A stretch of 64,000 nucleotides of DNA from Lysinibacillus louembei (GTDB taxonomy: Bacteria; Bacillota; Bacilli; Bacillales_A; Planococcaceae): contig NZ_CP137624.1 in the NCBI RefSeq assembly GCF_033880585.1, forward strand, positions 372,001 through 436,000, in the 5' to 3' direction. Position 1 is the first letter of the stretch; each line of letters opens with the position of its first letter. Positions 1-64,000 of the stretch are shown here, one piece after another. The position numbers and the translations under genes were made by a program. Under the pieces are notes generated by a model. The model was not told the origin of the DNA and did no database searches. It worked only from the letters and a program-made list of their open reading frames with translations.

Positions 1-2360
1 ACACGAATATTCGCATTTGGTGCGCCTCCATCTTCATTGTTGATAGGGTCAATATTGGCATATGCATACTTCACGCCACCAGCTTTAACAATTTCATTAA
101 TTAAACGCTCATAGCTTTCATTTGCTGCAGCATCTCCTGCGCTTGCACCATTATTATCTTGCACTTCCGTTACCCCAACGATATCAGGGCTTTGTAAATC
201 TTTAACAAATGCGCGTGCTAGCTTTGCTGCCTTATCTGCAGACGTTTCCTTCGTATTATTAGAGAAGTTTTCTAAGTTATATGAACCAATTGTTAGCTTC
301 TTGTCATCTTTTACAATATGCGTTTGCTCTGGTGTTACTGAACTCTTTACATGAGCATTTTGCATTGCTGCAAGATTCGCATAAATTTTATAGTTTTGAT
401 AAGAGTAGCCAACAACGCCAACGATATCGCCTACAAATTTATCACCTGTCGACACTTCAAATTCACGCGCTGCCCCATTTGGCTCTAAACGGAATTGGAT
501 GCGATCTGCATTTTGATTATCCTTCTCTAAAAGAATACCGCCATGCTTCGTGTTCGTCGCTTTCCCCTCTAACACTGTTACTAAATCACCATTTGCCTGT
601 GGGCCAACTGCTTTGACATTCGATACTTGTACACGCATACCTTCTAGGCTTTCCCAGAAATCAATTGCATCTGTTTCTGGGTTAAATACTGTTAAATTAT
701 CACTATCAATCGCATTCGATGGCAAATTGCTTGCATCAATTACAACTGGTGTTGGTAGTTTAACATTTTTCTGCAATACCGTTACTTTGCCACCTTGGTC
801 GTCCCGCACATTAATTTGTGTCGTTAATAAATCCGTCGTTTGGCGATCTGCATAGCCTTCGATTGCATATTCAGACACTTTCCCTGTTACCGAAACTAAG
901 TCCCCAACTTCGATTGGCCATTTATTGCGACCTGAGTACAATAAAATGCCTTCTGATGTGTGAGGGTCATTGTCCATCAGCTCATCAGGTGTTTGAATTG
1001 TGTAATATGTTGAACCAGTCACCTCATAGCTTGATGTCACGATGCCTTCCACACCTTCTACAACTTTATTGTTGTAAGTCGACGTATGGCTCGCACCTTG
1101 AATATCGTGAATACGCAGTGCATCAACAATTGTATAATCCATTGTGATAACATCGCTGTACACTTGATCTGCTGTTTTGACAACTGCTTTTAACGTTGTA
1201 TTTTGGTTAATTTGAATCGGCTCTGCATATGTTGCGCCGCCAACTTTAGGGTCTACACCATCCAAAGTATATAAAATTTCCGCATTCGCTGTCGTCGAAG
1301 TTAAAGTCACCGTCGTACCGCCAATAAATGTGCCTCCCGCCGGTGTAGCAACTGGTGGCAACACTAACGAAGAATCAATGACAACATCCGCACTTGAACG
1401 TGGAATAATTTGATAGTCATTATCAAATTGCTGTACAATCCCTGCAATTGACGCATACGGATTTTCAGTTAAGCCTAAATCGCCCTTTTCATCGCGCACG
1501 ATAAATGTATTGCCCTCTGTGTCAGTTGCTTTATAATTTGCCCAGCCAGTACCTTCACTGTCTTTTGTTAATATCACGTTTTGAATTTTTACTAATTGCG
1601 ATTCATTACGCTCATCAACCTCTGCACCTGCAATGACTTTTGGCTGAGCAGCTTGTCCACTTTCCTTTGTTACAACTGCTGCTTTATCTAGCTGCAATAA
1701 GCCGCGATAATCTGCAAGTGTGCCTTTTAATGTGACAACATCCCCTTCAGCCACATTTAGCGAAGTAGGTCGAACAGCAATACCGCCTGTTGCATCCTGT
1801 ACAGCTAACGTATTTTTCAGCTTAGCCGTAACTGTACCTTTAATTGTCACTTCAGTTCCTGGCGCAGCTGCACGAGCCTCTGCCATTGTCATTGCTTCTG
1901 GCTCTGTTGGTAACTCCGGCTCTGTCACGTCACCTGTAAATTGAATTGCACTCGGTGACTTTAACCCCGCCTTTGTAAAGTAGGCTTCTAGATTACCTGT
2001 AACATCAATCTGCTTCCCTAGCGCAGCTGGATTCGATTTCAAGCCAAATTCAGAACGATAGCTAGAAGTTAACTGCACGAATAGCATTTTCGAAACATCC
2101 GTCTCATTCGGATTATCCGCAATCGCAATATTCGTATCCTCTACACCCGTTGTCACAACGCTCGTCGCTGACTTGACATAGCCAACGATATAACCGCGAA
2201 CTGTAGCAATACCACTATTATTGGCAATTGCCTCCCCTACAGACAGTGCTTGTCCAGTCTCCGCATGTACTGCCATTGGCATAGCAGGTGCTACTGCACT
2301 CACAACAAGCGCCGACGCCGCTAACACATTAAATGAAGTACGCCATTTTCCTTTTTTCAT
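1..2360 (-). CDS. Secreted multidomain nuclease, N-terminal part (runs off the left edge)
   Basis: About 786 codons read without a stop from ATG at 2360, preceded by AAGGGGA at good spacing. The signal peptide ends near VHAE. Next comes an OB-fold-like segment beginning SVGEAIANNSG (DUF6359-like), further OB-like stretches, and a chitobiase C-terminal-like domain around 1150-1380 (ILYTLDGVDP). Close to the left edge an endonuclease/exonuclease/phosphatase domain begins (LTIGSYNLENFS, then DIVGVTEVQDN). This architecture is typical of large extracellular DNases or 5'-nucleotidases (YhcR/ExeM-like) that scavenge nucleic acid outside the cell. The catalytic domain is cut off, so wall anchoring and full activity cannot be judged. 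Confidence 0.8.
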   Translation of the reverse strand, partial: MKKGKWRTSFNVLAASALVVSAVAPAMPMAVHAETGQALSVGEAIANNSGIATVRGYIVGYVKSATSVVTTGVEDTNIAIADNPNETDVSKMLFVQLTSSYRSEFGLKSNPAALGKQIDVTGNLEAYFTKAGLKSPSAIQFTGDVTEPELPTEPEAMTMAEARAAAPGTEVTIKGTVTAKLKNTLAVQDATGGIAVRPTSLNVAEGDVVTLKGTLADYRGLLQLDKAAVVTKESGQAAQPKVIAGAEVDERNESQLVKIQNVILTKDSEGTGWANYKATDTEGNTFIVRDEKGDLGLTENPYASIAGIVQQFDNDYQIIPRSSADVVIDSSLVLPPVATPAGGTFIGGTTVTLTSTTANAEILYTLDGVDPKVGGATYAEPIQINQNTTLKAVVKTADQVYSDVITMDYTIVDALRIHDIQGASHTSTYNNKVVEGVEGIVTSSYEVTGSTYYTIQTPDELMDNDPHTSEGILLYSGRNKWPIEVGDLVSVTGKVSEYAIEGYADRQTTDLLTTQINVRDDQGGKVTVLQKNVKLPTPVVIDASNLPSNAIDSDNLTVFNPETDAIDFWESLEGMRVQVSNVKAVGPQANGDLVTVLEGKATNTKHGGILLEKDNQNADRIQFRLEPNGAAREFEVSTGDKFVGDIVGVVGYSYQNYKIYANLAAMQNAHVKSSVTPEQTHIVKDDKKLTIGSYNLENFSNNTKETSADKAAKLARAFVKDLQSPDIVGVTEVQDNNGASAGDAAANESYERLINEIVKAGGVKYAYANIDPINNEDGGAPNANIR

Positions 2361-2406
2361 AAAAGGTCCCCTTTTCAATTTAATACTTTCATAGTTTTCT
2401 TTATAT

Positions 2407-2462
2407 GTCTGTTTTCTATTAAACAGACGTCTTACTTTTACCATTATAGCAAGCGCTTTCTT
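2407..2462 (-). promoter_or_regulatory. Promoter, cre-like site and 5' hairpin of the secreted nuclease gene
   Basis: On the minus strand a TATAAT -10 lies at 2443-2448. A 15-nt sequence at 2448-2462 (AAGAAAGCGCTTGCT) matches the CcpA cre consensus WTGNAANCGNWNNCW at all but one fixed position and abuts the -10. The -35 is poor. Downstream, GTCTGTTT/AAACAGAC (2407-2428) forms an 8-bp hairpin just inside the predicted transcript and could stabilise it. The position suggests repression on preferred carbon sources. Confidence 0.5.
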
Positions 2463-2617
2463 AAGTTTTTTTAATTTATTGTAAATTTGAGCGGGTTTTG
2501 GGGAAAATCGTTCGGAGGGCCTATGGGGGGTGTTAGTTTTGGAGGGAGTTGTTGAAGGAATGCATGGGAAATAGGGTTTAGACTTAGTAAATCAAGAGTA
2601 ATGACAATCAAACACTT

Positions 2618-2655
2618 AACGTCACATTTCTTTTTGTCGAAAGAAATGTGACGTT
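2618..2655. terminator. Perfect 16-bp hairpin between the membrane gene and the nuclease gene
   Basis: AACGTCACATTTCTTT at 2618-2633 is the exact reverse complement of 2640-2655, with a 6-nt loop. It lies downstream of the minus-strand gene ending at 2758 and probably ends that transcript, although the T-tract after it is weak. The rest of 2463-2757 holds no gene that I can see; 2493-2570 is G-rich on the plus strand. Confidence 0.5.
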
Positions 2656-2757
2656 TAAATTACAGACAATTAATATATTGTTATATGTATCGAAACTCTA
2701 TGTCTCATCTATCTTTAACAATAAAAGAATTTCTCGAATATCGGGCTTTTCTTGCTA

Positions 2758-3738
2758 TTAAATAACTTCTTCTACTTTTACAGTCCCTAATTTCTCTAAA
2801 AATTGAATGATATCTTGTTTTGCAGTTTTTTTGCTTTTATGCGTTTCTAAAAAATATGGACCAATTTCAAGCGGCGCATTAAAGTCAGCCCCATTCTGAT
2901 GCACAGCTTTATCGCTAATCAAATACCTGATTTTCCCTGTTTTATATGGCACAATATCTTCGAGCTTCACTTCTTGCTCAATCAAATATTCCATTACATT
3001 TTTATAAAATTCTCTTACGGTGTTTCCTCCTATAACTTCATTATTTATTTTTATTTGTAATTCATAATCTGGCCTTTTATTTGCTGCCCTAATCTTATCT
3101 ATCAAATTTTCAAACTTAATAATTTCACTTTGAAAAGCCTCTTTTGTCGCATCATCTGAGGTATTATTATATGCCTCTAACAAAGAATCTACCATCCGTA
3201 TATAATATTCAAGGAGTAGATCTTGTTTAGCTTTAGAATAGTTTATTTTCAACTCTTCAACATTGTCCATCAAACTTTCCATCTTATTCCCTAATTCACT
3301 ATTTATTTTTTCATTTTCATTATTTTTTTCTTTCACTTCTTCAATAGATTCTTTAATTTCCTTTCTTAATTCATTATTCATATTTTCAGATTTGCTATAG
3401 CTTTCTTTAACCAATTTAATTTGCTCTTCATAATACTTTTTTAATTCTTTATTTTGTTCTTTCGCATCCTTCAAATCATTCATAGCAGCTTGAAGTTTCT
3501 GCCTTCTAAAATACTCAATTGACAGAGGTAAAACCCCTGCTACTAATGAAATCAGAATAGTAATTACAATAAGTAATTTATTCCAAGCATTATTATAAAA
3601 TTGGTCTAAAAGATATAGAAGATCTATCTGCTCTTGTAGATTCAACTCTATATCACCATTTGTTGCTAATGTATGTATAGGTGTACATAGAATAACCAAC
3701 ATTATGATGCCTATAATTAATATAAAATTTTTTTGCAT
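2758..3738 (-). CDS. Membrane-anchored coiled-coil protein of unknown function
   Basis: 326 residues; ATG at 3738 follows AAGGTGA. There is a signal-like hydrophobic start (about 4-24) and a second membrane segment near 53-77 (LLIVITILISLVAGVLPL). A long, highly charged coiled coil follows (about 80-180). The C-terminal ~95 residues form a compact domain (GGNTVREFYKNVMEYLIE, then KTGKIRYLIS and YFLETHKSKKT). I associate that module with tails of uncharacterised proteins but cannot name it. It lies 64 bp downstream of another membrane gene on the same strand and is probably co-transcribed. The function is unknown; linkage to the regulator at 5018 is positional only. Confidence 0.6.
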   Translation of the reverse strand: MQKNFILIIGIIMLVILCTPIHTLATNGDIELNLQEQIDLLYLLDQFYNNAWNKLLIVITILISLVAGVLPLSIEYFRRQKLQAAMNDLKDAKEQNKELKKYYEEQIKLVKESYSKSENMNNELRKEIKESIEEVKEKNNENEKINSELGNKMESLMDNVEELKINYSKAKQDLLLEYYIRMVDSLLEAYNNTSDDATKEAFQSEIIKFENLIDKIRAANKRPDYELQIKINNEVIGGNTVREFYKNVMEYLIEQEVKLEDIVPYKTGKIRYLISDKAVHQNGADFNAPLEIGPYFLETHKSKKTAKQDIIQFLEKLGTVKVEEVI

Positions 3739-3802
3739 GTTACAATCACCTTCCTGTGAGTTAATTTTAGCTTTTAAATCAAAATAATTAAATTTCCCAA
3801 AA

Positions 3803-4717
3803 TCACATTTTATTCAAATCAAAAGAACTCGATTCCTGTTGCTTCTTTTCTTCAATTATTAAATCCAGTATTGATAGAAAATACTTTAAAGTGCGTTTTT
3901 CAATGGTAAAGAAGTTTATTGAGAATTTAGCAATAATCCAAATCACTAAAACTATTGCCAATACCATAGCAAACAGTGGGATGTTCTCTATTTTTAAAAC
4001 AGCATTTACAAAATCCATAATTTTATTGAACTGTTCGTTATTACCAGGGTTTGCTCCCGAAAAATAATTTCCAATACTTTCAATTCTATTATTTAAAATT
4101 TTTATTACAAATGGCGTTATCGATAATGTCACAATTGGAAAAAGTAGAACCTTCAGTTTATTAGAGGGATTATTTTTTATTTTGAATTTTAAATGATTTC
4201 TTAATAGCTCATAGTAAAATAAATTATCTTCACATAATTCTTGAATTTTATGTTTTACTTTTTTTAGATTTTTTATATCATTAACTTCTGCTAACTCACT
4301 AAAATGAGCGAAAAAGAAATCATAGGTTATGCTAGGCTTACTAAGCCATATTGCTAATTCTTTATCATAAATTGCAGGCCGTTTGTACATCATTCTTAGG
4401 AGAAAATTATATATGATTGTAACTACAGAGAGTGCAAAAATTATAGATATCGTAATAAAGAAATATATTAAGATTGCCCAGATTAAGTAATTGATTTCTC
4501 CAAAAGAAGACATTTTTTCAAGCTTTGTTGGATAAATACGCACTAAAACAGATAATATAATCATCCAAATAAAATATTTAAGCATACTTTTAAAATCTTG
4601 ACTGATTTTAAATTTTTGAAAACCTCCTACAGAATTTTTACCTATGTAAATTAATGTTTGAACAATAAAGTTGCAAATAAGCATTACGAGTAATAAGACT
4701 AGTAAATACTCCATCAT
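3803..4717 (-). CDS. Polytopic membrane protein of unknown function
   Basis: 304 residues with about five hydrophobic segments: near 3-25, 46-63, 80-105, then two in the second half around 190-210 and 250-275. A soluble, charged stretch lies between 110 and 185. GAAGGTGAT precedes tandem ATG codons at 4717 and 4714, so the exact start is ambiguous by one codon. I recognise no family motif. The gene is followed by the coiled-coil membrane gene, and the AT-rich composition of the pair resembles accessory DNA. Possible roles include an immunity or transport function controlled by the nearby Rgg-like regulator, but that is inference. Confidence 0.55.
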   Translation of the reverse strand: MMEYLLVLLLVMLICNFIVQTLIYIGKNSVGGFQKFKISQDFKSMLKYFIWMIILSVLVRIYPTKLEKMSSFGEINYLIWAILIYFFITISIIFALSVVTIIYNFLLRMMYKRPAIYDKELAIWLSKPSITYDFFFAHFSELAEVNDIKNLKKVKHKIQELCEDNLFYYELLRNHLKFKIKNNPSNKLKVLLFPIVTLSITPFVIKILNNRIESIGNYFSGANPGNNEQFNKIMDFVNAVLKIENIPLFAMVLAIVLVIWIIAKFSINFFTIEKRTLKYFLSILDLIIEEKKQQESSSFDLNKM

Positions 4718-4796
4718 ATCACCTTCTCACAAAATAAGTTATATTCATGTCAATAAAAGGAGCATTTAATCAATTATATAGCACTATAAGAAAAGA

Positions 4797-4817
4797 GCGT
4801 CCAATGCAAAAGGACGC
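4797..4817 (-). terminator. Terminator of the short peptide gene
   Basis: GCGTCC (4797-4802) pairs with GGACGC (4812-4817). On the minus strand the stem is followed by TCTTTTCTT. It lies 45 nt after the peptide stop codon and separates that transcript from the membrane genes downstream. Confidence 0.65.
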
Positions 4818-4861
4818 CTAATTAGTTAGAATATAAATAGCAATTTAATAGAGATGTTTAT

Positions 4862-4918
4862 TTACTTACCCACGCCACTAAACCAAATATGTAAAGTTTC
4901 AATAACTACATCTAGCAT
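4862..4918 (-). CDS. 18-residue peptide, candidate signalling peptide of the adjacent Rgg-like regulator
   Basis: ATG at 4916-4918 encodes MLDVVIETLHIWFSGVGK and ends at TAA (4862-4864). GAAGGGGTGA precedes the ATG by about 7 nt, an unusually good ribosome-binding site for a random short ORF, and a terminator follows. The peptide is mostly hydrophobic, with an aromatic HIWF core. It is divergent from a regulator of the Rgg/PlcR class, a layout known for SHP/Rgg pairs in streptococci. It lacks the basic N-terminus of classical SHPs, so a different export route or an intracellular role is possible. Confidence 0.45.
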   Translation of the reverse strand: MLDVVIETLHIWFSGVGK

Positions 4919-4985
4919 AAATTTTCACCCCTTCGATATAATTTTCAAATTTCATGATAATATAGAATTAGAAAAAATGTAAAAG

Positions 4986-5001
4986 TAGTCATAAAAGACT
5001 A
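4986..5001. promoter_or_regulatory. Inverted repeat in the divergent promoter region
   Basis: TAGTC (4986-4990), six bases, then GACTA (4997-5001), directly upstream of the regulator start. It could be an operator for the Rgg-like protein or simple autoregulation. The arms are short, so this is weak evidence. Confidence 0.25.
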
Positions 5002-5017
5002 GAATTGAGGGTTAGAG

Positions 5018-5863
5018 TTGTTAGGTAAAAATATTAAGGAAATTAGAATGAACAAGGGACTTTCTCAAGAATATGTTATTGAATCATTAATGACTCAAAG
5101 TGCTTATTCTAAATTTGAGTTAGGCAAATCAGAAATAAGAGCTTCTGTGCTTATTAATATTTTGTCAAAGTTAGATATGAGTTTAGAAGAATTACTCTAT
5201 ATTACAAATGACTATAAATTCATGGCAAAAGAAGAGCTTGTGCGTAGCTTTTTTGAAATTCCTTCAATTGGTTTAACTAATTTAGAGAAAATACTAAATA
5301 AAGTAGAATTATATTTAAATTCACATAGTGATGATACAATTCAAAATATCTATTACCTTTGTAAATCATATATAATACTGATTAAAACGAATGATTTTGA
5401 ACAAGCTAGCTTATTTGCGTCAAAAATATGGAAAAAACTATCTAAGCGAAACCAATTTTATGTGATTGATTTATATTTTTTAAATGCTATTCTTTTTATG
5501 TTTCCGCTAGATGTAATATTTAATTTAAGAGACTTGATGGAAAAGTCAATTGCTCAATATAATGGTCTATTTAAACTACAAAAAATTCAAATTAATATTA
5601 ACTTGAATATTGCACTTTTATTGATGGAAAAACATCGTTTTGAGGAAGCTTTAAATGAATTGGAAACTATAAGAGATGTTTTGAAAGAGGAAAAAGCCTA
5701 TGAACAGCTTGGAATTTACTATATAAGAAAAGCCTTATGTTTAAATAAATTAAATCAAGAATGGATTCCTTTAGCTGAAAAAGGGAAGTTATTATTATCT
5801 GCAATCGAAGAGTTTGATTTATTAAAAAGAGCTGAGCAAGAAATTGAAAGATGGGGGAATTAG
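5018..5863 (+). CDS. Rgg/PlcR-like HTH transcriptional regulator
   Basis: 281 residues, starting at TTG (5018) with GAGGG six bases upstream. Residues 1-60 form an XRE-type helix-turn-helix (LGKNIKEIRMNKGLSQEYV, then SAYSKFELGKSEI). The remaining 220 residues are all helical and TPR-like, as in Rgg/GadR/MutR and PlcR-type receptors that bind short peptides in the cytoplasm. The length is typical of these families (about 280-300). It is the only plus-strand gene in the first 45 kb. A divergent short peptide gene lies 99 bp away and is the obvious ligand candidate. Peptide specificity cannot be predicted from sequence. Confidence 0.8.
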   Translation: MLGKNIKEIRMNKGLSQEYVIESLMTQSAYSKFELGKSEIRASVLINILSKLDMSLEELLYITNDYKFMAKEELVRSFFEIPSIGLTNLEKILNKVELYLNSHSDDTIQNIYYLCKSYIILIKTNDFEQASLFASKIWKKLSKRNQFYVIDLYFLNAILFMFPLDVIFNLRDLMEKSIAQYNGLFKLQKIQININLNIALLLMEKHRFEEALNELETIRDVLKEEKAYEQLGIYYIRKALCLNKLNQEWIPLAEKGKLLLSAIEEFDLLKRAEQEIERWGN

Positions 5864-5925
5864 TTTAAAAAATATAAAAGTTGCAACATCGGAAAATATA
5901 CTATTTAATTTTAAAATAAAAAACA

Positions 5926-5965
5926 CTCTCATTTGACCTAGTAACATGCCTAAGTCAAATGAGAG
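5926..5965. terminator. Terminator of the pgi-pgcA transcript, possibly bidirectional
   Basis: CTCTCATTTGAC (5926-5937) pairs with 5954-5965. On the minus strand it is followed by TGTTTTTTATTTT, a good U-tract 24 nt after pgcA. It could also stop the plus-strand regulator transcript, with weaker T content on that side. Confidence 0.8.
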
Positions 5966-5989
5966 GTGTCTCTTCTAATCAATATTCCA

Positions 5990-7696
5990 CTATTTCACCA
6001 ACGCCACAACCGCCCTCTTCACAGCCTCCAACTTCTGCTGTGCTGCTTCCATCGTCTCATCCACAACGCCAATATAAAACTTACATTTCGGTTCTGTGCC
6101 TGATGGACGAACAGCAATCCATGTGCCATCAGCCAAAATAAATTTCAAGACATTTTCCTTTGGTAATGTAAGTGACTCTGTCTGACCATCTGCTAACGTT
6201 GCTTGTCCTGCTAAATAATCTTCTACACGTTGTACAGCGAATCCCGCAATTTCCATTGGCAGTTGGTCACGTAAGCGTTGTAAAATCGCCTGCATTTCTG
6301 CTTGCCCATCTTTACCTTCGAATACTTGTGAAACAAGTGCTTCTTGGTAATAGCCAAATGTTTCATAAAGATGCTCCAGCTGATCTAATAAGGTATGCCC
6401 TTGTAGTGCATAGAACGCAGCCATTTCGGCTACTTTCAATGCGACTTGTACCGCATCTTTGTCCCGCACAAAGGTTTCGATTAAATAGCCATAGCTTTCC
6501 TCATAACCGAACAGATAGGTGTGCTCACCTGTTGCTTCATAGTGCGCAATCTTCTCCGCAATATATTTAAAGCCTGTCAGTGTATTTTCTGTGACCACGC
6601 CAAAGCTCTCTGCAATTTTTGCTCCAAGCTCCGCTGTCACAATCGTCTTGACCATGACACCGTTGTTTGGTAGTGTGTCATTTTGTTGTTTGGTTTCCAA
6701 TAAATAATATAACAATAATGCGCCAAGTTGATTGCCTGTTAACAGCTCATAGCGCACTCCATTCCATACCGCCACACCTAAGCGATCTGCATCTGGATCT
6801 GTCGCTAACAATAGCTCGGCACCCACTTGTTGCCCTTTGGCCATCACCAGTGTAAAGGCTGCTGCCTCCTCTGGGTTAGGATAAGTCACAGTTGGGAATG
6901 AACCGTCCTGCACGGCTTGCTCCTCCACAATCGTTACATCTGTAAAGTCAAATGCCCGTAAGCCTTCGCGTACAGGGACTAAGCCTGCACCATGTAACGG
7001 TGTATACACAAGCTTCATATCGAGTGCAACTTTACGCGTATCCTTCAATGTTAGTAATTGTTGCAAATAAGCTGCATCAAGCGCCTCTAATAACCATGTA
7101 AGCAGTCCTTGTGCTTCCAATGTCTCAAGCTCTACTACATCAATGGAGAAAATATCCTCGATGTCCTGCATATGCTGGATAATGGCATTTGCCCCATCTG
7201 GCACAAGCTGCGCTCCATCTTCCCCATATACTTTAAAGCCGTTATATTGTTTCGGATTATGACTCGCTGTAATGACCACACCTGCATAGGCATTCAACTC
7301 TCGCACTGTAAACGATAGCTGCGGCGTTGGGCGAGCCTCTTTGTAAACATAAGCACGAATGCCATGTGCCCCTAAAACACGTGCTGTTTCACAGGCGAAT
7401 TCATAAGAGAAATGACGCGTATCATAGGCAAGCACAACACCACGTGCCTTTGCACTTTCTCCATTCGCTGCTACATAACGCGCCAGTCCCTCTGCTACAC
7501 GGCGAATTGTATAGAGATTCATACGATTTGTGCCTACACCAAGCACACCACGCATACCACCTGTGCCAAATGAGAGATCTTGATAAAATCGATCCTCTAT
7601 CGCTTGTTCCTCTCCAGCAATCGCTGTTAATTCTTCCTTTAAATGATCTGGTAAGGACTGCTGCATCCATTGTTCATATCGCTCTTGTACACTCAC
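5990..7696 (-). CDS. pgcA: Alpha-phosphoglucomutase
   Basis: 568 residues, close to the 581 of B. subtilis PgcA. It interconverts glucose-6-phosphate and glucose-1-phosphate, feeding UDP-glucose and dTDP-sugar synthesis. The phosphoserine loop TASHNP is at about 143-148, the metal-binding loop TDPDADR near 305, the sugar loop GYEESYGY near 395, and the phosphate-binding RPSGTEPK near the C-terminus. The start is GTG at 7696, overlapping the pgi stop codon by 4 nt (GTGA), which implies translational coupling. Lying just downstream of the glycan locus fits a role in precursor supply. Confidence 0.93.
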   Translation of the reverse strand: MSVQERYEQWMQQSLPDHLKEELTAIAGEEQAIEDRFYQDLSFGTGGMRGVLGVGTNRMNLYTIRRVAEGLARYVAANGESAKARGVVLAYDTRHFSYEFACETARVLGAHGIRAYVYKEARPTPQLSFTVRELNAYAGVVITASHNPKQYNGFKVYGEDGAQLVPDGANAIIQHMQDIEDIFSIDVVELETLEAQGLLTWLLEALDAAYLQQLLTLKDTRKVALDMKLVYTPLHGAGLVPVREGLRAFDFTDVTIVEEQAVQDGSFPTVTYPNPEEAAAFTLVMAKGQQVGAELLLATDPDADRLGVAVWNGVRYELLTGNQLGALLLYYLLETKQQNDTLPNNGVMVKTIVTAELGAKIAESFGVVTENTLTGFKYIAEKIAHYEATGEHTYLFGYEESYGYLIETFVRDKDAVQVALKVAEMAAFYALQGHTLLDQLEHLYETFGYYQEALVSQVFEGKDGQAEMQAILQRLRDQLPMEIAGFAVQRVEDYLAGQATLADGQTESLTLPKENVLKFILADGTWIAVRPSGTEPKCKFYIGVVDETMEAAQQKLEAVKRAVVALVK

Positions 7697-8982
7697 TCTG
7701 TTACCGCCTTTTCTTCTTTCAATAATTCAAGCATTTTACGTTTATATGCCTCTACCCCTGGTTGGTCAAATGGATTGACCTCTAATAAGCAGGCACTCAT
7801 CGCACAAGCCTTCATAAAGAAATAAATTAAATACCCAAGATGGTACGCATCCAGCTTCGGTAGTTCAATTTGAATAACTGGGACATCGCCCTCTGCATGA
7901 GCTAATGCCGTTCCTTGCTTCGAAATCGCATTAATTTCATTAAAGGTGCGATTCGTTAAATAATTTAAGCCATCCTCGTCACGCACATCATATGGTACTG
8001 CCATATCCCCTTCAATTTCATGGAAATGGAGCAATGTTTCAAATAAAATACGACGACCATCTTGAATATATTGCCCAATCGCATGTAAATCAGTAGAGAA
8101 CGTCACCGTTGAAGGATACAGCCCTTTATGGTCCTTCCCTTCACTCTCCCCAAATAGCTGCTTCCACCATTCATGGAATTTGCTTAAGCCTGGCTCAAAC
8201 GAGGCAAGTAACTCATTTGTATAGCCTTGCTCATACAGCATGTGACGCATCACGGCATACTTATAAGCATCATTAAAGGCTAATTCCGGCTGTGCCAGTT
8301 CAGTCGCTGCATGACGTGCGCCATCCATTAGCTCCTGAATATCGATACCAGCAACCGCCACAGGCAATAGACCAACAGCTGTTAACACGGAATAACGCCC
8401 ACCCACATCATCTGGAATCACAAACTGACGATAGCCCGCTTTATCTGCAATATTCTTTAAAATGCCCTTCTCTTCATCTGTTGTGACAATAATACGCTCT
8501 ACTGCTTTATCCCCGTAGCGCTCTTCCATATACAAACGCAACACACGGAAAGCTAGAGCTGGCTCCATCGTGCCACCAGACTTTGAAATAACATTGACAT
8601 AGACCTGTTTGCCATCTAAATAAGCAAGCAACTCCTTGATATAGGCACCGCTCATATTTAATCCAGCATACACTACCTCAATGCCGCCTTTTGGCAAGCC
8701 GAAATAAGGTGCTAGTGCCTCTTGAATGGCACGTGCACCTAAAAAGGAGCCTCCGACACCGATTACGACTAAAACATCTGCACATGCTTTGATTTCGCTA
8801 GCGACATAGTTAATTGATGTCACTAATTTCTCATAATCATGTAAAGGAGCATCCATCCAACCTGTTGCGTAATGGTTAGGTAGGTTCTCATGAATTTGCT
8901 TTACTTGATCTTTATATGTTAATATGTCCTGTTCATCTAGTGAACAATTAAGTAATGTTGTTTGTAGAATTTCCTTTTTCAC
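7693..8982 (-). CDS. pgi: Glucose-6-phosphate isomerase
   Basis: 429 residues. It interconverts fructose-6-phosphate and glucose-6-phosphate in glycolysis and glycan precursor supply. Visible motifs are VIGVGGSFLGARAI (about 72-85), the sugar-phosphate site SKSGGTMEPA (about 133-142), VGGRYSVLT, and the C-terminal NPFDQPGVEAYK carrying the catalytic lysine. The start is GTG at 8982 with GAGG about 10 nt upstream. It is coupled to pgcA by a 4-nt overlap. It is slightly shorter than B. subtilis Pgi but has all core motifs. Confidence 0.93.
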   Translation of the reverse strand: MKKEILQTTLLNCSLDEQDILTYKDQVKQIHENLPNHYATGWMDAPLHDYEKLVTSINYVASEIKACADVLVVIGVGGSFLGARAIQEALAPYFGLPKGGIEVVYAGLNMSGAYIKELLAYLDGKQVYVNVISKSGGTMEPALAFRVLRLYMEERYGDKAVERIIVTTDEEKGILKNIADKAGYRQFVIPDDVGGRYSVLTAVGLLPVAVAGIDIQELMDGARHAATELAQPELAFNDAYKYAVMRHMLYEQGYTNELLASFEPGLSKFHEWWKQLFGESEGKDHKGLYPSTVTFSTDLHAIGQYIQDGRRILFETLLHFHEIEGDMAVPYDVRDEDGLNYLTNRTFNEINAISKQGTALAHAEGDVPVIQIELPKLDAYHLGYLIYFFMKACAMSACLLEVNPFDQPGVEAYKRKMLELLKEEKAVTE

Positions 8983-9087
8983 AATTAAAAATCCTCGTTT
9001 CTTCTAAAAAATATAATAGCCTTATTATGACATAGAATAGTTGGAAAAACCATTTATAATACAATTGCTTTATATAAAAGGAAAAAA

Positions 9088-9113
9088 GTATGTCCTAATT
9101 ATGTAGAACATAC
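9088..9113 (-). terminator. Terminator after galE
   Basis: GTATGT (9088-9093) pairs with ACATAC (9108-9113), with a short inner helix CTA/TAG. On the minus strand the stem is followed directly by TTTTTT. It lies 8 nt after the galE stop codon and marks the end of the glycan transcript; pgi would start from its own promoter within 8983-9087. Confidence 0.65.
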
Positions 9114-9120
9114 CTTCAAA

Positions 9121-10089
9121 TTAAATTTGCTGTTGATGCCAACTCCAGGCACTTTCAATAATAGCCTGCAAATCAAATCGTGCTTTCCAGCCAAGCTCTC
9201 GATATACCTTTTCAGCATTCGCAACAAGTATTGCTGGATCACCTTCTCGTCTATCAACATACTGTATATTTGCTTGCTTCCCAGTAACTTGTTCGCACAT
9301 TGCAATAACTTCTTTTACTGAATAGCCTCTACTATTTCCTAAATTGTAAATAGCAGAAGTAAGCCTATCATTTAATAAGCTTTCAAGACTTAGTAAATGA
9401 GCTTTTACTAAATCCGTTACATGAATATAATCACGAATACATGTACCATCTGGTGTAGGATAATCTGTACCATAAACTGAAATCGCATCTTGCTGTCCTA
9501 ATAAATGCTGTAAAACAAGTGGAATTAAATGAGTTTCAGGTGAATGACTTTCTCCAATTTCGGCTGTCTCATATGCTCCTGCCGCATTAAAATAACGTAA
9601 TATAACATATTTTAAACCATAGCTATGAGCAAAATCTTTAATCATTTGTTCTACCATTAGCTTTGAATGTCCATATGGGTTAATAGGTGCAGTAACTGTA
9701 TGCTCATCTATTAGTTCCACATCTGGTACACCATATGTTGCTGCGGTTGAGGAAAAAATGAATTTATCAACAGGATTCGCCTTCATTAACTTCAACAAAT
9801 TAAAAGTTGCCACTACGTTATTCTCATAATATTTCATAGGATCTACTACAGATTCACCAACTAAGCTAAATGCTGCAAAATGTAATACAGCTTTAATCTC
9901 ATATGTATCAAATAGGCGCTGTACTGTGTCAACATCTCCTAAATCGCCCTCAATAAAAATGGCTTTTTGGTCAACTGCCCAACGATGCCCTGTACTTAAA
10001 TTATCTAGTACAACAACCTCATGTGTTTTCACTAATTCTTTTACAAAGTGGCTACCAATATAGCCAGCTCCACCTACAACTAAAATCAT
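9121..10089 (-). CDS. galE: UDP-glucose 4-epimerase
   Basis: 322 residues; an extended short-chain dehydrogenase that interconverts UDP-glucose and UDP-galactose with bound NAD. The Rossmann motif GGAGYIGSH is at 6-14, the catalytic YxxxK is YGHSK, and the substrate loop includes FNAAGAYETAEIGESH. The C-terminal region YNLGNSRGYSV is family-typical. ATG at 10089 lies 2 bp after the galU stop, with its RBS inside the galU end. UDP-galactose is the likely donor for the initiating WbaP-type transferase at 10994, as in S-layer glycans that start with galactose. Confidence 0.9.
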   Translation of the reverse strand: MILVVGGAGYIGSHFVKELVKTHEVVVLDNLSTGHRWAVDQKAIFIEGDLGDVDTVQRLFDTYEIKAVLHFAAFSLVGESVVDPMKYYENNVVATFNLLKLMKANPVDKFIFSSTAATYGVPDVELIDEHTVTAPINPYGHSKLMVEQMIKDFAHSYGLKYVILRYFNAAGAYETAEIGESHSPETHLIPLVLQHLLGQQDAISVYGTDYPTPDGTCIRDYIHVTDLVKAHLLSLESLLNDRLTSAIYNLGNSRGYSVKEVIAMCEQVTGKQANIQYVDRREGDPAILVANAEKVYRELGWKARFDLQAIIESAWSWHQQQI

Positions 10090-10091
10090 TC

Positions 10092-10970
10092 TTATTCACC
10101 ACTCAATTCTTTTGCTTTTTGCAAAATAAAGGCTTTTACACCATCACTTAAGTCTTTGCGGGCCAAAGCAAAATCAATGGTCGTCTCAATAAAACCTAGC
10201 TGTTCTCCAACATCATAACGATGTCCTTCGAAAGCATAGGCAAATACTCGTTGTATCTCATTTAATGATTCAATTGCATCTGTTAATTGAATTTCATCAT
10301 TTTTCCCTTTTTTCTTTTCATTTAAAAAGCGAAAAATCTCAGGGGTGAGTATATAACGACCAATAATTGCATAATTTGATGGTGCTTCCTCTAATGCAGG
10401 CTTTTCCATAAACGTTCTCACTTGCATTAATTTGTCATCGGTACTAATAGGATCAATAATTCCATAGCGATGCACGTCCTCAGATGCTACTTCTTGAACA
10501 CCGATTACACTAGAAAATGTTTTTTCATATTGATCCATTAATTGTTTCAAACAAGGTTCATCACTTTTCACAATATCATCTCCAAGTAACACAGCAAACG
10601 GCTCTTCTCCAATAAATTTGCGAGCACACCAAATCGCATGCCCTAAGCCTAGTGCTTCCTTTTGACGAATATAATGAATTTCAACATTGGCTGACTCTTG
10701 TACTTTTTCAAGCATATCGAGCTTACCTTTTTCCATTAAATTTGTTTCAAGCTCCCATGCATTGTCAAAATGGTCTTCAATCGCTCGTTTATTTTTACCT
10801 GTAACAATGATGATATCTTCAATACCAGAAGCAATTGCTTCTTCTACAATATATTGAATCGTAGGTTTATCTACAATAGGTAGCATTTCCTTTGGCATTG
10901 CCTTTGTAGCAGGTAAGAAACGAGTTCCTAAACCAGCCGCTGGGATAATTGCTTTTCGGATTTTTTTCAA
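10092..10970 (-). CDS. galU: UTP-glucose-1-phosphate uridylyltransferase
   Basis: About 292 residues; makes UDP-glucose from UTP and glucose-1-phosphate. The nucleotidyltransferase signature [17 protein letters not shown] is near the N-terminus, followed by [12 protein letters not shown], the metal-binding LLGDDIV and a C-terminal FGHRYD-like region ([13 protein letters not shown]). I chose TTG at 10970 because AAGGTGA sits six bases upstream and the protein then begins [13 protein letters not shown], as in the family. The in-frame GTG at 10979 lies inside that Shine-Dalgarno. B. subtilis homologues are GtaB and YngB. Confidence 0.92.
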
Positions 10971-10993
10971 ACCTCTCACCTTATTCTACTAAT

Positions 10994-12385
10994 TTAATAA
11001 GCATTTTTATTTACAAAACCATTCACAATCGTTTTAAAAATAATACGGATATCAAATAGCAACGTCCAGTTCTCAATATACTGAATATCATGTTCAATGC
11101 GATCCTCAATAGACGTATCTCCACGCAAACCACAAACTTGGGCCCAGCCTGTAATTCCTGGACGTACATGATGTTTAATCATGTATTTAGGGATCTCCTC
11201 TTTAAACTGATCAACAAAGTATGGACGCTCTGGTCTTGGGCCTACAATGCTCATGTCACCTTTTAATACATTAAAAAATTGTGGAAACTCATCCAAGCTT
11301 GTTTTGCGAAGGAATGTACCAAATTTCGTTCTTCTCGGATCATTTTCAACAGTCCATTGTGTGTCTGAAGCTACAGTTGGCATATCTTTCATGGATCTAA
11401 ATTTATACATATTAAAAGTTCTACGATTTAATCCAACACGTTCTTGTTTAAATAAAACTGGACCTGGTGATGTTAATTTTACACCTATTGCAATTGCTAT
11501 TAACAATGGTGATGTAATAATAATTGCACATAATGAAAACACAATATCGAATAAACGCTTCAACACTCTATTCACGTATTCATCTAATGGAATATCACGC
11601 ACATTAATAACTGGTAAATCACCAAAGCGCTCAAAGTGAGGCGTCGCTGGTAAAACATCATAAAAATCTGGCACAATCGCTACACGCACACCAGCCTTTT
11701 CACATATAGAAATTATCTTATCGTATTTAGAAAATACCGTTAGAGGTAATGCAATTACTACTTCATCAATAATTTTATTTTCTAAAATTGTTGGTAAATC
11801 TGCAATTTTCCCTAATATTTTTTGCTTTCCATTCTCTTGCTTATAATCATCTAAAAATCCAACAGCTCGCAATCCATATTCTGGGTGATTCTCGAGGTTC
11901 TCAATATATCTCTTTCCAATAGAGCCAGCACCTAATATTAAAACAAATTGTTGGTTAAAGCCCTTTTTACGCATACCTCGCAAAAATTGTTTTACAAAAA
12001 AGCGATATGTCACAATAATAAAGAAGCCTGTAAGTAGGTAAAGAAATAAAAACATACGTGAAATATCAACAGTTTTCACAACAAATAAAACACTTAATAA
12101 TACAAACATGCTATATATTTGTACTTGAATAATTTTTGAAACTTCCTTTGCAAATTTCATCTTCCGTTTTGGAATGTACAGGTGAATTAAAAACCCTATT
12201 GCTAAAAAGGAAACAGCATAAATAATATGCCATGTAAAATAATCAGACATTGGTAAATAGGATCCTTGTTCTTCTTGATTCACAACAAATCGTAAATACC
12301 ATGCCATAATAAACGCCAACTGTAAAAAAAGGAAATCCGTTGTCATATACAGCTGTGTAATAAAGCGTTCCTTTCCTCTTATCAC
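10994..12385 (-). CDS. Polyprenyl-phosphate hexose-1-phosphate transferase (WbaP/WsaP-like)
   Basis: About 463 residues. It transfers a sugar-1-phosphate from a UDP-sugar to undecaprenyl phosphate, the first step of lipid-linked glycan assembly. There are four to five N-terminal membrane helices (about 15-130), a middle nucleotide-binding-like region (LGAGSIGKRYIENL), another membrane helix near 275-300, then the bacterial sugar transferase domain. That domain has FKQERVGLNRR, YKFRSM, DEFPQFFNVLKGDMSIVGPR and HHVRPGITGWAQ. GTG at 12385 is preferred because AGGTGAT lies five bases upstream; GTG at 12394 lies within that site. Galactose or glucose are both possible sugars; galE next door favours galactose. 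Confidence 0.9.
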   Translation of the reverse strand: MIRGKERFITQLYMTTDFLFLQLAFIMAWYLRFVVNQEEQGSYLPMSDYFTWHIIYAVSFLAIGFLIHLYIPKRKMKFAKEVSKIIQVQIYSMFVLLSVLFVVKTVDISRMFLFLYLLTGFFIIVTYRFFVKQFLRGMRKKGFNQQFVLILGAGSIGKRYIENLENHPEYGLRAVGFLDDYKQENGKQKILGKIADLPTILENKIIDEVVIALPLTVFSKYDKIISICEKAGVRVAIVPDFYDVLPATPHFERFGDLPVINVRDIPLDEYVNRVLKRLFDIVFSLCAIIITSPLLIAIAIGVKLTSPGPVLFKQERVGLNRRTFNMYKFRSMKDMPTVASDTQWTVENDPRRTKFGTFLRKTSLDEFPQFFNVLKGDMSIVGPRPERPYFVDQFKEEIPKYMIKHHVRPGITGWAQVCGLRGDTSIEDRIEHDIQYIENWTLLFDIRIIFKTIVNGFVNKNAY

Positions 12386-12408
12386 TATAATCACCTATTT
12401 TTCATATT

Positions 12409-13278
12409 TTATCGTCCTTGCTTCAACAGATTTGTGATTGTTGCAAGTGCTAATTTTAATGTAATCCCTATATAGACAACACCATTAACTAAAAAGTTAT
12501 AGCTTTTAGCAAAATGCTTTTTATGAAATAAATACATCGCCCGATGGAATTCATAAACAATTTTAAAGGGTTTTTTTCTGCTACTTGCTCCCTTATAATG
12601 AATAATCGACACAGTTGGATTATATACAATGCGCCAACCGGCCTCCTTTATTCGGTAACACCAGTCAATATCTTCTCCGTACATAAAGAACTCTTCATCT
12701 AAAAGCCCTACCTGTTCAAATGCTTCCCTACGAACAATCATAAATGCCCCTACTAAACAATCAATATCATGTATTTCCTGCATATTCATATAGCTTTTAT
12801 GATAACTATTAAATTTTGGACTATTAGGGTATTTTCGAGACAAGCCTGTCATATAATAAAGAGAAGCATCTGGTGTTGGAAACCCTCTATGACATGCTTT
12901 ATCCAACGAACCATCTGTCAAATTTACCTCACATCCTGCTGCCCCTACATCAAGATGAGCATCCATAAACTGCACCATCGTATCTAACGTATCACTATGA
13001 ACAATTGTATCTGAATTGAGTAGCAACACATAACGACCTTTACAAGCTTTAATTGCTTGATTATTGGCCTTAGAGAATCCTACATTTTGCTTATTAGCTA
13101 TAATAGCTATTTGTTGTGGAAAAGCTTCTTTCAATTGTTCAATAGAATCATCTGACGAAGCATTATCAACTACATAAATTTCATATTGAATATTCAACTT
13201 TGCATCAAGAATAGATCGAATACAATCTATCGTCAGCTTTGGTGTATTATAATTAACAATTACAATGCTTAAATCCAT
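12409..13278 (-). CDS. Glycosyltransferase family 2, rhamnosyltransferase-like
   Basis: 289 residues with an N-terminal GT-A domain: LSIVIVNYNTPKL, then VDNASSDDS, and LLNSDT as the metal-binding DxD equivalent. Typical WsaF/RfbN-like motifs CLVGAFMIVRREAF, FMYGEDIDWCYRIKEAGW and IHYKGASSRK follow. The C-terminal 40 residues contain an amphipathic or membrane-proximal segment. It probably adds rhamnose or a related deoxysugar during glycan assembly at the inner face of the membrane. It lies 6 bp downstream of another GT2 gene in the same operon. Confidence 0.85.
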   Translation of the reverse strand: MDLSIVIVNYNTPKLTIDCIRSILDAKLNIQYEIYVVDNASSDDSIEQLKEAFPQQIAIIANKQNVGFSKANNQAIKACKGRYVLLLNSDTIVHSDTLDTMVQFMDAHLDVGAAGCEVNLTDGSLDKACHRGFPTPDASLYYMTGLSRKYPNSPKFNSYHKSYMNMQEIHDIDCLVGAFMIVRREAFEQVGLLDEEFFMYGEDIDWCYRIKEAGWRIVYNPTVSIIHYKGASSRKKPFKIVYEFHRAMYLFHKKHFAKSYNFLVNGVVYIGITLKLALATITNLLKQGR

Positions 13279-13284
13279 TTTATT

Positions 13285-14244
13285 TTACCATATTCCTTTA
13301 AAATACTCATATATTTGTTTAGAGGGTACTTTACTATTCGTTTGTATCCACCTTCTTTTCATTTTTAAAGCTTTATATTCTTTAAAAAATAATTGATACG
13401 CACTAATTAGTCTAGGCTCCTTTATTACCATATATAATAAACAAGCTAGCTCATATGTACAAATGATTGGTAAATGTAATAAAAAATATGAAAGTTTATC
13501 ATTCTTCAAAATGTAAAAATGTCTATTAATATAGGAATGCTTTCTTGTCTTAAGAGAAATATTTTTTCTAGAGTTGTTATCCTTCCAGCCTCTTTCATGC
13601 TGCGCAATTGCTTCTGGTACAAAGCAAATTTCCCACCCTGCTAAACGAGCACGCCAGCTAACATCAACATCCTCTTTATAAGCAAAAAAACTCTCATCAA
13701 AAAATTGCCCTTCATTAGATATGCTATCAATCATTGCTCTTTTATAAATAGCTGCAGCTCCAGACACACCAAAAACACTCATATCCTTGTCATATTGTCC
13801 GTGGTCTATCTCTCCAGCCCCACGGTCTACTGCACGTCGATTTTTATTGATATTAATTCCTGTGCTATCCATAATACGTGACTCCATATCTCGATACAAT
13901 TTTCCTGTTGCTGCACCAACATTCATCTTTTGTATTATACATTCCATAATACGCTCTACATAGGTTGGTTCCAAAACAACATCTGGATTTAATACTAAAA
14001 CATAATCTGTATTTGCATAACTTATAGCTTGATTATGTCCACCTACAAAGCCATTATTTACACTATTTTTTATAAAATAAACCTGGGGATATAATGTAAC
14101 AATTTCTTCAGTATTATCTTTTGAATTATTATCTATCACTATGATTTGTTGAATCGGATAAGTTTGGGCAAAAACCGAATCTAAACAAGTACCTATATCT
14201 GCCGCACTGTTATATGTCACGATTTGTACTACTATACTAGTCAA
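13285..14244 (-). CDS. Glycosyltransferase family 2, rhamnosyltransferase-like
   Basis: About 319 residues. The GT-A fold is shown by VVQIVTYNSAADIGTCL, IVIDNNSKDNT, VLNPDVVL (DxD equivalent), VSGAAAIYKRAM and FFAYKEDVDVSWRARLAGW. I chose TTG at 14244 because GAGGGG lies five bases upstream; a TTG at 14256 lies inside this site. It is the first gene after the strong hairpin that overlaps the rmlD end, and probably has its own promoter within and next to that hairpin. The acceptor is unknown. Confidence 0.82.
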   Translation of the reverse strand: MTSIVVQIVTYNSAADIGTCLDSVFAQTYPIQQIIVIDNNSKDNTEEIVTLYPQVYFIKNSVNNGFVGGHNQAISYANTDYVLVLNPDVVLEPTYVERIMECIIQKMNVGAATGKLYRDMESRIMDSTGININKNRRAVDRGAGEIDHGQYDKDMSVFGVSGAAAIYKRAMIDSISNEGQFFDESFFAYKEDVDVSWRARLAGWEICFVPEAIAQHERGWKDNNSRKNISLKTRKHSYINRHFYILKNDKLSYFLLHLPIICTYELACLLYMVIKEPRLISAYQLFFKEYKALKMKRRWIQTNSKVPSKQIYEYFKGIW

Positions 14245-14279
14245 ATTACCCCTCAATTCTATATTCTACTTCTCTTTTT

Positions 14280-14307
14280 ATTATAGCTATATAAACAAAA
14301 ATAACAA
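14280..14307 (-). promoter_or_regulatory. Candidate sigma-A promoter overlapping a terminator stem
   Basis: On the minus strand, TTGTTA (14302-14307), a 16-nt spacer, then TATAAT (14280-14285). The -35 hexamer is part of the arm of the hairpin at 14289-14337. It would restart transcription for the downstream glycosyltransferase, wbaP-like, galU and galE genes. Confidence 0.4.
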
Positions 14308-14337
14308 TCTGCTAGAGATTGTTATTTTTGTTTATAT
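14289..14337 (-). terminator. 22-bp perfect hairpin at the end of rmlD
   Basis: Bases 14289-14310 and 14316-14337 are perfect reverse complements (22 bp), with the loop GCTAG. The rmlD stop codon (14312-14314) lies in the loop. The arm is T-rich on the minus strand (GTTATTTTTGTTTATAT). It probably terminates or attenuates the upstream part of the glycan operon. Confidence 0.65.
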
Positions 14338-15160
14338 AATCATTCAAAGCATCTTTCCAATGTCTTCTAGCACCAAATCCATTAATTCGCAACGATAAAT
14401 CTCCTAATACTGAATACGCAGGTCGTTTTGCAGGTCTTGGGAATTGGTCTGAAGTCAATGGATTTACCTTTATATCTTTATTAGCTAATTTAAAAATTTC
14501 CTGAGCAAATTCATACCATGAGCATGTCCCACTATTTGTACAATGATAAATACCATACTTTTTAGTTTGTACTAGCTCTATTAAAAATTGTGCTAAATCT
14601 ACTGTATAGGTTGGGGAACCGACTTGGTCATGAACAACGCCTAGTTCAGATTTTTCTTCAGCTAGTTTGAGCATTGTTTTAACAAAGTTTGGTCCATACT
14701 CACCATAAACCCATGCTGTACGCACAATAAAGTATTTAGTATTAAGCGTTTGTGTTAAAAACTCTCCTGCATACTTTGATTGACCATACACACCTAGAGG
14801 GTCTACATTCATATATTCAGAATATGGTGTTGTCGCTTGTCCATTAAACACATAGTCTGTGCTAATATAACAAATTTTTGCCCCAACTTTTTCCGCCGCC
14901 ACAGCTAAATTACGTTGTCCTGTTGCATTTACTTGAAAAGCTAGCTCTTCATTCGTTTCTGCTCCGTCCACATTCGTATAAGCTGCTGCATTAATAATAA
15001 TATGTGGTTGAATTTCCTCACATATAGCATTTACTTGGTCCATGTTCGTAATATCTAATTCAGTTTTCGTATATGCAAATAACTCATGCTCACTAACAGT
15101 TAATTGTTTTACCAATTCTTGCCCCAGTTGTCCATTCGCACCCGTTACCATAATTTTCAT
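14312..15160 (-). CDS. rfbD: dTDP-4-dehydrorhamnose reductase
   Basis: 282 residues; the last step to dTDP-L-rhamnose, NADPH-dependent reduction at C4. The Rossmann motif is MVTGANGQLGQEL, the catalytic YxxxK is YGQSKYAGE, and STDYVFNG is the conserved strand. The C-terminus has RPAYSVL, as in the family. ATG at 15160 overlaps the rfbB stop (TAATG), so the two are coupled. The rml order on the minus strand is A, C, B, D. Confidence 0.93.
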   Translation of the reverse strand: MKIMVTGANGQLGQELVKQLTVSEHELFAYTKTELDITNMDQVNAICEEIQPHIIINAAAYTNVDGAETNEELAFQVNATGQRNLAVAAEKVGAKICYISTDYVFNGQATTPYSEYMNVDPLGVYGQSKYAGEFLTQTLNTKYFIVRTAWVYGEYGPNFVKTMLKLAEEKSELGVVHDQVGSPTYTVDLAQFLIELVQTKKYGIYHCTNSGTCSWYEFAQEIFKLANKDIKVNPLTSDQFPRPAKRPAYSVLGDLSLRINGFGARRHWKDALNDYINKNNNL

Positions 15161-16170
15161 TATAGTTTGCCACCATACTGTTCTGTATAATAATTTTGGT
15201 AATCACCTGAAATGATGTTTTCCCACCATTCTTTATTATCTAAATACCATTGTACAGTTTCTTTTAACCCTGTTTCAAATGTATATTTCGGCTCCCAGCC
15301 TAATTCCTGTTGTAGTTTTGTTGGATCAATCGCATAACGTCGGTCATGTCCTAAACGATCTTCTACATATTTAATTAATGTCTCTGGTTTACCAAGTTGC
15401 TTTAAAATTTCCTTTACAACTTCAACATTTGTCTTTTCATTGTGCCCACCAACATTATATACTTCGCCATTTACACCTTTGTGTAAAACTAAATCGATTG
15501 CGCTACAATGATCCAGTACATGTAACCAATCACGTACATTTTTTCCATCACCATAAACAGGCAATTGTTTATCATTCAATGCATTAATAATCATTAACGG
15601 AATTAATTTTTCTGGGAAATGGAATGGACCATAGTTATTAGAACAGCGTGTGATATTAACTGGTAATCCAAACGTTTCATGATAGGCAAGAACTAATAAA
15701 TCTGCCCCAGCCTTACTTGCGCTATATGGGCTATTTGGAGCTAATGGTGTTTGTTCAGTGAAGTAACCTTCTTCACCTAATGAACCATATACTTCATCTG
15801 TTGATACTTGTAAATATTTTTTCACGTTGTACTTCTTTGCAGCATCTAACAGTACTTGTGTTCCTTGAATATTCGTTTGCACAAAGATTCCTGGGTTCGT
15901 AATACTACGATCCACATGTGATTCCGCAGCAAAATTAATAACAGCATCCACCTTATCACCAATCAGCTGGTCCATCATTGCTACATCTGTAACATCAGCT
16001 TTAACAAATTGATAATTTGATTTTCCTTCAGATTGTTTTAGATTTTCTAAATTCCCTGCATATGTTAAAGCATCTACATTAACAATTTTGTATGCAGGGT
16101 ACTTCTCTACCATATAATTAACGAAATTACTACCAATAAAACCAGCGCCACCTGTTACTAGAATTTTCAT
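15160..16170 (-). CDS. rfbB: dTDP-glucose 4,6-dehydratase
   Basis: About 336 residues; converts dTDP-glucose to dTDP-4-keto-6-deoxyglucose, the branch point for both rhamnose and the 3-amino sugar made by the FdtA/B/C-like enzymes. GGAGFIGSNFV lies at the N-terminus; the catalytic region STDEVYGSLG, YSASKAGAD and the substrate loop NNYGPFHFPEKLIP are intact. ATG at 16170 (AAGGA nine bases upstream) is favoured over ATG at 16179, which overlaps the rfbC stop. Confidence 0.94.
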   Translation of the reverse strand: MKILVTGGAGFIGSNFVNYMVEKYPAYKIVNVDALTYAGNLENLKQSEGKSNYQFVKADVTDVAMMDQLIGDKVDAVINFAAESHVDRSITNPGIFVQTNIQGTQVLLDAAKKYNVKKYLQVSTDEVYGSLGEEGYFTEQTPLAPNSPYSASKAGADLLVLAYHETFGLPVNITRCSNNYGPFHFPEKLIPLMIINALNDKQLPVYGDGKNVRDWLHVLDHCSAIDLVLHKGVNGEVYNVGGHNEKTNVEVVKEILKQLGKPETLIKYVEDRLGHDRRYAIDPTKLQQELGWEPKYTFETGLKETVQWYLDNKEWWENIISGDYQNYYTEQYGGKL

Positions 16171-16175
16171 ATTTA

Positions 16176-16739
16176 TCATTCCTTATCTTTGTAAATAAAT
16201 TGTGTTTCTAAATCCTTTAACTTTGGTTGTTCCTTATCTTTATCAGATAGAATCGGATTAGAAATTGGCCATTCTATATTTAAATCCAAATCATTCCATG
16301 CAATGCCGCAATCATGTTTTGGCGAGTAGTAATTATCTACTTTATATAAGAACTCAGTGTTTTCAACTAATGTACAGTAACCGTGCGCAAAGCCTTTTGG
16401 TACGAGTAATTGTCTTTTATTATCCTCACTCAAAATAAACCCTTCCCACTGACCATAAGTAGGAGAGCCTTCTCTAATATCAACAATTACGTCATATACT
16501 GCTCCTCTTGTCACGCGTACTAACTTCGTTTGGGCAAATGGTTCTAGTTGGTAATGTAAGCCTCTTAGAACCCCACTTTCTTTTGACAGAGCATGATTAT
16601 CTTGTACAAAATTAAAAGAAAACCCTTGTGCTTCTAAAAATTGAGTATTATAAGTTTCCATAAAGAAGCCGCGATGATCTCCAAATACCTTTGGCTCAAA
16701 AATAAAAGCATCCTTTAGTTTTGTTTTAATAATATTCAC
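16176..16739 (-). CDS. rfbC: dTDP-4-dehydrorhamnose 3,5-epimerase
   Basis: 187 residues, cupin fold. The family motifs DHRGFFMETY, FVQDNHALSKESGVLRGLHYQ (catalytic His) and VPKGFAHGY are intact. It epimerises dTDP-4-keto-6-deoxyglucose at C3 and C5. It lies 13 bp after rfbA and a few bases before rfbB. Confidence 0.93.
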   Translation of the reverse strand: MNIIKTKLKDAFIFEPKVFGDHRGFFMETYNTQFLEAQGFSFNFVQDNHALSKESGVLRGLHYQLEPFAQTKLVRVTRGAVYDVIVDIREGSPTYGQWEGFILSEDNKRQLLVPKGFAHGYCTLVENTEFLYKVDNYYSPKHDCGIAWNDLDLNIEWPISNPILSDKDKEQPKLKDLETQFIYKDKE

Positions 16740-16752
16740 TATACAGAACCCC

Positions 16753-17625
16753 TTATAGTTTTTTATTTGCCAATTTAATTAAATATTGACCATAACCATT
16801 TTTCTTTAATGGCTCTGCTAACTCTAATAATTGTTCCTTTGAAATATACCCTTTACGGAATGCTATTTCCTCTAAACACGCTACTTTTAAGCTTTGTCGT
16901 CTTTCAATTGTTTCAATGAATGCAGATGCCTCTAAAAGTGACTCATGTGTCCCAGTATCAAGCCAAGCAAATCCACGTCCTAATAACTCTACATGCAGAT
17001 TCCCTGCTTCTAAATAAGCCTTATTCACATCAGTAATTTCAAGCTCTCCACGTGGAGAAGGCTTAATGGATTTTGCAACTTCTACAACGCTATTATCATA
17101 GAAATATAAACCTGTTACAGCATAAGTTGATTTAGGATCTTGTGGCTTCTCTTCAATTGAAATAGCTTTCCCATTTTCATCAAATTCAACTACTCCAAAA
17201 CGTTCAGGATCATTTACATTATAACCAAAAACAGTTGCTCCGTTTTCTCTTGAAGCAGCTCTTTCTAGCATCGAAGTAAATTTATGACCATAGAAAATAT
17301 TATCCCCTAAAATCAATGCTACTGAATCATTACCAATAAACTCTTCACCAATAATAAATGCTTGTGCTAAACCGTCTGGTGAAGGTTGTACTGCATATTC
17401 TAAATGAACCCCTAAATCCTCACCATTGCCTAGTAATTGTTCAAAACGTGGTGTATCTTCTGGTGTTGAAATAATTAAAATTTCCTTGATTCCCGCTAAC
17501 ATTAATACGGATAGTGGATAATATATCATCGGTTTATCATAAATCGGTAACAATTGTTTAGATACCGAGCGCGTTAACGGATATAAGCGTGTGCCACTAC
17601 CACCAGCTAAAATTATTCCTTTCAT
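16753..17625 (-). CDS. rfbA: Glucose-1-phosphate thymidylyltransferase
   Basis: 290 residues. It makes dTDP-glucose from glucose-1-phosphate (supplied by PgcA) and dTTP, and is normally feedback-inhibited by dTDP-rhamnose. It begins [19 protein letters not shown], followed by [27 protein letters not shown] and [10 protein letters not shown]. The C-terminal [14 protein letters not shown] is typical. It starts the rmlACBD block, following gtrA by 12 bp on the minus strand. Confidence 0.95.
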
Positions 17626-17637
17626 AAAAACCCACTC

Positions 17638-18015
17638 CTAAGCTGATTTATTTTTTAAAATATATTTGGACAAGATATATGTCACTGGTAGTGAAATTAT
17701 TATAACTAAAATAGGTGCAATAATTTCATTCACAATATTATTTTTTACTAACAAATTAAGAACAATCACATTGATGACATATTGTACTACATACACAATA
17801 GGATACTTTATTGCCTTGCTTAAAGTTAATTCAACTTTAAATACGTATTTGCTATTAAGTAAAAAAGAAATAATAATCCCACTCACATAAGAAATAGAAT
17901 AGGAAATATTATAAGTGGAAAACAAAAGCAATAATAAATAGATACCATATGTAACTACTGTATTAAATCCACCAACAAATAAGAAACGAATGACCTCTTT
18001 ATTCATATACTTCAT
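17638..18015 (-). CDS. GtrA-family membrane protein
   Basis: 125 residues with four predicted membrane helices (FLFVGGFNTVVTYGIYLLL and three more) and a basic tail, the size and pattern of GtrA proteins. These are proposed to flip undecaprenyl-phosphate-linked single sugars to the outer face. ATG codons at 18015 and 18006 are both possible; the gene overlaps the preceding GtrB-like gene by 17 nt, which suggests coupled translation. Confidence 0.8.
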   Translation of the reverse strand: MKYMNKEVIRFLFVGGFNTVVTYGIYLLLLLFSTYNISYSISYVSGIIISFLLNSKYVFKVELTLSKAIKYPIVYVVQYVINVIVLNLLVKNNIVNEIIAPILVIIISLPVTYILSKYILKNKSA

Positions 18016-18928
18016 CTACAATATAACCAGGTTTTTTACGTGTTTCATCGAGAATACGCCACAAATATTCTCCGATTATTCCCAACATCATCATAATAAT
18101 ACCTTGTAATAGTGTTACTAAAGCTATAATTGTTGTCCATCCTTGTACTACGACATAACCAGCTAAATAAGCTCCTATTGTGAAAAAAGCGTATATAAAA
18201 CTTAATGCTGCTACGATAAATCCTAACATTGTCATGAAACGAATTGGGGCATACGAAAAACTTACAAATGAATCTACAAATAACTTTATTTTTTTCGAAA
18301 GTGTCCAGCGTGACTTTCCATGTTCTCTTTCTTGCCGAACATAAGGAATAAACTCTTGATTATAGCCAAGTGAGAAAATCAAACTCATAATATTTGTATT
18401 CTTTTCACTAATCTCAACTAATTCCTTTACTACTTGCTTATCTATTAATACAAAGTCAAATCCACCTTTTGGATATCCCTTGATAGCAAATTTATCCATT
18501 AAATAGTAATAAGTATTAGAGAACAATTTTTGAGAGAAACTTTCTTCTCTATCTGACCTTGTAGCCATGACTACTTTTTTGCCATTTTCCCAGCTATTAA
18601 CCATTTGTACAAATAGCTCTGGTGGATCTTGCAAATCAGCCGAAATAATCCCCACACAATCTCCTGAAACATAATTCAAACCCGCTTGAATAGCTTGCAT
18701 TGATCCATAATTCTTACTTAATTTTATTACTTTGATTCGATTATCTTTCTGTTTCTCTTCAAGTAGTAACTTTAAAGAGTTATCCTGAGAACCATCATCT
18801 ACAAAAACAAATTCAAGGTCATAGTTTGGAAATAACTCTTCCAATGACTGTAATTTGGGAATTGTATGTGGAATATTTAATTCGTTAAAATAGATAGGAA
18901 CTAATATTGAAAAGGTTTTTTTACTCAT
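17999..18928 (-). CDS. GtrB-like polyprenyl-phosphate glycosyltransferase (GT2)
   Basis: 309 residues. The GT-A domain is shown by [35 protein letters not shown] (the DxD-containing motif typical of dolichol-phosphate mannose synthase-like enzymes) and ATRSDREES. Two C-terminal membrane helices span about 230-290. It would load a sugar (often glucose) onto undecaprenyl phosphate for use outside the membrane by a GtrII/GT-C enzyme; one such gene lies at 22527. It overlaps gtrA and the upstream aminotransferase gene. Confidence 0.85.
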
Positions 18929-20009
18929 ACTTATTAATAACCTCTACAACCTTTTTAGCTTCTTCCAAAGTCATAACAGGACTAATTGGTATGCTTAATA
19001 TTTCCTGATGAATTTTCTCAGATACTTCGTAATTTAAATGATTCCACTCTGCATACGCTTTCTGTTTATGTGGGGGAATTGGATAATGTATAATTGTTTG
19101 AATTCCACTATCTAATAAATATTTCTGAAGTTTATCTCGATCATTAGTTCGTACTACAAATACATGCCAAACATGCTGGTTATCCACTTCTGCTTTAGGC
19201 AATACAATCTTTTCATTTTTTATATTTTCTAAATAGTATTTCGCTATTTCACGTCTGTGATTGTTTTCACCATCTAAAAAATCTAATTTAACAGATAAAA
19301 TTGCAGCTTGCATCTCATCAAGTCTGCTATTAACACCTTTATAGATGTTTTCATATTTTTTATGTGAGCCATAATTTCTGTGAGCTTTTAGGCTCATATA
19401 TAGCTCTTCATCATTTGTTGTTATTGCTCCTGCGTCACCTAGTGCACCTAAATTTTTTCCTGGATAAAAACTAAACGCTGCCGCATCACCTAAATTACCA
19501 ATCTTTTTCCCTTTATAAATTGCACCATGAGCCTGTGCACAATCTTCAATTACCTTTAAATTATACTTTCTAGCAATCTCATTAATTGGCTCCATATCGC
19601 AACTTTGCCCGTATAAATGAACAACCATAATCGCTTTTGTTTTATCAGTAATAAGAGCCTCAATATTGAGCGGATCAATATTATATGTGTTTAAATCGGG
19701 CTCAACTAAAATTGGTGTAGCTCCATTTGAAGATATAGCCAACATCGAAGCAATATAAGTATTAGAAGGTACTAAAACCTCGTCACCTTCGCCAATTCCA
19801 TATGCTTTAATGATTAAAGATAATGCATCTAGTCCATTCGCTACACCTACACAATATTTTGTACCACAGTATGTTGCAAACTTGTCTTCAAATTCATTTA
19901 CAGACTCTCCAAGTATATACCATCCTGATTTTACTACCTTATCAATAGCTTGAGTAATTAAATCATGATGTTGTTCGTTAATTTTCTTTAAATCTAAAAA
20001 TGGAATCAT
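18921..20009 (-). CDS. DegT/DnrJ/EryC1-type sugar aminotransferase (FdtB/QdtB-like)
   Basis: About 362 residues, PLP-dependent. The N-terminus is [18 protein letters not shown]; the PLP-lysine segment is [26 protein letters not shown] and [13 protein letters not shown]-like motifs are present ([13 protein letters not shown]). ATG at 20009 has the strong RBS AAGGAGGG; longer in-frame extensions overlap the preceding gene and lack support. With FdtA- and FdtC-like neighbours it should aminate dTDP-3-keto-6-deoxyhexose at C3, giving a 3-amino-3,6-dideoxyhexose (Fuc3N or Qui3N). Confidence 0.88.
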
Positions 20010-20019
20010 GGTACCCTCC

Positions 20020-20586
20020 TTAAATTTTCCGTGACACTTCTCCAGTAGAAGCCTTACTATATTTTTTACCACATTGACATGTGGCTTCATCAGATACAAA
20101 ATGTAGTTTTTCTGTACATTCACAAATATAATATTTCAATTTTGCAGGATTCCCAAAAACAACAGAATATGCTGGGACATCTTTCGTAACAACAGATCCT
20201 GCCCCAACAAGGGAGTATTCACCAACAACTGTACCTGCAATAATTACACTATTAGCGCCTATGCTTGCACCTTCTTTAACTAATGTTTTTAAAAAAGCTT
20301 CAGGATACTGCTTACTTCTTGGCATTAAATCATTAGTAAATACAACATTCGGTCCTAAAAAGGCGTTATTTTCAACCTTCACACCATTCCATATATATAT
20401 TCCAGACTTTATCGTAACATTATCACCAATTTCTACATCATTTTCTATAAAGCAGTGATCACAAACATTACAGTTTGAACCTATTTTAGCCCCCTCCAAG
20501 ATATGTACAAAAGCCCATATACGTGTATCTTCACCTATATCATTTGTTTCAACGAGAGCATGTGAGTGTTTAAAATAATTTCCCAT
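20020..20586 (-). CDS. Hexapeptide-repeat sugar N-acetyltransferase (FdtC/QdtC-like)
   Basis: 188 residues. Left-handed beta-helix repeats run from about 15 to 150 ([20 protein letters not shown], then [20 protein letters not shown]). It probably N-acetylates the dTDP-3-amino sugar made by the adjacent aminotransferase. The last 35 residues carry a cysteine cluster (CEC, then CQC before GKKY) that looks like a small zinc ribbon, a tail seen in some members of this family. It sits 2 bp after the FdtA-like gene and 10 bp before the aminotransferase start. Confidence 0.85.
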
Positions 20587-20587
20587 T

Positions 20588-21004
20588 TCAGACCTCCTGA
20601 ACTTTTTGTGAATATACTTCTAAAAATTTATCATAATCTCGAATATAGTCACTGCTATTATATAGCTCTGACGCCAATACTAACAACACACAATCCTCTG
20701 AAAAATCATACATCTCATGCCAATCATTAGGTTCTAAAATCAACATTTTATTAGGTGAATCTAGTATAACATCTTCTTTTCTTTTCGTATTATCTAAATA
20801 TACTTTACAAGAGCCCGATACACTAATCAAAGCTTGCCTAGTTTGGTAATGTCCATGGAAACCTCTTCTTACCCCCTCTTTTGTCCCATAAATATAAAAC
20901 ACTCTCCTGATTTCAAATGGAATGTTTTTCATTTCTTCAATTACTGATAGATTACCTCGTTCATCACCAAGTGTAGATATTTCTGTTATTACACTGTTTC
21001 TCAC
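20588..21004 (-). CDS. dTDP-4-keto-6-deoxyglucose 3,4-ketoisomerase (FdtA/QdtA-like cupin)
   Basis: 138 residues, single cupin. Motifs include DERGNLSVIEEMKNIPFEIR, RVFYIYGT, RRGFHGH and LEPNDWHEMYDFS. It moves the keto group from C4 to C3 so that the aminotransferase can act. The product (3-keto-fucose or 3-keto-quinovose) depends on a few residues that I cannot read reliably. It is the first gene of the fdtA-fdtC-fdtB-like trio, using the rfbB product. Confidence 0.88.
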   Translation of the reverse strand: MRNSVITEISTLGDERGNLSVIEEMKNIPFEIRRVFYIYGTKEGVRRGFHGHYQTRQALISVSGSCKVYLDNTKRKEDVILDSPNKMLILEPNDWHEMYDFSEDCVLLVLASELYNSSDYIRDYDKFLEVYSQKVQEV

Positions 21005-21057
21005 ATTAATTCCTCCAAATCTACTATTTATTTATATATTGCAATACTTAATTTTTC

Positions 21058-22398
21058 TCAGATTTCAGTTTTAAATAAAAACTCAAACCAATTTATTCTA
21101 CCTGTTTGCAAATCTAAAACAAACGAAATTAAGAACATCACTATCACCAAAGAAATTATCCCAAATAGGCTTCTTTTAGATAACCTACTCTCAGTTGAAA
21201 ACCATCCGATAAAAGGTAATAATAAGAAGAACATCGGATATCCGAATCGTGATTCTATTGCTGTAGTTGCTATAAATAATGTATAGCAAATTGCAGAAAT
21301 AAGAAGGCCCATAAATCGGAAATTAATTTCTTTTTTTCTGATTACTTTAAATATTCCCGAAAATATCAATATCCATGTAACATATAAAAAAACTGATCCT
21401 ACTAACCTACTTATCGGGTAAAAATTATTGATATATGTATCAATATATCCCCAATCTAAAACTCCAAAAATATGTGCTATATACACAAAAATAAAAGCAA
21501 AGAAATCCTTGTATATCAGCTCATAAATTCCTATATCTTTTTCCGTCTGAATAGGATTAGTCCAATAAAGTTGTGGTTGTTCATCTGGAATAACAACTGT
21601 ACCATATTTCAACATTTCCACTGCCCATTTACTTTGACTGTCATATAGATTTTCATGTATTAATGGTGTAAAATTGTTAAATTTCGTTACATTCATATAT
21701 AACTGTGGTAAAAAAACAAATGTGGATATCATAGCAGCAACTGCATATCCTACAAATACCTGTTTTGTTTTCCCCTCACTATATTTCATAATTTTATATG
21801 TTAGTAACATTAACATAATAAGTAAAAAAATAAGAGAGGATGGCCTTATCATAATCGCCGAATAAATCAGAATAAATGTAATGAATTTGTACCTAAATTT
21901 TGTACAATCGCAAAATTGAACAATGGTAATTGCCAATACTGAAAAACAAGTAGCTAATATATCTGTTAAGAAAAGTGTAGTTGATTGAATTAAATAAGGA
22001 TTCAACAACCCAAATCCAGTTATATATAAAAAAGCTTTTTTTTGGTCCTTAACTTTAAAACTTTCAATGGACTTTACAGCCAAGAAAAAGATTGTACATA
22101 GATATACCCCATATTGAAAAATACTCATCAATATTTTACTAATAAACACATTCTCGCTTGAGGAAACAACTAAAAAAATTGAAATTATTAATGAATATAA
22201 ATATGTTCTTAGTCCATTTGCAACTTCAAACAAACCTAAGTTTTGTATATCTTTCGCAAAATTAAAATACCCTACTTCATCATGATAACTAACCTTATTG
22301 TTTAAAGACAAGTAATATACAAATATAGTTAATGATAGTACGCTTATCATTATGTATACCAATTGTTCTTTCAAACTCAAAGTTTTTAAAATCTTCAC
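21058..22398 (-). CDS. Polytopic membrane protein, probable GT-C-type glycosyltransferase
   Basis: About 446 residues with ten or more hydrophobic helices. An SYHDEVGYFNFAKD segment follows the first helix; an acidic residue pair in this first outer loop is the typical catalytic site of GT-C enzymes such as ArnT-like transferases. The C-terminal part (IESRFGYPMFFLLLPFIGW) resembles the RYxxP-type ends of the same superfamily. GTG at 22398 has GAGAGGGG upstream; the longer TTG start at 22467 has weaker support. It probably adds a side-group sugar outside the membrane from a lipid-linked donor. Confidence 0.65.
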   Translation of the reverse strand: MKILKTLSLKEQLVYIMISVLSLTIFVYYLSLNNKVSYHDEVGYFNFAKDIQNLGLFEVANGLRTYLYSLIISIFLVVSSSENVFISKILMSIFQYGVYLCTIFFLAVKSIESFKVKDQKKAFLYITGFGLLNPYLIQSTTLFLTDILATCFSVLAITIVQFCDCTKFRYKFITFILIYSAIMIRPSSLIFLLIMLMLLTYKIMKYSEGKTKQVFVGYAVAAMISTFVFLPQLYMNVTKFNNFTPLIHENLYDSQSKWAVEMLKYGTVVIPDEQPQLYWTNPIQTEKDIGIYELIYKDFFAFIFVYIAHIFGVLDWGYIDTYINNFYPISRLVGSVFLYVTWILIFSGIFKVIRKKEINFRFMGLLISAICYTLFIATTAIESRFGYPMFFLLLPFIGWFSTESRLSKRSLFGIISLVIVMFLISFVLDLQTGRINWFEFLFKTEI

Positions 22399-22526
22399 AC
22401 CAAATCCCCTCTCGGACATTATTCCATAAACCAAATAACCCCAAATTGCATCATTTATTACTTTCAACTCTTGATGAGTTTTGGATTTTAATTCATAAAG
22501 CTCTATTGCTCACCTTTATTTATTGA

Positions 22527-24059
22527 CTAATGAGGCAAATTCACATAATACCAAGACCCTGATGGGTTTGATAACTTAACTATAATATAGTTCGGATTTA
22601 CAATAATACTTCCTTCTACAGGCCAATTAGGTATTTCATCAATCTTTATTCCATTAATACTTTCCTCAATCATTTCTGCAGAAGGTTCTAAAAATTTATA
22701 TCCCAATATCCGCAAAAAATTATGAATTCTCACATTATTTCCATTATCCCATTCAAAAAATGATGCTCCTAATGTATCAAATTTAATAATTCTTGGATTT
22801 AATTGATGACTATATTCCCCAATAAACACTACTGGTTTAGATAAATCTCCCTTTGAATTAGTTAAAATATCTTCCGAAATAGAATTACCAATATTTTCAT
22901 CCATCTTGTACCTTACGTTATCTCCATAAAAAATCATATTTAAGGATTGAATTTGAACAAATAATAAAAGAAATACTATTATTATAAATATGTGCTTAAC
23001 CCACACTATTTTTTCTAGTAAATGAATTAAAAAAAACATTACAAAACCAACAAATAAAGGTAAAGCTAATAGAGTTCTATATGGCATCATATTGCCAGTT
23101 ACTATACATAAAGAAAATGGAAGTATCGGTAAAGTTAAAAATATTATTAATAAAAAACACTTCTCATTGATACTTCGCTGATGAATCAGTATTAATATAA
23201 GTATCATAACAATAGTTACTAGTGAGAAAAGTAAAATATTATCTAATATATTTAAATTACAAAACTTTTGATACATTTCTCTATATAAATCACTGATTAT
23301 TACCTTTAATGGAGCATTTCCCCATCTAATAAAATTATCGACATAACCGCTACTCGGCCAAAAAAATTGAAATAATTTTTCGGTTAGATAAAAAAATGTT
23401 AAACCCAAACTGAAAGTAACAATAGCATTGAAGATAAATTTTTTGATATTTTCTTTCTGTTCGAAATATAATAACAAAGACAGACAAATTATTATTCCTA
23501 ATATAAAAACTGTTATAAATGCTTGATACAAGCATAACGATACTGCCAAAAATGCACTTGCCCAAAATATATTTATTTGCTTGTTTCCAGTAGATTTGAT
23601 GATATAAAAAATACTGATTGGAACGATTAACATCCCTAAAGCAATTTCTAAATTATAAGTGCTGAAGGAAAAGAAAGATGCATTCACACTTGGTAATGCT
23701 AAATACATCCCTATAAAAATAACCATCGATACACTAGACAGTTTATCTAATGCTAGTTTGTTAATTATAAAAACCCAAATTAATGCTGAAATAGCCATAA
23801 GTACGGCTGCCAACACTGTAGTTAAATATGGTATATAAGTAGCGTTTAATATAGCCCATTTGATTATACCTATACCTATTCTTCCTTGTACAAACCAGGG
23901 AGAATAGTCGTCCCCTCTATAATTGACTTTCTCTTCATCAATCGATAATGTAAAATTAATTATTTCATATCCATAACACAATACTAACAAAAAAATAGTA
24001 GGATATATTAAGTTTTTTTGTTTGTAAAAAGAATTAAATTCCCCCAGAAACTTCGCCAC
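22527..24059 (-). CDS. GtrII-like membrane glucosyltransferase
   Basis: 510 residues with about a dozen hydrophobic helices. The outer loop after the first helix (LSIDEEKVNYRGDDYSPWF, then QGRIGIGIIKW) is characteristic of the glucosyl transferase GtrII family. The start is GTG at 24059 with AGGAGG ten bases upstream. In Gtr systems the sugar is charged by GtrB and flipped by GtrA; both lie in this same operon at 17638-18928. The acceptor would be the exported glycan or the S-layer protein. Confidence 0.75.
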   Translation of the reverse strand: MAKFLGEFNSFYKQKNLIYPTIFLLVLCYGYEIINFTLSIDEEKVNYRGDDYSPWFVQGRIGIGIIKWAILNATYIPYLTTVLAAVLMAISALIWVFIINKLALDKLSSVSMVIFIGMYLALPSVNASFFSFSTYNLEIALGMLIVPISIFYIIKSTGNKQINIFWASAFLAVSLCLYQAFITVFILGIIICLSLLLYFEQKENIKKFIFNAIVTFSLGLTFFYLTEKLFQFFWPSSGYVDNFIRWGNAPLKVIISDLYREMYQKFCNLNILDNILLFSLVTIVMILILILIHQRSINEKCFLLIIFLTLPILPFSLCIVTGNMMPYRTLLALPLFVGFVMFFLIHLLEKIVWVKHIFIIIVFLLLFVQIQSLNMIFYGDNVRYKMDENIGNSISEDILTNSKGDLSKPVVFIGEYSHQLNPRIIKFDTLGASFFEWDNGNNVRIHNFLRILGYKFLEPSAEMIEESINGIKIDEIPNWPVEGSIIVNPNYIIVKLSNPSGSWYYVNLPH

Positions 24060-24100
24060 TCCTATCTCATCCTCCTATCCAAGCCACAGCATTCATATGT

Positions 24101-26338
24101 TCATTTTTTCACAAAAGATATATCTAGTAAATAAAAATCCCTAGATTCAATCTCTTCCCCGCCCATTTCCTTTAATTGGTTATAGACTGTAAACACAGGT
24201 TCATATCCTTCTATTTTTTCTTTAGGAATTATTACATAATCAATTTCAGCCCATTCCAAATACCTTAAAAATTCATCTTCAGATGAAACGATTTCAGGAT
24301 TTCCATACCATGCTGAACCTAATCCGCCATTTATGTTTTCAAAGCGACAAGAAAGACGATTCAACACTTGTTCTGAAACATTATTTGTACCAAATCCTAC
24401 TGCTCTAGCTTTATTAGTTTTAGAAATAATATATGTTTCTATTTCAGTTAATCCAGACTCTTGAAATATTTTTTTATTTCTTATTTCAGTATCTAATTCT
24501 TTTTCTACAAGTGAATAATTAACCACATCTGTTCCCCATTGCCAAGACCAATGCGAAACAAATGTTATCATAGTTTGAGTTGGAATAAATAAGGCTAAAG
24601 AAAGGTAAATCATGATTTTAACAAAATTTCGCTTCAATCTAGTGAACCCTACATAAAAAATCATAGCTGTGGCAATCAAGGGGATAATGTAATAATTACC
24701 ATCTCCACCTTTATTAAAGATCGAAGCAGAAACCACTCCTGACACTAACCAAGGTAGAAAAATAATAAATTCAGTTAAAATCAAATTTCTTACTTTTACT
24801 TGACGAAAAATTAGCAAACATATAAAAACAATAAACATATAAAATATCAAATTTCCTGTCCATGTGTTTATAATATGAGGGAAATCCTTTGGATCAAATA
24901 ACAAATTATACCATCTACTTATGTATGTAAATTTTTCATCAGACAAACCAGGTAACTGAGGAATTTGGGTAAATGGATATTTCAATTCAAAGCCTAAATT
25001 ATGCCACACATCCGATAATAGAGGGAAAAGAGGATAACCCGTCAAACTATAAGTTCTGTAAAATATCCCTCCTAAAACAAATAAACTGCTAAAAAGAATA
25101 ACCATCTCAAATTTCATAAATTTTAAAACTCTATTCTTTATTACACCAAAAAGCTTTAATGTTTTTTCTTTATCTCTTCCTAAGTGATACAATATCATCA
25201 AAATTATCCCCAAGACTAGTAAAGGAGCATATAAAAAACTCGTTATTTTTCCTCCTAATGATAAAATAAGAGGACAAATAATCATAAAGAAGTACTTATA
25301 ATAAATAGGTTTTCTCAATAAAAGTAAAAAATAATATACACTTAACAACAAGAAAAAGGAAGTAAACAAATCTGTTTTAGCTGTAGAAGCCATATTTGCA
25401 ATGGTTGGTGTACTAGATATTAAACATGAAAGAAAAAGTGCTTCAAGGTCACTTGTCCCCATTAATTTTGCTAACGAGAAAACTAATATGATTAGCAATA
25501 AGAAAATTACAGTATTAGCTGCATAAATAAAACTATAATCCCCAAGTCCACTTATCGGTATAAAAAAAAGCTCCATCAACTTAGGGTAATAATGAACAAA
25601 CTGCACTAAACCTAAATTATCAAAAAATGAATTAGGACCTATTAACACATACTCTGGTCTCAATCCATACCAGATCGAGTCATAATCTATTGCTCTATTT
25701 GATTTAGCAAACTCAACCAAAACTAAACTCAACAGAAAGGAAGTTAAAATTTGTTCCCCACGATTGAATCTTTGCACTGATTGAATTATCTTCCATATTA
25801 AAAAGGGTGTTTTCTTCTTTTTTACAAAATACAACAAACTAAAGATCGAAAGAATTGCTGTAAGAATTCTTAAATCATCAAATGTCCCTTTTCCTAGTAA
25901 AGAAAGAATTATTGCAAACATACTCCAGAAAGATAATCCTACTGTAAAATAAGCAAGATAATTTGAAATGTTTTTTCCTCTTGATATTCTAAAAATGGAA
26001 AGAATACAACCTCCAAAAACGATAATACACTCTATATAAGTATAAGATACGATTGTACTCACTAAAACTTGATTAAATTTCAAATAAAATAATGATAATA
26101 AGAATACCAAAAATAAAGATAGTTGTGGTTTAAAAAACCATATAACCAAGGTGAAAACTAGCATTAATATGAGTAATTCTATCCCGCCCTGTATTGACTC
26201 AGGTTGTGATAAATGCCACCCATAAACGTCTAGTAAAATGTTCTTTATTACCATAAATTGAAAGAAACAAGCGATCACTATAACAACAAACAAGAGTATA
26301 GCTAAATTAATTCTTTTTTGTTGATTAAAAACAAACAT
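24101..26338 (-). CDS. Large polytopic membrane protein, probable GT-C glycosyltransferase
   Basis: About 745 residues with many membrane helices. An RAIDYDSIWYGLRPEYVL segment in a loop in the second quarter carries acidic residues, as in GT-C enzymes. The C-terminal 130 residues are soluble and end in a DYVIIPKE-type strand, probably outside the membrane. ATG at 26338 follows AAGGAGG; the longer ORF start at 26368 has no RBS. It has no clear named family that I can recall. It lies between two other transferase genes and probably acts late in glycan decoration. Confidence 0.6.
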   Translation of the reverse strand: MFVFNQQKRINLAILLFVVIVIACFFQFMVIKNILLDVYGWHLSQPESIQGGIELLILMLVFTLVIWFFKPQLSLFLVFLLSLFYLKFNQVLVSTIVSYTYIECIIVFGGCILSIFRISRGKNISNYLAYFTVGLSFWSMFAIILSLLGKGTFDDLRILTAILSIFSLLYFVKKKKTPFLIWKIIQSVQRFNRGEQILTSFLLSLVLVEFAKSNRAIDYDSIWYGLRPEYVLIGPNSFFDNLGLVQFVHYYPKLMELFFIPISGLGDYSFIYAANTVIFLLLIILVFSLAKLMGTSDLEALFLSCLISSTPTIANMASTAKTDLFTSFFLLLSVYYFLLLLRKPIYYKYFFMIICPLILSLGGKITSFLYAPLLVLGIILMILYHLGRDKEKTLKLFGVIKNRVLKFMKFEMVILFSSLFVLGGIFYRTYSLTGYPLFPLLSDVWHNLGFELKYPFTQIPQLPGLSDEKFTYISRWYNLLFDPKDFPHIINTWTGNLIFYMFIVFICLLIFRQVKVRNLILTEFIIFLPWLVSGVVSASIFNKGGDGNYYIIPLIATAMIFYVGFTRLKRNFVKIMIYLSLALFIPTQTMITFVSHWSWQWGTDVVNYSLVEKELDTEIRNKKIFQESGLTEIETYIISKTNKARAVGFGTNNVSEQVLNRLSCRFENINGGLGSAWYGNPEIVSSEDEFLRYLEWAEIDYVIIPKEKIEGYEPVFTVYNQLKEMGGEEIESRDFYLLDISFVKK

Positions 26339-26388
26339 TATTCTTGCCTCCTTAGCAATACTCACCAAATGAAATCTTCACAGCCATA

Positions 26389-28110
26389 TCAATATTTTTG
26401 CTTAATTTTGAATTTCAAAATCTTACTCACTTCACACTGATTAATTTTAAAATTAGATATTACCTTCTTTTTAAAATTGCTTTGCCTCGAAGGTATATTT
26501 ATATTATTCGTTGCATATTTTTCACGTATATATTCTGTTTGCTCTATTAGCTCTTGCTTTCTTGTTAAAGCATCCGTTTTTTGAAAAGGAACTTTGTAAA
26601 TAGATGTGATTTTTTCAATATATAAAAAATCATACTGGGTAGAGAGTTTAAGCCAATAATCCCAATCCTCTAAAACCTCCATAGACTCATCCATTCCACC
26701 TAATTTATCATATACCTCTCTCGCAAATAACACAGTTTGAATAGGGAAATAATTTTGTGTTAATAATAATTGTCTATCAAACTTAGAATTAAATTCTATG
26801 CTATAATGTATTTCTTCATAGATATACGGGTTCATAGAAACTAACTTTGTCGGTGTCTCAAATGCAATACTATATGCTATTTTGTAACTAGGATTATTTA
26901 TTAAAGAAGTAACTAATACTTCTATATGGTCTGCATATAATAAATCATCATCATCTAAAAAATTAAAATATTCTCCTGTAGCAAGCGCTAAACCTATATT
27001 AGCTAGTTTTGTTCTACCAACCTTTTCAATTGTAGCATGATACTTAATATTCAAATTTTTAAAGCTCTTCTCCACAAGTTTTTTAGATTTTGGAAAACCA
27101 TCTTCTACAACAATTATTTCGATATTTTGATATGTTTGATTCTTTATTGTAGTCAACGCTTCTCTTAGCATTTCTGGTCTTTGATTCGTTCTTACAATTA
27201 TAGACACAAGAGGGGTTTCAAGCAGTAGGGAATTATGAAATTCATGACCTAGTCTATGAATTTCATAATTCCAACCACAAAAATTTGCTACCAGATTATT
27301 GGGTTTACGTTTAAACATCTTCGAAAAAGATTTTATGAGTATCTGACTCAATTTTAAGTGAAATTTAAAATTTCTATGCTTTATTGCCCATAGTAAGCAC
27401 ATTACATAACCTAAAATAATATCTTTAAAACTTCCATATCTATATCTTAAAAATAAATTACTACCTATTATATTTAATAATTCATTATCTTTGTTAACCT
27501 TACTCTTTTCAAAAGTATAGTGGTAGATAATACTTTGGGGAACATAGTGAATTCGATATCCAGCAGCTCTAATTCTCCAACTTAAATCCACATCTTCCCC
27601 ATACATAAATATTTCTTCATCAAAGCCACCTATCTTTTGAAAGCATTCTCTTCTTACTAATAAAGCAGCTGCGCTACTCCAAGAAACCTCAAGTGTTACG
27701 GGATTATAATGCTTTGGATGTTCATAAGGAAATTGACGAGACTCCCAGGCTCCAACTATTCCCTCATCAATCAAAGCTTGGTTTACTATGTTTATTAATG
27801 TATCTTGATGTAGCTCTGTATCAATATTTAAAAAGTATATATGTGATTGATTAGTTTTGGAAGCTGCAATATTATTAGCAGCCCCAAATCCGATATTTTT
27901 TTCTTGCTTTAAAATCGTGTAGTCTCCAAATTTCTCCTTAAAAATACAACTATTCAATAAATCATATGACTTGTCCTTTGAATTATTATCAACAAATGTT
28001 ATATGAATTTTCTCTAAAGGATAATGTTGTTTTTTTAAAGAATTCAAAAAATCCCCAATCCATCTTTCAGAATTATAGATTACAACAATTATATCTATAG
28101 AAATCTGCAT
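26389..28110 (-). CDS. Protein with two tandem GT2 glycosyltransferase domains
   Basis: 573 residues. The first GT2 domain (about 1-250) has IIVVIYNSERWI, VDNNSKDKSYD, FLNIDTE and FMYGEDVDLSWRIRAAGY. The second (about 298-530) has LVSIIVRTNQRPEML, VVEDGF and FLDDDDLLY. The domains look like different subtypes, the first rhamnosyltransferase-like and the second a general GT2, so the protein may add two successive sugars. It lies 21 bp after the kinase-like/GT2 gene in the operon. Confidence 0.82.
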   Translation of the reverse strand: MQISIDIIVVIYNSERWIGDFLNSLKKQHYPLEKIHITFVDNNSKDKSYDLLNSCIFKEKFGDYTILKQEKNIGFGAANNIAASKTNQSHIYFLNIDTELHQDTLINIVNQALIDEGIVGAWESRQFPYEHPKHYNPVTLEVSWSSAAALLVRRECFQKIGGFDEEIFMYGEDVDLSWRIRAAGYRIHYVPQSIIYHYTFEKSKVNKDNELLNIIGSNLFLRYRYGSFKDIILGYVMCLLWAIKHRNFKFHLKLSQILIKSFSKMFKRKPNNLVANFCGWNYEIHRLGHEFHNSLLLETPLVSIIVRTNQRPEMLREALTTIKNQTYQNIEIIVVEDGFPKSKKLVEKSFKNLNIKYHATIEKVGRTKLANIGLALATGEYFNFLDDDDLLYADHIEVLVTSLINNPSYKIAYSIAFETPTKLVSMNPYIYEEIHYSIEFNSKFDRQLLLTQNYFPIQTVLFAREVYDKLGGMDESMEVLEDWDYWLKLSTQYDFLYIEKITSIYKVPFQKTDALTRKQELIEQTEYIREKYATNNINIPSRQSNFKKKVISNFKINQCEVSKILKFKIKQKY

Positions 28111-28131
28111 TATATAGTTATCCTTTTTAGT

Positions 28132-31100
28132 TTATTTAGAAATTTCTTCTTTTATACTATTTTGAAATACTTCTTTGATTTCTTCGTTATTCATTTTTCT
28201 GTTATTTAAACCATTTGTAGAGAATATATAATCATCATTAATAATTAATTTATTATCCTCATAAAATTGGGATATCGATTTTAACATTAACTTTGGATGA
28301 TATCTAAAATTCAAATAATCTTGCTCTTTTTCTTTTCTCTGTTCGTCAAACATAATATGGTGGTGAATTAATAATGAATTAGGTGAATTCACTAAAAGCT
28401 TACCTTCTTTACGTAATTTATACGAAATGGCTGCATCTTCATAAACATTTGGATAACCTTCAACTATTGGAAACCACCCTTTAAACAAAGTAGCCCCTAC
28501 TGGATTCCAATCAGTAATATACCTTTCTAGTGTACTTAAATCATGTACATTTTTATTAATATTATAAAGTTTAAATTCCACTCTTCCATCGCTTATTTCC
28601 TCAAATCCACCTGTAAACTGTAATGTCTGGTTCGGAAACATTACTCTACAAGTGACTGAACCAATCTTGTCATTTTCTTCTGCTCTAACAAGTAATTCTT
28701 CAATCCAGCCTTCCGTTACCTCAATATCATTATCTAATGAGATATAATAGCTATCTTTTCTTGCATATTTAAGAGCTTCTTTACGTCCTAATGACGGTCC
28801 AATATTTTTATCTGCATATATAACTTTTACATTTGGAATTGGCTCAATATACTTTTGAATAAATTCTACACAAGCTGCTGAAGAGCCATTCTCATATAAA
28901 ATAATTTCATGTGGAATATTTACAGTGTTTTTAATAGATTGTATAGACATTAAGGTTTGATCTTCTTTACCATACGAAACCATGATAAAAGAAATAAATT
29001 TATGAAATGTCCCATTTCTTATATCTCTACGCATTTTAGCTTGATCGCTAATTCGAATTGACATTGCATATTGCTTTTCCTTAACAGTTTCTGAAGTTTG
29101 CTTATCATGGATTCTGTGTTTATATAAAAATTTAGGAATGTGAACAAAAGCACTGTTTGGATAATGGAACGCTACCCTAAGTACCATATCATAATCTTGC
29201 GCTCCATCGTATTCTGAATTAAATATACCAACCTTTTCAAATACATCTCTGCTAATTAATTTAAAATGAGAAGCATACATTCTTACGTCTAAATGATCTT
29301 CAAAAATATTATCCTTTGGAAGATGGTCACAACCAAATCTACCAATCTCCTGTGAGTCATCATTTATATGGATTCTATTTGAAAATGAGTATTTAGTATC
29401 CATTCTCCAATATTTAACTGATTCTTCTACAGCATTTAACATTAAAATATCATCGCAGTCTAAGAAAGCAATTATATCTCCAGTTGCTTTGGCTAAACAA
29501 ACATTTTGAGTAGCAGATATCCCCATATTTTTTTCATTTTTATAAATGCGAACAAAATCATAATGTCTAAATTTATTCAAAATTGTTTCAACTTCTGGCA
29601 TTGGTGAACAATCATCAACAAGAATAACCTCTTTATTTTCATATGTTTGATTGACTGCAGACAGTATACAACTTTCTAAATAGTCTATATTATTATAAAC
29701 AGGAATAATTATAGAAACCTTTCTTGTTCCTTCTTTTTCTTGCACCACATCTTCTTTTTTTAGCATATCTTTAGAATTGACTGTTTTTAAATATACCTTT
29801 TTTGCAATACCTCTTAATGGAGAAGGTAACTTTTTAGCAGAATTGAATGTAAATTTTTTCAAATCTCGATTTACTACTCTCAGTCGATTTTTACCTTTTC
29901 TAGCTGTTCTACCAATCATCCTAAGTGACCCTGTCAATTTCCACGATCGTGAGTTTATTATAGATTCTATTTCTTTATTTGCTAGTTGATTTTCAAATTT
30001 CATTTTATTAATTTCATTTTTCATAGATAAAATCTCATTTTCTAAATAAGTTACTTTGAGCCTTTTATCTGTCAAACCCTGATTCATTTCTGCAATCTTT
30101 TCATTTAACTTGGCTATCTCCTGTTTCAAGAATATCTTCTCATTTTCACTATTTGACACTACTTCCTTCAAGTTTTCTCCGGAAACACCTTGAATAACTT
30201 TCAATCTCACTTTTACATATAAATCTTGGTTTATATTTGGGGTGAGATTATCTATATATATAATAGGTTTTTCTCCTAAACTTACTAGTTTCAAAGAATT
30301 TGTAGAGGTTAATTTAATTAAATCGCCTGCTATCCTCAAATCTTTATAACCATCTTCAGAAGATATAGTTTTAATTAAATTTCTCTTCTCCTTGATATCA
30401 TTGTTGGAATAAATCTCTATTTTGTCTAAGTTGATCACTGATTGTTGGTAACACGGTTCTAACCTGAGTGTATTGCTTGATAAATTCTTTAATTTCAAAC
30501 AATATTCTTCATATTCATTATTTAATGCAATAGGTAGCATGTCATAATTTAGTTCCTCAGAATTATCCTCTACAAAAATATGCATAAAATCAGATGGAAA
30601 TTGTTCATTATATATGTTATCTATCGTTGCAATATTCTTTAAATAATTGGACTTATACTCTCCGAAATCTTTTCCAACATACTTTAAAAAATTCTTCTCC
30701 ATCTCCTCATAATAAGGAATATCAGTTACTTCCATTTCCAACACTGCAAATATATCTTCTATCAGAAGTTCATCACCAAAATGACCAAAATATTTTGTCT
30801 TAAAGACCAATAATGCCCTATAAATTATATAATTAACAGGTACAGGAAACCTAAATATCCATTCATAATCTATTGTTGTAAATTTTGTATTATTTTCTAT
30901 CAAAATTATATTATCAAAATTAAAATCAACATTTGCTAAATTTAAAGCTTTATGACCTTCTAGCCTTGAAACATCACCAAATATATTAATAAATTCTGTC
31001 GTTTGATAAAATTCACATTGTTCTTCTTTAAAAAATAAAGATTTATACCATTTAAGTTGCTCTATAAATCCATTTTTATTATTATCAAAAAGCTTTTGAG

Positions 31101-31356
31101 CTAAAACTTCATCGAAGCTATTTCCTATTACAAAAGGAAATACAATTCCTTTATCTTGCATGTCTATTTCAACTGGATTAAAAGAAGTTTTCTTGTATTC
31201 TTCATAATTAGCATATATACTTTCTAGATGCCTCTTCGATTTTTCAGAGTAGGCTTCTTTTATTACATATTTTGAATTTCCTTCTTCGTATATTATAGTC
31301 TTTAGTTGAAATTCTTCTTTACGATTAACACTATATTTCACACTATTAATTTCCAA
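28132..31356 (-). CDS. Kinase-like domain, coiled coil and two GT2 domains in one protein; candidate glycan chain terminator
   Basis: 1074 residues, starting at TTG (31356) with AAGGAGG seven bases upstream. Residues 1-200 show APH/choline-kinase-like features: VIK33 as the ATP lysine, D144 and N149 in VDFNFDNII as the catalytic loop, and D163 in TIDYEW as the metal-binding aspartate. A coiled coil follows at about 395-455, then the SRSWKLTGSLR linker common before transferases. Next are GT2 domain 1 (from about 546: SIIIPVYNN, VDDCSP, FLDCDDIL) and GT2 domain 2 (about 780-1010: FIMVSYGKEDQ, SLDNDIEV). The size and neighbours recall WsaE and the MTase-kinase-coiled-coil protein WbdD. The kinase call is mine from motifs. 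Confidence 0.7.
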   Translation of the reverse strand: MEINSVKYSVNRKEEFQLKTIIYEEGNSKYVIKEAYSEKSKRHLESIYANYEEYKKTSFNPVEIDMQDKGIVFPFVIGNSFDEVLAQKLFDNNKNGFIEQLKWYKSLFFKEEQCEFYQTTEFINIFGDVSRLEGHKALNLANVDFNFDNIILIENNTKFTTIDYEWIFRFPVPVNYIIYRALLVFKTKYFGHFGDELLIEDIFAVLEMEVTDIPYYEEMEKNFLKYVGKDFGEYKSNYLKNIATIDNIYNEQFPSDFMHIFVEDNSEELNYDMLPIALNNEYEEYCLKLKNLSSNTLRLEPCYQQSVINLDKIEIYSNNDIKEKRNLIKTISSEDGYKDLRIAGDLIKLTSTNSLKLVSLGEKPIIYIDNLTPNINQDLYVKVRLKVIQGVSGENLKEVVSNSENEKIFLKQEIAKLNEKIAEMNQGLTDKRLKVTYLENEILSMKNEINKMKFENQLANKEIESIINSRSWKLTGSLRMIGRTARKGKNRLRVVNRDLKKFTFNSAKKLPSPLRGIAKKVYLKTVNSKDMLKKEDVVQEKEGTRKVSIIIPVYNNIDYLESCILSAVNQTYENKEVILVDDCSPMPEVETILNKFRHYDFVRIYKNEKNMGISATQNVCLAKATGDIIAFLDCDDILMLNAVEESVKYWRMDTKYSFSNRIHINDDSQEIGRFGCDHLPKDNIFEDHLDVRMYASHFKLISRDVFEKVGIFNSEYDGAQDYDMVLRVAFHYPNSAFVHIPKFLYKHRIHDKQTSETVKEKQYAMSIRISDQAKMRRDIRNGTFHKFISFIMVSYGKEDQTLMSIQSIKNTVNIPHEIILYENGSSAACVEFIQKYIEPIPNVKVIYADKNIGPSLGRKEALKYARKDSYYISLDNDIEVTEGWIEELLVRAEENDKIGSVTCRVMFPNQTLQFTGGFEEISDGRVEFKLYNINKNVHDLSTLERYITDWNPVGATLFKGWFPIVEGYPNVYEDAAISYKLRKEGKLLVNSPNSLLIHHHIMFDEQRKEKEQDYLNFRYHPKLMLKSISQFYEDNKLIINDDYIFSTNGLNNRKMNNEEIKEVFQNSIKEEISK

Positions 31357-31367
31357 AATAATCCTCC

Positions 31368-32276
31368 TTAATCAATACTAGCAACAACAAGAAAAGAGTT
31401 TGAGAAAAAAGAAAAATTATCATTCATGTTTAATGAGTCATATACAACATCTTCATTAAATAACGTAAATCTATTGTTATCATAATTATGGATTAAATCT
31501 CTAAGTTCGCCTATTTTAGGTTTTCTTTTATCTGAAAAGATTTGGAAGGGTAATTTATAATCCGGAAATGGATAATAAAAGTCAATATTCCTTATACCAC
31601 ACTCCTCTAGTAGTACTTGTAATTCATACTTAGAGAAAGTACGAACCTTATTTGACTCTCTGTAGCCCTCAATTGAATCGAAAAATTTCCCAGTGTGATC
31701 TTCCCTTGCGCCAGCCCAATACTTCAAGCCATATCTATTTTCAATTGCAATAAATAATTTCCCATTAGGTTTTAGAAGGCTTTTTACATATTTCAAAAAG
31801 TCTTGAAATGGCTTATCTGAATTTGAAAAAGATGGTGCATATTCTAGGACTCCTATTAATGTTATATAATCAAATTGATATTCAAATTCCATTTCATTAA
31901 AGTTACCAACAAATATTTCAATATTTTTTGAATTTTGATGCCGATAAGCATTAATAAGTGAGCGTCTTTTTGATAATTCTACACATGTTACACTATTGAC
32001 TTTTCTGCTTATTGCTCCAGTAATTGCCCCACAACCTGCTCCAATTTCTAAAGCCCTATAATTATTATCAAATGGATACCATTCAATAATATGCTCTCTA
32101 TATTTTGATAAATGATAAAGAATTGGCCATCTTGTATCATTTTTTATAATCTCATCAAATGTATTATAATTTTGTACAATCTCTAACAATTCATTTTCTA
32201 TCTCACCATCACTATATTGGTCTTCGCCAGTATAGTAAGTTAAATTTAATTTTACGTTCCCAATTTGTTCAATCAT
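31368..32276 (-). CDS. Class I SAM-dependent methyltransferase of the glycan locus
   Basis: About 302 residues. SAM-binding motif I is ALEIGAGCGAITGAI, the next acidic position is in CVELSKRRS, and YITLIGVLEYA is motif IV. A family-typical IENRYGLKYWAGAREDHTG segment follows. ATG at 32276 (AGGTGA five bases upstream) is preferred over GTG at 32285, which lies inside that site. It sits between wzt and the kinase-like/GT2 gene. O-methylation of the terminal sugar, or of a terminal phosphate, would cap the chain as in WbdD and WsaE systems. Confidence 0.8.
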   Translation of the reverse strand: MIEQIGNVKLNLTYYTGEDQYSDGEIENELLEIVQNYNTFDEIIKNDTRWPILYHLSKYREHIIEWYPFDNNYRALEIGAGCGAITGAISRKVNSVTCVELSKRRSLINAYRHQNSKNIEIFVGNFNEMEFEYQFDYITLIGVLEYAPSFSNSDKPFQDFLKYVKSLLKPNGKLFIAIENRYGLKYWAGAREDHTGKFFDSIEGYRESNKVRTFSKYELQVLLEECGIRNIDFYYPFPDYKLPFQIFSDKRKPKIGELRDLIHNYDNNRFTLFNEDVVYDSLNMNDNFSFFSNSFLVVASID

Positions 32277-32285
32277 GTTTTTCAC

Positions 32286-33557
32286 CTATTGTATAGTAGA
32301 TACTTCAATTTTAGAATTCAAATCAAAGTACCCTACAGTATTTTTGGAAGATATTACTTGAAACGAAATAATATCATATAAGCGATGATATACTACAAAC
32401 TCTTCATCCTGAAAGCCAGTACACCCCAAGGATAAGAGATAATCTCCTGCTCGAAGGCTCATTTTTTGGCTAAATGAAGCCTCCAATATTATACCTTCTT
32501 CTATTGCATCAATTGTAATATTTTCTATCATTGTATTAGTACCAGTAATTTCAGTGCCTTTCAAATCTTTAATTGTAAATGCAAAAATAGGGAAGTCTAA
32601 CATCTCATTAAATTGGACTCTTATTTTAATTTGACAGTCTTTGTCTTTCTCAATAGTTGAAGTCAATTCACCAAGTTCATCAAAAAGCCCGAAATCAACT
32701 ATACTTGCTTTACTATTTCCATAGTTTAAATGCTCAGGGTTAATTTGATAAAATTTTTTCCATTTTTGAAGTGAATCTTCCTTTTTAATTTGCTCTTTTG
32801 TGATTTTAGGCTTATGTAAATTAACAACAAGCTTTTTAAACAAATCCACGCCTTCTTTTGCATTATGCACACCTAAAGACTCACCATTATTTAATATCAA
32901 AACATTATCACAATATTTAATTACGCTACTTAAATCATGTGTTACTAAAAGAATAGTTTTTCCTTGTCTTTTAAATTCTTCAAATTTCTTATAACATTTA
33001 ACTTGGAAAAACATGTCTCCAACTGCTAGTGCTTCATCCACTATTAAAATGTCTGCATCAACATTGATTGCTACAGCAAAAGCTAAACGAACATACATAC
33101 CACTCGAATAAGTTTTTACAGGTTGATCAATAAAATCACCAATATCTGCAAATTTTTCGATTTCTGCAAATCTCATTTTCATTTCTTCTTCAGAAACTCC
33201 TAGTATAGAACCATTCAAAAAAACATTTTCTCTACCTGTATATTCTGGATTAAATCCACTTCCTAACTCTAAAAGTGCTGCTACTCGTCCATTGATATGA
33301 ACTTCTCCTTCTGTAGCTGTTAAAGTACTTGCTAATATTTGTAGCAATGTACTCTTCCCTGAACCATTTTGACCCACAATACCAAATGTTTGTCCCTGCT
33401 GCACCTCAAAATCAACTTTATTCAAAGCACTAAATTCACGATAATATTTCTTTTGTCCAAATGAAAAAGATTGCTTTAATCGATCTATCGGCTTTTCATA
33501 TATTTGATATTTTTTTGATAGATTTTTTACACTAATCGAAATAGTATTAGAGGACAT
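32286..33557 (-). CDS. wzt: ABC transporter ATP-binding protein with C-terminal glycan-binding domain
   Basis: About 423 residues. Walker A is GQNGSGKST, the signature is YSSGMYVRLAFAVAI and Walker B is ILIVDEALAVGD. Beyond residue 260 is a beta-rich Wzt C-terminal domain (about 285-420) that in O9a-type systems recognises the capped chain end. ATG at 33557 follows GGAAGGG and overlaps the wzm end by 11 nt. Presence of this tail argues that export waits for a terminating modification. Confidence 0.9.
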   Translation of the reverse strand: MSSNTISISVKNLSKKYQIYEKPIDRLKQSFSFGQKKYYREFSALNKVDFEVQQGQTFGIVGQNGSGKSTLLQILASTLTATEGEVHINGRVAALLELGSGFNPEYTGRENVFLNGSILGVSEEEMKMRFAEIEKFADIGDFIDQPVKTYSSGMYVRLAFAVAINVDADILIVDEALAVGDMFFQVKCYKKFEEFKRQGKTILLVTHDLSSVIKYCDNVLILNNGESLGVHNAKEGVDLFKKLVVNLHKPKITKEQIKKEDSLQKWKKFYQINPEHLNYGNSKASIVDFGLFDELGELTSTIEKDKDCQIKIRVQFNEMLDFPIFAFTIKDLKGTEITGTNTMIENITIDAIEEGIILEASFSQKMSLRAGDYLLSLGCTGFQDEEFVVYHRLYDIISFQVISSKNTVGYFDLNSKIEVSTIQ

Positions 33558-34359
33558 CTGCAAAACCCTTCCTTGTTTTTTTAAACCATACATATCCTAG
33601 TATGGAAACCATCGCCCCTATAGCTGTAACTGTAATCAATGATTCCCAATGTGGAAACTCTCCCCAAATAATTGCTCCTCTCATATCTTCAACCACATAA
33701 GTAATTGGGTTTAAAGAATAGAAAAATTGAAATTCTTCTGGAATTGAAGTTCTAGGGTAGAATATTGGGCTCACAAACATCAATGCGGGAATTACTACTG
33801 CAACAATTTGCCCAATATCTCTAATATATACAGCCAGAGAAGCTAAAAACCATGTAATGCCTAATGAAAAAAGTATTAATGGAAAGATAATTATTGGAAA
33901 TAACAATGCAGTCCAATGAAAAGTCCCCATTAACATCAACATTGCTAACAAAAGTATTAAATAGCTAATAAATGCTTGAAAAAGAGCTGATCCTAAAGTT
34001 ACAATAGGCAGAATCTCTAAAGGAAATACTACTTTTTTTACATAGTTACTATTAGAAATAATTAGACTGGGTGCTCTAGAAATAACATCAGAAAACACAT
34101 TAAAAACAAATAATCCTGTAAATAAAAGTAAGGCAAACTCTGCTTTATTTGTTTCCCCTGTTGTTCCCCACCTTGCCTGAAATATAACACTAAATACAAA
34201 AGTATATATTGTTAACATCATTAAAGGAGTTATAAATGACCAAACTATCCCTAAATAAGAACCTTTATATCGATTAGAGATCTCTCTTCTTGTAAATTGA
34301 TTAATTAACGATTTTTGAGCAAATAAGTACTTTATTTCTCCTATTATTGAATTTATCAT
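33547..34359 (-). CDS. wzm: ABC-2 type polysaccharide export permease
   Basis: 270 residues, six membrane helices, with the family-typical N-terminal region LINQFTRREISNRYKGSYLG and C-terminal NPITYVVEDMRGAI. It exports undecaprenyl-linked glycans together with Wzt; TagG is the teichoic acid counterpart. ATG at 34359 follows AAGGAG. Confidence 0.9.
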   Translation of the reverse strand: MINSIIGEIKYLFAQKSLINQFTRREISNRYKGSYLGIVWSFITPLMMLTIYTFVFSVIFQARWGTTGETNKAEFALLLFTGLFVFNVFSDVISRAPSLIISNSNYVKKVVFPLEILPIVTLGSALFQAFISYLILLLAMLMLMGTFHWTALLFPIIIFPLILFSLGITWFLASLAVYIRDIGQIVAVVIPALMFVSPIFYPRTSIPEEFQFFYSLNPITYVVEDMRGAIIWGEFPHWESLITVTAIGAMVSILGYVWFKKTRKGFADVL

Positions 34360-34405
34360 TTGAAATACTCCTTAATAAATTACCGTATCATCAAGTCTAT
34401 AAAAC

Positions 34406-34437
34406 AAGAATAGGGAATAATAAAATTCCCAATTCTT
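34406..34437 (-). terminator. Hairpin between the ligase gene and wzm
   Basis: AAGAAT, a bulge, and GGGAAT (34406-34418) pair with ATTCCC, a bulge, and ATTCTT (34425-34437). On the minus strand it is followed by GTTTTATAG. It starts 2 nt after the ligase stop codon and may partly separate the TPR-ligase transcript from the export genes. Confidence 0.55.
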
Positions 34438-34439
34438 AT

Positions 34440-35987
34440 TTAACTTATTTTATTATCTATCTTTTTGACATTCACTAATATCATACCTATAAGTATCATC
34501 ATAGGCGCAGCTACTCCAGCCAATGTATCATTAAACATCGCTTGACACAAAAATGCCAGTATAGCTACCACTAGTACAGTATCACTATTTCTTCCATCAA
34601 ATACTTTCTTTAAGCTTTGTATCACTACAAATACTATTAATACAAGAAATGTTGCAAATCCAATAATTCCAGTACCATATAAAACACCTAAATACATATT
34701 ATGTGGTTTATCCACAATTACTGACTCTGTTTCAAGGTTTGCTCTCGCATCCTCATTATAGTGTGGGAAATTATACATTAACGTATCTAAGCCATAGCCA
34801 AAAATAGGACGATCCTTTACTAAATCTAAAATATACGTCCAAATATAAATACGTCCAGATCCAGCGCCTACACCACTCCCTGCTGGAGCAGGAAGTTCAA
34901 ATGTCGCATCAGCTGCGTATACTCGTTTACTCAAGCTAAACAGTTCGTTATTAAAAGATACCGCTTCTTCTTTATATGGATTATTTGATACAAAGAAACC
35001 TACCGACTCATCCCATACCTTTGAATTTTGTTCAGCTAATACATGAATACTTACAGATGCAATGATGATAAATCCTATTACTTGCACTAAAGCTCCCACT
35101 CGTTTTTCATTTTTAAAAGCAATCCATAAAATGAAAGGTAGCATCACAACAATTGTTAAGAAACCACTTGTTGATAGTGACATCAGTACAATTAATATTG
35201 ATATAACAGCCATTACAAAGTTAAGAATCTTAATAGATACCTTTTGATCAATTAGACCTTTTGTTAAAAACATTGCTGCCATAATAGCAAACATACCACT
35301 CATATAGTTGCCATGATTTAATGTACCTAACAAATAGGAACCCTCTGAAATGCCAGATCCACTTGGTAGGAACATAGAAACCATTTTTTTAGCCCAGTTA
35401 TGCTGCAAAAGATCATTATTTGTAAAATTCAATACAACAATTACAAAGTTAATAATAGTAAACGGAATAAAGGCATATGTAATGTATGTCACAGCATTTT
35501 TAGGATATTTAATATTTAATGCAATAAATATCAGTGCTACATAACATAACCAACTAATGGCGCCATCTGAACGATTGTATAAACCATTTAGTGCAATATT
35601 TATTGTAGGTGAAGTAATTGTAGAAATAACAATAGTTACTACTAATATGCCTAAAACATAGTTTAATTTTGTTTTATAAATTGTTCCTCCCATAAAGAAG
35701 ATTTTCGATAGTAGTAATACCCCACTGACAATCGTAATCACTAATACAAATAAAGATTTAAAATGAGTAAACAATTCACCTTTTGTACCTGACCCCAATA
35801 CTCCCACATTAGAAATGAGGGGGCTTGTTACTTGTTCGATATGAGCCATTACAATTAATGGTGCTACTCCAATTATTAAAAGTAATAATCTAAATATCCA
35901 TTTATCAATATTCATACGTGATTGAATATTTTCTTTTTCATCACTCAATGAATTCTTTTTATTAAGCTCTTCGTAAAACGACGCCAT
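34440..35987 (-). CDS. O-antigen-ligase-like protein, candidate S-layer oligosaccharyltransferase
   Basis: 515 residues with about 12 membrane helices. The large extracytoplasmic loop contains the Wzy_C/WaaL-type motif GYGLDTLMYNFPHYNE and DKPHNMYLGVLYGTGIIG, where the histidine after KP is the conserved catalytic-type residue. In Geobacillus slg clusters the protein of this type (WsaB) transfers the finished glycan to the S-layer protein. Here it is two genes away from the S-layer gene. A polymerase role is an alternative, but an ABC-exported chain would not need one. Confidence 0.78.
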   Translation of the reverse strand: MASFYEELNKKNSLSDEKENIQSRMNIDKWIFRLLLLIIGVAPLIVMAHIEQVTSPLISNVGVLGSGTKGELFTHFKSLFVLVITIVSGVLLLSKIFFMGGTIYKTKLNYVLGILVVTIVISTITSPTINIALNGLYNRSDGAISWLCYVALIFIALNIKYPKNAVTYITYAFIPFTIINFVIVVLNFTNNDLLQHNWAKKMVSMFLPSGSGISEGSYLLGTLNHGNYMSGMFAIMAAMFLTKGLIDQKVSIKILNFVMAVISILIVLMSLSTSGFLTIVVMLPFILWIAFKNEKRVGALVQVIGFIIIASVSIHVLAEQNSKVWDESVGFFVSNNPYKEEAVSFNNELFSLSKRVYAADATFELPAPAGSGVGAGSGRIYIWTYILDLVKDRPIFGYGLDTLMYNFPHYNEDARANLETESVIVDKPHNMYLGVLYGTGIIGFATFLVLIVFVVIQSLKKVFDGRNSDTVLVVAILAFLCQAMFNDTLAGVAAPMMILIGMILVNVKKIDNKIS

Positions 35988-36001
35988 TTGTAATACCTTC
36001 C

Positions 36002-36499
36002 TTATTGCATATTTTCCATTTGTAATAACATTCCTTGAACTTGCTCTTGATACTCAGGGTAATCTTCTGGAGCCCAACCAGCATCTATACAACGTTGTAA
36101 AACTATTTTAGCTTCTTCATATTTTTCAGCAGAAAATAGCATTTCTCCAAACTGTAACATGAATATAGGTCGCTCAACATTGTATGGGTTGATATCTAAT
36201 GCTTTTTGCATAAATACTACTGCTGCGGGAAAATCCCCATTTTGCCCAGCTATTAGTGCAGCTAAGTAGTTGACCATTTCCGAATCAGCTTTTTCAGTAA
36301 TTAAGTCTGAAATCAATGCTTGTGCATCACTGTAATTACCCTCTTCATATAATTGAATCGCTTGCTGATACAAAATATCTTCAGTGCTAAATACTTCGTC
36401 TTGTTTTTTTGCTAAAACATTAGCGACTATTAAACCGCCTACTACAAACATTACAAAACTAGCTAATATGTATTTCCTAGTACTTTCTTTTATATTCAT
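36002..36499 (-). CDS. Membrane-anchored TPR protein
   Basis: 165 residues: one N-terminal membrane helix (about 11-30), then about three TPR-like units (LYQQAIQLYEEGNYSDAQAL, VFMQKALDINPYN, KYEEAKIVLQRCIDAG). Many Gram-positive O-antigen-ligase-like enzymes carry TPRs fused at their C-terminus, so a separate TPR partner directly upstream of the ligase gene fits a two-part transferase. This pairing is inference. It is the promoter-proximal gene of the glycan cluster. Confidence 0.75.
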   Translation of the reverse strand: MNIKESTRKYILASFVMFVVGGLIVANVLAKKQDEVFSTEDILYQQAIQLYEEGNYSDAQALISDLITEKADSEMVNYLAALIAGQNGDFPAAVVFMQKALDINPYNVERPIFMLQFGEMLFSAEKYEEAKIVLQRCIDAGWAPEDYPEYQEQVQGMLLQMENMQ

Positions 36500-36538
36500 T
36501 TTCTCATTCCTCTTACTCTACTTTTAAATAACACTTCT

Positions 36539-36544
36539 ATTATA
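36539..36544 (-). promoter_or_regulatory. Candidate -10 of the glycan operon
   Basis: A perfect TATAAT on the minus strand, 40 nt upstream of the TPR gene and just after the S-layer terminator. No convincing -35 lies 16-18 nt upstream. The palindrome ATTTGATAATCAAAT lies about 90 nt further upstream. Confidence 0.4.
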
Positions 36545-36708
36545 CACTATCTAGGACTATTTTTCTTCTATATTCTAATAGGAACACTTTATTTGTATTT
36601 TTAAAATTATTTAACAGTAGTGATTTGATAATCAAATATTTTTGAGTTCACCTATTACTTTATATGTAAATTAATCATATCTTTTATTAACACTTTTAGA
36701 CATAAAAT

Positions 36709-36744
36709 AAATCAGAGTCTGAGAAAAATCTCAGACTCTGATTT
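36709..36744 (-). terminator. Terminator of the S-layer gene
   Basis: A perfect 15-bp stem: 36709-36723 pairs with 36730-36744, with loop AAAAAT. On the minus strand it is followed by TTATTTTATG. It lies 17 nt after the S-layer stop codon. Confidence 0.85.
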
Positions 36745-36760
36745 CATACAACTAGTAAAA

Positions 36761-39259
36761 TTAGTTATCTCTTGAAGAAATTTTACCTGTCGCTGGGTCA
36801 TATTTAAATTTATAAGTTTTACCTTTATAAGAAATGCTGAAGTTTTCGCTACCAGCTGTTAGTTTAGGGTCATTGAAGTATACATATACAACTTTGTTAT
36901 CTGTAGAATCAGATGCTTTAGTAGCATTAGCAATTTCAGATACTACAACATCATTAGCAGAAACAGCCTCTGTAAATGTTAATGTGATAGAATCAGCAGT
37001 TGTTTTAGTTGTATCAGCAATTGAGAAGTAAGAAGTGCTAGCACCTGCTAAGAAAGTTACAGCTTTAGTAACTGACGTTAAACCAGATAAACCAGAATTA
37101 GTTGGTGTTGCAGTTACACGCACATTTGTTGCATCACCTTTAACTTTAATTGTAGCTTCAGTACCAGTAGTTGCAATATTTCTTACAAAACTTTGTGTGC
37201 TATATGCAGATACTTTACCTAATTCTGTTACACCATCTACATCATAAACTGTTACTTCTGATGCATCAGTTCTTACAGTAAATTGAACTGATGTTGAAGC
37301 GTTAGTTACCTCAGCAGCTGAACGTGGTTTACCATTTTGGTCAGATAATTGGTAAGTAAATGTAGCTAACTTAGCTGAACCGAAAGTAGTAACTTCTTTC
37401 TTTTCCTCATTTGTAACTTTTAATTCACTTGTGTATTCACCTGCTTTAACAGCACGGAAGTAAGTAATCTCAGAAGTTACTTGAAGATCTTTAGAATCTA
37501 GACCTACTTTAGAGCCTGTTTCCAAGAATACGATTGGTGTTGCAAATGAATCAACAACAGATTGAGTTACAGTAAATAGAGCTTTACCGTCTTTATCAGT
37601 AGTTAAAACGAAAGTATCATTTGTAGTACGTGGAACTTCTACACCGTCTGCATCGTATACTTTTAATGTGCCAAGATTATTTGTTGTTGCTTCTTCAAAT
37701 GTAACTTTAACTGGTGAATTCGGAACCACTTTACCCGCTTTAGTTTTTAAAGTAACAACATAATCACGTCCACCGATTTCATCAGTTGGAGCTGCTTTGT
37801 GTACTGCAGCAGTTTGTTTCCCTTCAGCAGTAACAGTTAAATCAAATACAGATTCTTTTTCGAACTTAACTGTAGAACCAGTTGCTTGTAATGCTGTTGC
37901 ATCATATTTAGCGTTTGTTCCTGGATTGTTAACGAATACGATTGGTGTTACTGATGCATCAGAACCAGTTAAAACTAAATTAGCTTTACCTGTAGCATCT
38001 AATTTAACAACACCTACTTTATATCCACCAGTAGTGTACTCATAAGCAAAGTTTCCAGTAGAAGCTGTATCACCAGTAGTAGCTAAACCTAAAAATTCAA
38101 CATCACGAACAGCTTTTTCAGGAGCAACGTTTAAATTCTCTTTGAATGCTACGTAAACTACTTCGTTATCATCACCAGTAATTTGGTAAACTTTTTGCTC
38201 ACCATTAGCTAAAGTAGTTTCTTTAGTAACATCTGCAATAGTTAATGATGTATTCCAGTATACTTTTGCTGCTGCTTTTGAACCTGGTTTGTTTACAGCG
38301 TAAGCATTTACTGTATCAACTTCACCTTGAGAACGAGTGTAAGTATAAGTAGCTACGCCTTCTGCATTTGTTTTAACTGTTTCAGTGATTTGTGGCACGA
38401 TAGTAGTATCGTTAGCTAATTTCTCATGGAAAATATCGAATTTCACCGCGATGTTTTCAGCAGATTCGCCTTCTTTAACAGTTACTTTTGCAGTTAAAGT
38501 TACTTTCTCACCAAATTTACCTTGGATTGAAGTTTCAGCTAATTCGATTTTCTCTGGTACTACTTTTGAACCTTCTACTTCAGCGCCTGAGATTTCAGCG
38601 TTGATTGTTTTGTATAAGAAAGTAGCGAATTGACCGCGAGTTGTGTCACCTTTTGGATTGAAGTTAGCAACTGTTGGGTTTGTGATATCGTAGTAATCTA
38701 ATACAGAGATTGCGGAACGAGCTTCAGCTTTAGCTTGAGCTAAGTCTTTAACGTCGCCTTTGAAATCTTGTTCAGCTACGAATTCTTCTAAGCTAACACC
38801 TTTAACAGTGTTAACCATACGTACTAATACGATAGCCATGTTTTCGCGAGTGATTGAATCGCTAGCTAAAAGGTTACCGTTAGAACCTACGAATACGCCT
38901 GCTTCTTTAACTACAGAAGCGTATTTTAATAATTCTTCGTTAGAAGCTGTTGTTAAATCGTTGAAAGCTGGGCTAGTTTTCCAGTTTGAAGCTGGAGCAT
39001 AACCTTCAGTTTCTAAGTATTTACCTAATAATTTAACTACATCAGAACGTGATAAAGTTTTATTAGGTTTGAAAGTGCCATCTGGGTAGCCGTTGATTAC
39101 GCCAGCATCAACTAATGCGTTGATTGCTTCTTCGTGTGTGTTACCTGAGATGTCGCTTAAGTTTGCTGCTGAAGCAACTGGTACGATTGCTGATGCTACT
39201 AAAGTAGCTGTCGCAGCTGTTGCTACGAATTTTTTGTATTTCTTTGGTTGGTTAGCCAT
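36761..39259 (-). CDS. SLH-domain S-layer protein
   Basis: 832 residues. The signal peptide is about 1-31 (cleavage after VASA). Three SLH domains occupy roughly 33-220: AINALVDAGVINGYPDGTF, then FVGSNGNLLASDSITREN, then FNPKGDTTRGQFA. They bind pyruvylated secondary wall polymer. The remainder is a series of beta-rich, Thr/Val-rich Ig-like modules, as in Lysinibacillus S-layer proteins. AGGAGG lies ten bases before ATG. Skewed, repetitive codon use suggests very high expression. It is shorter than the ~1250-residue SlpA of L. sphaericus. It is the likely acceptor of the neighbouring glycan system; Ser/Thr sites are plentiful but specific sites cannot be assigned. Confidence 0.93.
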   Translation of the reverse strand: MANQPKKYKKFVATAATATLVASAIVPVASAANLSDISGNTHEEAINALVDAGVINGYPDGTFKPNKTLSRSDVVKLLGKYLETEGYAPASNWKTSPAFNDLTTASNEELLKYASVVKEAGVFVGSNGNLLASDSITRENMAIVLVRMVNTVKGVSLEEFVAEQDFKGDVKDLAQAKAEARSAISVLDYYDITNPTVANFNPKGDTTRGQFATFLYKTINAEISGAEVEGSKVVPEKIELAETSIQGKFGEKVTLTAKVTVKEGESAENIAVKFDIFHEKLANDTTIVPQITETVKTNAEGVATYTYTRSQGEVDTVNAYAVNKPGSKAAAKVYWNTSLTIADVTKETTLANGEQKVYQITGDDNEVVYVAFKENLNVAPEKAVRDVEFLGLATTGDTASTGNFAYEYTTGGYKVGVVKLDATGKANLVLTGSDASVTPIVFVNNPGTNAKYDATALQATGSTVKFEKESVFDLTVTAEGKQTAAVHKAAPTDEIGGRDYVVTLKTKAGKVVPNSPVKVTFEEATTNNLGTLKVYDADGVEVPRTTNDTFVLTTDKDGKALFTVTQSVVDSFATPIVFLETGSKVGLDSKDLQVTSEITYFRAVKAGEYTSELKVTNEEKKEVTTFGSAKLATFTYQLSDQNGKPRSAAEVTNASTSVQFTVRTDASEVTVYDVDGVTELGKVSAYSTQSFVRNIATTGTEATIKVKGDATNVRVTATPTNSGLSGLTSVTKAVTFLAGASTSYFSIADTTKTTADSITLTFTEAVSANDVVVSEIANATKASDSTDNKVVYVYFNDPKLTAGSENFSISYKGKTYKFKYDPATGKISSRDN

Positions 39260-39722
39260 TGAAAAATTTCCTCCTCATATTTCAAATAATCTCTTAGTCT
39301 CTCACTACAAAAATAGTGTAGATAAACTAACTACACATAAATTCTAGTAGTATACAATTACAATGTCAATCCTTTTTTTAAACAAAAACATTATTGACAT
39401 GTTTTGCTACATTTAAAAAATATAACAAACCTGTACTTGGAGTGACTTCGAATTTCTTATATTATGACATAAAACTACTTGATAAAACAACATTTTATTC
39501 TAAATTATATAAAGCACGTTATAAAAATATAGTAGAAAATCGCTTTTTATAGTATTTTTATGATTAATATTTCACTTTTCTATAGTTTATATCATATAAA
39601 TACAACGAATAAATAATGTAGTAATTTTGAACTTTTACATTTTTTCTATTTTTAACGTACAGTGGCATTATATTTTTAGTGTTGTTGGATTATGCATTTA
39701 TTTTTTATTTAATTTATAGACA
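39260..39722 (-). promoter_or_regulatory. S-layer gene upstream region with a candidate promoter at 39461-39490
   Basis: A 460-bp AT-rich region. TTGTTT (39485-39490), an 18-nt spacer, then CATAAT (39461-39466) on the minus strand would give a leader of roughly 190 nt. Long, stable leaders are known for S-layer mRNAs. CACTACAAAAATAGTG near 39303 can form a small hairpin in the leader. I see no gene in this stretch. Confidence 0.4.
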
Positions 39723-39763
39723 AAGAAGAAGGTTTAAGCATTTGCTGCTTAAACCTTCTTCTT
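39723..39763 (-). terminator. Strong terminator downstream of tagA
   Basis: A perfect 18-bp stem (39723-39740 with 39746-39763), loop TTTGC, followed on the minus strand by TTGTCT. It lies about 150 nt after the TagA stop codon and isolates the S-layer promoter from upstream transcription. The 39764-39910 stretch between them holds nothing else recognisable. Confidence 0.75.
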
Positions 39764-39910
39764 GGGCTACCAACCGTTTTTTTCCTTGCAGGGAAAATTT
39801 TAAACTCTTTATCATAAGAGGAAATCTTACTATGGATACAGTGTAACACTAACATTACAATTTAACAATCTATTATTACAAAGATTACACAATATTTTTT
39901 TCGGCAGTGT

Positions 39911-40633
39911 TTATTTTTTCTTTCTATCCCTTGCTACTTCAAGCAAAAACAGTGGTAGCGAAATTTGTCGTTTTATGCGATGTGGCTCTTTCATTAGACG
40001 ATAAAACCACTCCATTCCCACCTTTTGGAATGCTTCTGGGGCACGTTTTACATTTCCTGCAAGTACATCGAAGGAGCCGCCTACCCCTTGATAAATTGTC
40101 GGGTGAAGCTGATCACGATTAGCATTAATCCAATTTTCCTGCTTTGGTGAGCCCATTGCGACAAATAACAAATCAGGCTTTGCTTCATTAATTTTTGCTA
40201 CTACCTTGTCATTATCCTTTTCATAACCGTCCTGTGTTCCTGCAATAAGGATGTTTGGGTATAGTTCTTGAAGCTTTTCAGCAGCTTTGTCCGCAACACC
40301 TGGCTTACCACCGTATAAGAAAATCGGCTTGCTGCGCTTTGCTGCTTCTTCGCATAGGCGCATCATCATATCGACGCCTGTTACGCGTGATGTAATTTGC
40401 CCTTTTTGAATTTTTGAGGCTAGAATGACGCCAATGCCATCCGGGATTTGGAATTCTGCATTATTCAGTAATGTCTTTAATGCAGGGTCTTCCTTTGCCT
40501 TAATAATTTTCTCTGGATTAATCGCTACGATTAATGATTTTTTCTTGTGTTCGATTTGTTCAAATACGATAGGTAACAGCTCATCGTAGCTTTCTGTATT
40601 GACTTGAATGCCTAGTACGGTTTCTTTCATCAT
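39911..40633 (-). CDS. tagA: WecG/TagA/CpsF-family glycosyltransferase
   Basis: 240 residues, the compact GT26 family. Motifs: VAINPEKI, IPDGIGVI, RVTGVDMM, FLYGGKPGVADKAAEKL, VAMGSPKQENWI and GVGGSFDVLAG, all diagnostic. Members transfer ManNAc (or ManNAcA) to GlcNAc-diphospho-undecaprenol. Next to a WecC-like dehydrogenase and an SLH protein it probably builds the secondary wall polymer linkage unit or repeat. Teichoic acid linkage is the alternative. Confidence 0.9.
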   Translation of the reverse strand: MMKETVLGIQVNTESYDELLPIVFEQIEHKKKSLIVAINPEKIIKAKEDPALKTLLNNAEFQIPDGIGVILASKIQKGQITSRVTGVDMMMRLCEEAAKRSKPIFLYGGKPGVADKAAEKLQELYPNILIAGTQDGYEKDNDKVVAKINEAKPDLLFVAMGSPKQENWINANRDQLHPTIYQGVGGSFDVLAGNVKRAPEAFQKVGMEWFYRLMKEPHRIKRQISLPLFLLEVARDRKKK

Positions 40634-40682
40634 ATTTCATCCTTTCTTCTTATTGAAAAAACAGTGTGCTAGGTGCACACTG

Positions 40683-41951
40683 TTAGTTTTTTGCATCGCC
40701 AAGTAAATGGAATTGATAGCCTGCTCGCTCCCAGCTTGTGCGGTCTAAGCAATTTTTCGTATCGAATACGATTTTATTACGTGATGCAAAGGCTTGTGGG
40801 TCTAATGCTTTAAATTCTTTATGGTCCGTTAAGCATAATAAAATATCTGCAGCCGCAACAACTTCATCAAAATTTTGCGTCTGTGTCGCATGCTTGTTTT
40901 CTTTAATATGTGGGTCAAATGATATAACGTTTAAGCCAAGCTTTTGTAATTCATCAATAACGATTGTTGATGGGCTTTCGCGCATATCGTCTACGTTTCC
41001 TTTAAATGCTAAGCCTAGTACGCCGACAGTAGCGCCTGCAATTTTATTTTGATTTAAAATTGTTTGTGTTTTTTGCGCAGTGTAGCTTGGCATGCTGTCA
41101 TTCGTATTGCGTGCTAAGTGGATGATTTCTGCCTGTCCACCACCGATTTCTACTAAAAACCATGGGTCTACTGCGATACAATGACCACCAACACCTGGTC
41201 CTGGGAAATGGACGTTTACACGTGGATGATAGTTCGCAAATTGAATGGCTTCCCAAATGTTTACATCTAGCTTGTCCGCCATTTTTGCCAGCTCGTTGGC
41301 AAATGCAATATTCACATCACGGTAGGTATTTTCCATCACTTTCACAAGCTCTGCTGTTGTCGCATCCGTTAAATGGATTGTGCCTCCAACAAATGTTTCA
41401 TATAGTTCCTTCGTTAGCTCTGCCGATTTTTTGTTGATTCCGCCAACGATGCGATCGTTTTTCACGAGCTCCTCAAAAATACGCCCTGGGATAACGCGTT
41501 CTGGTGAGTGTGCAACATAAATTTGTGTGCCGATTTCTAGCCCTGATTTCACTAGCTCTGGTAACATAATATGCTCTACCGTTTTAGGTGGCACTGTTGA
41601 TTCTAAAATAACTAAATTTCCTTCTTTAATATACGGTACAATTGAAGCTGTTGCTTGACGTACATATTCTAAGTTAGCTGTATTGTCCGGGTTAATTGGT
41701 GACGGTACAGCAACGATGAAAACATCTGCCTCCTGTGGCGTTGTTGATGCTGTTAAAAACCCTTCATCTACCGCTTTATTTAGGCGTTCCTGTAGACCAT
41801 CCTCTTCAATATGTAGTTTCTTTTCCTGAATACTTTTAACAGCAGCAGGATTTAAATCTACTCCGTGTACCTTTACACCATGATTTGCAAACATTACGGC
41901 TGTTGGTAAACCGATATATCCTAAGCCAACAACACAAATTGATTTTGTCAT
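40683..41951 (-). CDS. wecC: UDP-N-acetyl-D-mannosamine dehydrogenase
   Basis: 422 residues. The NAD-binding start is ICVVGLGYIGLPTAVMFA; the middle domain has ENTYRDVNIAFANELA; the catalytic cysteine lies in FPGPGVGGHCIAVDPWF; LGLAFKGNVDDMRESPS follows. It oxidises UDP-ManNAc to UDP-ManNAcA. The substrate is assigned by similarity to WecC; other UDP-sugars are possible. It precedes tagA by about 49 bp in the same direction, so both likely act on one wall polymer. Confidence 0.87.
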   Translation of the reverse strand: MTKSICVVGLGYIGLPTAVMFANHGVKVHGVDLNPAAVKSIQEKKLHIEEDGLQERLNKAVDEGFLTASTTPQEADVFIVAVPSPINPDNTANLEYVRQATASIVPYIKEGNLVILESTVPPKTVEHIMLPELVKSGLEIGTQIYVAHSPERVIPGRIFEELVKNDRIVGGINKKSAELTKELYETFVGGTIHLTDATTAELVKVMENTYRDVNIAFANELAKMADKLDVNIWEAIQFANYHPRVNVHFPGPGVGGHCIAVDPWFLVEIGGGQAEIIHLARNTNDSMPSYTAQKTQTILNQNKIAGATVGVLGLAFKGNVDDMRESPSTIVIDELQKLGLNVISFDPHIKENKHATQTQNFDEVVAAADILLCLTDHKEFKALDPQAFASRNKIVFDTKNCLDRTSWERAGYQFHLLGDAKN

Positions 41952-41984
41952 GCTCGTTACTTCCTTTCATTTATCAAGAGCGAA

Positions 41985-42044
41985 TGTATATTATAATAAA
42001 CGCTTTTCTGGCAAAATGGTTCGAAAACCTACTGTTTAACAGTA
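41985..42044 (-). promoter_or_regulatory. Candidate promoter and upstream palindrome of wecC-tagA
   Basis: TTGCCA (42009-42014), 18 nt, then TATACA (41985-41990) on the minus strand, with another TATAAT overlapping the spacer. Upstream lies the 15-bp palindrome TACTGTTTAACAGTA (42030-42044), a possible operator. Confidence 0.35.
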
Positions 42045-42104
42045 TACAACTTTTTAGCGTATCATGTGAAATAATATTTATGGAAAAATGTCAAAAAAGA
42101 AAAA

Positions 42105-42136
42105 GCTCAGTCTGAAAAGACATTTTGAGACCGAGC
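42105..42136 (-). terminator. Distal terminator downstream of flagellin
   Basis: GCTCAGTCT (42105-42113) pairs with AGACCGAGC (42128-42136), including one G-U pair, followed on the minus strand by TTTTTCTTTTTT. It is the second of two terminators after the flagellin gene; the dispersed repeat at 42141-42175 lies between them. Confidence 0.65.
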
Positions 42137-42140
42137 CTTT

Positions 42141-42175
42141 GCGACGAGGACGGTGATTGTCACCGCAGGAGCACA
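42141..42175. repeat. Intergenic repeat, copy 1 (with internal palindrome)
   Basis: Its reverse complement starts GTGCTCCTGCGGT and ends CTCGTCGC, as does 49522-49544. Here about 11 extra bases form the palindrome CGGTGATTGTCACCG (42151-42165). Both copies lie downstream of genes. Confidence 0.5.
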
Positions 42176-42204
42176 CTTTTTAGCGAATATTCGATACAAA
42201 AGCA

Positions 42205-42243
42205 AAGGCTGTTTGAAAAGATGACATCTTTTCAAACAGCCTT
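42205..42243 (-). terminator. Proximal terminator of the flagellin gene
   Basis: AAGGCTGTTTGAAAAGATG (42205-42223) and its exact complement (42225-42243) flank one base; on the minus strand TGCTTTTGT follows. It belongs to a family of similar stems in this window (58677, 60778 and, more distantly, 50798). Confidence 0.8.
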
Positions 42244-42249
42244 CTCCTA

Positions 42250-43083
42250 CTATCTACGTCCAGCATCTAGCAATGTTAGTACAGAATAAGCTTGCTGCAT
42301 ATGCAAGCGCATAATATACTGACTTGCTTGGAGCAAAATATTAGCCTTTACAAAGTTCATCATTTCCTTGGCAATGTCGGCATCGCGAATACGTGACTCA
42401 GCAGCCGTTAAGTTTTCTGCCGTATTCATCACATTATTGTAGGCATGCTCCATGCGGTTTTGATAAGCGCCCATACGTGAGCGCTCTTTTGATACCTTAT
42501 TTAGCGCATCATCAAGCTCTCCAATTGCTTTATCTGCATTTTCACGTGTTAAAATGTCTGAGTTATCAAGACCAAGACTTGTCGAATTCATCCCACCAAT
42601 ATATAAATCAATGGTTTGCCCTGCATTGGCACCTGCCTGTATTTTTATTGGTGTATTTTCGTGGTCGCCGTTTAACAGCTTTTTCGTATTGAATTCCGTT
42701 TGTTGTGCAGAACGAGTAATTTCTTCCTTAAGCTGCTGGTACTCCTGATTAATAAGTTCTCTATCTTTATCTGTCAAAGTATCACTTGCTGCTTGCACAG
42801 CTAACTCGCGCATTCTTTGAATCATCGCATGTGTTTCATTCAATGTTCCTTCTGCTGTTTGCACAAGTCCAATACCATCTTGAATGTTTTTCCCTGCCAT
42901 ATTTAAGCCGCGAATTTGGGCACGCATTTTTTCAGAAATGGCTAGCCCTGCTGGATCATCCGCTGCGCTATTAATCCGATAACCTGATGAAATGCGTAGT
43001 AAAGCTTTATTCGATGCCGCATAATGGCGATTCATATTGTTGAGTATAGAATAACCGAGCGAACTCCATTGACCTAGCATCAT
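42250..43083 (-). CDS. Flagellin with diverged termini
   Basis: About 277 residues; only D0/D1-type domains. The core signature RISSGYRINSAADDPAGLAISEKMRAQIRGL is intact, as is the C-terminal ESRIRDADIAKEMM. The first 25 residues (MMLGQWSSLGYSILNNMNRH) and the last 20 (IMRLHMQQAYSVLTLL) depart from the usual MRINHNI start and QANQQPQ end, which form the filament core. ATG codons at 43083 and 43080 follow GAGGGAGGG; a GTG at 43104 is inside that RBS. A consensus sigma-D promoter lies upstream. It is isolated from other flagellar filament genes and may be a minor or specialised flagellin. Confidence 0.88.
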   Translation of the reverse strand: MMLGQWSSLGYSILNNMNRHYAASNKALLRISSGYRINSAADDPAGLAISEKMRAQIRGLNMAGKNIQDGIGLVQTAEGTLNETHAMIQRMRELAVQAASDTLTDKDRELINQEYQQLKEEITRSAQQTEFNTKKLLNGDHENTPIKIQAGANAGQTIDLYIGGMNSTSLGLDNSDILTRENADKAIGELDDALNKVSKERSRMGAYQNRMEHAYNNVMNTAENLTAAESRIRDADIAKEMMNFVKANILLQASQYIMRLHMQQAYSVLTLLDAGRR

Positions 43084-43118
43084 TTGTGCGTATCCCTCCC
43101 TCACCTCATTTTTTATTT

Positions 43119-43145
43119 ATATCGGCGCTTTTAGTGGGGAGTTTA
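43119..43145 (-). promoter_or_regulatory. Consensus sigma-D (FliA) promoter of the flagellin gene
   Basis: On the minus strand TAAA (43142-43145), exactly 15 nt, then GCCGATAT (43119-43126): a perfect match to the Bacillus sigma-D consensus. The start codon is about 36 nt downstream of the -10 end. Confidence 0.88.
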
Positions 43146-43198
43146 TCCTATTTTATTTGAATTACAGTATATCAGAGATCATAATAAAGTGAACCTTC

Positions 43199-43328
43199 AA
43201 TCAGTGGGGGTTTTCCTCATCCCCCACTGATTGGTAGTTTCACCAATCGGGTTTTTACAGGCTGTTTGATCTCCCACTTCAACACCTTGATTTTATCTGT
43301 TGTTTTGAAGGGGGGTCTTACAGCCTGT
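43199..43328. repeat. Structured non-coding element with nested palindromes
   Basis: AATCAGTGGGGG (43199-43210) pairs with 43221-43232. It is followed by ATTGGT/ACCAAT (43230-43247). A 9-bp pair ACAGGCTGT/ACAGCCTGT (43257-43265 and 43320-43328) encloses a CTTCAA/TTGAAG helix. No ORF is present. The TCAGTGGG stem is shared with the element that splits the Rpn gene at 44370. Confidence 0.5.
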
Positions 43329-43344
43329 TAATACGGGATAAAAA

Positions 43345-43370
43345 CACCTTTCAAACTTTCCCGAAAGGTG
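43345..43370 (-). terminator. Terminator of the IDEAL-like gene
   Basis: CACCTTTC (43345-43352) pairs with GAAAGGTG (43363-43370), abutting the stop codon at 43371. TTTTTATC follows on the minus strand. Confidence 0.75.
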
Positions 43371-43847
43371 CTACAGCATATCACGTTGCTCTAAATGCCA
43401 AACTAAATTGTAAAACATGGCTTCATTGCGCTCTGTTAAGGCATAGTCGATTAGACGCTCAACATTTTTTCCTTCTAGCTCACGAATTATGGAAGAAGTC
43501 TCTGGCTCTGCTTCAAATGTATCTCCTACCGTTGTATTCGCTAATTTTTCCTCAATGATTGGCAATAAATAATCATAGACATTTGAAATTAGCAGGAGCT
43601 GGTAGAGAGGGATTCGTATAAATCGACTACCATTTTGGAATACGAATACATCTGATACATTTTCAATTTTATACGTTTTTAAATTAACAACCATTTCCTT
43701 TCCATCTAAAGGAATAAAATGAAACAGCTCATCCTCCTTTATAATTGAAAGATGCTGATAAGCAAAAACAAGGCATAGCTTTGCCCCAGCCATTTTCGTA
43801 TACAATGGCTTCATAAACTGGATGCGAATCACCTTCACCCTCCTCAA
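43371..43847 (-). CDS. Small protein with C-terminal IDEAL-like motif
   Basis: 158 residues. Residues 1-100 form an alpha/beta region with no motif I recognise (FHFIPLDGKEMVVNLKTYKIE). The C-terminus, VERLIDYALTERNEAMFYNLV, resembles the IDEAL domain, a short helical module found in several Bacillales proteins. The function is unknown. It is monocistronic, with its own terminator, and lies between the flagellin and the Rpn pseudogene. Confidence 0.6.
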   Translation of the reverse strand: MRRVKVIRIQFMKPLYTKMAGAKLCLVFAYQHLSIIKEDELFHFIPLDGKEMVVNLKTYKIENVSDVFVFQNGSRFIRIPLYQLLLISNVYDYLLPIIEEKLANTTVGDTFEAEPETSSIIRELEGKNVERLIDYALTERNEAMFYNLVWHLEQRDML

Positions 43848-43901
43848 ACCTTTTCGCTTTTATTACAGCTTATTTTCTCCATTAGACAGCGATTTCAAAC
43901 A

Positions 43902-45008
43902 TTATTTATTGGATGTTTTGAAATCGGATATTTTAGGTTGTTGATGTTGCTTGCGTAACTGTTGAACCTTTTCTAAAGATAAACCTGTCACTTTTGTAAT
44001 GAATTCATCACTTGCGCCTTCTTTTATCATATTGATAGCTGTCTGTTCTAATCCCTGTTCTATTCCTTCTTTAACTCCTGCTGCATGTGCGTCTTTTTTA
44101 CCAGCTTCTTCATCCAAAATATATTTCAAACGAGATTCATAGGCGATGCGGGATTCAGGGGTTTGGCTTAACTCCTCCCATGCTCCAAAAGCTTGGCGTA
44201 AGTTTTCATCTTTCATAGCTAGCTCCTCCAATTCTTTATATATTTGATCATAGACATGGTGCTTACGAGCATCAATCGTCCCTAACAGCATAAGCCACCT
44301 AACAAGAAGGTCATCGAGTGGGGTCACTTTTTCTGTAAACCATGCTTCTAGAAATTTGTTCATTTCAATCAATTACGCCTTGGCGTAATTGCGTCCAGAT
44401 TTTTTCGAACTTGTTCGAAAAGCTCCTCTTCAAAATCTGTGACATCCGCCGGAGGCTTTATCGTGATTCAGTAGGGGTTTGGACACCCACTGAATCACGA
44501 TAAAGTGGATTTCTAGTACATCATCTTCCTTCATCATGCGTCCACCTGTGCTGTCTTCACACAAATGATAAATGTTGTGGTAATATGAGCTGTCCTTAAT
44601 TAATGTATAATTGCAAATATTAATTGTAATAGTTGGATGTAATGTATTATAGCCATCGCCTTTATTGAATGGTGCACAGTATAATCTTGCCCAATAATAG
44701 AGTGTACGTTTGAGCATGCTTTCTTTTTGATGTAGCTGCATTTCGATATTTATATAATCCTCGCTTTGTGTTTTGACACCGATGTCTAATATCGATTTTT
44801 TATCCTCTTCATACTCCCCACTGAGCTCATTTTTTTTGAAGAAAACTTCCTTTATATTATCGCGTCCTGTTTTTTGCAAAATGGCATTTAAAAAGACAAT
44901 TGTTATATGTTTATTGCGTTCGCTACCGAATAATTGCTTGAAGGCAAAATCGATTTTGAGATCAAGCAGCTTATTTAATAGCAAGCGGCGTAACAGTTTT
45001 TTGTTCAT
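43902..45008 (-). pseudogene. Rpn-family recombination-promoting nuclease gene, split by an inserted element
   Basis: The 5' half (44430-45008, ATG at 45008 after AAGGGAG) encodes LDLKIDFAFKQLFGSERNKH and the PD-(D/E)XK core with ILDIGVKTQSEDYINIEMQ. It reaches DVLEIHFI and then runs out of homology for 25 residues into an inserted element. The 3' half (43902 to about 44369) resumes with EMNKFLEAWFTEKVTPLDD and ends in the helical tail common to the family. Joining the halves without 44370-44501 restores LEIHFIEMNKFLEAWF in frame. Rpn proteins are PD-(D/E)XK nucleases linked to recombination. Two separate fragments might still be made, but the C-terminal half has no RBS. Confidence 0.82.
44370..44501. 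mobile_element. About 132-bp palindromic (MITE- or REP-like) element inserted in the Rpn gene
   Basis: It contains three palindromes: CAATTACGCCTTGGCGTAAT and one more base at 44370-44391; TTTTCGAACTTGTTCGAAAA at about 44402-44421, inside a CAGATTTT/AAAATCTG stem; and an ATCGTGATTCAGT...ACTGAATCACGAT hairpin at 44460-44501. Removing it restores the Rpn reading frame, which defines the boundaries to within a few bases. It encodes nothing. A short AT duplication at the junction is possible. Confidence 0.7.
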
Positions 45009-45078
45009 TTATATTCTCCCTTCTATTTTATCACAATTACAATTATGCATTCGGCTTACGTTTACTGCGGTTTCGGGG

Positions 45079-45084
45079 TATAAT
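45079..45084 (+). promoter_or_regulatory. Candidate -10 of ywqB-ywqA
   Basis: TATAAT on the plus strand, 34 nt upstream of the ywqB start. A weak -35 (TTACGT) lies 17 nt upstream. It is divergent from the Rpn pseudogene. Confidence 0.4.
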
Positions 45085-45117
45085 GGAAGGAACGACTTTT
45101 TTAGGGGAGAGACTATT

Positions 45118-46683
45118 ATGGCTTTATCAATATCTGATGTAGCACGTCGCTATTCGGCGTTTATTCGTCAGCAACTTGAAGAAATGGAGCGCTTGTTGCA
45201 GCCATCATCCATAGAGGATGAGGAGCTTGTGCGTCGTGCTGTATTTTCCGTGCGAAATAAATCCGTGCTGTTTGAACGCTTTCTTCCACAAAAGGATGTG
45301 CTATTTACTGTTGTTCAAGATGTGCGCCCTGCTGAAGTAACTGTAGATTTTGGACAACAGCTTATTATATGTACATGTCCCCAGCAAAATTGCTGCCGTC
45401 ATAAGCTCGGCGTTATTTTAGGACTTTATCAATATTTAGGTTCTGTGCAGGAATGGACGAGCAAGTGGCGTGCACAAAAAAATGTTCATTTAAAATCTTT
45501 AGCGACAGAGCGAAGTCCCGAGAGCTGGCAGCGCATGGTTGACGAAGTGATGCAGCACTCACTGCATGGTGCAAAGGCAATCGAAAGCTATTCTATTTCT
45601 GCCTTATTAACAACTACACATACAAAGCTGCAACGCTATACACCACTTGAACGTGAATGGCAACCACTATTTAAATTATTTATGGAGCTCTCTGTATTGA
45701 ATAAGCTTTGGATTCATTTAAATCACACTAATTCACCTATTGATAATTATTATTTTGAAGCAGCAATGAATCATCGTTTAGACATCGTGCATACAATTGT
45801 TTCTGAGCTAGGCTCAAAATCGCGCTTATTTGCAACAGACCCATTTTACGATGCGATACAGGACCTTGTACGTGAGCTTCTTTTTGAGCGTAGTGGAAGA
45901 CCACAAATACGCTTTCAATTTTATTTAACGATTTGGACAGAAGTCTTTACTGAAAAAGCTCGCTATGAAAAAGAGTTATTTCTATTAGAGAAGTTGCATA
46001 CAACAAGTGATTTCCCAATGACTGTTAACAGAACTCTTTTCTACGTTTTATTAAAAGATTGTGAAAAGCTTGATGAGCAACTATCTTATTTAGAGCAATC
46101 ACAGCTCGCATTTTATTTGCCGATTGCTAAATTAGCATTGAAGCATTATATGGAAGGTCTCCAATTATTATTAAAGGTCATCCTACCATTTTTAGAAAAC
46201 TTTATTCATACGACTCTTGCGCCACAGCAGCGCCCATTATTTATTAAAGACATTAATGCACTTTATTCCGCTATTGAGCTATCTGAGCAAGAAGCAGTAA
46301 TACTTTATCAAGCTTTCGGTCGTTATGGCATTCAGCCTTATGCTGATTTTTTATTGCAGAAGGCACGTTATGAGGAGTGGGTAGCTCTTCAACAGTTATA
46401 TCCTTCTTCTATTAGCCATTTGGAAGCGCGCGGTTTGAAAACTGTTATTCAAGAGGCACCTGCAGCTGTCTTACCGCTTTATCATTATTATGCGTTAGAG
46501 GAGCTGCGCCAAAAATCACGCATGAATTATAAGCAGGCGATTCGCATTTGGAAATCAATGAAAAGCGCTGCAAAAAAAGCTGGCAAAATGACCTATTGGA
46601 CAAATTACATGCAAACGATGCAACAAAAATATAAACGATTGCGCGCATTGCAAGAAGAACTGGATAAAAGCAATCTCATTTAA
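45118..46683 (+). CDS. ywqB: SWIM zinc-finger protein YwqB
   Basis: About 521 residues. ATG at 45118 with AGGGGAGA upstream is preferred; the much longer in-frame ORF reads back through the Rpn gene. The SWIM motif is C85-x-C87-x5-C93-x-H95 (CTCPQQNCCRH). The rest is helical. In B. subtilis ywqB is paired with the SNF2 helicase ywqA, as here with an 11-bp gap. SWIM proteins often partner SNF2 ATPases in DNA transactions; the exact role is unknown. Confidence 0.85.
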   Translation: MALSISDVARRYSAFIRQQLEEMERLLQPSSIEDEELVRRAVFSVRNKSVLFERFLPQKDVLFTVVQDVRPAEVTVDFGQQLIICTCPQQNCCRHKLGVILGLYQYLGSVQEWTSKWRAQKNVHLKSLATERSPESWQRMVDEVMQHSLHGAKAIESYSISALLTTTHTKLQRYTPLEREWQPLFKLFMELSVLNKLWIHLNHTNSPIDNYYFEAAMNHRLDIVHTIVSELGSKSRLFATDPFYDAIQDLVRELLFERSGRPQIRFQFYLTIWTEVFTEKARYEKELFLLEKLHTTSDFPMTVNRTLFYVLLKDCEKLDEQLSYLEQSQLAFYLPIAKLALKHYMEGLQLLLKVILPFLENFIHTTLAPQQRPLFIKDINALYSAIELSEQEAVILYQAFGRYGIQPYADFLLQKARYEEWVALQQLYPSSISHLEARGLKTVIQEAPAAVLPLYHYYALEELRQKSRMNYKQAIRIWKSMKSAAKKAGKMTYWTNYMQTMQQKYKRLRALQEELDKSNLI

Positions 46684-46694
46684 GGAGTTTTTAT

Positions 46695-49445
46695 ATGACT
46701 GACATACTGATATCACCTTTTGTAAAGTCACTGCGCTTAAAAATTACAGCTCTTCAAAATGGCTTTTTCTCCATCATGGCATTACATGAGGATGGTTTAA
46801 TCGTGCCTCCAGAGAGCTGGATAGCACAGCTTTTTTATAAATATGAAGCAAATTTTTATGGGCTTACTGTATCTTTAGACGAACGCGATATTACCTTATC
46901 TACAGCTGAGCTATTAGATGTGCTCTCACCTGCTTTTAAACATCCTTTATTGCATATCATTGGCGCAGATGCTAGCTCAAATACTTTGCTGGAAAAATTC
47001 CAACAGCTTATTCCTCAGTGGACGAATAGTACGCTTTGGCAAAGCGCTTCCTTTCATGAGCAAATACTACAATTTGCTCATGATGAAGAGCGTATTTTAG
47101 CTACTGCTGCTACACAAAAGCTTGTAAGCAATGGCGTACAGCTTGATCAATTAGAGGAGCTTGTACCTTTTTTCATTAATGGCGGTTGGCCATTGCAAAC
47201 TGAGCACAATGCTGATGGCTTAAAGGTGGCACTACGTTTAAGTGAACCGGATGAAACAAGCCAGCAGTGGCTTTTAGAAACGATTTTAATTACCTCAACA
47301 GAAAGGCATTGGACACCCGCTATACGCAAACGTGAACTGGCAATTGAAGAAGCATTGCCTGATAAGTGGAAAGCTGCCGCTGCTGATATCGCTGCTATCC
47401 AACAACAAATGGCATCATTACTAACTGTAGATGATATAAATGGTGAAAGCTTTATTTATCATCCGCTCACAGATGAGCAAGTAAAGGGCTTTTTGCGTAA
47501 TGATATTGCCGTTTTACAGGCGCTCAGCTACGAAATTGTTTTACCTGCTTGGTTAAAGGAGCTGAAGCAATCGAAAATGCGAGTGCAAGTAAGTGCAGGT
47601 CAAGCATCTACTCGCTCTGTAGCAAGTCTTGATGATGTGTTAACATTCAAATGGCAATTTTCAATGAATGGTGAAAATATTTCTGCTGAACAGTTCCAAA
47701 AGCTTGTCGATGAAAAGCGCGAATTTATGCGAATTGGTACGGAATGGTTCCGCATTGATGCAGCTTGGATGCAAGAAATGCGTGAGCTTATGGATAAGGC
47801 GACTAATGAGCAATGGACAGTTAAAGAGTTGTTATTTAGAGAACTACCTGAAACGTTAACTGCACCCGCTGAGGAATTGGATGAAGACGATGCAGAACGT
47901 GATGACCCTATACTAGCGTTCCAAATCCAACAATCTTTGCAAAACTATTTACAGCAGCTACAGGAGAAACAAGGCTTACCTACTATTCCTGTACCTAGCC
48001 AGCTAGAAGCTGAGCTGCGACCATATCAGCAGCAAGGTTTTGAGTGGCTCGTCTTTATGCGTGAGCAAAAATTCGGGGCTTGCTTAGCAGATGATATGGG
48101 GCTAGGAAAAACGATTCAAACGATTAGCTATCTTTTATATACAGTAAATATGCTCAATGTCACAGAGCCTGCGATTATCATTTGCCCGACCTCAGTTTTA
48201 GGCAATTGGCAAAAAGAGCTAGCACGCTTTGCACCTTCTTTAAATGTTTATACACATTATGGAGCAAATCGCTTAAAGGATGAAACGCTGCGCGATGAAA
48301 TCCAGCGTGAGAAGCCTCATATTATCGTATCAACATATGGCACAGTTTCACAGGATGTGGAGTTTTTACAGTATTTCAATTGGTCGAGCATTATTTTAGA
48401 TGAGGCACAAAATATTAAAAACATGCAAACCATCCAATCACGTGCAATTCGTAAGCTGCGTGGTGAGCATCATATCGCATTAACAGGTACACCTGTGGAA
48501 AACCGCTTGTCAGAGCTTTGGGCAATTTTTGATTTTATTCATAAAGGTTATCTCGGTAGCTTTAGCAAGTTTCAAGAGCAGTTTATTTTACCGATTGAAC
48601 GCGATGATTCCGAGCAGCATAAGGAGCAGCTGCGTGCAAAAATTCAGCCATTTTTACTCCGTCGGACAAAGCGCGATTCAGACTTAATGCTCAATTTACC
48701 TGAAAAACAAGAAATGCCAGAATTTTGCCCATTAACTGCTGAGCAAGCTGCCTTATATGAAAGCTATATTGAGGATACGGCAGCACAGCTTGAGCAGTTA
48801 ACAGGCTTTGAAAAAAGAGGGCGCATTTTAAAAATGCTTAATAAATTAAAGCAGCTATGTAATCACCCTGCACTTTATTTAAAGGAGCCTTTTGATGATG
48901 CGGAGACGATGTTAAGCCGTTCTGTGAAGCTAAGACGTATTGTCGATTTAACGGCTGAAATCGTTCATAACGGAGAGCAATGTTTAATTTTCACGCAATA
49001 TATTGGCATGGGCAATATTTTACAGCATTGCTTTGCTGAGCTGTACGATATTGATGTACCGTTTTTAACAGGTAGCATGCCAAAGCAACAGCGCGATCGC
49101 TTAGTAGAGGCATTTCAAGCTGGGGCATTTCCAATTTTTATTTTGTCCTTAAAAGCTGGGGGAACAGGGTTAAATTTAACAGCTGCAAACCATGTATTGC
49201 ATGCGGATCGCTGGTGGAATCCTGCAGTGGAAAACCAAGCAACAGATCGCGCATATCGAATCGGACAAACACAATTTGTACAGGTCCATAAATTTATAAC
49301 AATTGGTACAATTGAAGAAAAAATTGATAAAATGCTCACGATAAAATCAGCTTTGTCAGAGGAGCTTATCCAATCAAGTAAATGGATTACTGAGCTGCAA
49401 GATGATGAGCTACGCGAGCTTTTTGCGCTTGATTTAGTAAAATAA
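46695..49445 (+). CDS. ywqA: SNF2-family DNA helicase YwqA
   Basis: 916 residues. The N-terminal ~430 residues are a helicase-associated bacterial SNF2 region. The ATPase core has DDMGLGKTIQ (Walker A), LDEAQNIKN (DEAQ box), LTGTPVENRLSELW and SLKAGGTGLNLT. Motif VI is NPAVENQATDRAYRIGQ. It is a dsDNA translocase or remodeller, probably in replication or repair. It is co-transcribed with ywqB and followed by a strong terminator. Confidence 0.92.
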   Translation: MTDILISPFVKSLRLKITALQNGFFSIMALHEDGLIVPPESWIAQLFYKYEANFYGLTVSLDERDITLSTAELLDVLSPAFKHPLLHIIGADASSNTLLEKFQQLIPQWTNSTLWQSASFHEQILQFAHDEERILATAATQKLVSNGVQLDQLEELVPFFINGGWPLQTEHNADGLKVALRLSEPDETSQQWLLETILITSTERHWTPAIRKRELAIEEALPDKWKAAAADIAAIQQQMASLLTVDDINGESFIYHPLTDEQVKGFLRNDIAVLQALSYEIVLPAWLKELKQSKMRVQVSAGQASTRSVASLDDVLTFKWQFSMNGENISAEQFQKLVDEKREFMRIGTEWFRIDAAWMQEMRELMDKATNEQWTVKELLFRELPETLTAPAEELDEDDAERDDPILAFQIQQSLQNYLQQLQEKQGLPTIPVPSQLEAELRPYQQQGFEWLVFMREQKFGACLADDMGLGKTIQTISYLLYTVNMLNVTEPAIIICPTSVLGNWQKELARFAPSLNVYTHYGANRLKDETLRDEIQREKPHIIVSTYGTVSQDVEFLQYFNWSSIILDEAQNIKNMQTIQSRAIRKLRGEHHIALTGTPVENRLSELWAIFDFIHKGYLGSFSKFQEQFILPIERDDSEQHKEQLRAKIQPFLLRRTKRDSDLMLNLPEKQEMPEFCPLTAEQAALYESYIEDTAAQLEQLTGFEKRGRILKMLNKLKQLCNHPALYLKEPFDDAETMLSRSVKLRRIVDLTAEIVHNGEQCLIFTQYIGMGNILQHCFAELYDIDVPFLTGSMPKQQRDRLVEAFQAGAFPIFILSLKAGGTGLNLTAANHVLHADRWWNPAVENQATDRAYRIGQTQFVQVHKFITIGTIEEKIDKMLTIKSALSEELIQSSKWITELQDDELRELFALDLVK

Positions 49446-49449
49446 AACG

Positions 49450-49487
49450 AAAGCGTCCTATCTTTGCGCCAAAAGATAGGACGCTTT
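49450..49487 (+). terminator. Terminator of ywqB-ywqA
   Basis: AAAGCGTCCTATCTTT (49450-49465) pairs with 49472-49487, ending in TTTT. It lies 4 nt after the stop codon. Confidence 0.9.
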
Positions 49488-49521
49488 TAGGTTCTCTGTT
49501 ATTCAGTTGTATTTTTTAATT

Positions 49522-49544
49522 GTGCTCCTGCGGTTACTCGTCGC
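49522..49544. repeat. Intergenic repeat, copy 2
   Basis: GTGCTCCTGCGGTTACTCGT then CGC. It matches the reverse complement of 42141-42175 except that the internal palindrome is absent. It lies between ywqA and ssbB, which are convergent; the rest of 49488-49636 is non-coding. Confidence 0.5.
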
Positions 49545-49636
49545 AGAAAAGATTATTATGCGATTAAGAGGTAGGTTTTCGCACTCCTTTCTAATTGTTT
49601 TAAGATAGAGGTTAGTTAGTTTTGTGGAAGTTCTTT

Positions 49637-50056
49637 TTACAGATTAGTTGACAGTGTATCTTCAGGTAAAACAAAGTGTTCCATGACGTGCTGCATTTCA
49701 TCGCTGGACTCCTCAGGTGGATTGTTTGCAGGCACGCTCTGTTTCAGTGCATAAAATCGGACGCTTTCTGCTAAAACATCCATCGCAAAAACACGGTTAT
49801 TTTCTTTGTTCACATAGGAGCGTGTATGTAAGCGCCCGTTTATCCCAATTAAAGAACCTTTCCCGCAATATTTCGCAATATGTTCTGCTAGCCTTCCCCA
49901 TGCGACACACAAAACATAATCTGCATCTACACTGCCCTCGCTATTGCGGTAATTGCGATTAATGGCTAATACGAAGCTCGTTTGTACTTTCGTATCAGAT
50001 AATTGCCTTAGCTGTGGATTTTTTGTTAAACGTCCAACAAGTCCGATTTGATTCAT
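49637..50056 (-). CDS. ssbB: Single-stranded DNA-binding protein SsbB
   Basis: 139 residues, OB fold at 1-105: MNQIGLVGRLTKNPQLRQL, then FVLAINRNYRN and YVLCVAWGRLAEHIAKYCGKGSL with typical aromatic contacts. The C-terminus (PEDTLSTNL) lacks the acidic DDDLPF-type tip of SsbA, which fits SsbB, the competence-associated paralogue. Its place beside ywpF matches ywpH/ssbB in B. subtilis. In that species it is ComK-dependent; an AT-box upstream may be relevant. Confidence 0.9.
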   Translation of the reverse strand: MNQIGLVGRLTKNPQLRQLSDTKVQTSFVLAINRNYRNSEGSVDADYVLCVAWGRLAEHIAKYCGKGSLIGINGRLHTRSYVNKENNRVFAMDVLAESVRFYALKQSVPANNPPEESSDEMQHVMEHFVLPEDTLSTNL

Positions 50057-50170
50057 TTATTCACCTCCTTCGTTAGCACTACTATACATGATGATGATTT
50101 TATTTGGCAAAATCTGAAAAATCATATTTGCTAACATTTTAGGGGGTTAAATTTTAAATTTCGACATTGC

Positions 50171-50183
50171 AAAAATTTATTTT
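50171..50183. promoter_or_regulatory. AAAA-N5-TTTT box upstream of ssbB (possible ComK half-site)
   Basis: AAAAATTTATTTT fits the ComK AT-box pattern. A degenerate second box (TAAATTTTAAATT) lies about 10-20 bp closer to ssbB. In AT-rich DNA this may be chance. Confidence 0.25.
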
Positions 50184-50338
50184 GATCTATTTTAGCTTGC
50201 TAATACATTGCTCTGACAAGCGATAGCCGCAATATATCGAAAAATTAAGTTTCGCATTTTTTGTATGCTATACTAAAAGTAGATTCATTTCCAGAACAAA
50301 TATTGAGGCTTTAACTATTATGAAGGGAGGCTGCTCGT

Positions 50339-50767
50339 TTGAAGACATTTAAACTAATGGCATTTCATTTATTAAATGAAGAGGCTATTCAGCCCATTCA
50401 CATTATTGATGGCTTGACAATTAACTTAGAGGATAGCCATCAAACTTGGGTGCTTGAGCTGTTTATTCCAAATGAGTACTATTCAATTTTTAAAACGTTA
50501 GAGGACAATCAAACTGTATTTGACGCACATGCTGTTATTTCCTTTCCAGATAATGAACCCGCACCATTTTCTTTAATAGTTAGTGCCATTACCGAAATCG
50601 GTGATCGCTTATCCGTATTATTAAAAGGCTCGATTAAAGCCCGACGCCAAAAATATGCAGAGCAATTATTGCAGCAGCTATTAGAGGAAGGTTTATCGAA
50701 TGATGAGCTATTGCAGCGTTTCCAGCATGATATGAAGGAGCGCCCAAAGTTAAATAAACAGCAATAG
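50339..50767 (+). CDS. ywpF: YwpF-family protein
   Basis: 142 residues. TTG start with AAGGGAGG eight bases upstream. The N-terminus MKTFKLMAFHLLNE and the alpha/beta body match the YwpF-like family; the C-terminal 40 residues are charged and helical (LLQQLLEEGLSNDELLQRF). The function is unknown. Adjacency to ssbB is conserved with B. subtilis. Confidence 0.8.
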   Translation: MKTFKLMAFHLLNEEAIQPIHIIDGLTINLEDSHQTWVLELFIPNEYYSIFKTLEDNQTVFDAHAVISFPDNEPAPFSLIVSAITEIGDRLSVLLKGSIKARRQKYAEQLLQQLLEEGLSNDELLQRFQHDMKERPKLNKQQ

Positions 50768-50797
50768 TCACAATTGACACTTTGATTAATTGAAAGA

Positions 50798-50872
50798 GTT
50801 GTCTGAAAGGCGTGTAGCTAATGCACATTTTTCAGGCAACGATATGCTTTCAGACAAAATAATTTTTTGTTC
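50798..50872 (+). terminator. Terminator-like region with alternative hairpins after ywpF
   Basis: GTTGTCTGAAAG (50798-50809) can pair with TTTCAGGCAAC (about 50830-50840) or, more fully, with CTTTCAGACAA (50847-50857). A TTTTTTGTT tract (50863-50871) follows. Confidence 0.55.
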
Positions 50873-50900
50873 TAGAAATCGGGGCATTTGTTTGTGATTT

Positions 50901-51720
50901 CTCGGGTTATTTGCGACTTCTCCGATTTATTGGCGGCTTCCCAGATTTATTTGCGACTTCTCGAATTTATTTGCGACTTCCCAGACTTATTTGCGACTTC
51001 TCGGATTTATTTGTGATTTCTCGAATTTATTTGCGACTTCTCGAATTTATTTGCGACTTCCCGGATTTATTTGCGGATTCCACGATTTATTTGCGACTTC
51101 TCAAATTTATTGGCGGCTTCTCGGATTTATTTGCGACTTCCCGGATTTATTTGCGGCTTCTCAAACTTATTTGCGACTTCTCAAATTTATTGGCGGCTTC
51201 TCGGATTTATTTGTGACTTCTCGAATTTATTTGCGACTTCCCAGATTTATTTGCGGATTCTCCGATTTATTTGTGACTTCTCGAATTTATTTGCGGATTC
51301 TCCGATTTATTTGCGACTTCTAGGATTTATTTGCGACTCCCCAGACTTATTTGCGATTTCTCAAATTTATTTGCGACTCCCCAGACTTATTTGCGATTTC
51401 TCAAATTTATTTGCGACTTCCCGGATTTATTTGCGGATTCTCCGATTTATTTGTGACTTCTCGAATTTATTTGCGGATTCTCCGATTTATTTGCGACTTC
51501 TAGGATTTATTTGCGACTCCCCAGACTTATTTGCGATTTCTCAAATTTATTTGCGACTCCCCAGACTTATTTGCGATTTCTCAAATTTATTTGCGACTTC
51601 CCAGATTTATTTGCGGATTCTCCGATTTATTTGTGACTTCTCGGATTTATTTGCGACTTCCCAGACTTATTTGCGATTTCTCAGGTTTATTTGCGACTTC
51701 CCACATTTATTTGCGACTTT
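50901..51720. repeat. Array of 41 phased 20-bp tandem repeats
   Basis: Every 20 bases from 50901 to 51720 begins a new unit without a single indel. The common unit is TTTATTTGCGACTTCTCGGA (rotated). The core ATTTATTTGCGACTTC is nearly constant, while the remaining four to five bases vary within a narrow set (TCGG, TCGA, CCAG, CCGG, TCAA, TCCG). A higher-order period of nine units is visible: 51241-51420 and 51421-51600 differ at one base, and the same marker unit recurs at 51061 and 51601. Degenerate units flank the array at 50881 and 51721. Because 20 is not a multiple of 3, ORFs appear in all frames and none has an RBS. It lies between the ywpF terminator and the lipoprotein terminator. Confidence 0.95.
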
Positions 51721-51753
51721 CCCCGCTTTATTAACTTAATAATACCCATTAGA

Positions 51754-51789
51754 AAAAACCAAAAGCGCTGTGAAGCACTTTTGGTTTTT
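51754..51789 (-). terminator. Terminator of the small lipoprotein gene
   Basis: AAAAACCAAAAG (51754-51765) pairs with CTTTTGGTTTTT (51778-51789); it ends 2 nt before the stop codon and is followed on the minus strand by TCTAATG after a T-run. Confidence 0.85.
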
Positions 51790-51791
51790 CT

Positions 51792-52148
51792 TTAGCGGTT
51801 ATCTACATTGTTGCGATCACGCATATCTGCTGGGTCCTCGATAATGTCTTCTTCGTTGACACGACGTTCAATTACGCGGCCATCGTTATCGACACCATCG
51901 TTAGGGGCAACGCGATCCACCTCGGCACCATTTCGTTCATCACGTAGGGCTGGAGGCACTGTGCTGTTAGGGGCACTATTGATTTCGTTATTGTAGCGTG
52001 GTGTATAGTTATCATCGATAACATCATCCACCCCTCGACGAATTTCCTTTGCTGGGGTATCGTCATTCATCGCATTACGGTCCCCTGCGTTACAGCCAGC
52101 TAAAAAAGATGTAGCAAGTAATGCTGCTGCTAAAAAGCCTTTCCACAT
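51792..52148 (-). CDS. Small acidic lipoprotein
   Basis: 118 residues. The signal peptide and lipobox LAGC (Cys about 19) are clear. The mature part is highly charged and rich in Asp, Asn and Arg (IRRGVDDVIDDNYTP, VIERRVNEEDIIEDPADM), probably disordered. I recognise no family. It would be anchored on the outer face of the membrane. It is monocistronic. Confidence 0.75.
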   Translation of the reverse strand: MWKGFLAAALLATSFLAGCNAGDRNAMNDDTPAKEIRRGVDDVIDDNYTPRYNNEINSAPNSTVPPALRDERNGAEVDRVAPNDGVDNDGRVIERRVNEEDIIEDPADMRDRNNVDNR

Positions 52149-52245
52149 AAAAATTCCCTCCTTTCCATGGACTCAATATGATCAATACTTGATCATTCAT
52201 TAGAGTGCCCTGGAACGAAGGGAACTATCCGAACATTTTATAGAT

Positions 52246-52629
52246 CTATTTCAATTTTTCTTTTAACAATTGCTCAACATATGCGGCTTCTGCCTTACAG
52301 CCATATTTGTAATTTGTGCCTAATTTTTTTTGCAGTTTTTCAATGGAGTCAATTTGCTTCTTTGTCGGCGCTTCATCTAAAATTTTCGCCATCACTTCAT
52401 CCACTTTTTTTGCTATTTCATTATGAAATTCTTCACTCACTAATACTTCGTGAGGTACTTTATCAAACCAAGCTGCATTTTCTGTGAAGTATTGTTGCCA
52501 GCTTGCCATAAAGTCTTCCATTGAAAATTTATCTTCATCCCAACCAATACTCGCTAAATAAAGCTCAAATGATGTGGAAATTGATCGTGTAATACTTATC
52601 TTTACACCTGAAGACAGTTCTTTATACAT
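52246..52629 (-). CDS. Conserved-looking hypothetical protein
   Basis: 127 residues, soluble, mostly helical; ATG at 52629 with the strong RBS AGGAGGT. The N-terminal half is Trp/Phe-rich (FMASWQQYFTENAAWF). The C-terminal segment TKKQIDSIEKLQKKLG has the look of a small DNA- or protein-binding helical module. I cannot name the family. It stands alone between the lipoprotein gene and fabZ. Confidence 0.6.
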   Translation of the reverse strand: MYKELSSGVKISITRSISTSFELYLASIGWDEDKFSMEDFMASWQQYFTENAAWFDKVPHEVLVSEEFHNEIAKKVDEVMAKILDEAPTKKQIDSIEKLQKKLGTNYKYGCKAEAAYVEQLLKEKLK

Positions 52630-52772
52630 AAAAATTTAAACCTCCTACGTTTAAAAAGCCAACCCCTCAAAACTCAACTTATATATCTTATAATTTTTTC
52701 TTCATAAATGCAAATAGCACTAAAATATGTGAAAAAATTGTCTATACAACCATTGTTACTTAGACAAAGCCA

Positions 52773-53210
52773 TCATTTTGGTTGCTCTGGACCAATTGCA
52801 AATAAAATATCCGTTTCACATACTAGCTCGCCATCGACAGTTGCAACAGCGTGTCCTTTACCCATTTGACCGCGTAGCTTGACAAACTCTACTTCCATTT
52901 TCAATTGATCACCTGGCACTACTTGACGTTTGAAGCGACAATTATCAACGCCTGTTAAAAAGACAATGCGGCCTTTAAAATCATCTGAGCTTAGCAGCGC
53001 TACGCCACCTACTTGTGCGAGAGCCTCAACAATAAGAACGCCTGGCATTACTGGATAGCCCGGAAAATGACCATTAAAGAAATCCTCATTAATCGTTACA
53101 TTTTTAATGCCTACTGCGCGTTTGCCTACTTCAATTTCTAAAACGCGATCAACTAATAAAAATGGGTAACGATGTGGTAAAATCGCTTGAATTTGTTCTG
53201 CATTTAACAT
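52773..53210 (-). CDS. fabZ: 3-hydroxyacyl-ACP dehydratase FabZ
   Basis: About 145 residues. It dehydrates 3-hydroxyacyl-ACP in fatty acid synthesis. [13 protein letters not shown] is followed by the catalytic [21 protein letters not shown] (His and Glu). ATG at 53210 has GGAGG upstream; the longer ORF lacks support. The position after flhP matches B. subtilis (ywpB). Confidence 0.95.
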
Positions 53211-53301
53211 AAAAATTCCTCCACTCATGTTCACTATTATGTATATTGTGCTCATTTAGTGAGATGGAGCTGTCTTTTAAGACAACTCCAAACTAGAGCA
53301 T

Positions 53302-53580
53302 TTATTCTTTTCCTTCAATAATATCAAATATATGTTGCCAAGTGCTCCATTTTAATGCATCGCTCGGTTCTCCGCTTCCAAGAAAGCCGTAGCCAAACAT
53401 CACGCCACCTGCTGCTGCACAAAGCAATAAAGCTAAGACAAGTACAATTCGCAACCAAATAGGAATTAAGCGTATTTGTACCCAGCGCGCTCTTCTCGCT
53501 CTTTCACTTGGCTCTGTTTCCTCGTTACGTCTGCTTCTCTTTTTAGGAGCTACATCTTGTTCATTGAATTCGTTCGTCAT
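53302..53580 (-). CDS. EpuA-family small membrane protein
   Basis: 92 residues: a basic, charged N-terminus, one membrane helix (about 44-66, IVLVLALLLCAAAGGVMFGY) and the tail WSTWQHIFDIIEGKE. This is the small protein often annotated DNA-directed RNA polymerase subunit beta in Bacillales, beside flhP. That label is historical; the function is unclear. It follows flhP by 18 bp. Confidence 0.75.
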   Translation of the reverse strand: MTNEFNEQDVAPKKRSRRNEETEPSERARRARWVQIRLIPIWLRIVLVLALLLCAAAGGVMFGYGFLGSGEPSDALKWSTWQHIFDIIEGKE

Positions 53581-53598
53581 TTCTTATACTCCTCATGC

Positions 53599-54435
53599 TT
53601 ATCGAATACCATTAATGAGCCCCAGCATTTGATCTGCAAGTGTTACTGCACGTGAATTAAATTGATATGAGCGCTGTGTCGCAATTAAATCTGTCATTTC
53701 TTTTGACATATCTACATTCGACATTTCTAATTTTTGATTGCTCAAGCCAATGTCTCCACGATTTGCTCCTTGTAAATCAGTCAAAATATCCGCTTGTGTA
53801 TAACCGAGCCCTGCTAAATCTGTAGGTAGACCAATATATGTGCCACTTACATGCTCCATCACCTGAGGCTTTTGTAATTCTGATACAGCTAAATCTACTG
53901 CTATTACATCACCATCTGGATATTCTATATTTAAACGACCATTCGGTGATAGCGTAAAGCCTGTTGCGAAATCAGGGAAATAAATCGCCTCACCGTCACT
54001 ATCTGCTACAGGATGTCCATCGCCATTGACAAGCATCATTTGTCCATTGCCCATCGGTGATACGTAAAAATCACCTTGACGTGTATATACTGTACGCTGC
54101 CCGTCACCATCAGGCATTAAAATGTTAAAATATTGGTTTTCTTTCGTAAACGCAAAATCAAGGTCGCGGTCTGTTTGCTGCAATGAGCCTTGCTTTTGAT
54201 TTGCTTGAATTAATGATACATGTGCCCCAACACCATATCGAATGCCTACAGGTGATTGGCGCAATGTTTTATCTAATTTATCGTTATTATACTGCTGGTA
54301 AAGTAGCTCTGAAAATTGTGCATCCTTTGTTTTATAGCCATGCGTATTACTGTTTGCAAGGTTATCGCTAATTGTATCTAGCTTTGTTTGTAGCTGTGTT
54401 AATGTATTTGTTGCTGTCACCATTGTACGTAGCAT
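53599..54435 (-). CDS. flhP: Flagellar basal-body rod protein FlhP
   Basis: 278 residues. The N-terminal rod motif is LDTISDNLANSNTHGYK and the C-terminal one NVDMSKEMTDLIATQRSYQF. The middle is FlgG/FlgF-like (YFNILMPDGDGQRTVYTRQG). It builds the distal rod or hook junction outside the membrane. It follows flhO by 15 bp. Confidence 0.9.
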   Translation of the reverse strand: MLRTMVTATNTLTQLQTKLDTISDNLANSNTHGYKTKDAQFSELLYQQYNNDKLDKTLRQSPVGIRYGVGAHVSLIQANQKQGSLQQTDRDLDFAFTKENQYFNILMPDGDGQRTVYTRQGDFYVSPMGNGQMMLVNGDGHPVADSDGEAIYFPDFATGFTLSPNGRLNIEYPDGDVIAVDLAVSELQKPQVMEHVSGTYIGLPTDLAGLGYTQADILTDLQGANRGDIGLSNQKLEMSNVDMSKEMTDLIATQRSYQFNSRAVTLADQMLGLINGIR

Positions 54436-54450
54436 ACAATCACCCCTCCG

Positions 54451-55290
54451 TTACACTTTTCCAATTTCATTTACTGCTTTTTCCATACTGCGATCATATG
54501 CCTGTAAAACCTTTTGGTTTGCCTCGAACGCACGATATGCTGTTAATAAATCTGTCATTGAACGTGCTGAATCGACGTTAGATGCTTCTAAATTTTTGTG
54601 ACTTGTTGTAAAAGTAACGCCTGCTTGTCCGTATGCTGACGGTAATATACCTTCATCAAGCATGCGATATAAGCCGTTATCCTGCTTCATTAAAACATCT
54701 GGATTTGCTGAGAACGCCACACCAATTGTTGCAACCTGTGCACCATTTTCATCTATAATTGCACCATTGCTTGTAATCGTTATATTATCATTTGCTAGCT
54801 GAATAGGTTGACCTGCTTCAGATAATACATAAAGACCTTGCCCATTCACTAGATTACCTTGTCCATCTAAAGTGAAGTTCCCGTTACGTGTGTAAGCTTC
54901 TCCGCCTTCTGGATGCTGTAATCGGAAATAAATTGCTCCTTGATTGCCAGATGCTTCATCGATTGGCAACGTAACATCTACTAATGCTACATCTGTTGGC
55001 ATACCTGTTTGCAATAATGAGCCTTGTGCATTGTTCGCAATTGTTTCTTGTAAGTATACTCCTGTTGTCAGTGCACCGATTGGCTTCAGCTGCTTTAAAG
55101 CTAACCCTTTTTCCGTTGGTATGTTTGTTGCGCCTTTTGCTGAAAGCAACATATCTGGAAATGAGCGAATTGTTGATTGATCTGCTTTGAAGCCTGGCGT
55201 ATTTGCATTTGCCATATTGTTTGTCAATATTTCTGTGCGGCGTTGCTGTGCAAGCATGCCTGAAGCTACTGTGTAAAAACCTTTAAACAT
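54451..55290 (-). CDS. flhO: Flagellar basal-body rod protein FlhO
   Basis: 279 residues; a paralogue of FlhP. N-terminal RTEILTNNMANANTPGFKAD, middle YFRLQHPEGGEAYTRNGNFT, C-terminal NVDSARSMTDLLTAYRAFEA. It is co-transcribed with flhP and lies directly downstream of mbl. In B. subtilis flhOP has a sigma-D promoter; I see no consensus one here. Confidence 0.9.
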   Translation of the reverse strand: MFKGFYTVASGMLAQQRRTEILTNNMANANTPGFKADQSTIRSFPDMLLSAKGATNIPTEKGLALKQLKPIGALTTGVYLQETIANNAQGSLLQTGMPTDVALVDVTLPIDEASGNQGAIYFRLQHPEGGEAYTRNGNFTLDGQGNLVNGQGLYVLSEAGQPIQLANDNITITSNGAIIDENGAQVATIGVAFSANPDVLMKQDNGLYRMLDEGILPSAYGQAGVTFTTSHKNLEASNVDSARSMTDLLTAYRAFEANQKVLQAYDRSMEKAVNEIGKV

Positions 55291-55359
55291 AAAGCATACC
55301 TCATTTGCTAGTTATTTTCATTGCGTAAAACATGCTCCCTCTCACTTACGAAGGTCGAA

Positions 55360-56361
55360 TTAGTCTGCTGAAGTTCCTGCCGAACGGTCAATATTATTTA
55401 ACATAATACCTGTACCGATTGCTACACAATCCATCGGGTTTTCCGCTATAAATACAGGTACTTTTAATTCTTCAATTAACAATTGGTCAATCCCATGTAA
55501 AAGCGCGCCTCCGCCCGTTAAAATAACACCGCGATCAATAATATCTGCTGATAGCTCTGGTGGCGTTTTTTCTAATACATTTTTCGCTGATTGTACAATC
55601 ATTGATACAGATTCATGCAGCGCTCTTTCTATTTCAGACGAATGAATTGTAATTGTTTGCGGCAAACCTGTTACCATATCGCGTCCGCGAATTTCCATTG
55701 ATTCGTTGCGATTGTTCGGAAATACTGTGCCGATTGTCATTTTGACAGCCTCTGCTGTACGTTCTCCAATTAATAGCTTATATTCCTTTTTTATGTATTG
55801 CAAAATATCATTATCAAATACATCGCCTGCTACTTTAATCGATTCGCTTGTTACGATGTCTCCCATTGATAATACAGCAATATCTGTCGTACCACCACCG
55901 ATGTCAACGACCATGTTGCCGCTTGGTTGGAAAATATCCATACCTGCGCCGATTGCTGCCACTTTTGGCTCTTCTTCTAAATATACTTTTTTGCCACCTG
56001 ATTTTTCAGCTGCCTCACGAATTGCTTTTTGCTCTACACTTGTAATATTTGTAGGACAGCAAATTAAAATACGTGGCTTCGATAAAAACCCTCGTACATT
56101 TAATTTATTAATGAAATGTCGTAGCATTGCCTCTGTCACGTCAAAATCTGCAATTACCCCGTCCTTTAAAGGGCGAATTGCTACAATATTACCTGGCGTT
56201 CGTCCAACCATTTGTCTCGCCTCTTCACCGACTGCTAAAACTTTTCCCGTTTTTTTATCCATCGCTACAACAGAAGGCTCATTTAACACAATTCCTTTGC
56301 CTTTTACATGGATTAAAACATTTGCCGTCCCTAAATCAATCCCAATATCCTTTGAAAACAT
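55360..56361 (-). CDS. mbl: MreB-like cell-shape actin homologue Mbl
   Basis: About 333 residues, the length of B. subtilis Mbl. Actin-fold ATP motifs: IGIDLGTANVLIHVKG (phosphate 1), MVVDIGGGTTDIAVLS (phosphate 2) and GVILTGGGALLHGID (adenosine). ATG at 56361 is chosen over GTG at 56385, which lies in the RBS. It guides cylindrical wall synthesis under the membrane. Synteny with spoIIID and flhO supports Mbl rather than MreB. Confidence 0.93.
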   Translation of the reverse strand: MFSKDIGIDLGTANVLIHVKGKGIVLNEPSVVAMDKKTGKVLAVGEEARQMVGRTPGNIVAIRPLKDGVIADFDVTEAMLRHFINKLNVRGFLSKPRILICCPTNITSVEQKAIREAAEKSGGKKVYLEEEPKVAAIGAGMDIFQPSGNMVVDIGGGTTDIAVLSMGDIVTSESIKVAGDVFDNDILQYIKKEYKLLIGERTAEAVKMTIGTVFPNNRNESMEIRGRDMVTGLPQTITIHSSEIERALHESVSMIVQSAKNVLEKTPPELSADIIDRGVILTGGGALLHGIDQLLIEELKVPVFIAENPMDCVAIGTGIMLNNIDRSAGTSAD

Positions 56362-56634
56362 TCCTGTAGTTTCTCCTTCCACCACTTCAAGTCTTGACGT
56401 ACATTTTTAGTTTAAAAGGCTGTGAATATCCGCTTTTTCACAAGTCCTTATTATACATTTAGTTATCTAGATTATTTTATCACAATGAACAATGAATTAC
56501 ACCCTCTTTTATAGTAAGATATTCCCTAAATATGTAATATCAATTACACCTCGGCTAACTCTCATCCAGATTTTTTTGAGCTCGCTTTTAGTAGAAGTTA
56601 ACCTAAAAATCCGCTGATTCAAGAGAAATAGAGA

Positions 56635-56673
56635 AAAGCACCTAGATGTACATTCGTATCATCTAGGTGCTTT
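56635..56673 (-). terminator. Terminator overlapping the spoIIID stop codon
   Basis: AAAGCACCTAGATG (56635-56648) pairs with CATCTAGGTGCTTT (56660-56673). The spoIIID stop (56663-56665) lies inside the arm. The 56386-56634 stretch holds no gene that I can see. Confidence 0.8.
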
Positions 56674-56929
56674 GTTCGTGTTGCTTCGATTGCCATTTTT
56701 TCTTTGTTGCCTCTCCGCCCCGCAAATGCCGGACGGATTTATGATAGGCTAAAACTTTCTTGACTTCCTGTGCAAGTGGCTCATTGATTAGAATAAGCCT
56801 TTCCGTTAAATCTTTGTGCACAGTACTTTTAGAATAGCCTGTCATTTTAGCTAAAGTGCGGACTGTTTCTTTAGTTTCGATAAGCAACTCCCCTAGCTGA
56901 ACACAACGACGCCGAATATGTTCGTGCAC
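56663..56929 (-). CDS. spoIIID: Sporulation transcriptional regulator SpoIIID
   Basis: 88 residues. The helix-turn-helix region VRTLAKMTGYSKSTVHKDL and the basic C-terminal LAYHKSVRHLRGGEATKKK match SpoIIID, a mother-cell DNA-binding protein that tunes the sigma-E and sigma-K regulons. GTG start at 56929 (GGAAGGG close upstream). It has its own terminator. Confidence 0.95.
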   Translation of the reverse strand: MHEHIRRRCVQLGELLIETKETVRTLAKMTGYSKSTVHKDLTERLILINEPLAQEVKKVLAYHKSVRHLRGGEATKKKWQSKQHEQST

Positions 56930-57020
56930 GTTCCCTTCCTTTCTACTTAGGATGTAAGAATGTGCCGTAGCTTAGTAGTATGTTTCTTCACCTTATGAGT
57001 CGTCCGCACCTATTTAGAAC

Positions 57021-57686
57021 TTAGAATGCAAGCAATTTTCTTGGATTTATTGCTTCACCATTTTCCAACACTTCAAAATGCAAATGAATTCCCGCTGTCG
57101 GGTTCCAATCATTTTCAGTTGTTGTCGCTAACGGTTGCCCTTGAACAACCTCATCGCCCTCTTTAACAACGATGTCTGTAACAGAGCTATAGCGCGTTTC
57201 TAAACCGTTTGCATGCTCCACTGTAATCATATTACCTGTGAACGCATCCATTTTGACCTTTGTTACGACACCGCTCATTGCAGCAAGCACTTCAAATGGC
57301 TCACTGTTAATAGCAAGCGACATGCCAGACGATGTCGAAAATGTTTGCTTAAAGACAAGCAGTGCATTTTCACGCGTTTTTGCATCCGCAGAGAAATCAT
57401 AGAAATCTTGTAAAATTGTCAATTCCTCTAAGTATGCTTCATCGAATGGATATTTCAAATTTTCTTGCGTTGCATTTGTTTCAATAATCGGTTGTTGCTG
57501 CTCTGGAATCTCTTCCTTTGCCACTGTTTCTGTTAGAAGATTCTCTTCCTTTTTCGTAACTAGCACATTGTAACTAAACATAAGTGCAATTATCGCGAGT
57601 GCAATACCCGCATAAATAGCTGGCCAAAACCATGGCTTTTGTTGTAAATTTTTCGGAGAAGGTTTTAAATTTTTTTCCTCTCGCAT
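57021..57686 (-). CDS. spoIIQ: Forespore engulfment protein SpoIIQ
   Basis: About 221 residues: a membrane helix (about 23-42), a linker, then a LytM/M23 fold. The second motif HLHFEV is intact. At the first zinc site the usual HxGxD is replaced by SGMSLA, so it is probably not an active peptidase, as for B. subtilis SpoIIQ. It pairs with SpoIIIAH across the engulfing membranes. ATG at 57686 is chosen for AGAGGTG at good spacing. Confidence 0.92.
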   Translation of the reverse strand: MREEKNLKPSPKNLQQKPWFWPAIYAGIALAIIALMFSYNVLVTKKEENLLTETVAKEEIPEQQQPIIETNATQENLKYPFDEAYLEELTILQDFYDFSADAKTRENALLVFKQTFSTSSGMSLAINSEPFEVLAAMSGVVTKVKMDAFTGNMITVEHANGLETRYSSVTDIVVKEGDEVVQGQPLATTTENDWNPTAGIHLHFEVLENGEAINPRKLLAF

Positions 57687-57705
57687 GTTCATCACCTCTG
57701 AAGCT

Positions 57706-57734
57706 AGTGTGAACAATCTACACAATTTTTAAAC
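57706..57734 (-). promoter_or_regulatory. Candidate sigma-F promoter of spoIIQ
   Basis: GTTTA (57730-57734), 15 nt, then GTTCACACT (57706-57714), close to the sigma-F pattern GYWTA/GGnrAnAnT with one mismatch. It would give a very short leader, which lowers confidence. Confidence 0.3.
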
Positions 57735-57742
57735 ACGCTTGC

Positions 57743-58627
57743 TTATTTTTTTGTACAAACATTGCCAATTGTCGTTTGTGGGTAGTAGTGCGTAAGTATT
57801 TGTTGTGCTGTAGCATCATTGTTAGCTAATTCATTTGCACCGTATTGACTCATTCCAACTCCGTGCCCATAGCCTTTCGTTGCAATGACAATGTCATTGC
57901 CTTCCTCCATCATCATAAAATCGGTTGAACGCAATTGTAAAAGCTCTCTAAATTCACGTCCACTAAAATTTTTTTTACCTTTTACTGTTTGCACACGACC
58001 TGAGCTATTTCGCTCAAGCTGTAAATTTAAAAAATCCTCCTGTGTCCAATTTGTTTGCAGCTTGGCATTTAATTCATTTACCGTCATTTTAACTGTTTCG
58101 CTGTTTTCTTCAGGTGATGCTACAGATTGTAAATAAGGTATATCCTGTCCACCATAATTTTCTGCTGATTCTGTTACTCCATTTGATGAGGCATGAAACA
58201 TTGCTGAAATTGGTTCTTCTTTATATAGTATAATTTGTCCTGTTGTCGTTTTTACAGCCTCTGTTATTTTACTTTCGTACTGCGCAAAGGCAGTTAACCA
58301 CTTTTGCTGCCGCGCTTTTTCATCGATAAATACTTGATGTGCTGTTGTTGGCTTAATTGCTTTTTTTCCGTAGTCTGTATTACGTATTACATATGTGCGT
58401 GCGGCAATTGCTTGTGCTTGTAATGCGGCTGGATGAAAGCTAGCGGGCATTTCCGCAGCAACAACACCGATTAAATAGTGCTCTAGCGGTATGCTCTTAG
58501 CTACGCCTTCAATGGTAATTAAAATTTCGCATGGCTCCGCTACTGGCTTTGGCTTTTTGTAATAAAGAAGCGGCACAGTAAACAACATACATATCACAAT
58601 AATGATGAGTAGTAGGTTTTTTTTCAT
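57743..58627 (-). CDS. spoIID: Stage II sporulation protein SpoIID
   Basis: 294 residues. One N-terminal membrane helix, then the lytic transglycosylase domain: GVVAAEMPASFHPAALQAQA (with the catalytic Glu in AAEMP), AIAARTYVIRNT and GHGVGMSQYGANELA. It degrades septal glycan during engulfment with SpoIIP and SpoIIM. It lies between murA and spoIIQ, as in other Bacillales. The RBS (GATGG) is weak. Confidence 0.93.
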   Translation of the reverse strand: MKKNLLLIIIVICMLFTVPLLYYKKPKPVAEPCEILITIEGVAKSIPLEHYLIGVVAAEMPASFHPAALQAQAIAARTYVIRNTDYGKKAIKPTTAHQVFIDEKARQQKWLTAFAQYESKITEAVKTTTGQIILYKEEPISAMFHASSNGVTESAENYGGQDIPYLQSVASPEENSETVKMTVNELNAKLQTNWTQEDFLNLQLERNSSGRVQTVKGKKNFSGREFRELLQLRSTDFMMMEEGNDIVIATKGYGHGVGMSQYGANELANNDATAQQILTHYYPQTTIGNVCTKK

Positions 58628-58676
58628 ACGCCATCTTATGTAGCTATTGACAATTTTATTTGCAAAAATAAAGGAG

Positions 58677-58707
58677 CAGTCTGAAAAGATATACTCTTTT
58701 CGGACAG
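58677..58707 (-). terminator. Terminator of murA
   Basis: CAGTCTGAAAAG (58677-58688) pairs imperfectly with CTTTTCGGACAG (58696-58707). It lies 16 nt after the murA stop codon and shares the stem family seen at 42205 and 60778. Confidence 0.6.
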
Positions 58708-58722
58708 CCCCTATTTCTATTA

Positions 58723-60033
58723 TTATGCAGTTACTTGTTCAGCATTGTCTTCTTTGGCAATCTTTACTTCGCCCTCAGTTACACGTTCGATGTTTGCACC
58801 TAATGCTGCTAATTTTTCGTGGAATTTTACGTAGCCACGATCTAAATGGTGTAGCGCTGTTACGCGTGTAACACCTTCAGATACTAAGCCTGCTAAAATA
58901 AGCGATGCTGCTGCACGTAAATCTGTTGCAGCTACCTCCGCACCTTGTAATGCATTATTGCCTTCAATAAAGACAGAACGCCCCTCAATTTTAGCAATTG
59001 CATTCATTCGACGGAATTCCTCAACATGCATGAAGCGATTTTCAAATACCGTTTCAGTAATAATGCTTGTTCCTTCAGCAGATAGCATTAATGCCATCAT
59101 TTGTGACTGCATATCTGTTGGGAAGCCTGGATGTGGCATTGTTTTAATGTCTACAGCCTTTAATCCACCTGTCGCACGTACACGCAGCCCATTATCCTGC
59201 TCTGTAATTTCTACGCCCATTTCACGCATTTTGGCAATCAGCGCTGTCATATGCTCTGGAATGGCATTTTCAATCACAACATCGCCACGTGTAATTGCTG
59301 CCGCAACCATAAATGTGCCTGCTTCAATGCGATCTGGAATAACATAATGTGTAATACCTTTTAGCTTCTCTACACCTTCAATGCGAATTGTCGCTGTTCC
59401 AGCACCTGTTACACGACCGCCCATCGCATTAATAAAGTTCGCTAAATCGACAATTTCCGGCTCCTTTGCCGCATTTTCGATAATTGTCGTACCTTCTGCT
59501 AATGCTGCTGCTGTCATAATATTTTCTGTCGCACCAACGCTTGGGAAATCTAAATAAATTTCAGCACCTTTTAATTTTTCAGCACGTGCCTCTACATAGC
59601 CATGTCCAAAAGAAATTTCAGCCCCCATCGCTTCAAAGCCTTTTAAATGCAGTTCAATCGGACGAGAGCCAATTGCACAGCCACCTGGTAAGGCAACACG
59701 CGCAAAGCGATTGCGTGCCAGCAACGATCCCATCACTAAAATCGATGCACGCATTTTACTAACAAATTCAAATTGCGCTTCACTTGATAAATCCTGAGAC
59801 GCATCAATAACAATTTCATTCCCGTCTACATAATATTGTACATCTGCATTTAAGCTTTTTAATACTTCACCAATTGTATATACATCAGCTAATGCTGGAA
59901 CATCTTTAATAACATTTTTTCCTTCAGAAGCTAATAAAGCTGCTGCTAAAATAGGTAATACAGCGTTCTTTGCGCCTTCAACTTTCACGTTACCTCGTAA
60001 AGTCTGACCACCCATAACGATAATTTTCTCCAC
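58723..60033 (-). CDS. murA: UDP-N-acetylglucosamine 1-carboxyvinyltransferase MurA
   Basis: 436 residues. First committed step of peptidoglycan synthesis: adds enolpyruvate from PEP to UDP-GlcNAc. Signature motifs: [31 protein letters not shown] (catalytic Cys near 117), [16 protein letters not shown] start at 60033 with GGAGGG. The synteny (spoIID, atp operon) points to the MurAA paralogue. Confidence 0.95.
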
Positions 60034-60433
60034 AATTCGTCCCTCCGAATCTCATTCTCGTAAACTTGCTATTTTATTTAAAAGTTCATTGATATTTTTT
60101 ATCCAAACACTGCTAATAATACAGCTATAACCCAACTTTATCAAGCATCTAATTCACTATTTTGTGTCGAATTTTGGCTTTATTTTTCATACTATATATT
60201 ACGCACGGTATGTATAGTTGGTGAATCTGATATTGAATACTTTTCATGCGAGGTCAAGTTGGGCATGTTCTGTATTTCCCATGACATTTCGACACAATAT
60301 AACGATTGTATACACTGTTCTTTTATACACCAAAATTCGATATGTTAAACATTTTTAGTCGATTACCCAGGAAATATATACTTTGTAGCGAAAAGCAAAT
60401 AATTGTTCTCCCCTACAACCTATATAATGCATT
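60034..60433. other. 400-bp intergenic region without a recognisable gene
   Basis: B. subtilis has ywmB about here; I see no remnant on either strand. It contains the inverted word pairs CCCAACTT/AAGTTGGG (60131, 60256) and TTGTGTCGAA/TTCGACACAA (60162, 60288), which are interleaved rather than nested. It must include the murA promoter. Confidence 0.5.
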
Positions 60434-60676
60434 TTATTGGAAAATATAAACTAAGCTTCTTGACCACTGCGAAAAGTTAATAAAAAAGTTAGAAACTGTC
60501 GAACCGATAACGATGCTAAATAAAATGTAAACGAGCTGAATTTGAAATGTTTTGCCTTTTTTAAACAATTGCTCAAAACGAAATGCTTGTAATGCATAGA
60601 ATGCCACAGCAATGAAGAAAATATGCGAGGCAAGACCGAAAAGTGCCTGTTGACCTATTTCCGTATAAAAGTTCAT
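60434..60676 (-). CDS. ywzB: DUF1146 membrane protein YwzB
   Basis: About 80 residues, two membrane helices (LASHIFFIAVAFYALQAF and VYILFSIVIGSTVSNFFI). ATG at 60676 follows AAGGAG, although spacing is long; GTG at 60688 overlaps the RBS. It follows atpC, as in B. subtilis. The function is unknown. Confidence 0.85.
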   Translation of the reverse strand: MNFYTEIGQQALFGLASHIFFIAVAFYALQAFRFEQLFKKGKTFQIQLVYILFSIVIGSTVSNFFINFSQWSRSLVYIFQ

Positions 60677-60777
60677 TTTTACGTACACTCCTTGTATGAA
60701 AAAAGTTGTTTTTTTGAAGGTAAACTTTTTGTTTATTGGCAGTTTTGCTCACTTTATTAGCGTTTTCATTTAAAAGA

Positions 60778-60808
60778 GCTGTTTGAAAAGCTAAGCTTTC
60801 CAAACAGC
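60778..60808 (-). terminator. Terminator of the atp operon
   Basis: GCTGTTTGAAAAGC (60778-60791) pairs with GCTTTCCAAACAGC (60795-60808), with one mismatched position, followed on the minus strand by TCTTTT. It lies 10 nt after atpC. Confidence 0.85.
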
Positions 60809-60818
60809 CCCATTTGAA

Positions 60819-62691
<1,873 letters not shown>

Positions 62692-62717
62692 TTATACGAA
62701 GTCAGTGAAAGTGCAGC

Positions 62718-63599
<882 letters not shown>

Positions 63600-63675
63600 T
63601 TAATCACAATCCATTATTCTCACAGCATCCGCAAGCAGCTAGCTTGCGGATTTGCAAAGAACGATTTAACTAAGA

Positions 63676-64000
63676 TTATTCTGATTTAGCAAAAGTCTTT
63701 TTGAAAGCATTGATTGCTTCAGCAAGATCTGCATCAGCTGGAATATCTTTTGTTGTACGGATATGATCTAATACGCTTGTGTGGTTTGTATCTAACCAGC
63801 TTAAGAACTCACCCTCGAAACGAGTGATATCAGCTACTGGAATATCATCTAAGAAGCCACGAGTTAATGCATATAAAATGACAACTTGTTTTTCAACTTT
63901 TAACGGTTTGTTTAAGTCTTGTTTTAATACTTCAACAGTACGTTTACCGCGCTCTAATTTAGCTAAAGTTGCTTTATCTAAGTCAGAACCGAACTGAGCG
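63676..64000 (-). CDS. atpA: ATP synthase alpha subunit, C-terminal part (runs off the right edge)
   Basis: About 107 codons: [18 protein letters not shown] near the edge, then [16 protein letters not shown] and a [20 protein letters not shown] tail, ending at TAA (63676-63678). This is the C-terminal helical domain of the alpha subunit. About 100 bp separates it from atpG, with a GC-rich inverted repeat near 63630-63652 (CCGCAAGC/GCTTGCGG). Confidence 0.95.

Follow-up and report, generated by a model that had tools for sequence, protein, structure and literature searches.

The gene cluster around P0001

In the window, by which we mean the whole 64,000-nucleotide stretch of DNA analysed here, the gene P0001 (28132..31356; this and all features below lie on the (-) strand) is an ORF with a TTG start. 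Its product of 1074 aa has the order kinase-like domain, beta domain, coiled coil, GT2, GT2. A GGAGG Shine-Dalgarno sequence (31363..31367) is found six bases upstream of the TTG, which itself lies 11 bases past the stop codon of P0002, a separate gene for a methyltransferase (MT) of 305 aa (31368..32285; Pfam Methyltransf_12, 6.1e-12). An earlier note on this DNA had placed the two ORFs between 28132 and 32276; both are present there, and its upper limit corresponds to an internal ATG of the MT gene, whose GTG start extends the ORF to 32285.

The same note had put the MT directly upstream of P0001 and a wzt gene with a glycan-binding tail before it, an order that the ORFs and Pfam matches bear out. 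Specifically, wzt (32286..33593) encodes an ABC ATPase with a C-terminal glycan-binding tail (Pfam Wzt_C, 3.1e-40), and residues 20-417 of its product match 8dku (2e-66). It is preceded by the ABC permease gene wzm (33547..34359; Pfam ABC2_membrane, 2e-29) and by a gene for a Wzy_C family protein (34440..35987; Pfam Wzy_C, 5.7e-23), which, by analogy with S-layer glycan clusters (PMC2943079), is likely a glycan-to-protein ligase. Further upstream are a protein with TPR matches in a WsaA-like position (36002..36499) and an SLH-domain S-layer protein (36761..39259; SLH, 5e-17), the likely acceptor. Two genomes from the same family repeat this series of SLH, TPR, Wzy_C, wzm, wzt, MT, and kinase, with differing glycosyltransferases (GTs) downstream.

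Downstream of P0001, the window encodes a second double-GT2 protein of 573 aa (26389..28110; Pfam Glycos_transf_2 in two stretches), a set of rmlD, rmlB, rmlC, and rmlA-like genes (14312..17625), assigned to dTDP-rhamnose synthesis from Pfam families and gene order with their exact functions presumptive, and a Bac_transf protein (10994..12394; 5.2e-72) that is likely the initiating sugar-1-phosphate transferase.

Domains of P0001

The kinase-like domain spans residues 1-238 (30643..31356), as delimited by the AlphaFold model, Foldseek, and conserved residues. Over residues 1-230, the ten-residue blocks of the model have pLDDT values of 93-98, except for 191-200 at 83. The earlier note had likened this region to APH/choline-kinase folds, and with residues 1-250 tested as a kinase fold, the top PDB matches that Foldseek returned for the window model were the choline kinase LicA (4r7b, E 4.3e-5, prob 1.00) and APH(3')-Ia. 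The protein kinases Syk, ULK4, and MSK1 are also among the 50 matches listed. The query TM-scores of the 22 matches with E <0.001 are low (0.21-0.30), partly because the Foldseek query includes two further domains.

The residues named in the earlier note were quoted correctly: K33 in VIK (codon 31258-31260), D144 (30925-30927) and N149 (30910-30912) in VDFNFDN, and D163 (30868-30870) in IDYEW. In an alignment of 93 kinases, which includes the window and counts one gene twice (L002 and L020), D144, N149, and D163 are kept in 91, the remaining two (L023 and L082) being truncated at the sequence end; K33 is likewise kept in 91 of the 93. The kinase profile was iterated on its own set, and all 93 members had already been recovered by the first-pass profile. 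The motif D-x4-N-x(8,22)-[IVLF]-[DN]-x-[EQ]-[WF] occurs in 88/93 kinase ORFs versus 0/880 other ORFs longer than 250 aa from the same loci, which rules out a chance motif. These residues are kept despite a median pairwise identity of the kinase domain of only 26.6% (71 loci).

A Pfam scan of P0001 found no kinase family up to E 0.1 and returned only the two GT2 stretches that the earlier note had described; no Pfam kinase model is among the 25 families listed, out of 27, for the 56 members of alignment A5; and searching PDB sequences with the kinase profile gave no meaningful match. Together, the Lys, the D-x4-N motif, the putative metal-binding Asp, and the predicted fold place the P0001 N-terminus in the APH/choline-kinase superfamily.

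The kinase-like domain is followed by a beta-rich domain (residues 257-389; 30190..30588), all-beta in the model and moderately confident (pLDDT about 58-85). It occupies the position that the available text of PMC11231755 gives to an Ig-like CBM in Klebsiella pneumoniae O7 ORF6. Next comes the coiled coil, placed by the earlier note at about 395-455 and seen in the AlphaFold model as a single helix of residues 393-467 (29956..30180), a candidate length ruler. Its 77-residue heptad run was matched by 0/2000 composition shuffles of residues 390-470. Our first proxy for coiled coils was unspecific (65/84 real versus 58/84 shuffled sequences at 28 residues), while a stricter rule of at least 50 residues was satisfied by 21/84 versus 2.6% of shuffles; these counts cover 84 of the 93 kinases, with tails <60 aa excluded. 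Heptad runs of at least 50 occur in only four of the 33 fused homologues measured, and, because the coiled coil is this patchy, a ruler is not universal.

A basic linker containing SWKLT (residues 468-545; 29722..29955) could possibly contact the membrane. The first GT2 domain covers about residues 546-774 (29035..29721; Pfam 548-709) with DCDD at 633, and this region matches chondroitin synthase over residues 544-774. The second, with approximate limits of about residues 785-1040 (28237..29004) and DND at 875, corresponds to the second GT2 stretch; its PDB matches, at 788-918, are weak.

Coupling of methyltransferase, kinase, and Wzt across genomes

We examined 80 loci, taken as the best MT matches out of at least 559 genome stretches encoding an MT relative; because they were chosen in this way, the set leans towards the window. 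The kinase is in the same gene as the MT or in the next one in 79/80 loci (36 fused, 43 adjacent), with one MT (L067) standing without a kinase in the DNA examined. Some of the fusions have the WbdD order. A Wzt glycan-binding tail is encoded in 77/80 of these MT-selected loci and wzm in 71/80. A GT2 lies within the kinase ORF in 17/80, and one locus (L012) has the same split as the window; the Wzt-tail and GT2 counts come from custom-built profiles rather than Pfam. The earlier note had described the parts of known terminators as redistributed here. Kinase, coiled coil, and GTs do share P0001 while the MT is separate, but we reject the joining of kinase and GTs in one chain as a unique trait, given these 17 loci and the split in L012.

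The median pairwise identity is 53% for the MT and 51% for the Wzt tail, versus 27% for the kinase. This comparison covers 71 loci and excludes L002, L016, L017, L019, L023, L032, L054, L061, L067, and L082, as well as loci missing a part in the DNA examined. A single quick tree, computed without L002 (the same gene as L020) and L019 (degenerate), leaves 32 of 91 inner branches open and carries a long-branch warning for L011. The extension labels on this tree for L017, L058, L060, L093, and L096 were assigned from tail length alone, and the tails of the last four contain RgpF, not GT2. A scan of viral contigs found no relative.

Among characterised systems, Klebsiella O7 ORF6 (PMC11231755) is the nearest, not WbdD or WsaE. 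According to the available text of that paper, ORF6 adds phosphate and then methyl to a glycan mimic in vitro, and its D441A variant is inactive. The same text calls this termination strategy widespread. It lists alpha- and gammaproteobacteria, cyanobacteria, Gluconacetobacter, and Methanoculleus as carriers of orthologues or homologues of ORF6, and it describes a cap-binding Wzt tail with Wzm/Wzt as general for terminated O antigens; the words "Gram-positive" and "Firmicutes" do not occur in it. As far as the system is described there, ORF6 and the window have in common an MT, an unannotated APH-like kinase, a coiled coil, and two GT2 modules, and both clusters contain wzm, wzt, and rhamnose genes. 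The order of beta domain, coiled coil, and GT2 modules in P0001 (from the model, heptads, and Pfam, respectively) also agrees with the O7 type. They differ in that ORF6 is one chain, whereas the window MT is separate from P0001, and in that the ORF6 cluster serves an LPS O antigen, whereas the window cluster is Gram-positive with an S-layer gene.

Homology of the MT and kinase to ORF6 was assessed through a P. asturiensis fused protein (L106, 1457 aa) and the published ORF6 residues. L106 carries all six ORF6 SAM-binding residues (Y28, Y66, G91, G93, E112, Y158) with identical numbering, and its kinase Asp is at 443, compared with 441 in ORF6. P0002 is 36% identical to the MT of this protein over 292 columns, and its equivalents of the six residues are Y24, Y57, G82, G84, E103, and Y149. 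For the kinase, hhalign of the window family against a profile of L105, L106, L016, and L017 gave prob 98.5 and E 2.7e-15, with D144 and D163 placed opposite L106 Asp residues. The link between the window and L106 kinases rests on profiles, because BLAST of the window against L106 gave no kinase match. At the position of K33, the ATP-site lysine, L106 has His and L105 has Arg; L105 also carries Glu in place of the second Asp and does not match the motif. Consequently, the catalytic set is not fully common to the proteobacterial type.

A candidate chain terminator for an S-layer glycan

Computation establishes the architecture of P0001, its kinase fold and conserved catalytic residues, the constant MT-kinase-Wzt coupling, and the homology to the O7 type. 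We consider it probable that P0002 and the P0001 N-terminus together form a two-part terminator that acts on an ABC-exported glycan chain, most likely an S-layer glycan. This reading, already proposed in the earlier note, is strengthened by the MT-kinase fusions in WbdD order, by the near-constant Wzt glycan-binding tail, and by homology to the type of O7 ORF6, which is active in vitro.

In the mechanism we propose, the GT2 domains of P0001 and neighbouring GTs would build the repeat. The kinase would then add a phosphate to the last sugar at the non-reducing end of the lipid-linked chain. P0002, presumably assembled with P0001, would methylate that terminal phosphate, whereupon growth would stop. 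The Wzt tail would recognise the capped end for export through Wzm/Wzt, and the Wzy_C protein would transfer the exported glycan to the S-layer protein. With its helix of about 75 residues, the coiled coil may space the capping site from the polymerising sites, and we propose that a minimum chain length would therefore be set. The module would bring together in one operon candidates for the kinase, MT, ruler, and export check of Gram-positive S-layer glycans, with the chain-stopping enzyme joined to the chain-building enzymes via a rod-like spacer. For a domain that has no Pfam kinase match and accompanies the MT in nearly all loci examined, the module also points to a likely function.

Alternatively, the terminator may be real but act on a capsule or secondary cell-wall polymer instead of an S-layer glycan, which we regard as unlikely. 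Most of the 80 loci come from Clostridia or Campylobacterota, so that the module probably serves several glycan classes, and no S-layer, TPR, or Wzy_C match lies near it in L022, L077, L103, and L104. However, published S-layer clusters (PMC2943079) have an arrangement similar to that of the window (SLH, TPR, Wzy_C, wzm, wzt, GTs, rml, initiator), and the window's SLH-to-kinase block recurs in the two same-family genomes.

A small alcohol as the kinase substrate, like the choline of LicA, is rather improbable, and so is a role of the two activities in decorating the chain instead of terminating it, with the MT methylating a sugar hydroxyl as in WsaE. LicA is the best Foldseek match, and the 2-O-methyl cap made by the WsaE MT contains no phosphate (PMC2943079); but no LicC-type gene was recognised in the cluster, where the positions of the two NTP_transferase genes suggest galU and rmlA, the MT-kinase and Wzt-tail coupling is close to constant (79/80 and 77/80 loci), and the O7 type phosphorylates a glycan mimic in the available text of PMC11231755. 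A catalytically dead domain serving only as a scaffold or sugar-binding part would agree with an activity that is predicted only, the lack of a Pfam kinase match for the window domain, and the lysine missing from L105 and L106 of the proteobacterial type, but is very unlikely given that K33, D144, N149, and D163 are kept although median pairwise identity is so low.

The parallel to WbdD and WsaE drawn in the earlier note needs two corrections: O7 ORF6 is nearer than either, and the kinase is APH-like. E. coli O9a WbdD (PMC3482155) resembles the window in its MT/kinase partners, coiled coil, and a Wzt with a carbohydrate-binding module, and WbdD can be aligned with the model of L044, a fused homologue, across 552 columns (4azt, E 1e-9) and 561 columns (4ax8). 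In contrast, the WbdD kinase is eukaryote-like and WbdD has no GT, whereas P0001 has two GT2 domains; WbdD is also absent among the 50 Foldseek matches listed for the window model. With LicA and APH as best matches, the kinase fold differs, and membership of the WbdD family was rejected. Geobacillus WsaE (PMC2943079), likened by description, shares an S-layer glycan cluster and an MT linked with two GTs, but in WsaE these form one chain, whereas the window MT is a separate gene. That review describes methylation only for WsaE, and the word "kinase" does not occur in it; it states that methylation by WsaE in vitro was independent of chain length and that control of length may need another factor (PMC2943079).

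What appears new at this locus is that the form is Gram-positive and linked to an S-layer, that the MT has its own gene and the kinase, putative ruler, and GTs share one chain, and that it belongs to a wide kinase family lacking a Pfam kinase match. Among the papers listed by literature searches, judged mostly by title and the opening of the abstract, none was an earlier report of this MT-kinase module in Gram-positives. A phosphate-capped S-layer glycan is itself already known: the available text of PMC6254364 describes a 2,3-cyclophospho-rhamnose at the non-reducing end in C. difficile SLCT-11, speculates that the terminal phosphate acts as in O9a, and names no enzyme for the cap. As described there, SLCT-11 has a rhamnose-rich, ABC-exported Gram-positive S-layer glycan, features that the glycan of the window would share. 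We suggest, tentatively and as a view that may well fail, that phosphate-based caps made by this wide, Pfam-less kinase family (Bacillota, Campylobacterota) are the standard means of ending, measuring, and export-licensing Gram-positive S-layer and related Wzm/Wzt glycans. The MT and Wzt tail would then stay constant while the kinase drifts with the terminal sugar, and the SLCT-11 cyclophospho-rhamnose would result from that chemistry, either directly or as a derivative.

Predicted kinase fold and catalytic residues of P0001

The 1074-residue protein P0001 is encoded on the minus strand at 28132-31356 by an ORF with a TTG start, which has GGAGG 6 bases upstream and begins 11 bases after the stop of the methyltransferase (MT) gene encoding P0002. 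An earlier note had assigned a kinase-like domain to its N-terminus, and the coordinates, ORFs and residues quoted there all proved correct against the window sequence. Pfam and NCBIfam detected the two GT2 domains of P0001 and, outside these, only weak matches of the coiled-coil or adaptor type, with no kinase family among the matches. Similarly, no kinase family was found among the 25 listed of the 27 Pfam families in a scan of 56 family members.

We modeled P0001 residues 1-480 with AlphaFold, using 55 homologues as input. Residues 1-230 are predicted with a pLDDT of 93-98 per ten-residue block (except 191-200, at 83), followed by a beta-rich domain (257-389; block pLDDT about 58-85) and a single long helix (393-467). 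The top Foldseek match of this model in the PDB is the choline kinase LicA (E = 4.3e-5, probability 1.00), with APH(3')-Ia next. Macrolide, spectinomycin, homoserine and methylthioribose kinases, a few protein kinases and a chain of the KEOPS complex are also among the 50 matches listed. For the 22 matches with E < 0.001, the query TM-score is 0.21-0.30, which is low partly because the query includes two more domains. Of the quoted kinase residues, K33 is conserved in 91 of 93 aligned kinases, and so are D144, N149 and D163, for which the two exceptions (L023 and L082) are sequences ending at the DNA edge; E165 is conserved in 91/93 and W166 in 90/93.

The coiled coil, a candidate length ruler, is strong in the window, its heptad run being reached by 0 of 2000 shuffles. 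Across the kinase family, it is patchy: runs of at least 50 residues occur in 21 of 84 members under a stricter rule (versus 2.6% of shuffles), and under a looser rule in only 4 of the 33 fused homologues measured.

Distribution and divergence of the methyltransferase-kinase module

Narrow kinase queries match 3/200 genomes of the family, 4/261 of the order, 4/398 of the class and 8/299 of the phylum, the window's genome included each time, and the matched genomes include MT-kinase fusions and longer chains with extra domains. Three further genomes of the family encode the kinase as a stand-alone coiled-coil protein right behind the MT gene and Wzt. An MT alignment scan found relatives of the MT encoded in at least 559 GTDB genome stretches, of which we examined the best 80 (65 Bacillota, 9 Campylobacterota, 2 others and 4 unassigned). 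In these best 80 loci, the kinase is fused to the MT in 36 and is its neighbouring gene (same strand, gap < 300 bases) in 43; in the remaining one, L067, none was found within the locus DNA covered. A Wzt tail is encoded in 77/80, wzm in 71/80, and a GT2 within the kinase ORF in 17/80. Of the 84 loci having both genes, the window and the narrow-query genome loci included, 70 have the Wzt gene ending less than 300 bases upstream of the MT.

Mapped onto a 94-row MT tree, the fused and split states require at least 8 changes and the kinase C-terminal extension at least 11; five of the extension labels (four of them RgpF) were set by tail length alone. The window lies inside a Bacilli group whose other members are all unfused.

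Pairwise comparison over 71 loci (2485 pairs) gave a median kinase identity of 26.6%, against 52.8% (MT), 50.7% (Wzt tail) and 64.3% (Wzt ATPase), with MT identity exceeding kinase identity in 2485/2485 pairs. Among these loci, the divergence of the kinase is roughly double that of its partner MT and of the Wzt tail. From the identity medians, we infer that kinase specificity may track the terminal sugar, the methylating and cap-reading parts staying constant.

At L067 8001-10942, the ORF following the family MT resembles a nucleotide-sugar dehydratase by eye. The kinase chain carries an RgpF (rhamnan synthesis) domain instead of GT2 in L058, L060, L093 and L096. Genome G757 holds both an ordinary MT-kinase (L015) and a degenerate homologue (L019, 166-2544) with a C-terminus that is cytidylyltransferase-like by eye. 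The MT, whole or partial, is also encoded in three unannotated gut "Bacteriophage sp." records (MT836085.1, MT839147.1 and MT836982.1), which may be bacterial contigs rather than phage.

Comparison with Klebsiella O7 ORF6 and WbdD

A 2024 report describes Klebsiella O7 ORF6, a CHARACTERISED enzyme, as an MT joined to an APH-like kinase that had gone unannotated, with an Ig-like CBM, a coiled coil and two GT2 modules making up the rest of the chain; in the in vitro experiments it presents, a mimic was phosphorylated and methyl-phosphorylated, and the reaction was abolished by D441A (PMC11231755). We compared ORF6 through its published residue positions, with L106 as its proxy. A plasmid search matched 5 records, 2 across most of the query, and yielded L106, a 1457-aa Pseudomonas asturiensis plasmid protein encoded behind an ABC permease and ATPase gene. 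L106 has 6/6 published ORF6 SAM-binding residues at identical numbering and two GT2 stretches; the kinase Asp is residue 443, compared with 441 in ORF6. In L016 and L017, from the window's phylum, the six residues match at a constant offset of -6. In L105 (Citrobacter braakii plasmid, 649 aa), the offset comparison did not recover the SAM-binding residues, and the kinase motif pattern fails, with Glu replacing the second Asp.

P0002 aligns to the L106 MT with 36% identity over 292 columns (E = 2e-53). The L106 kinase is undetected by the window kinase with BLAST alone; profile-profile alignment of window-type kinases (n = 16) with those of L105, L106, L016 and L017 gives a probability of 98.5 and E = 2.7e-15, placing D144 and D163 opposite their L106 counterparts. 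L016 and L017 also have Lys at the K33 position; L106 has His there and L105 has Arg.

For L044, a fused Clostridium puniceum homologue (model pLDDT 86.9), WbdD entries 4azt (552 columns) and 4ax8 (561) are the sole matches above 350 columns among the 50 PDB matches listed, with E about 1e-9. We read this long alignment as a match of the two domains to WbdD in a shared order, and the target TM-score of 0.27-0.28 indicates a difference in geometry or in kinase fold. The window module is probably a variation on a known type of chain terminator, with a wide kinase family behind it.

The L105 plasmid, typed conjugative, carries at 207-15046 rml genes, an ABC transporter, the MT-kinase-like protein and GTs, which makes it a mobile element bearing an O-antigen-like cluster.

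Gene neighbourhood, export and precedent

On the minus strand, the gene order is UDP-glucose dehydrogenase, WecG-type GT, SLH gene, TPR, Wzy_C, wzm, wzt, MT and P0001, followed by a second double-GT2, a GtrII protein flanked by two proteins without a Pfam match, and, further on, sugar-modification genes, rml-like genes, GT2s, a Bac_transf initiator, and galU- and galE-like genes. Two genomes of the family (L101 and L102) are syntenic with the window across UDP-glucose dehydrogenase, SLH, TPR, Wzy_C, wzm, wzt, MT and kinase, and L100 (same genus) and L021 (Schinkia azotoformans) retain the TPR-to-kinase part of this block; the GTs 3' of the conserved block vary. Residues 20-417 of the window Wzt match an ABC transporter including its C-terminal domain (8dku), which we take to be Aquifex Wzt. 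The Aquifex domain is described as binding 3-O-methyl-mannose and not mannose (PMC9445017).

The gene set resembles rules published for S-layer glycan clusters (PMC2943079). Phosphate capping of an S-layer glycan has precedent, because that of Clostridioides difficile SLCT-11 carries 2,3-cyclophospho-rhamnose at its end; the authors liken this terminal phosphate to O9a and state that they knew of no earlier S-layer glycan described with phosphate in its terminal group (PMC6254364). Our literature search, mostly of titles and abstract openings, found no report of the kinase family in Gram-positives.

Near the rml genes, window 18921-21004 encodes a DegT aminotransferase, a NeuD-like acetyltransferase and a weakly cupin-like protein, presumably the pathway set for 3-acetamido-3,6-dideoxyhexose, which suggests that this sugar could be present in the glycan. 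On the plus strand, window 44773-49445 encodes a 636-aa ORF without a Pfam match, then an SNF2 helicase with DUF3670.
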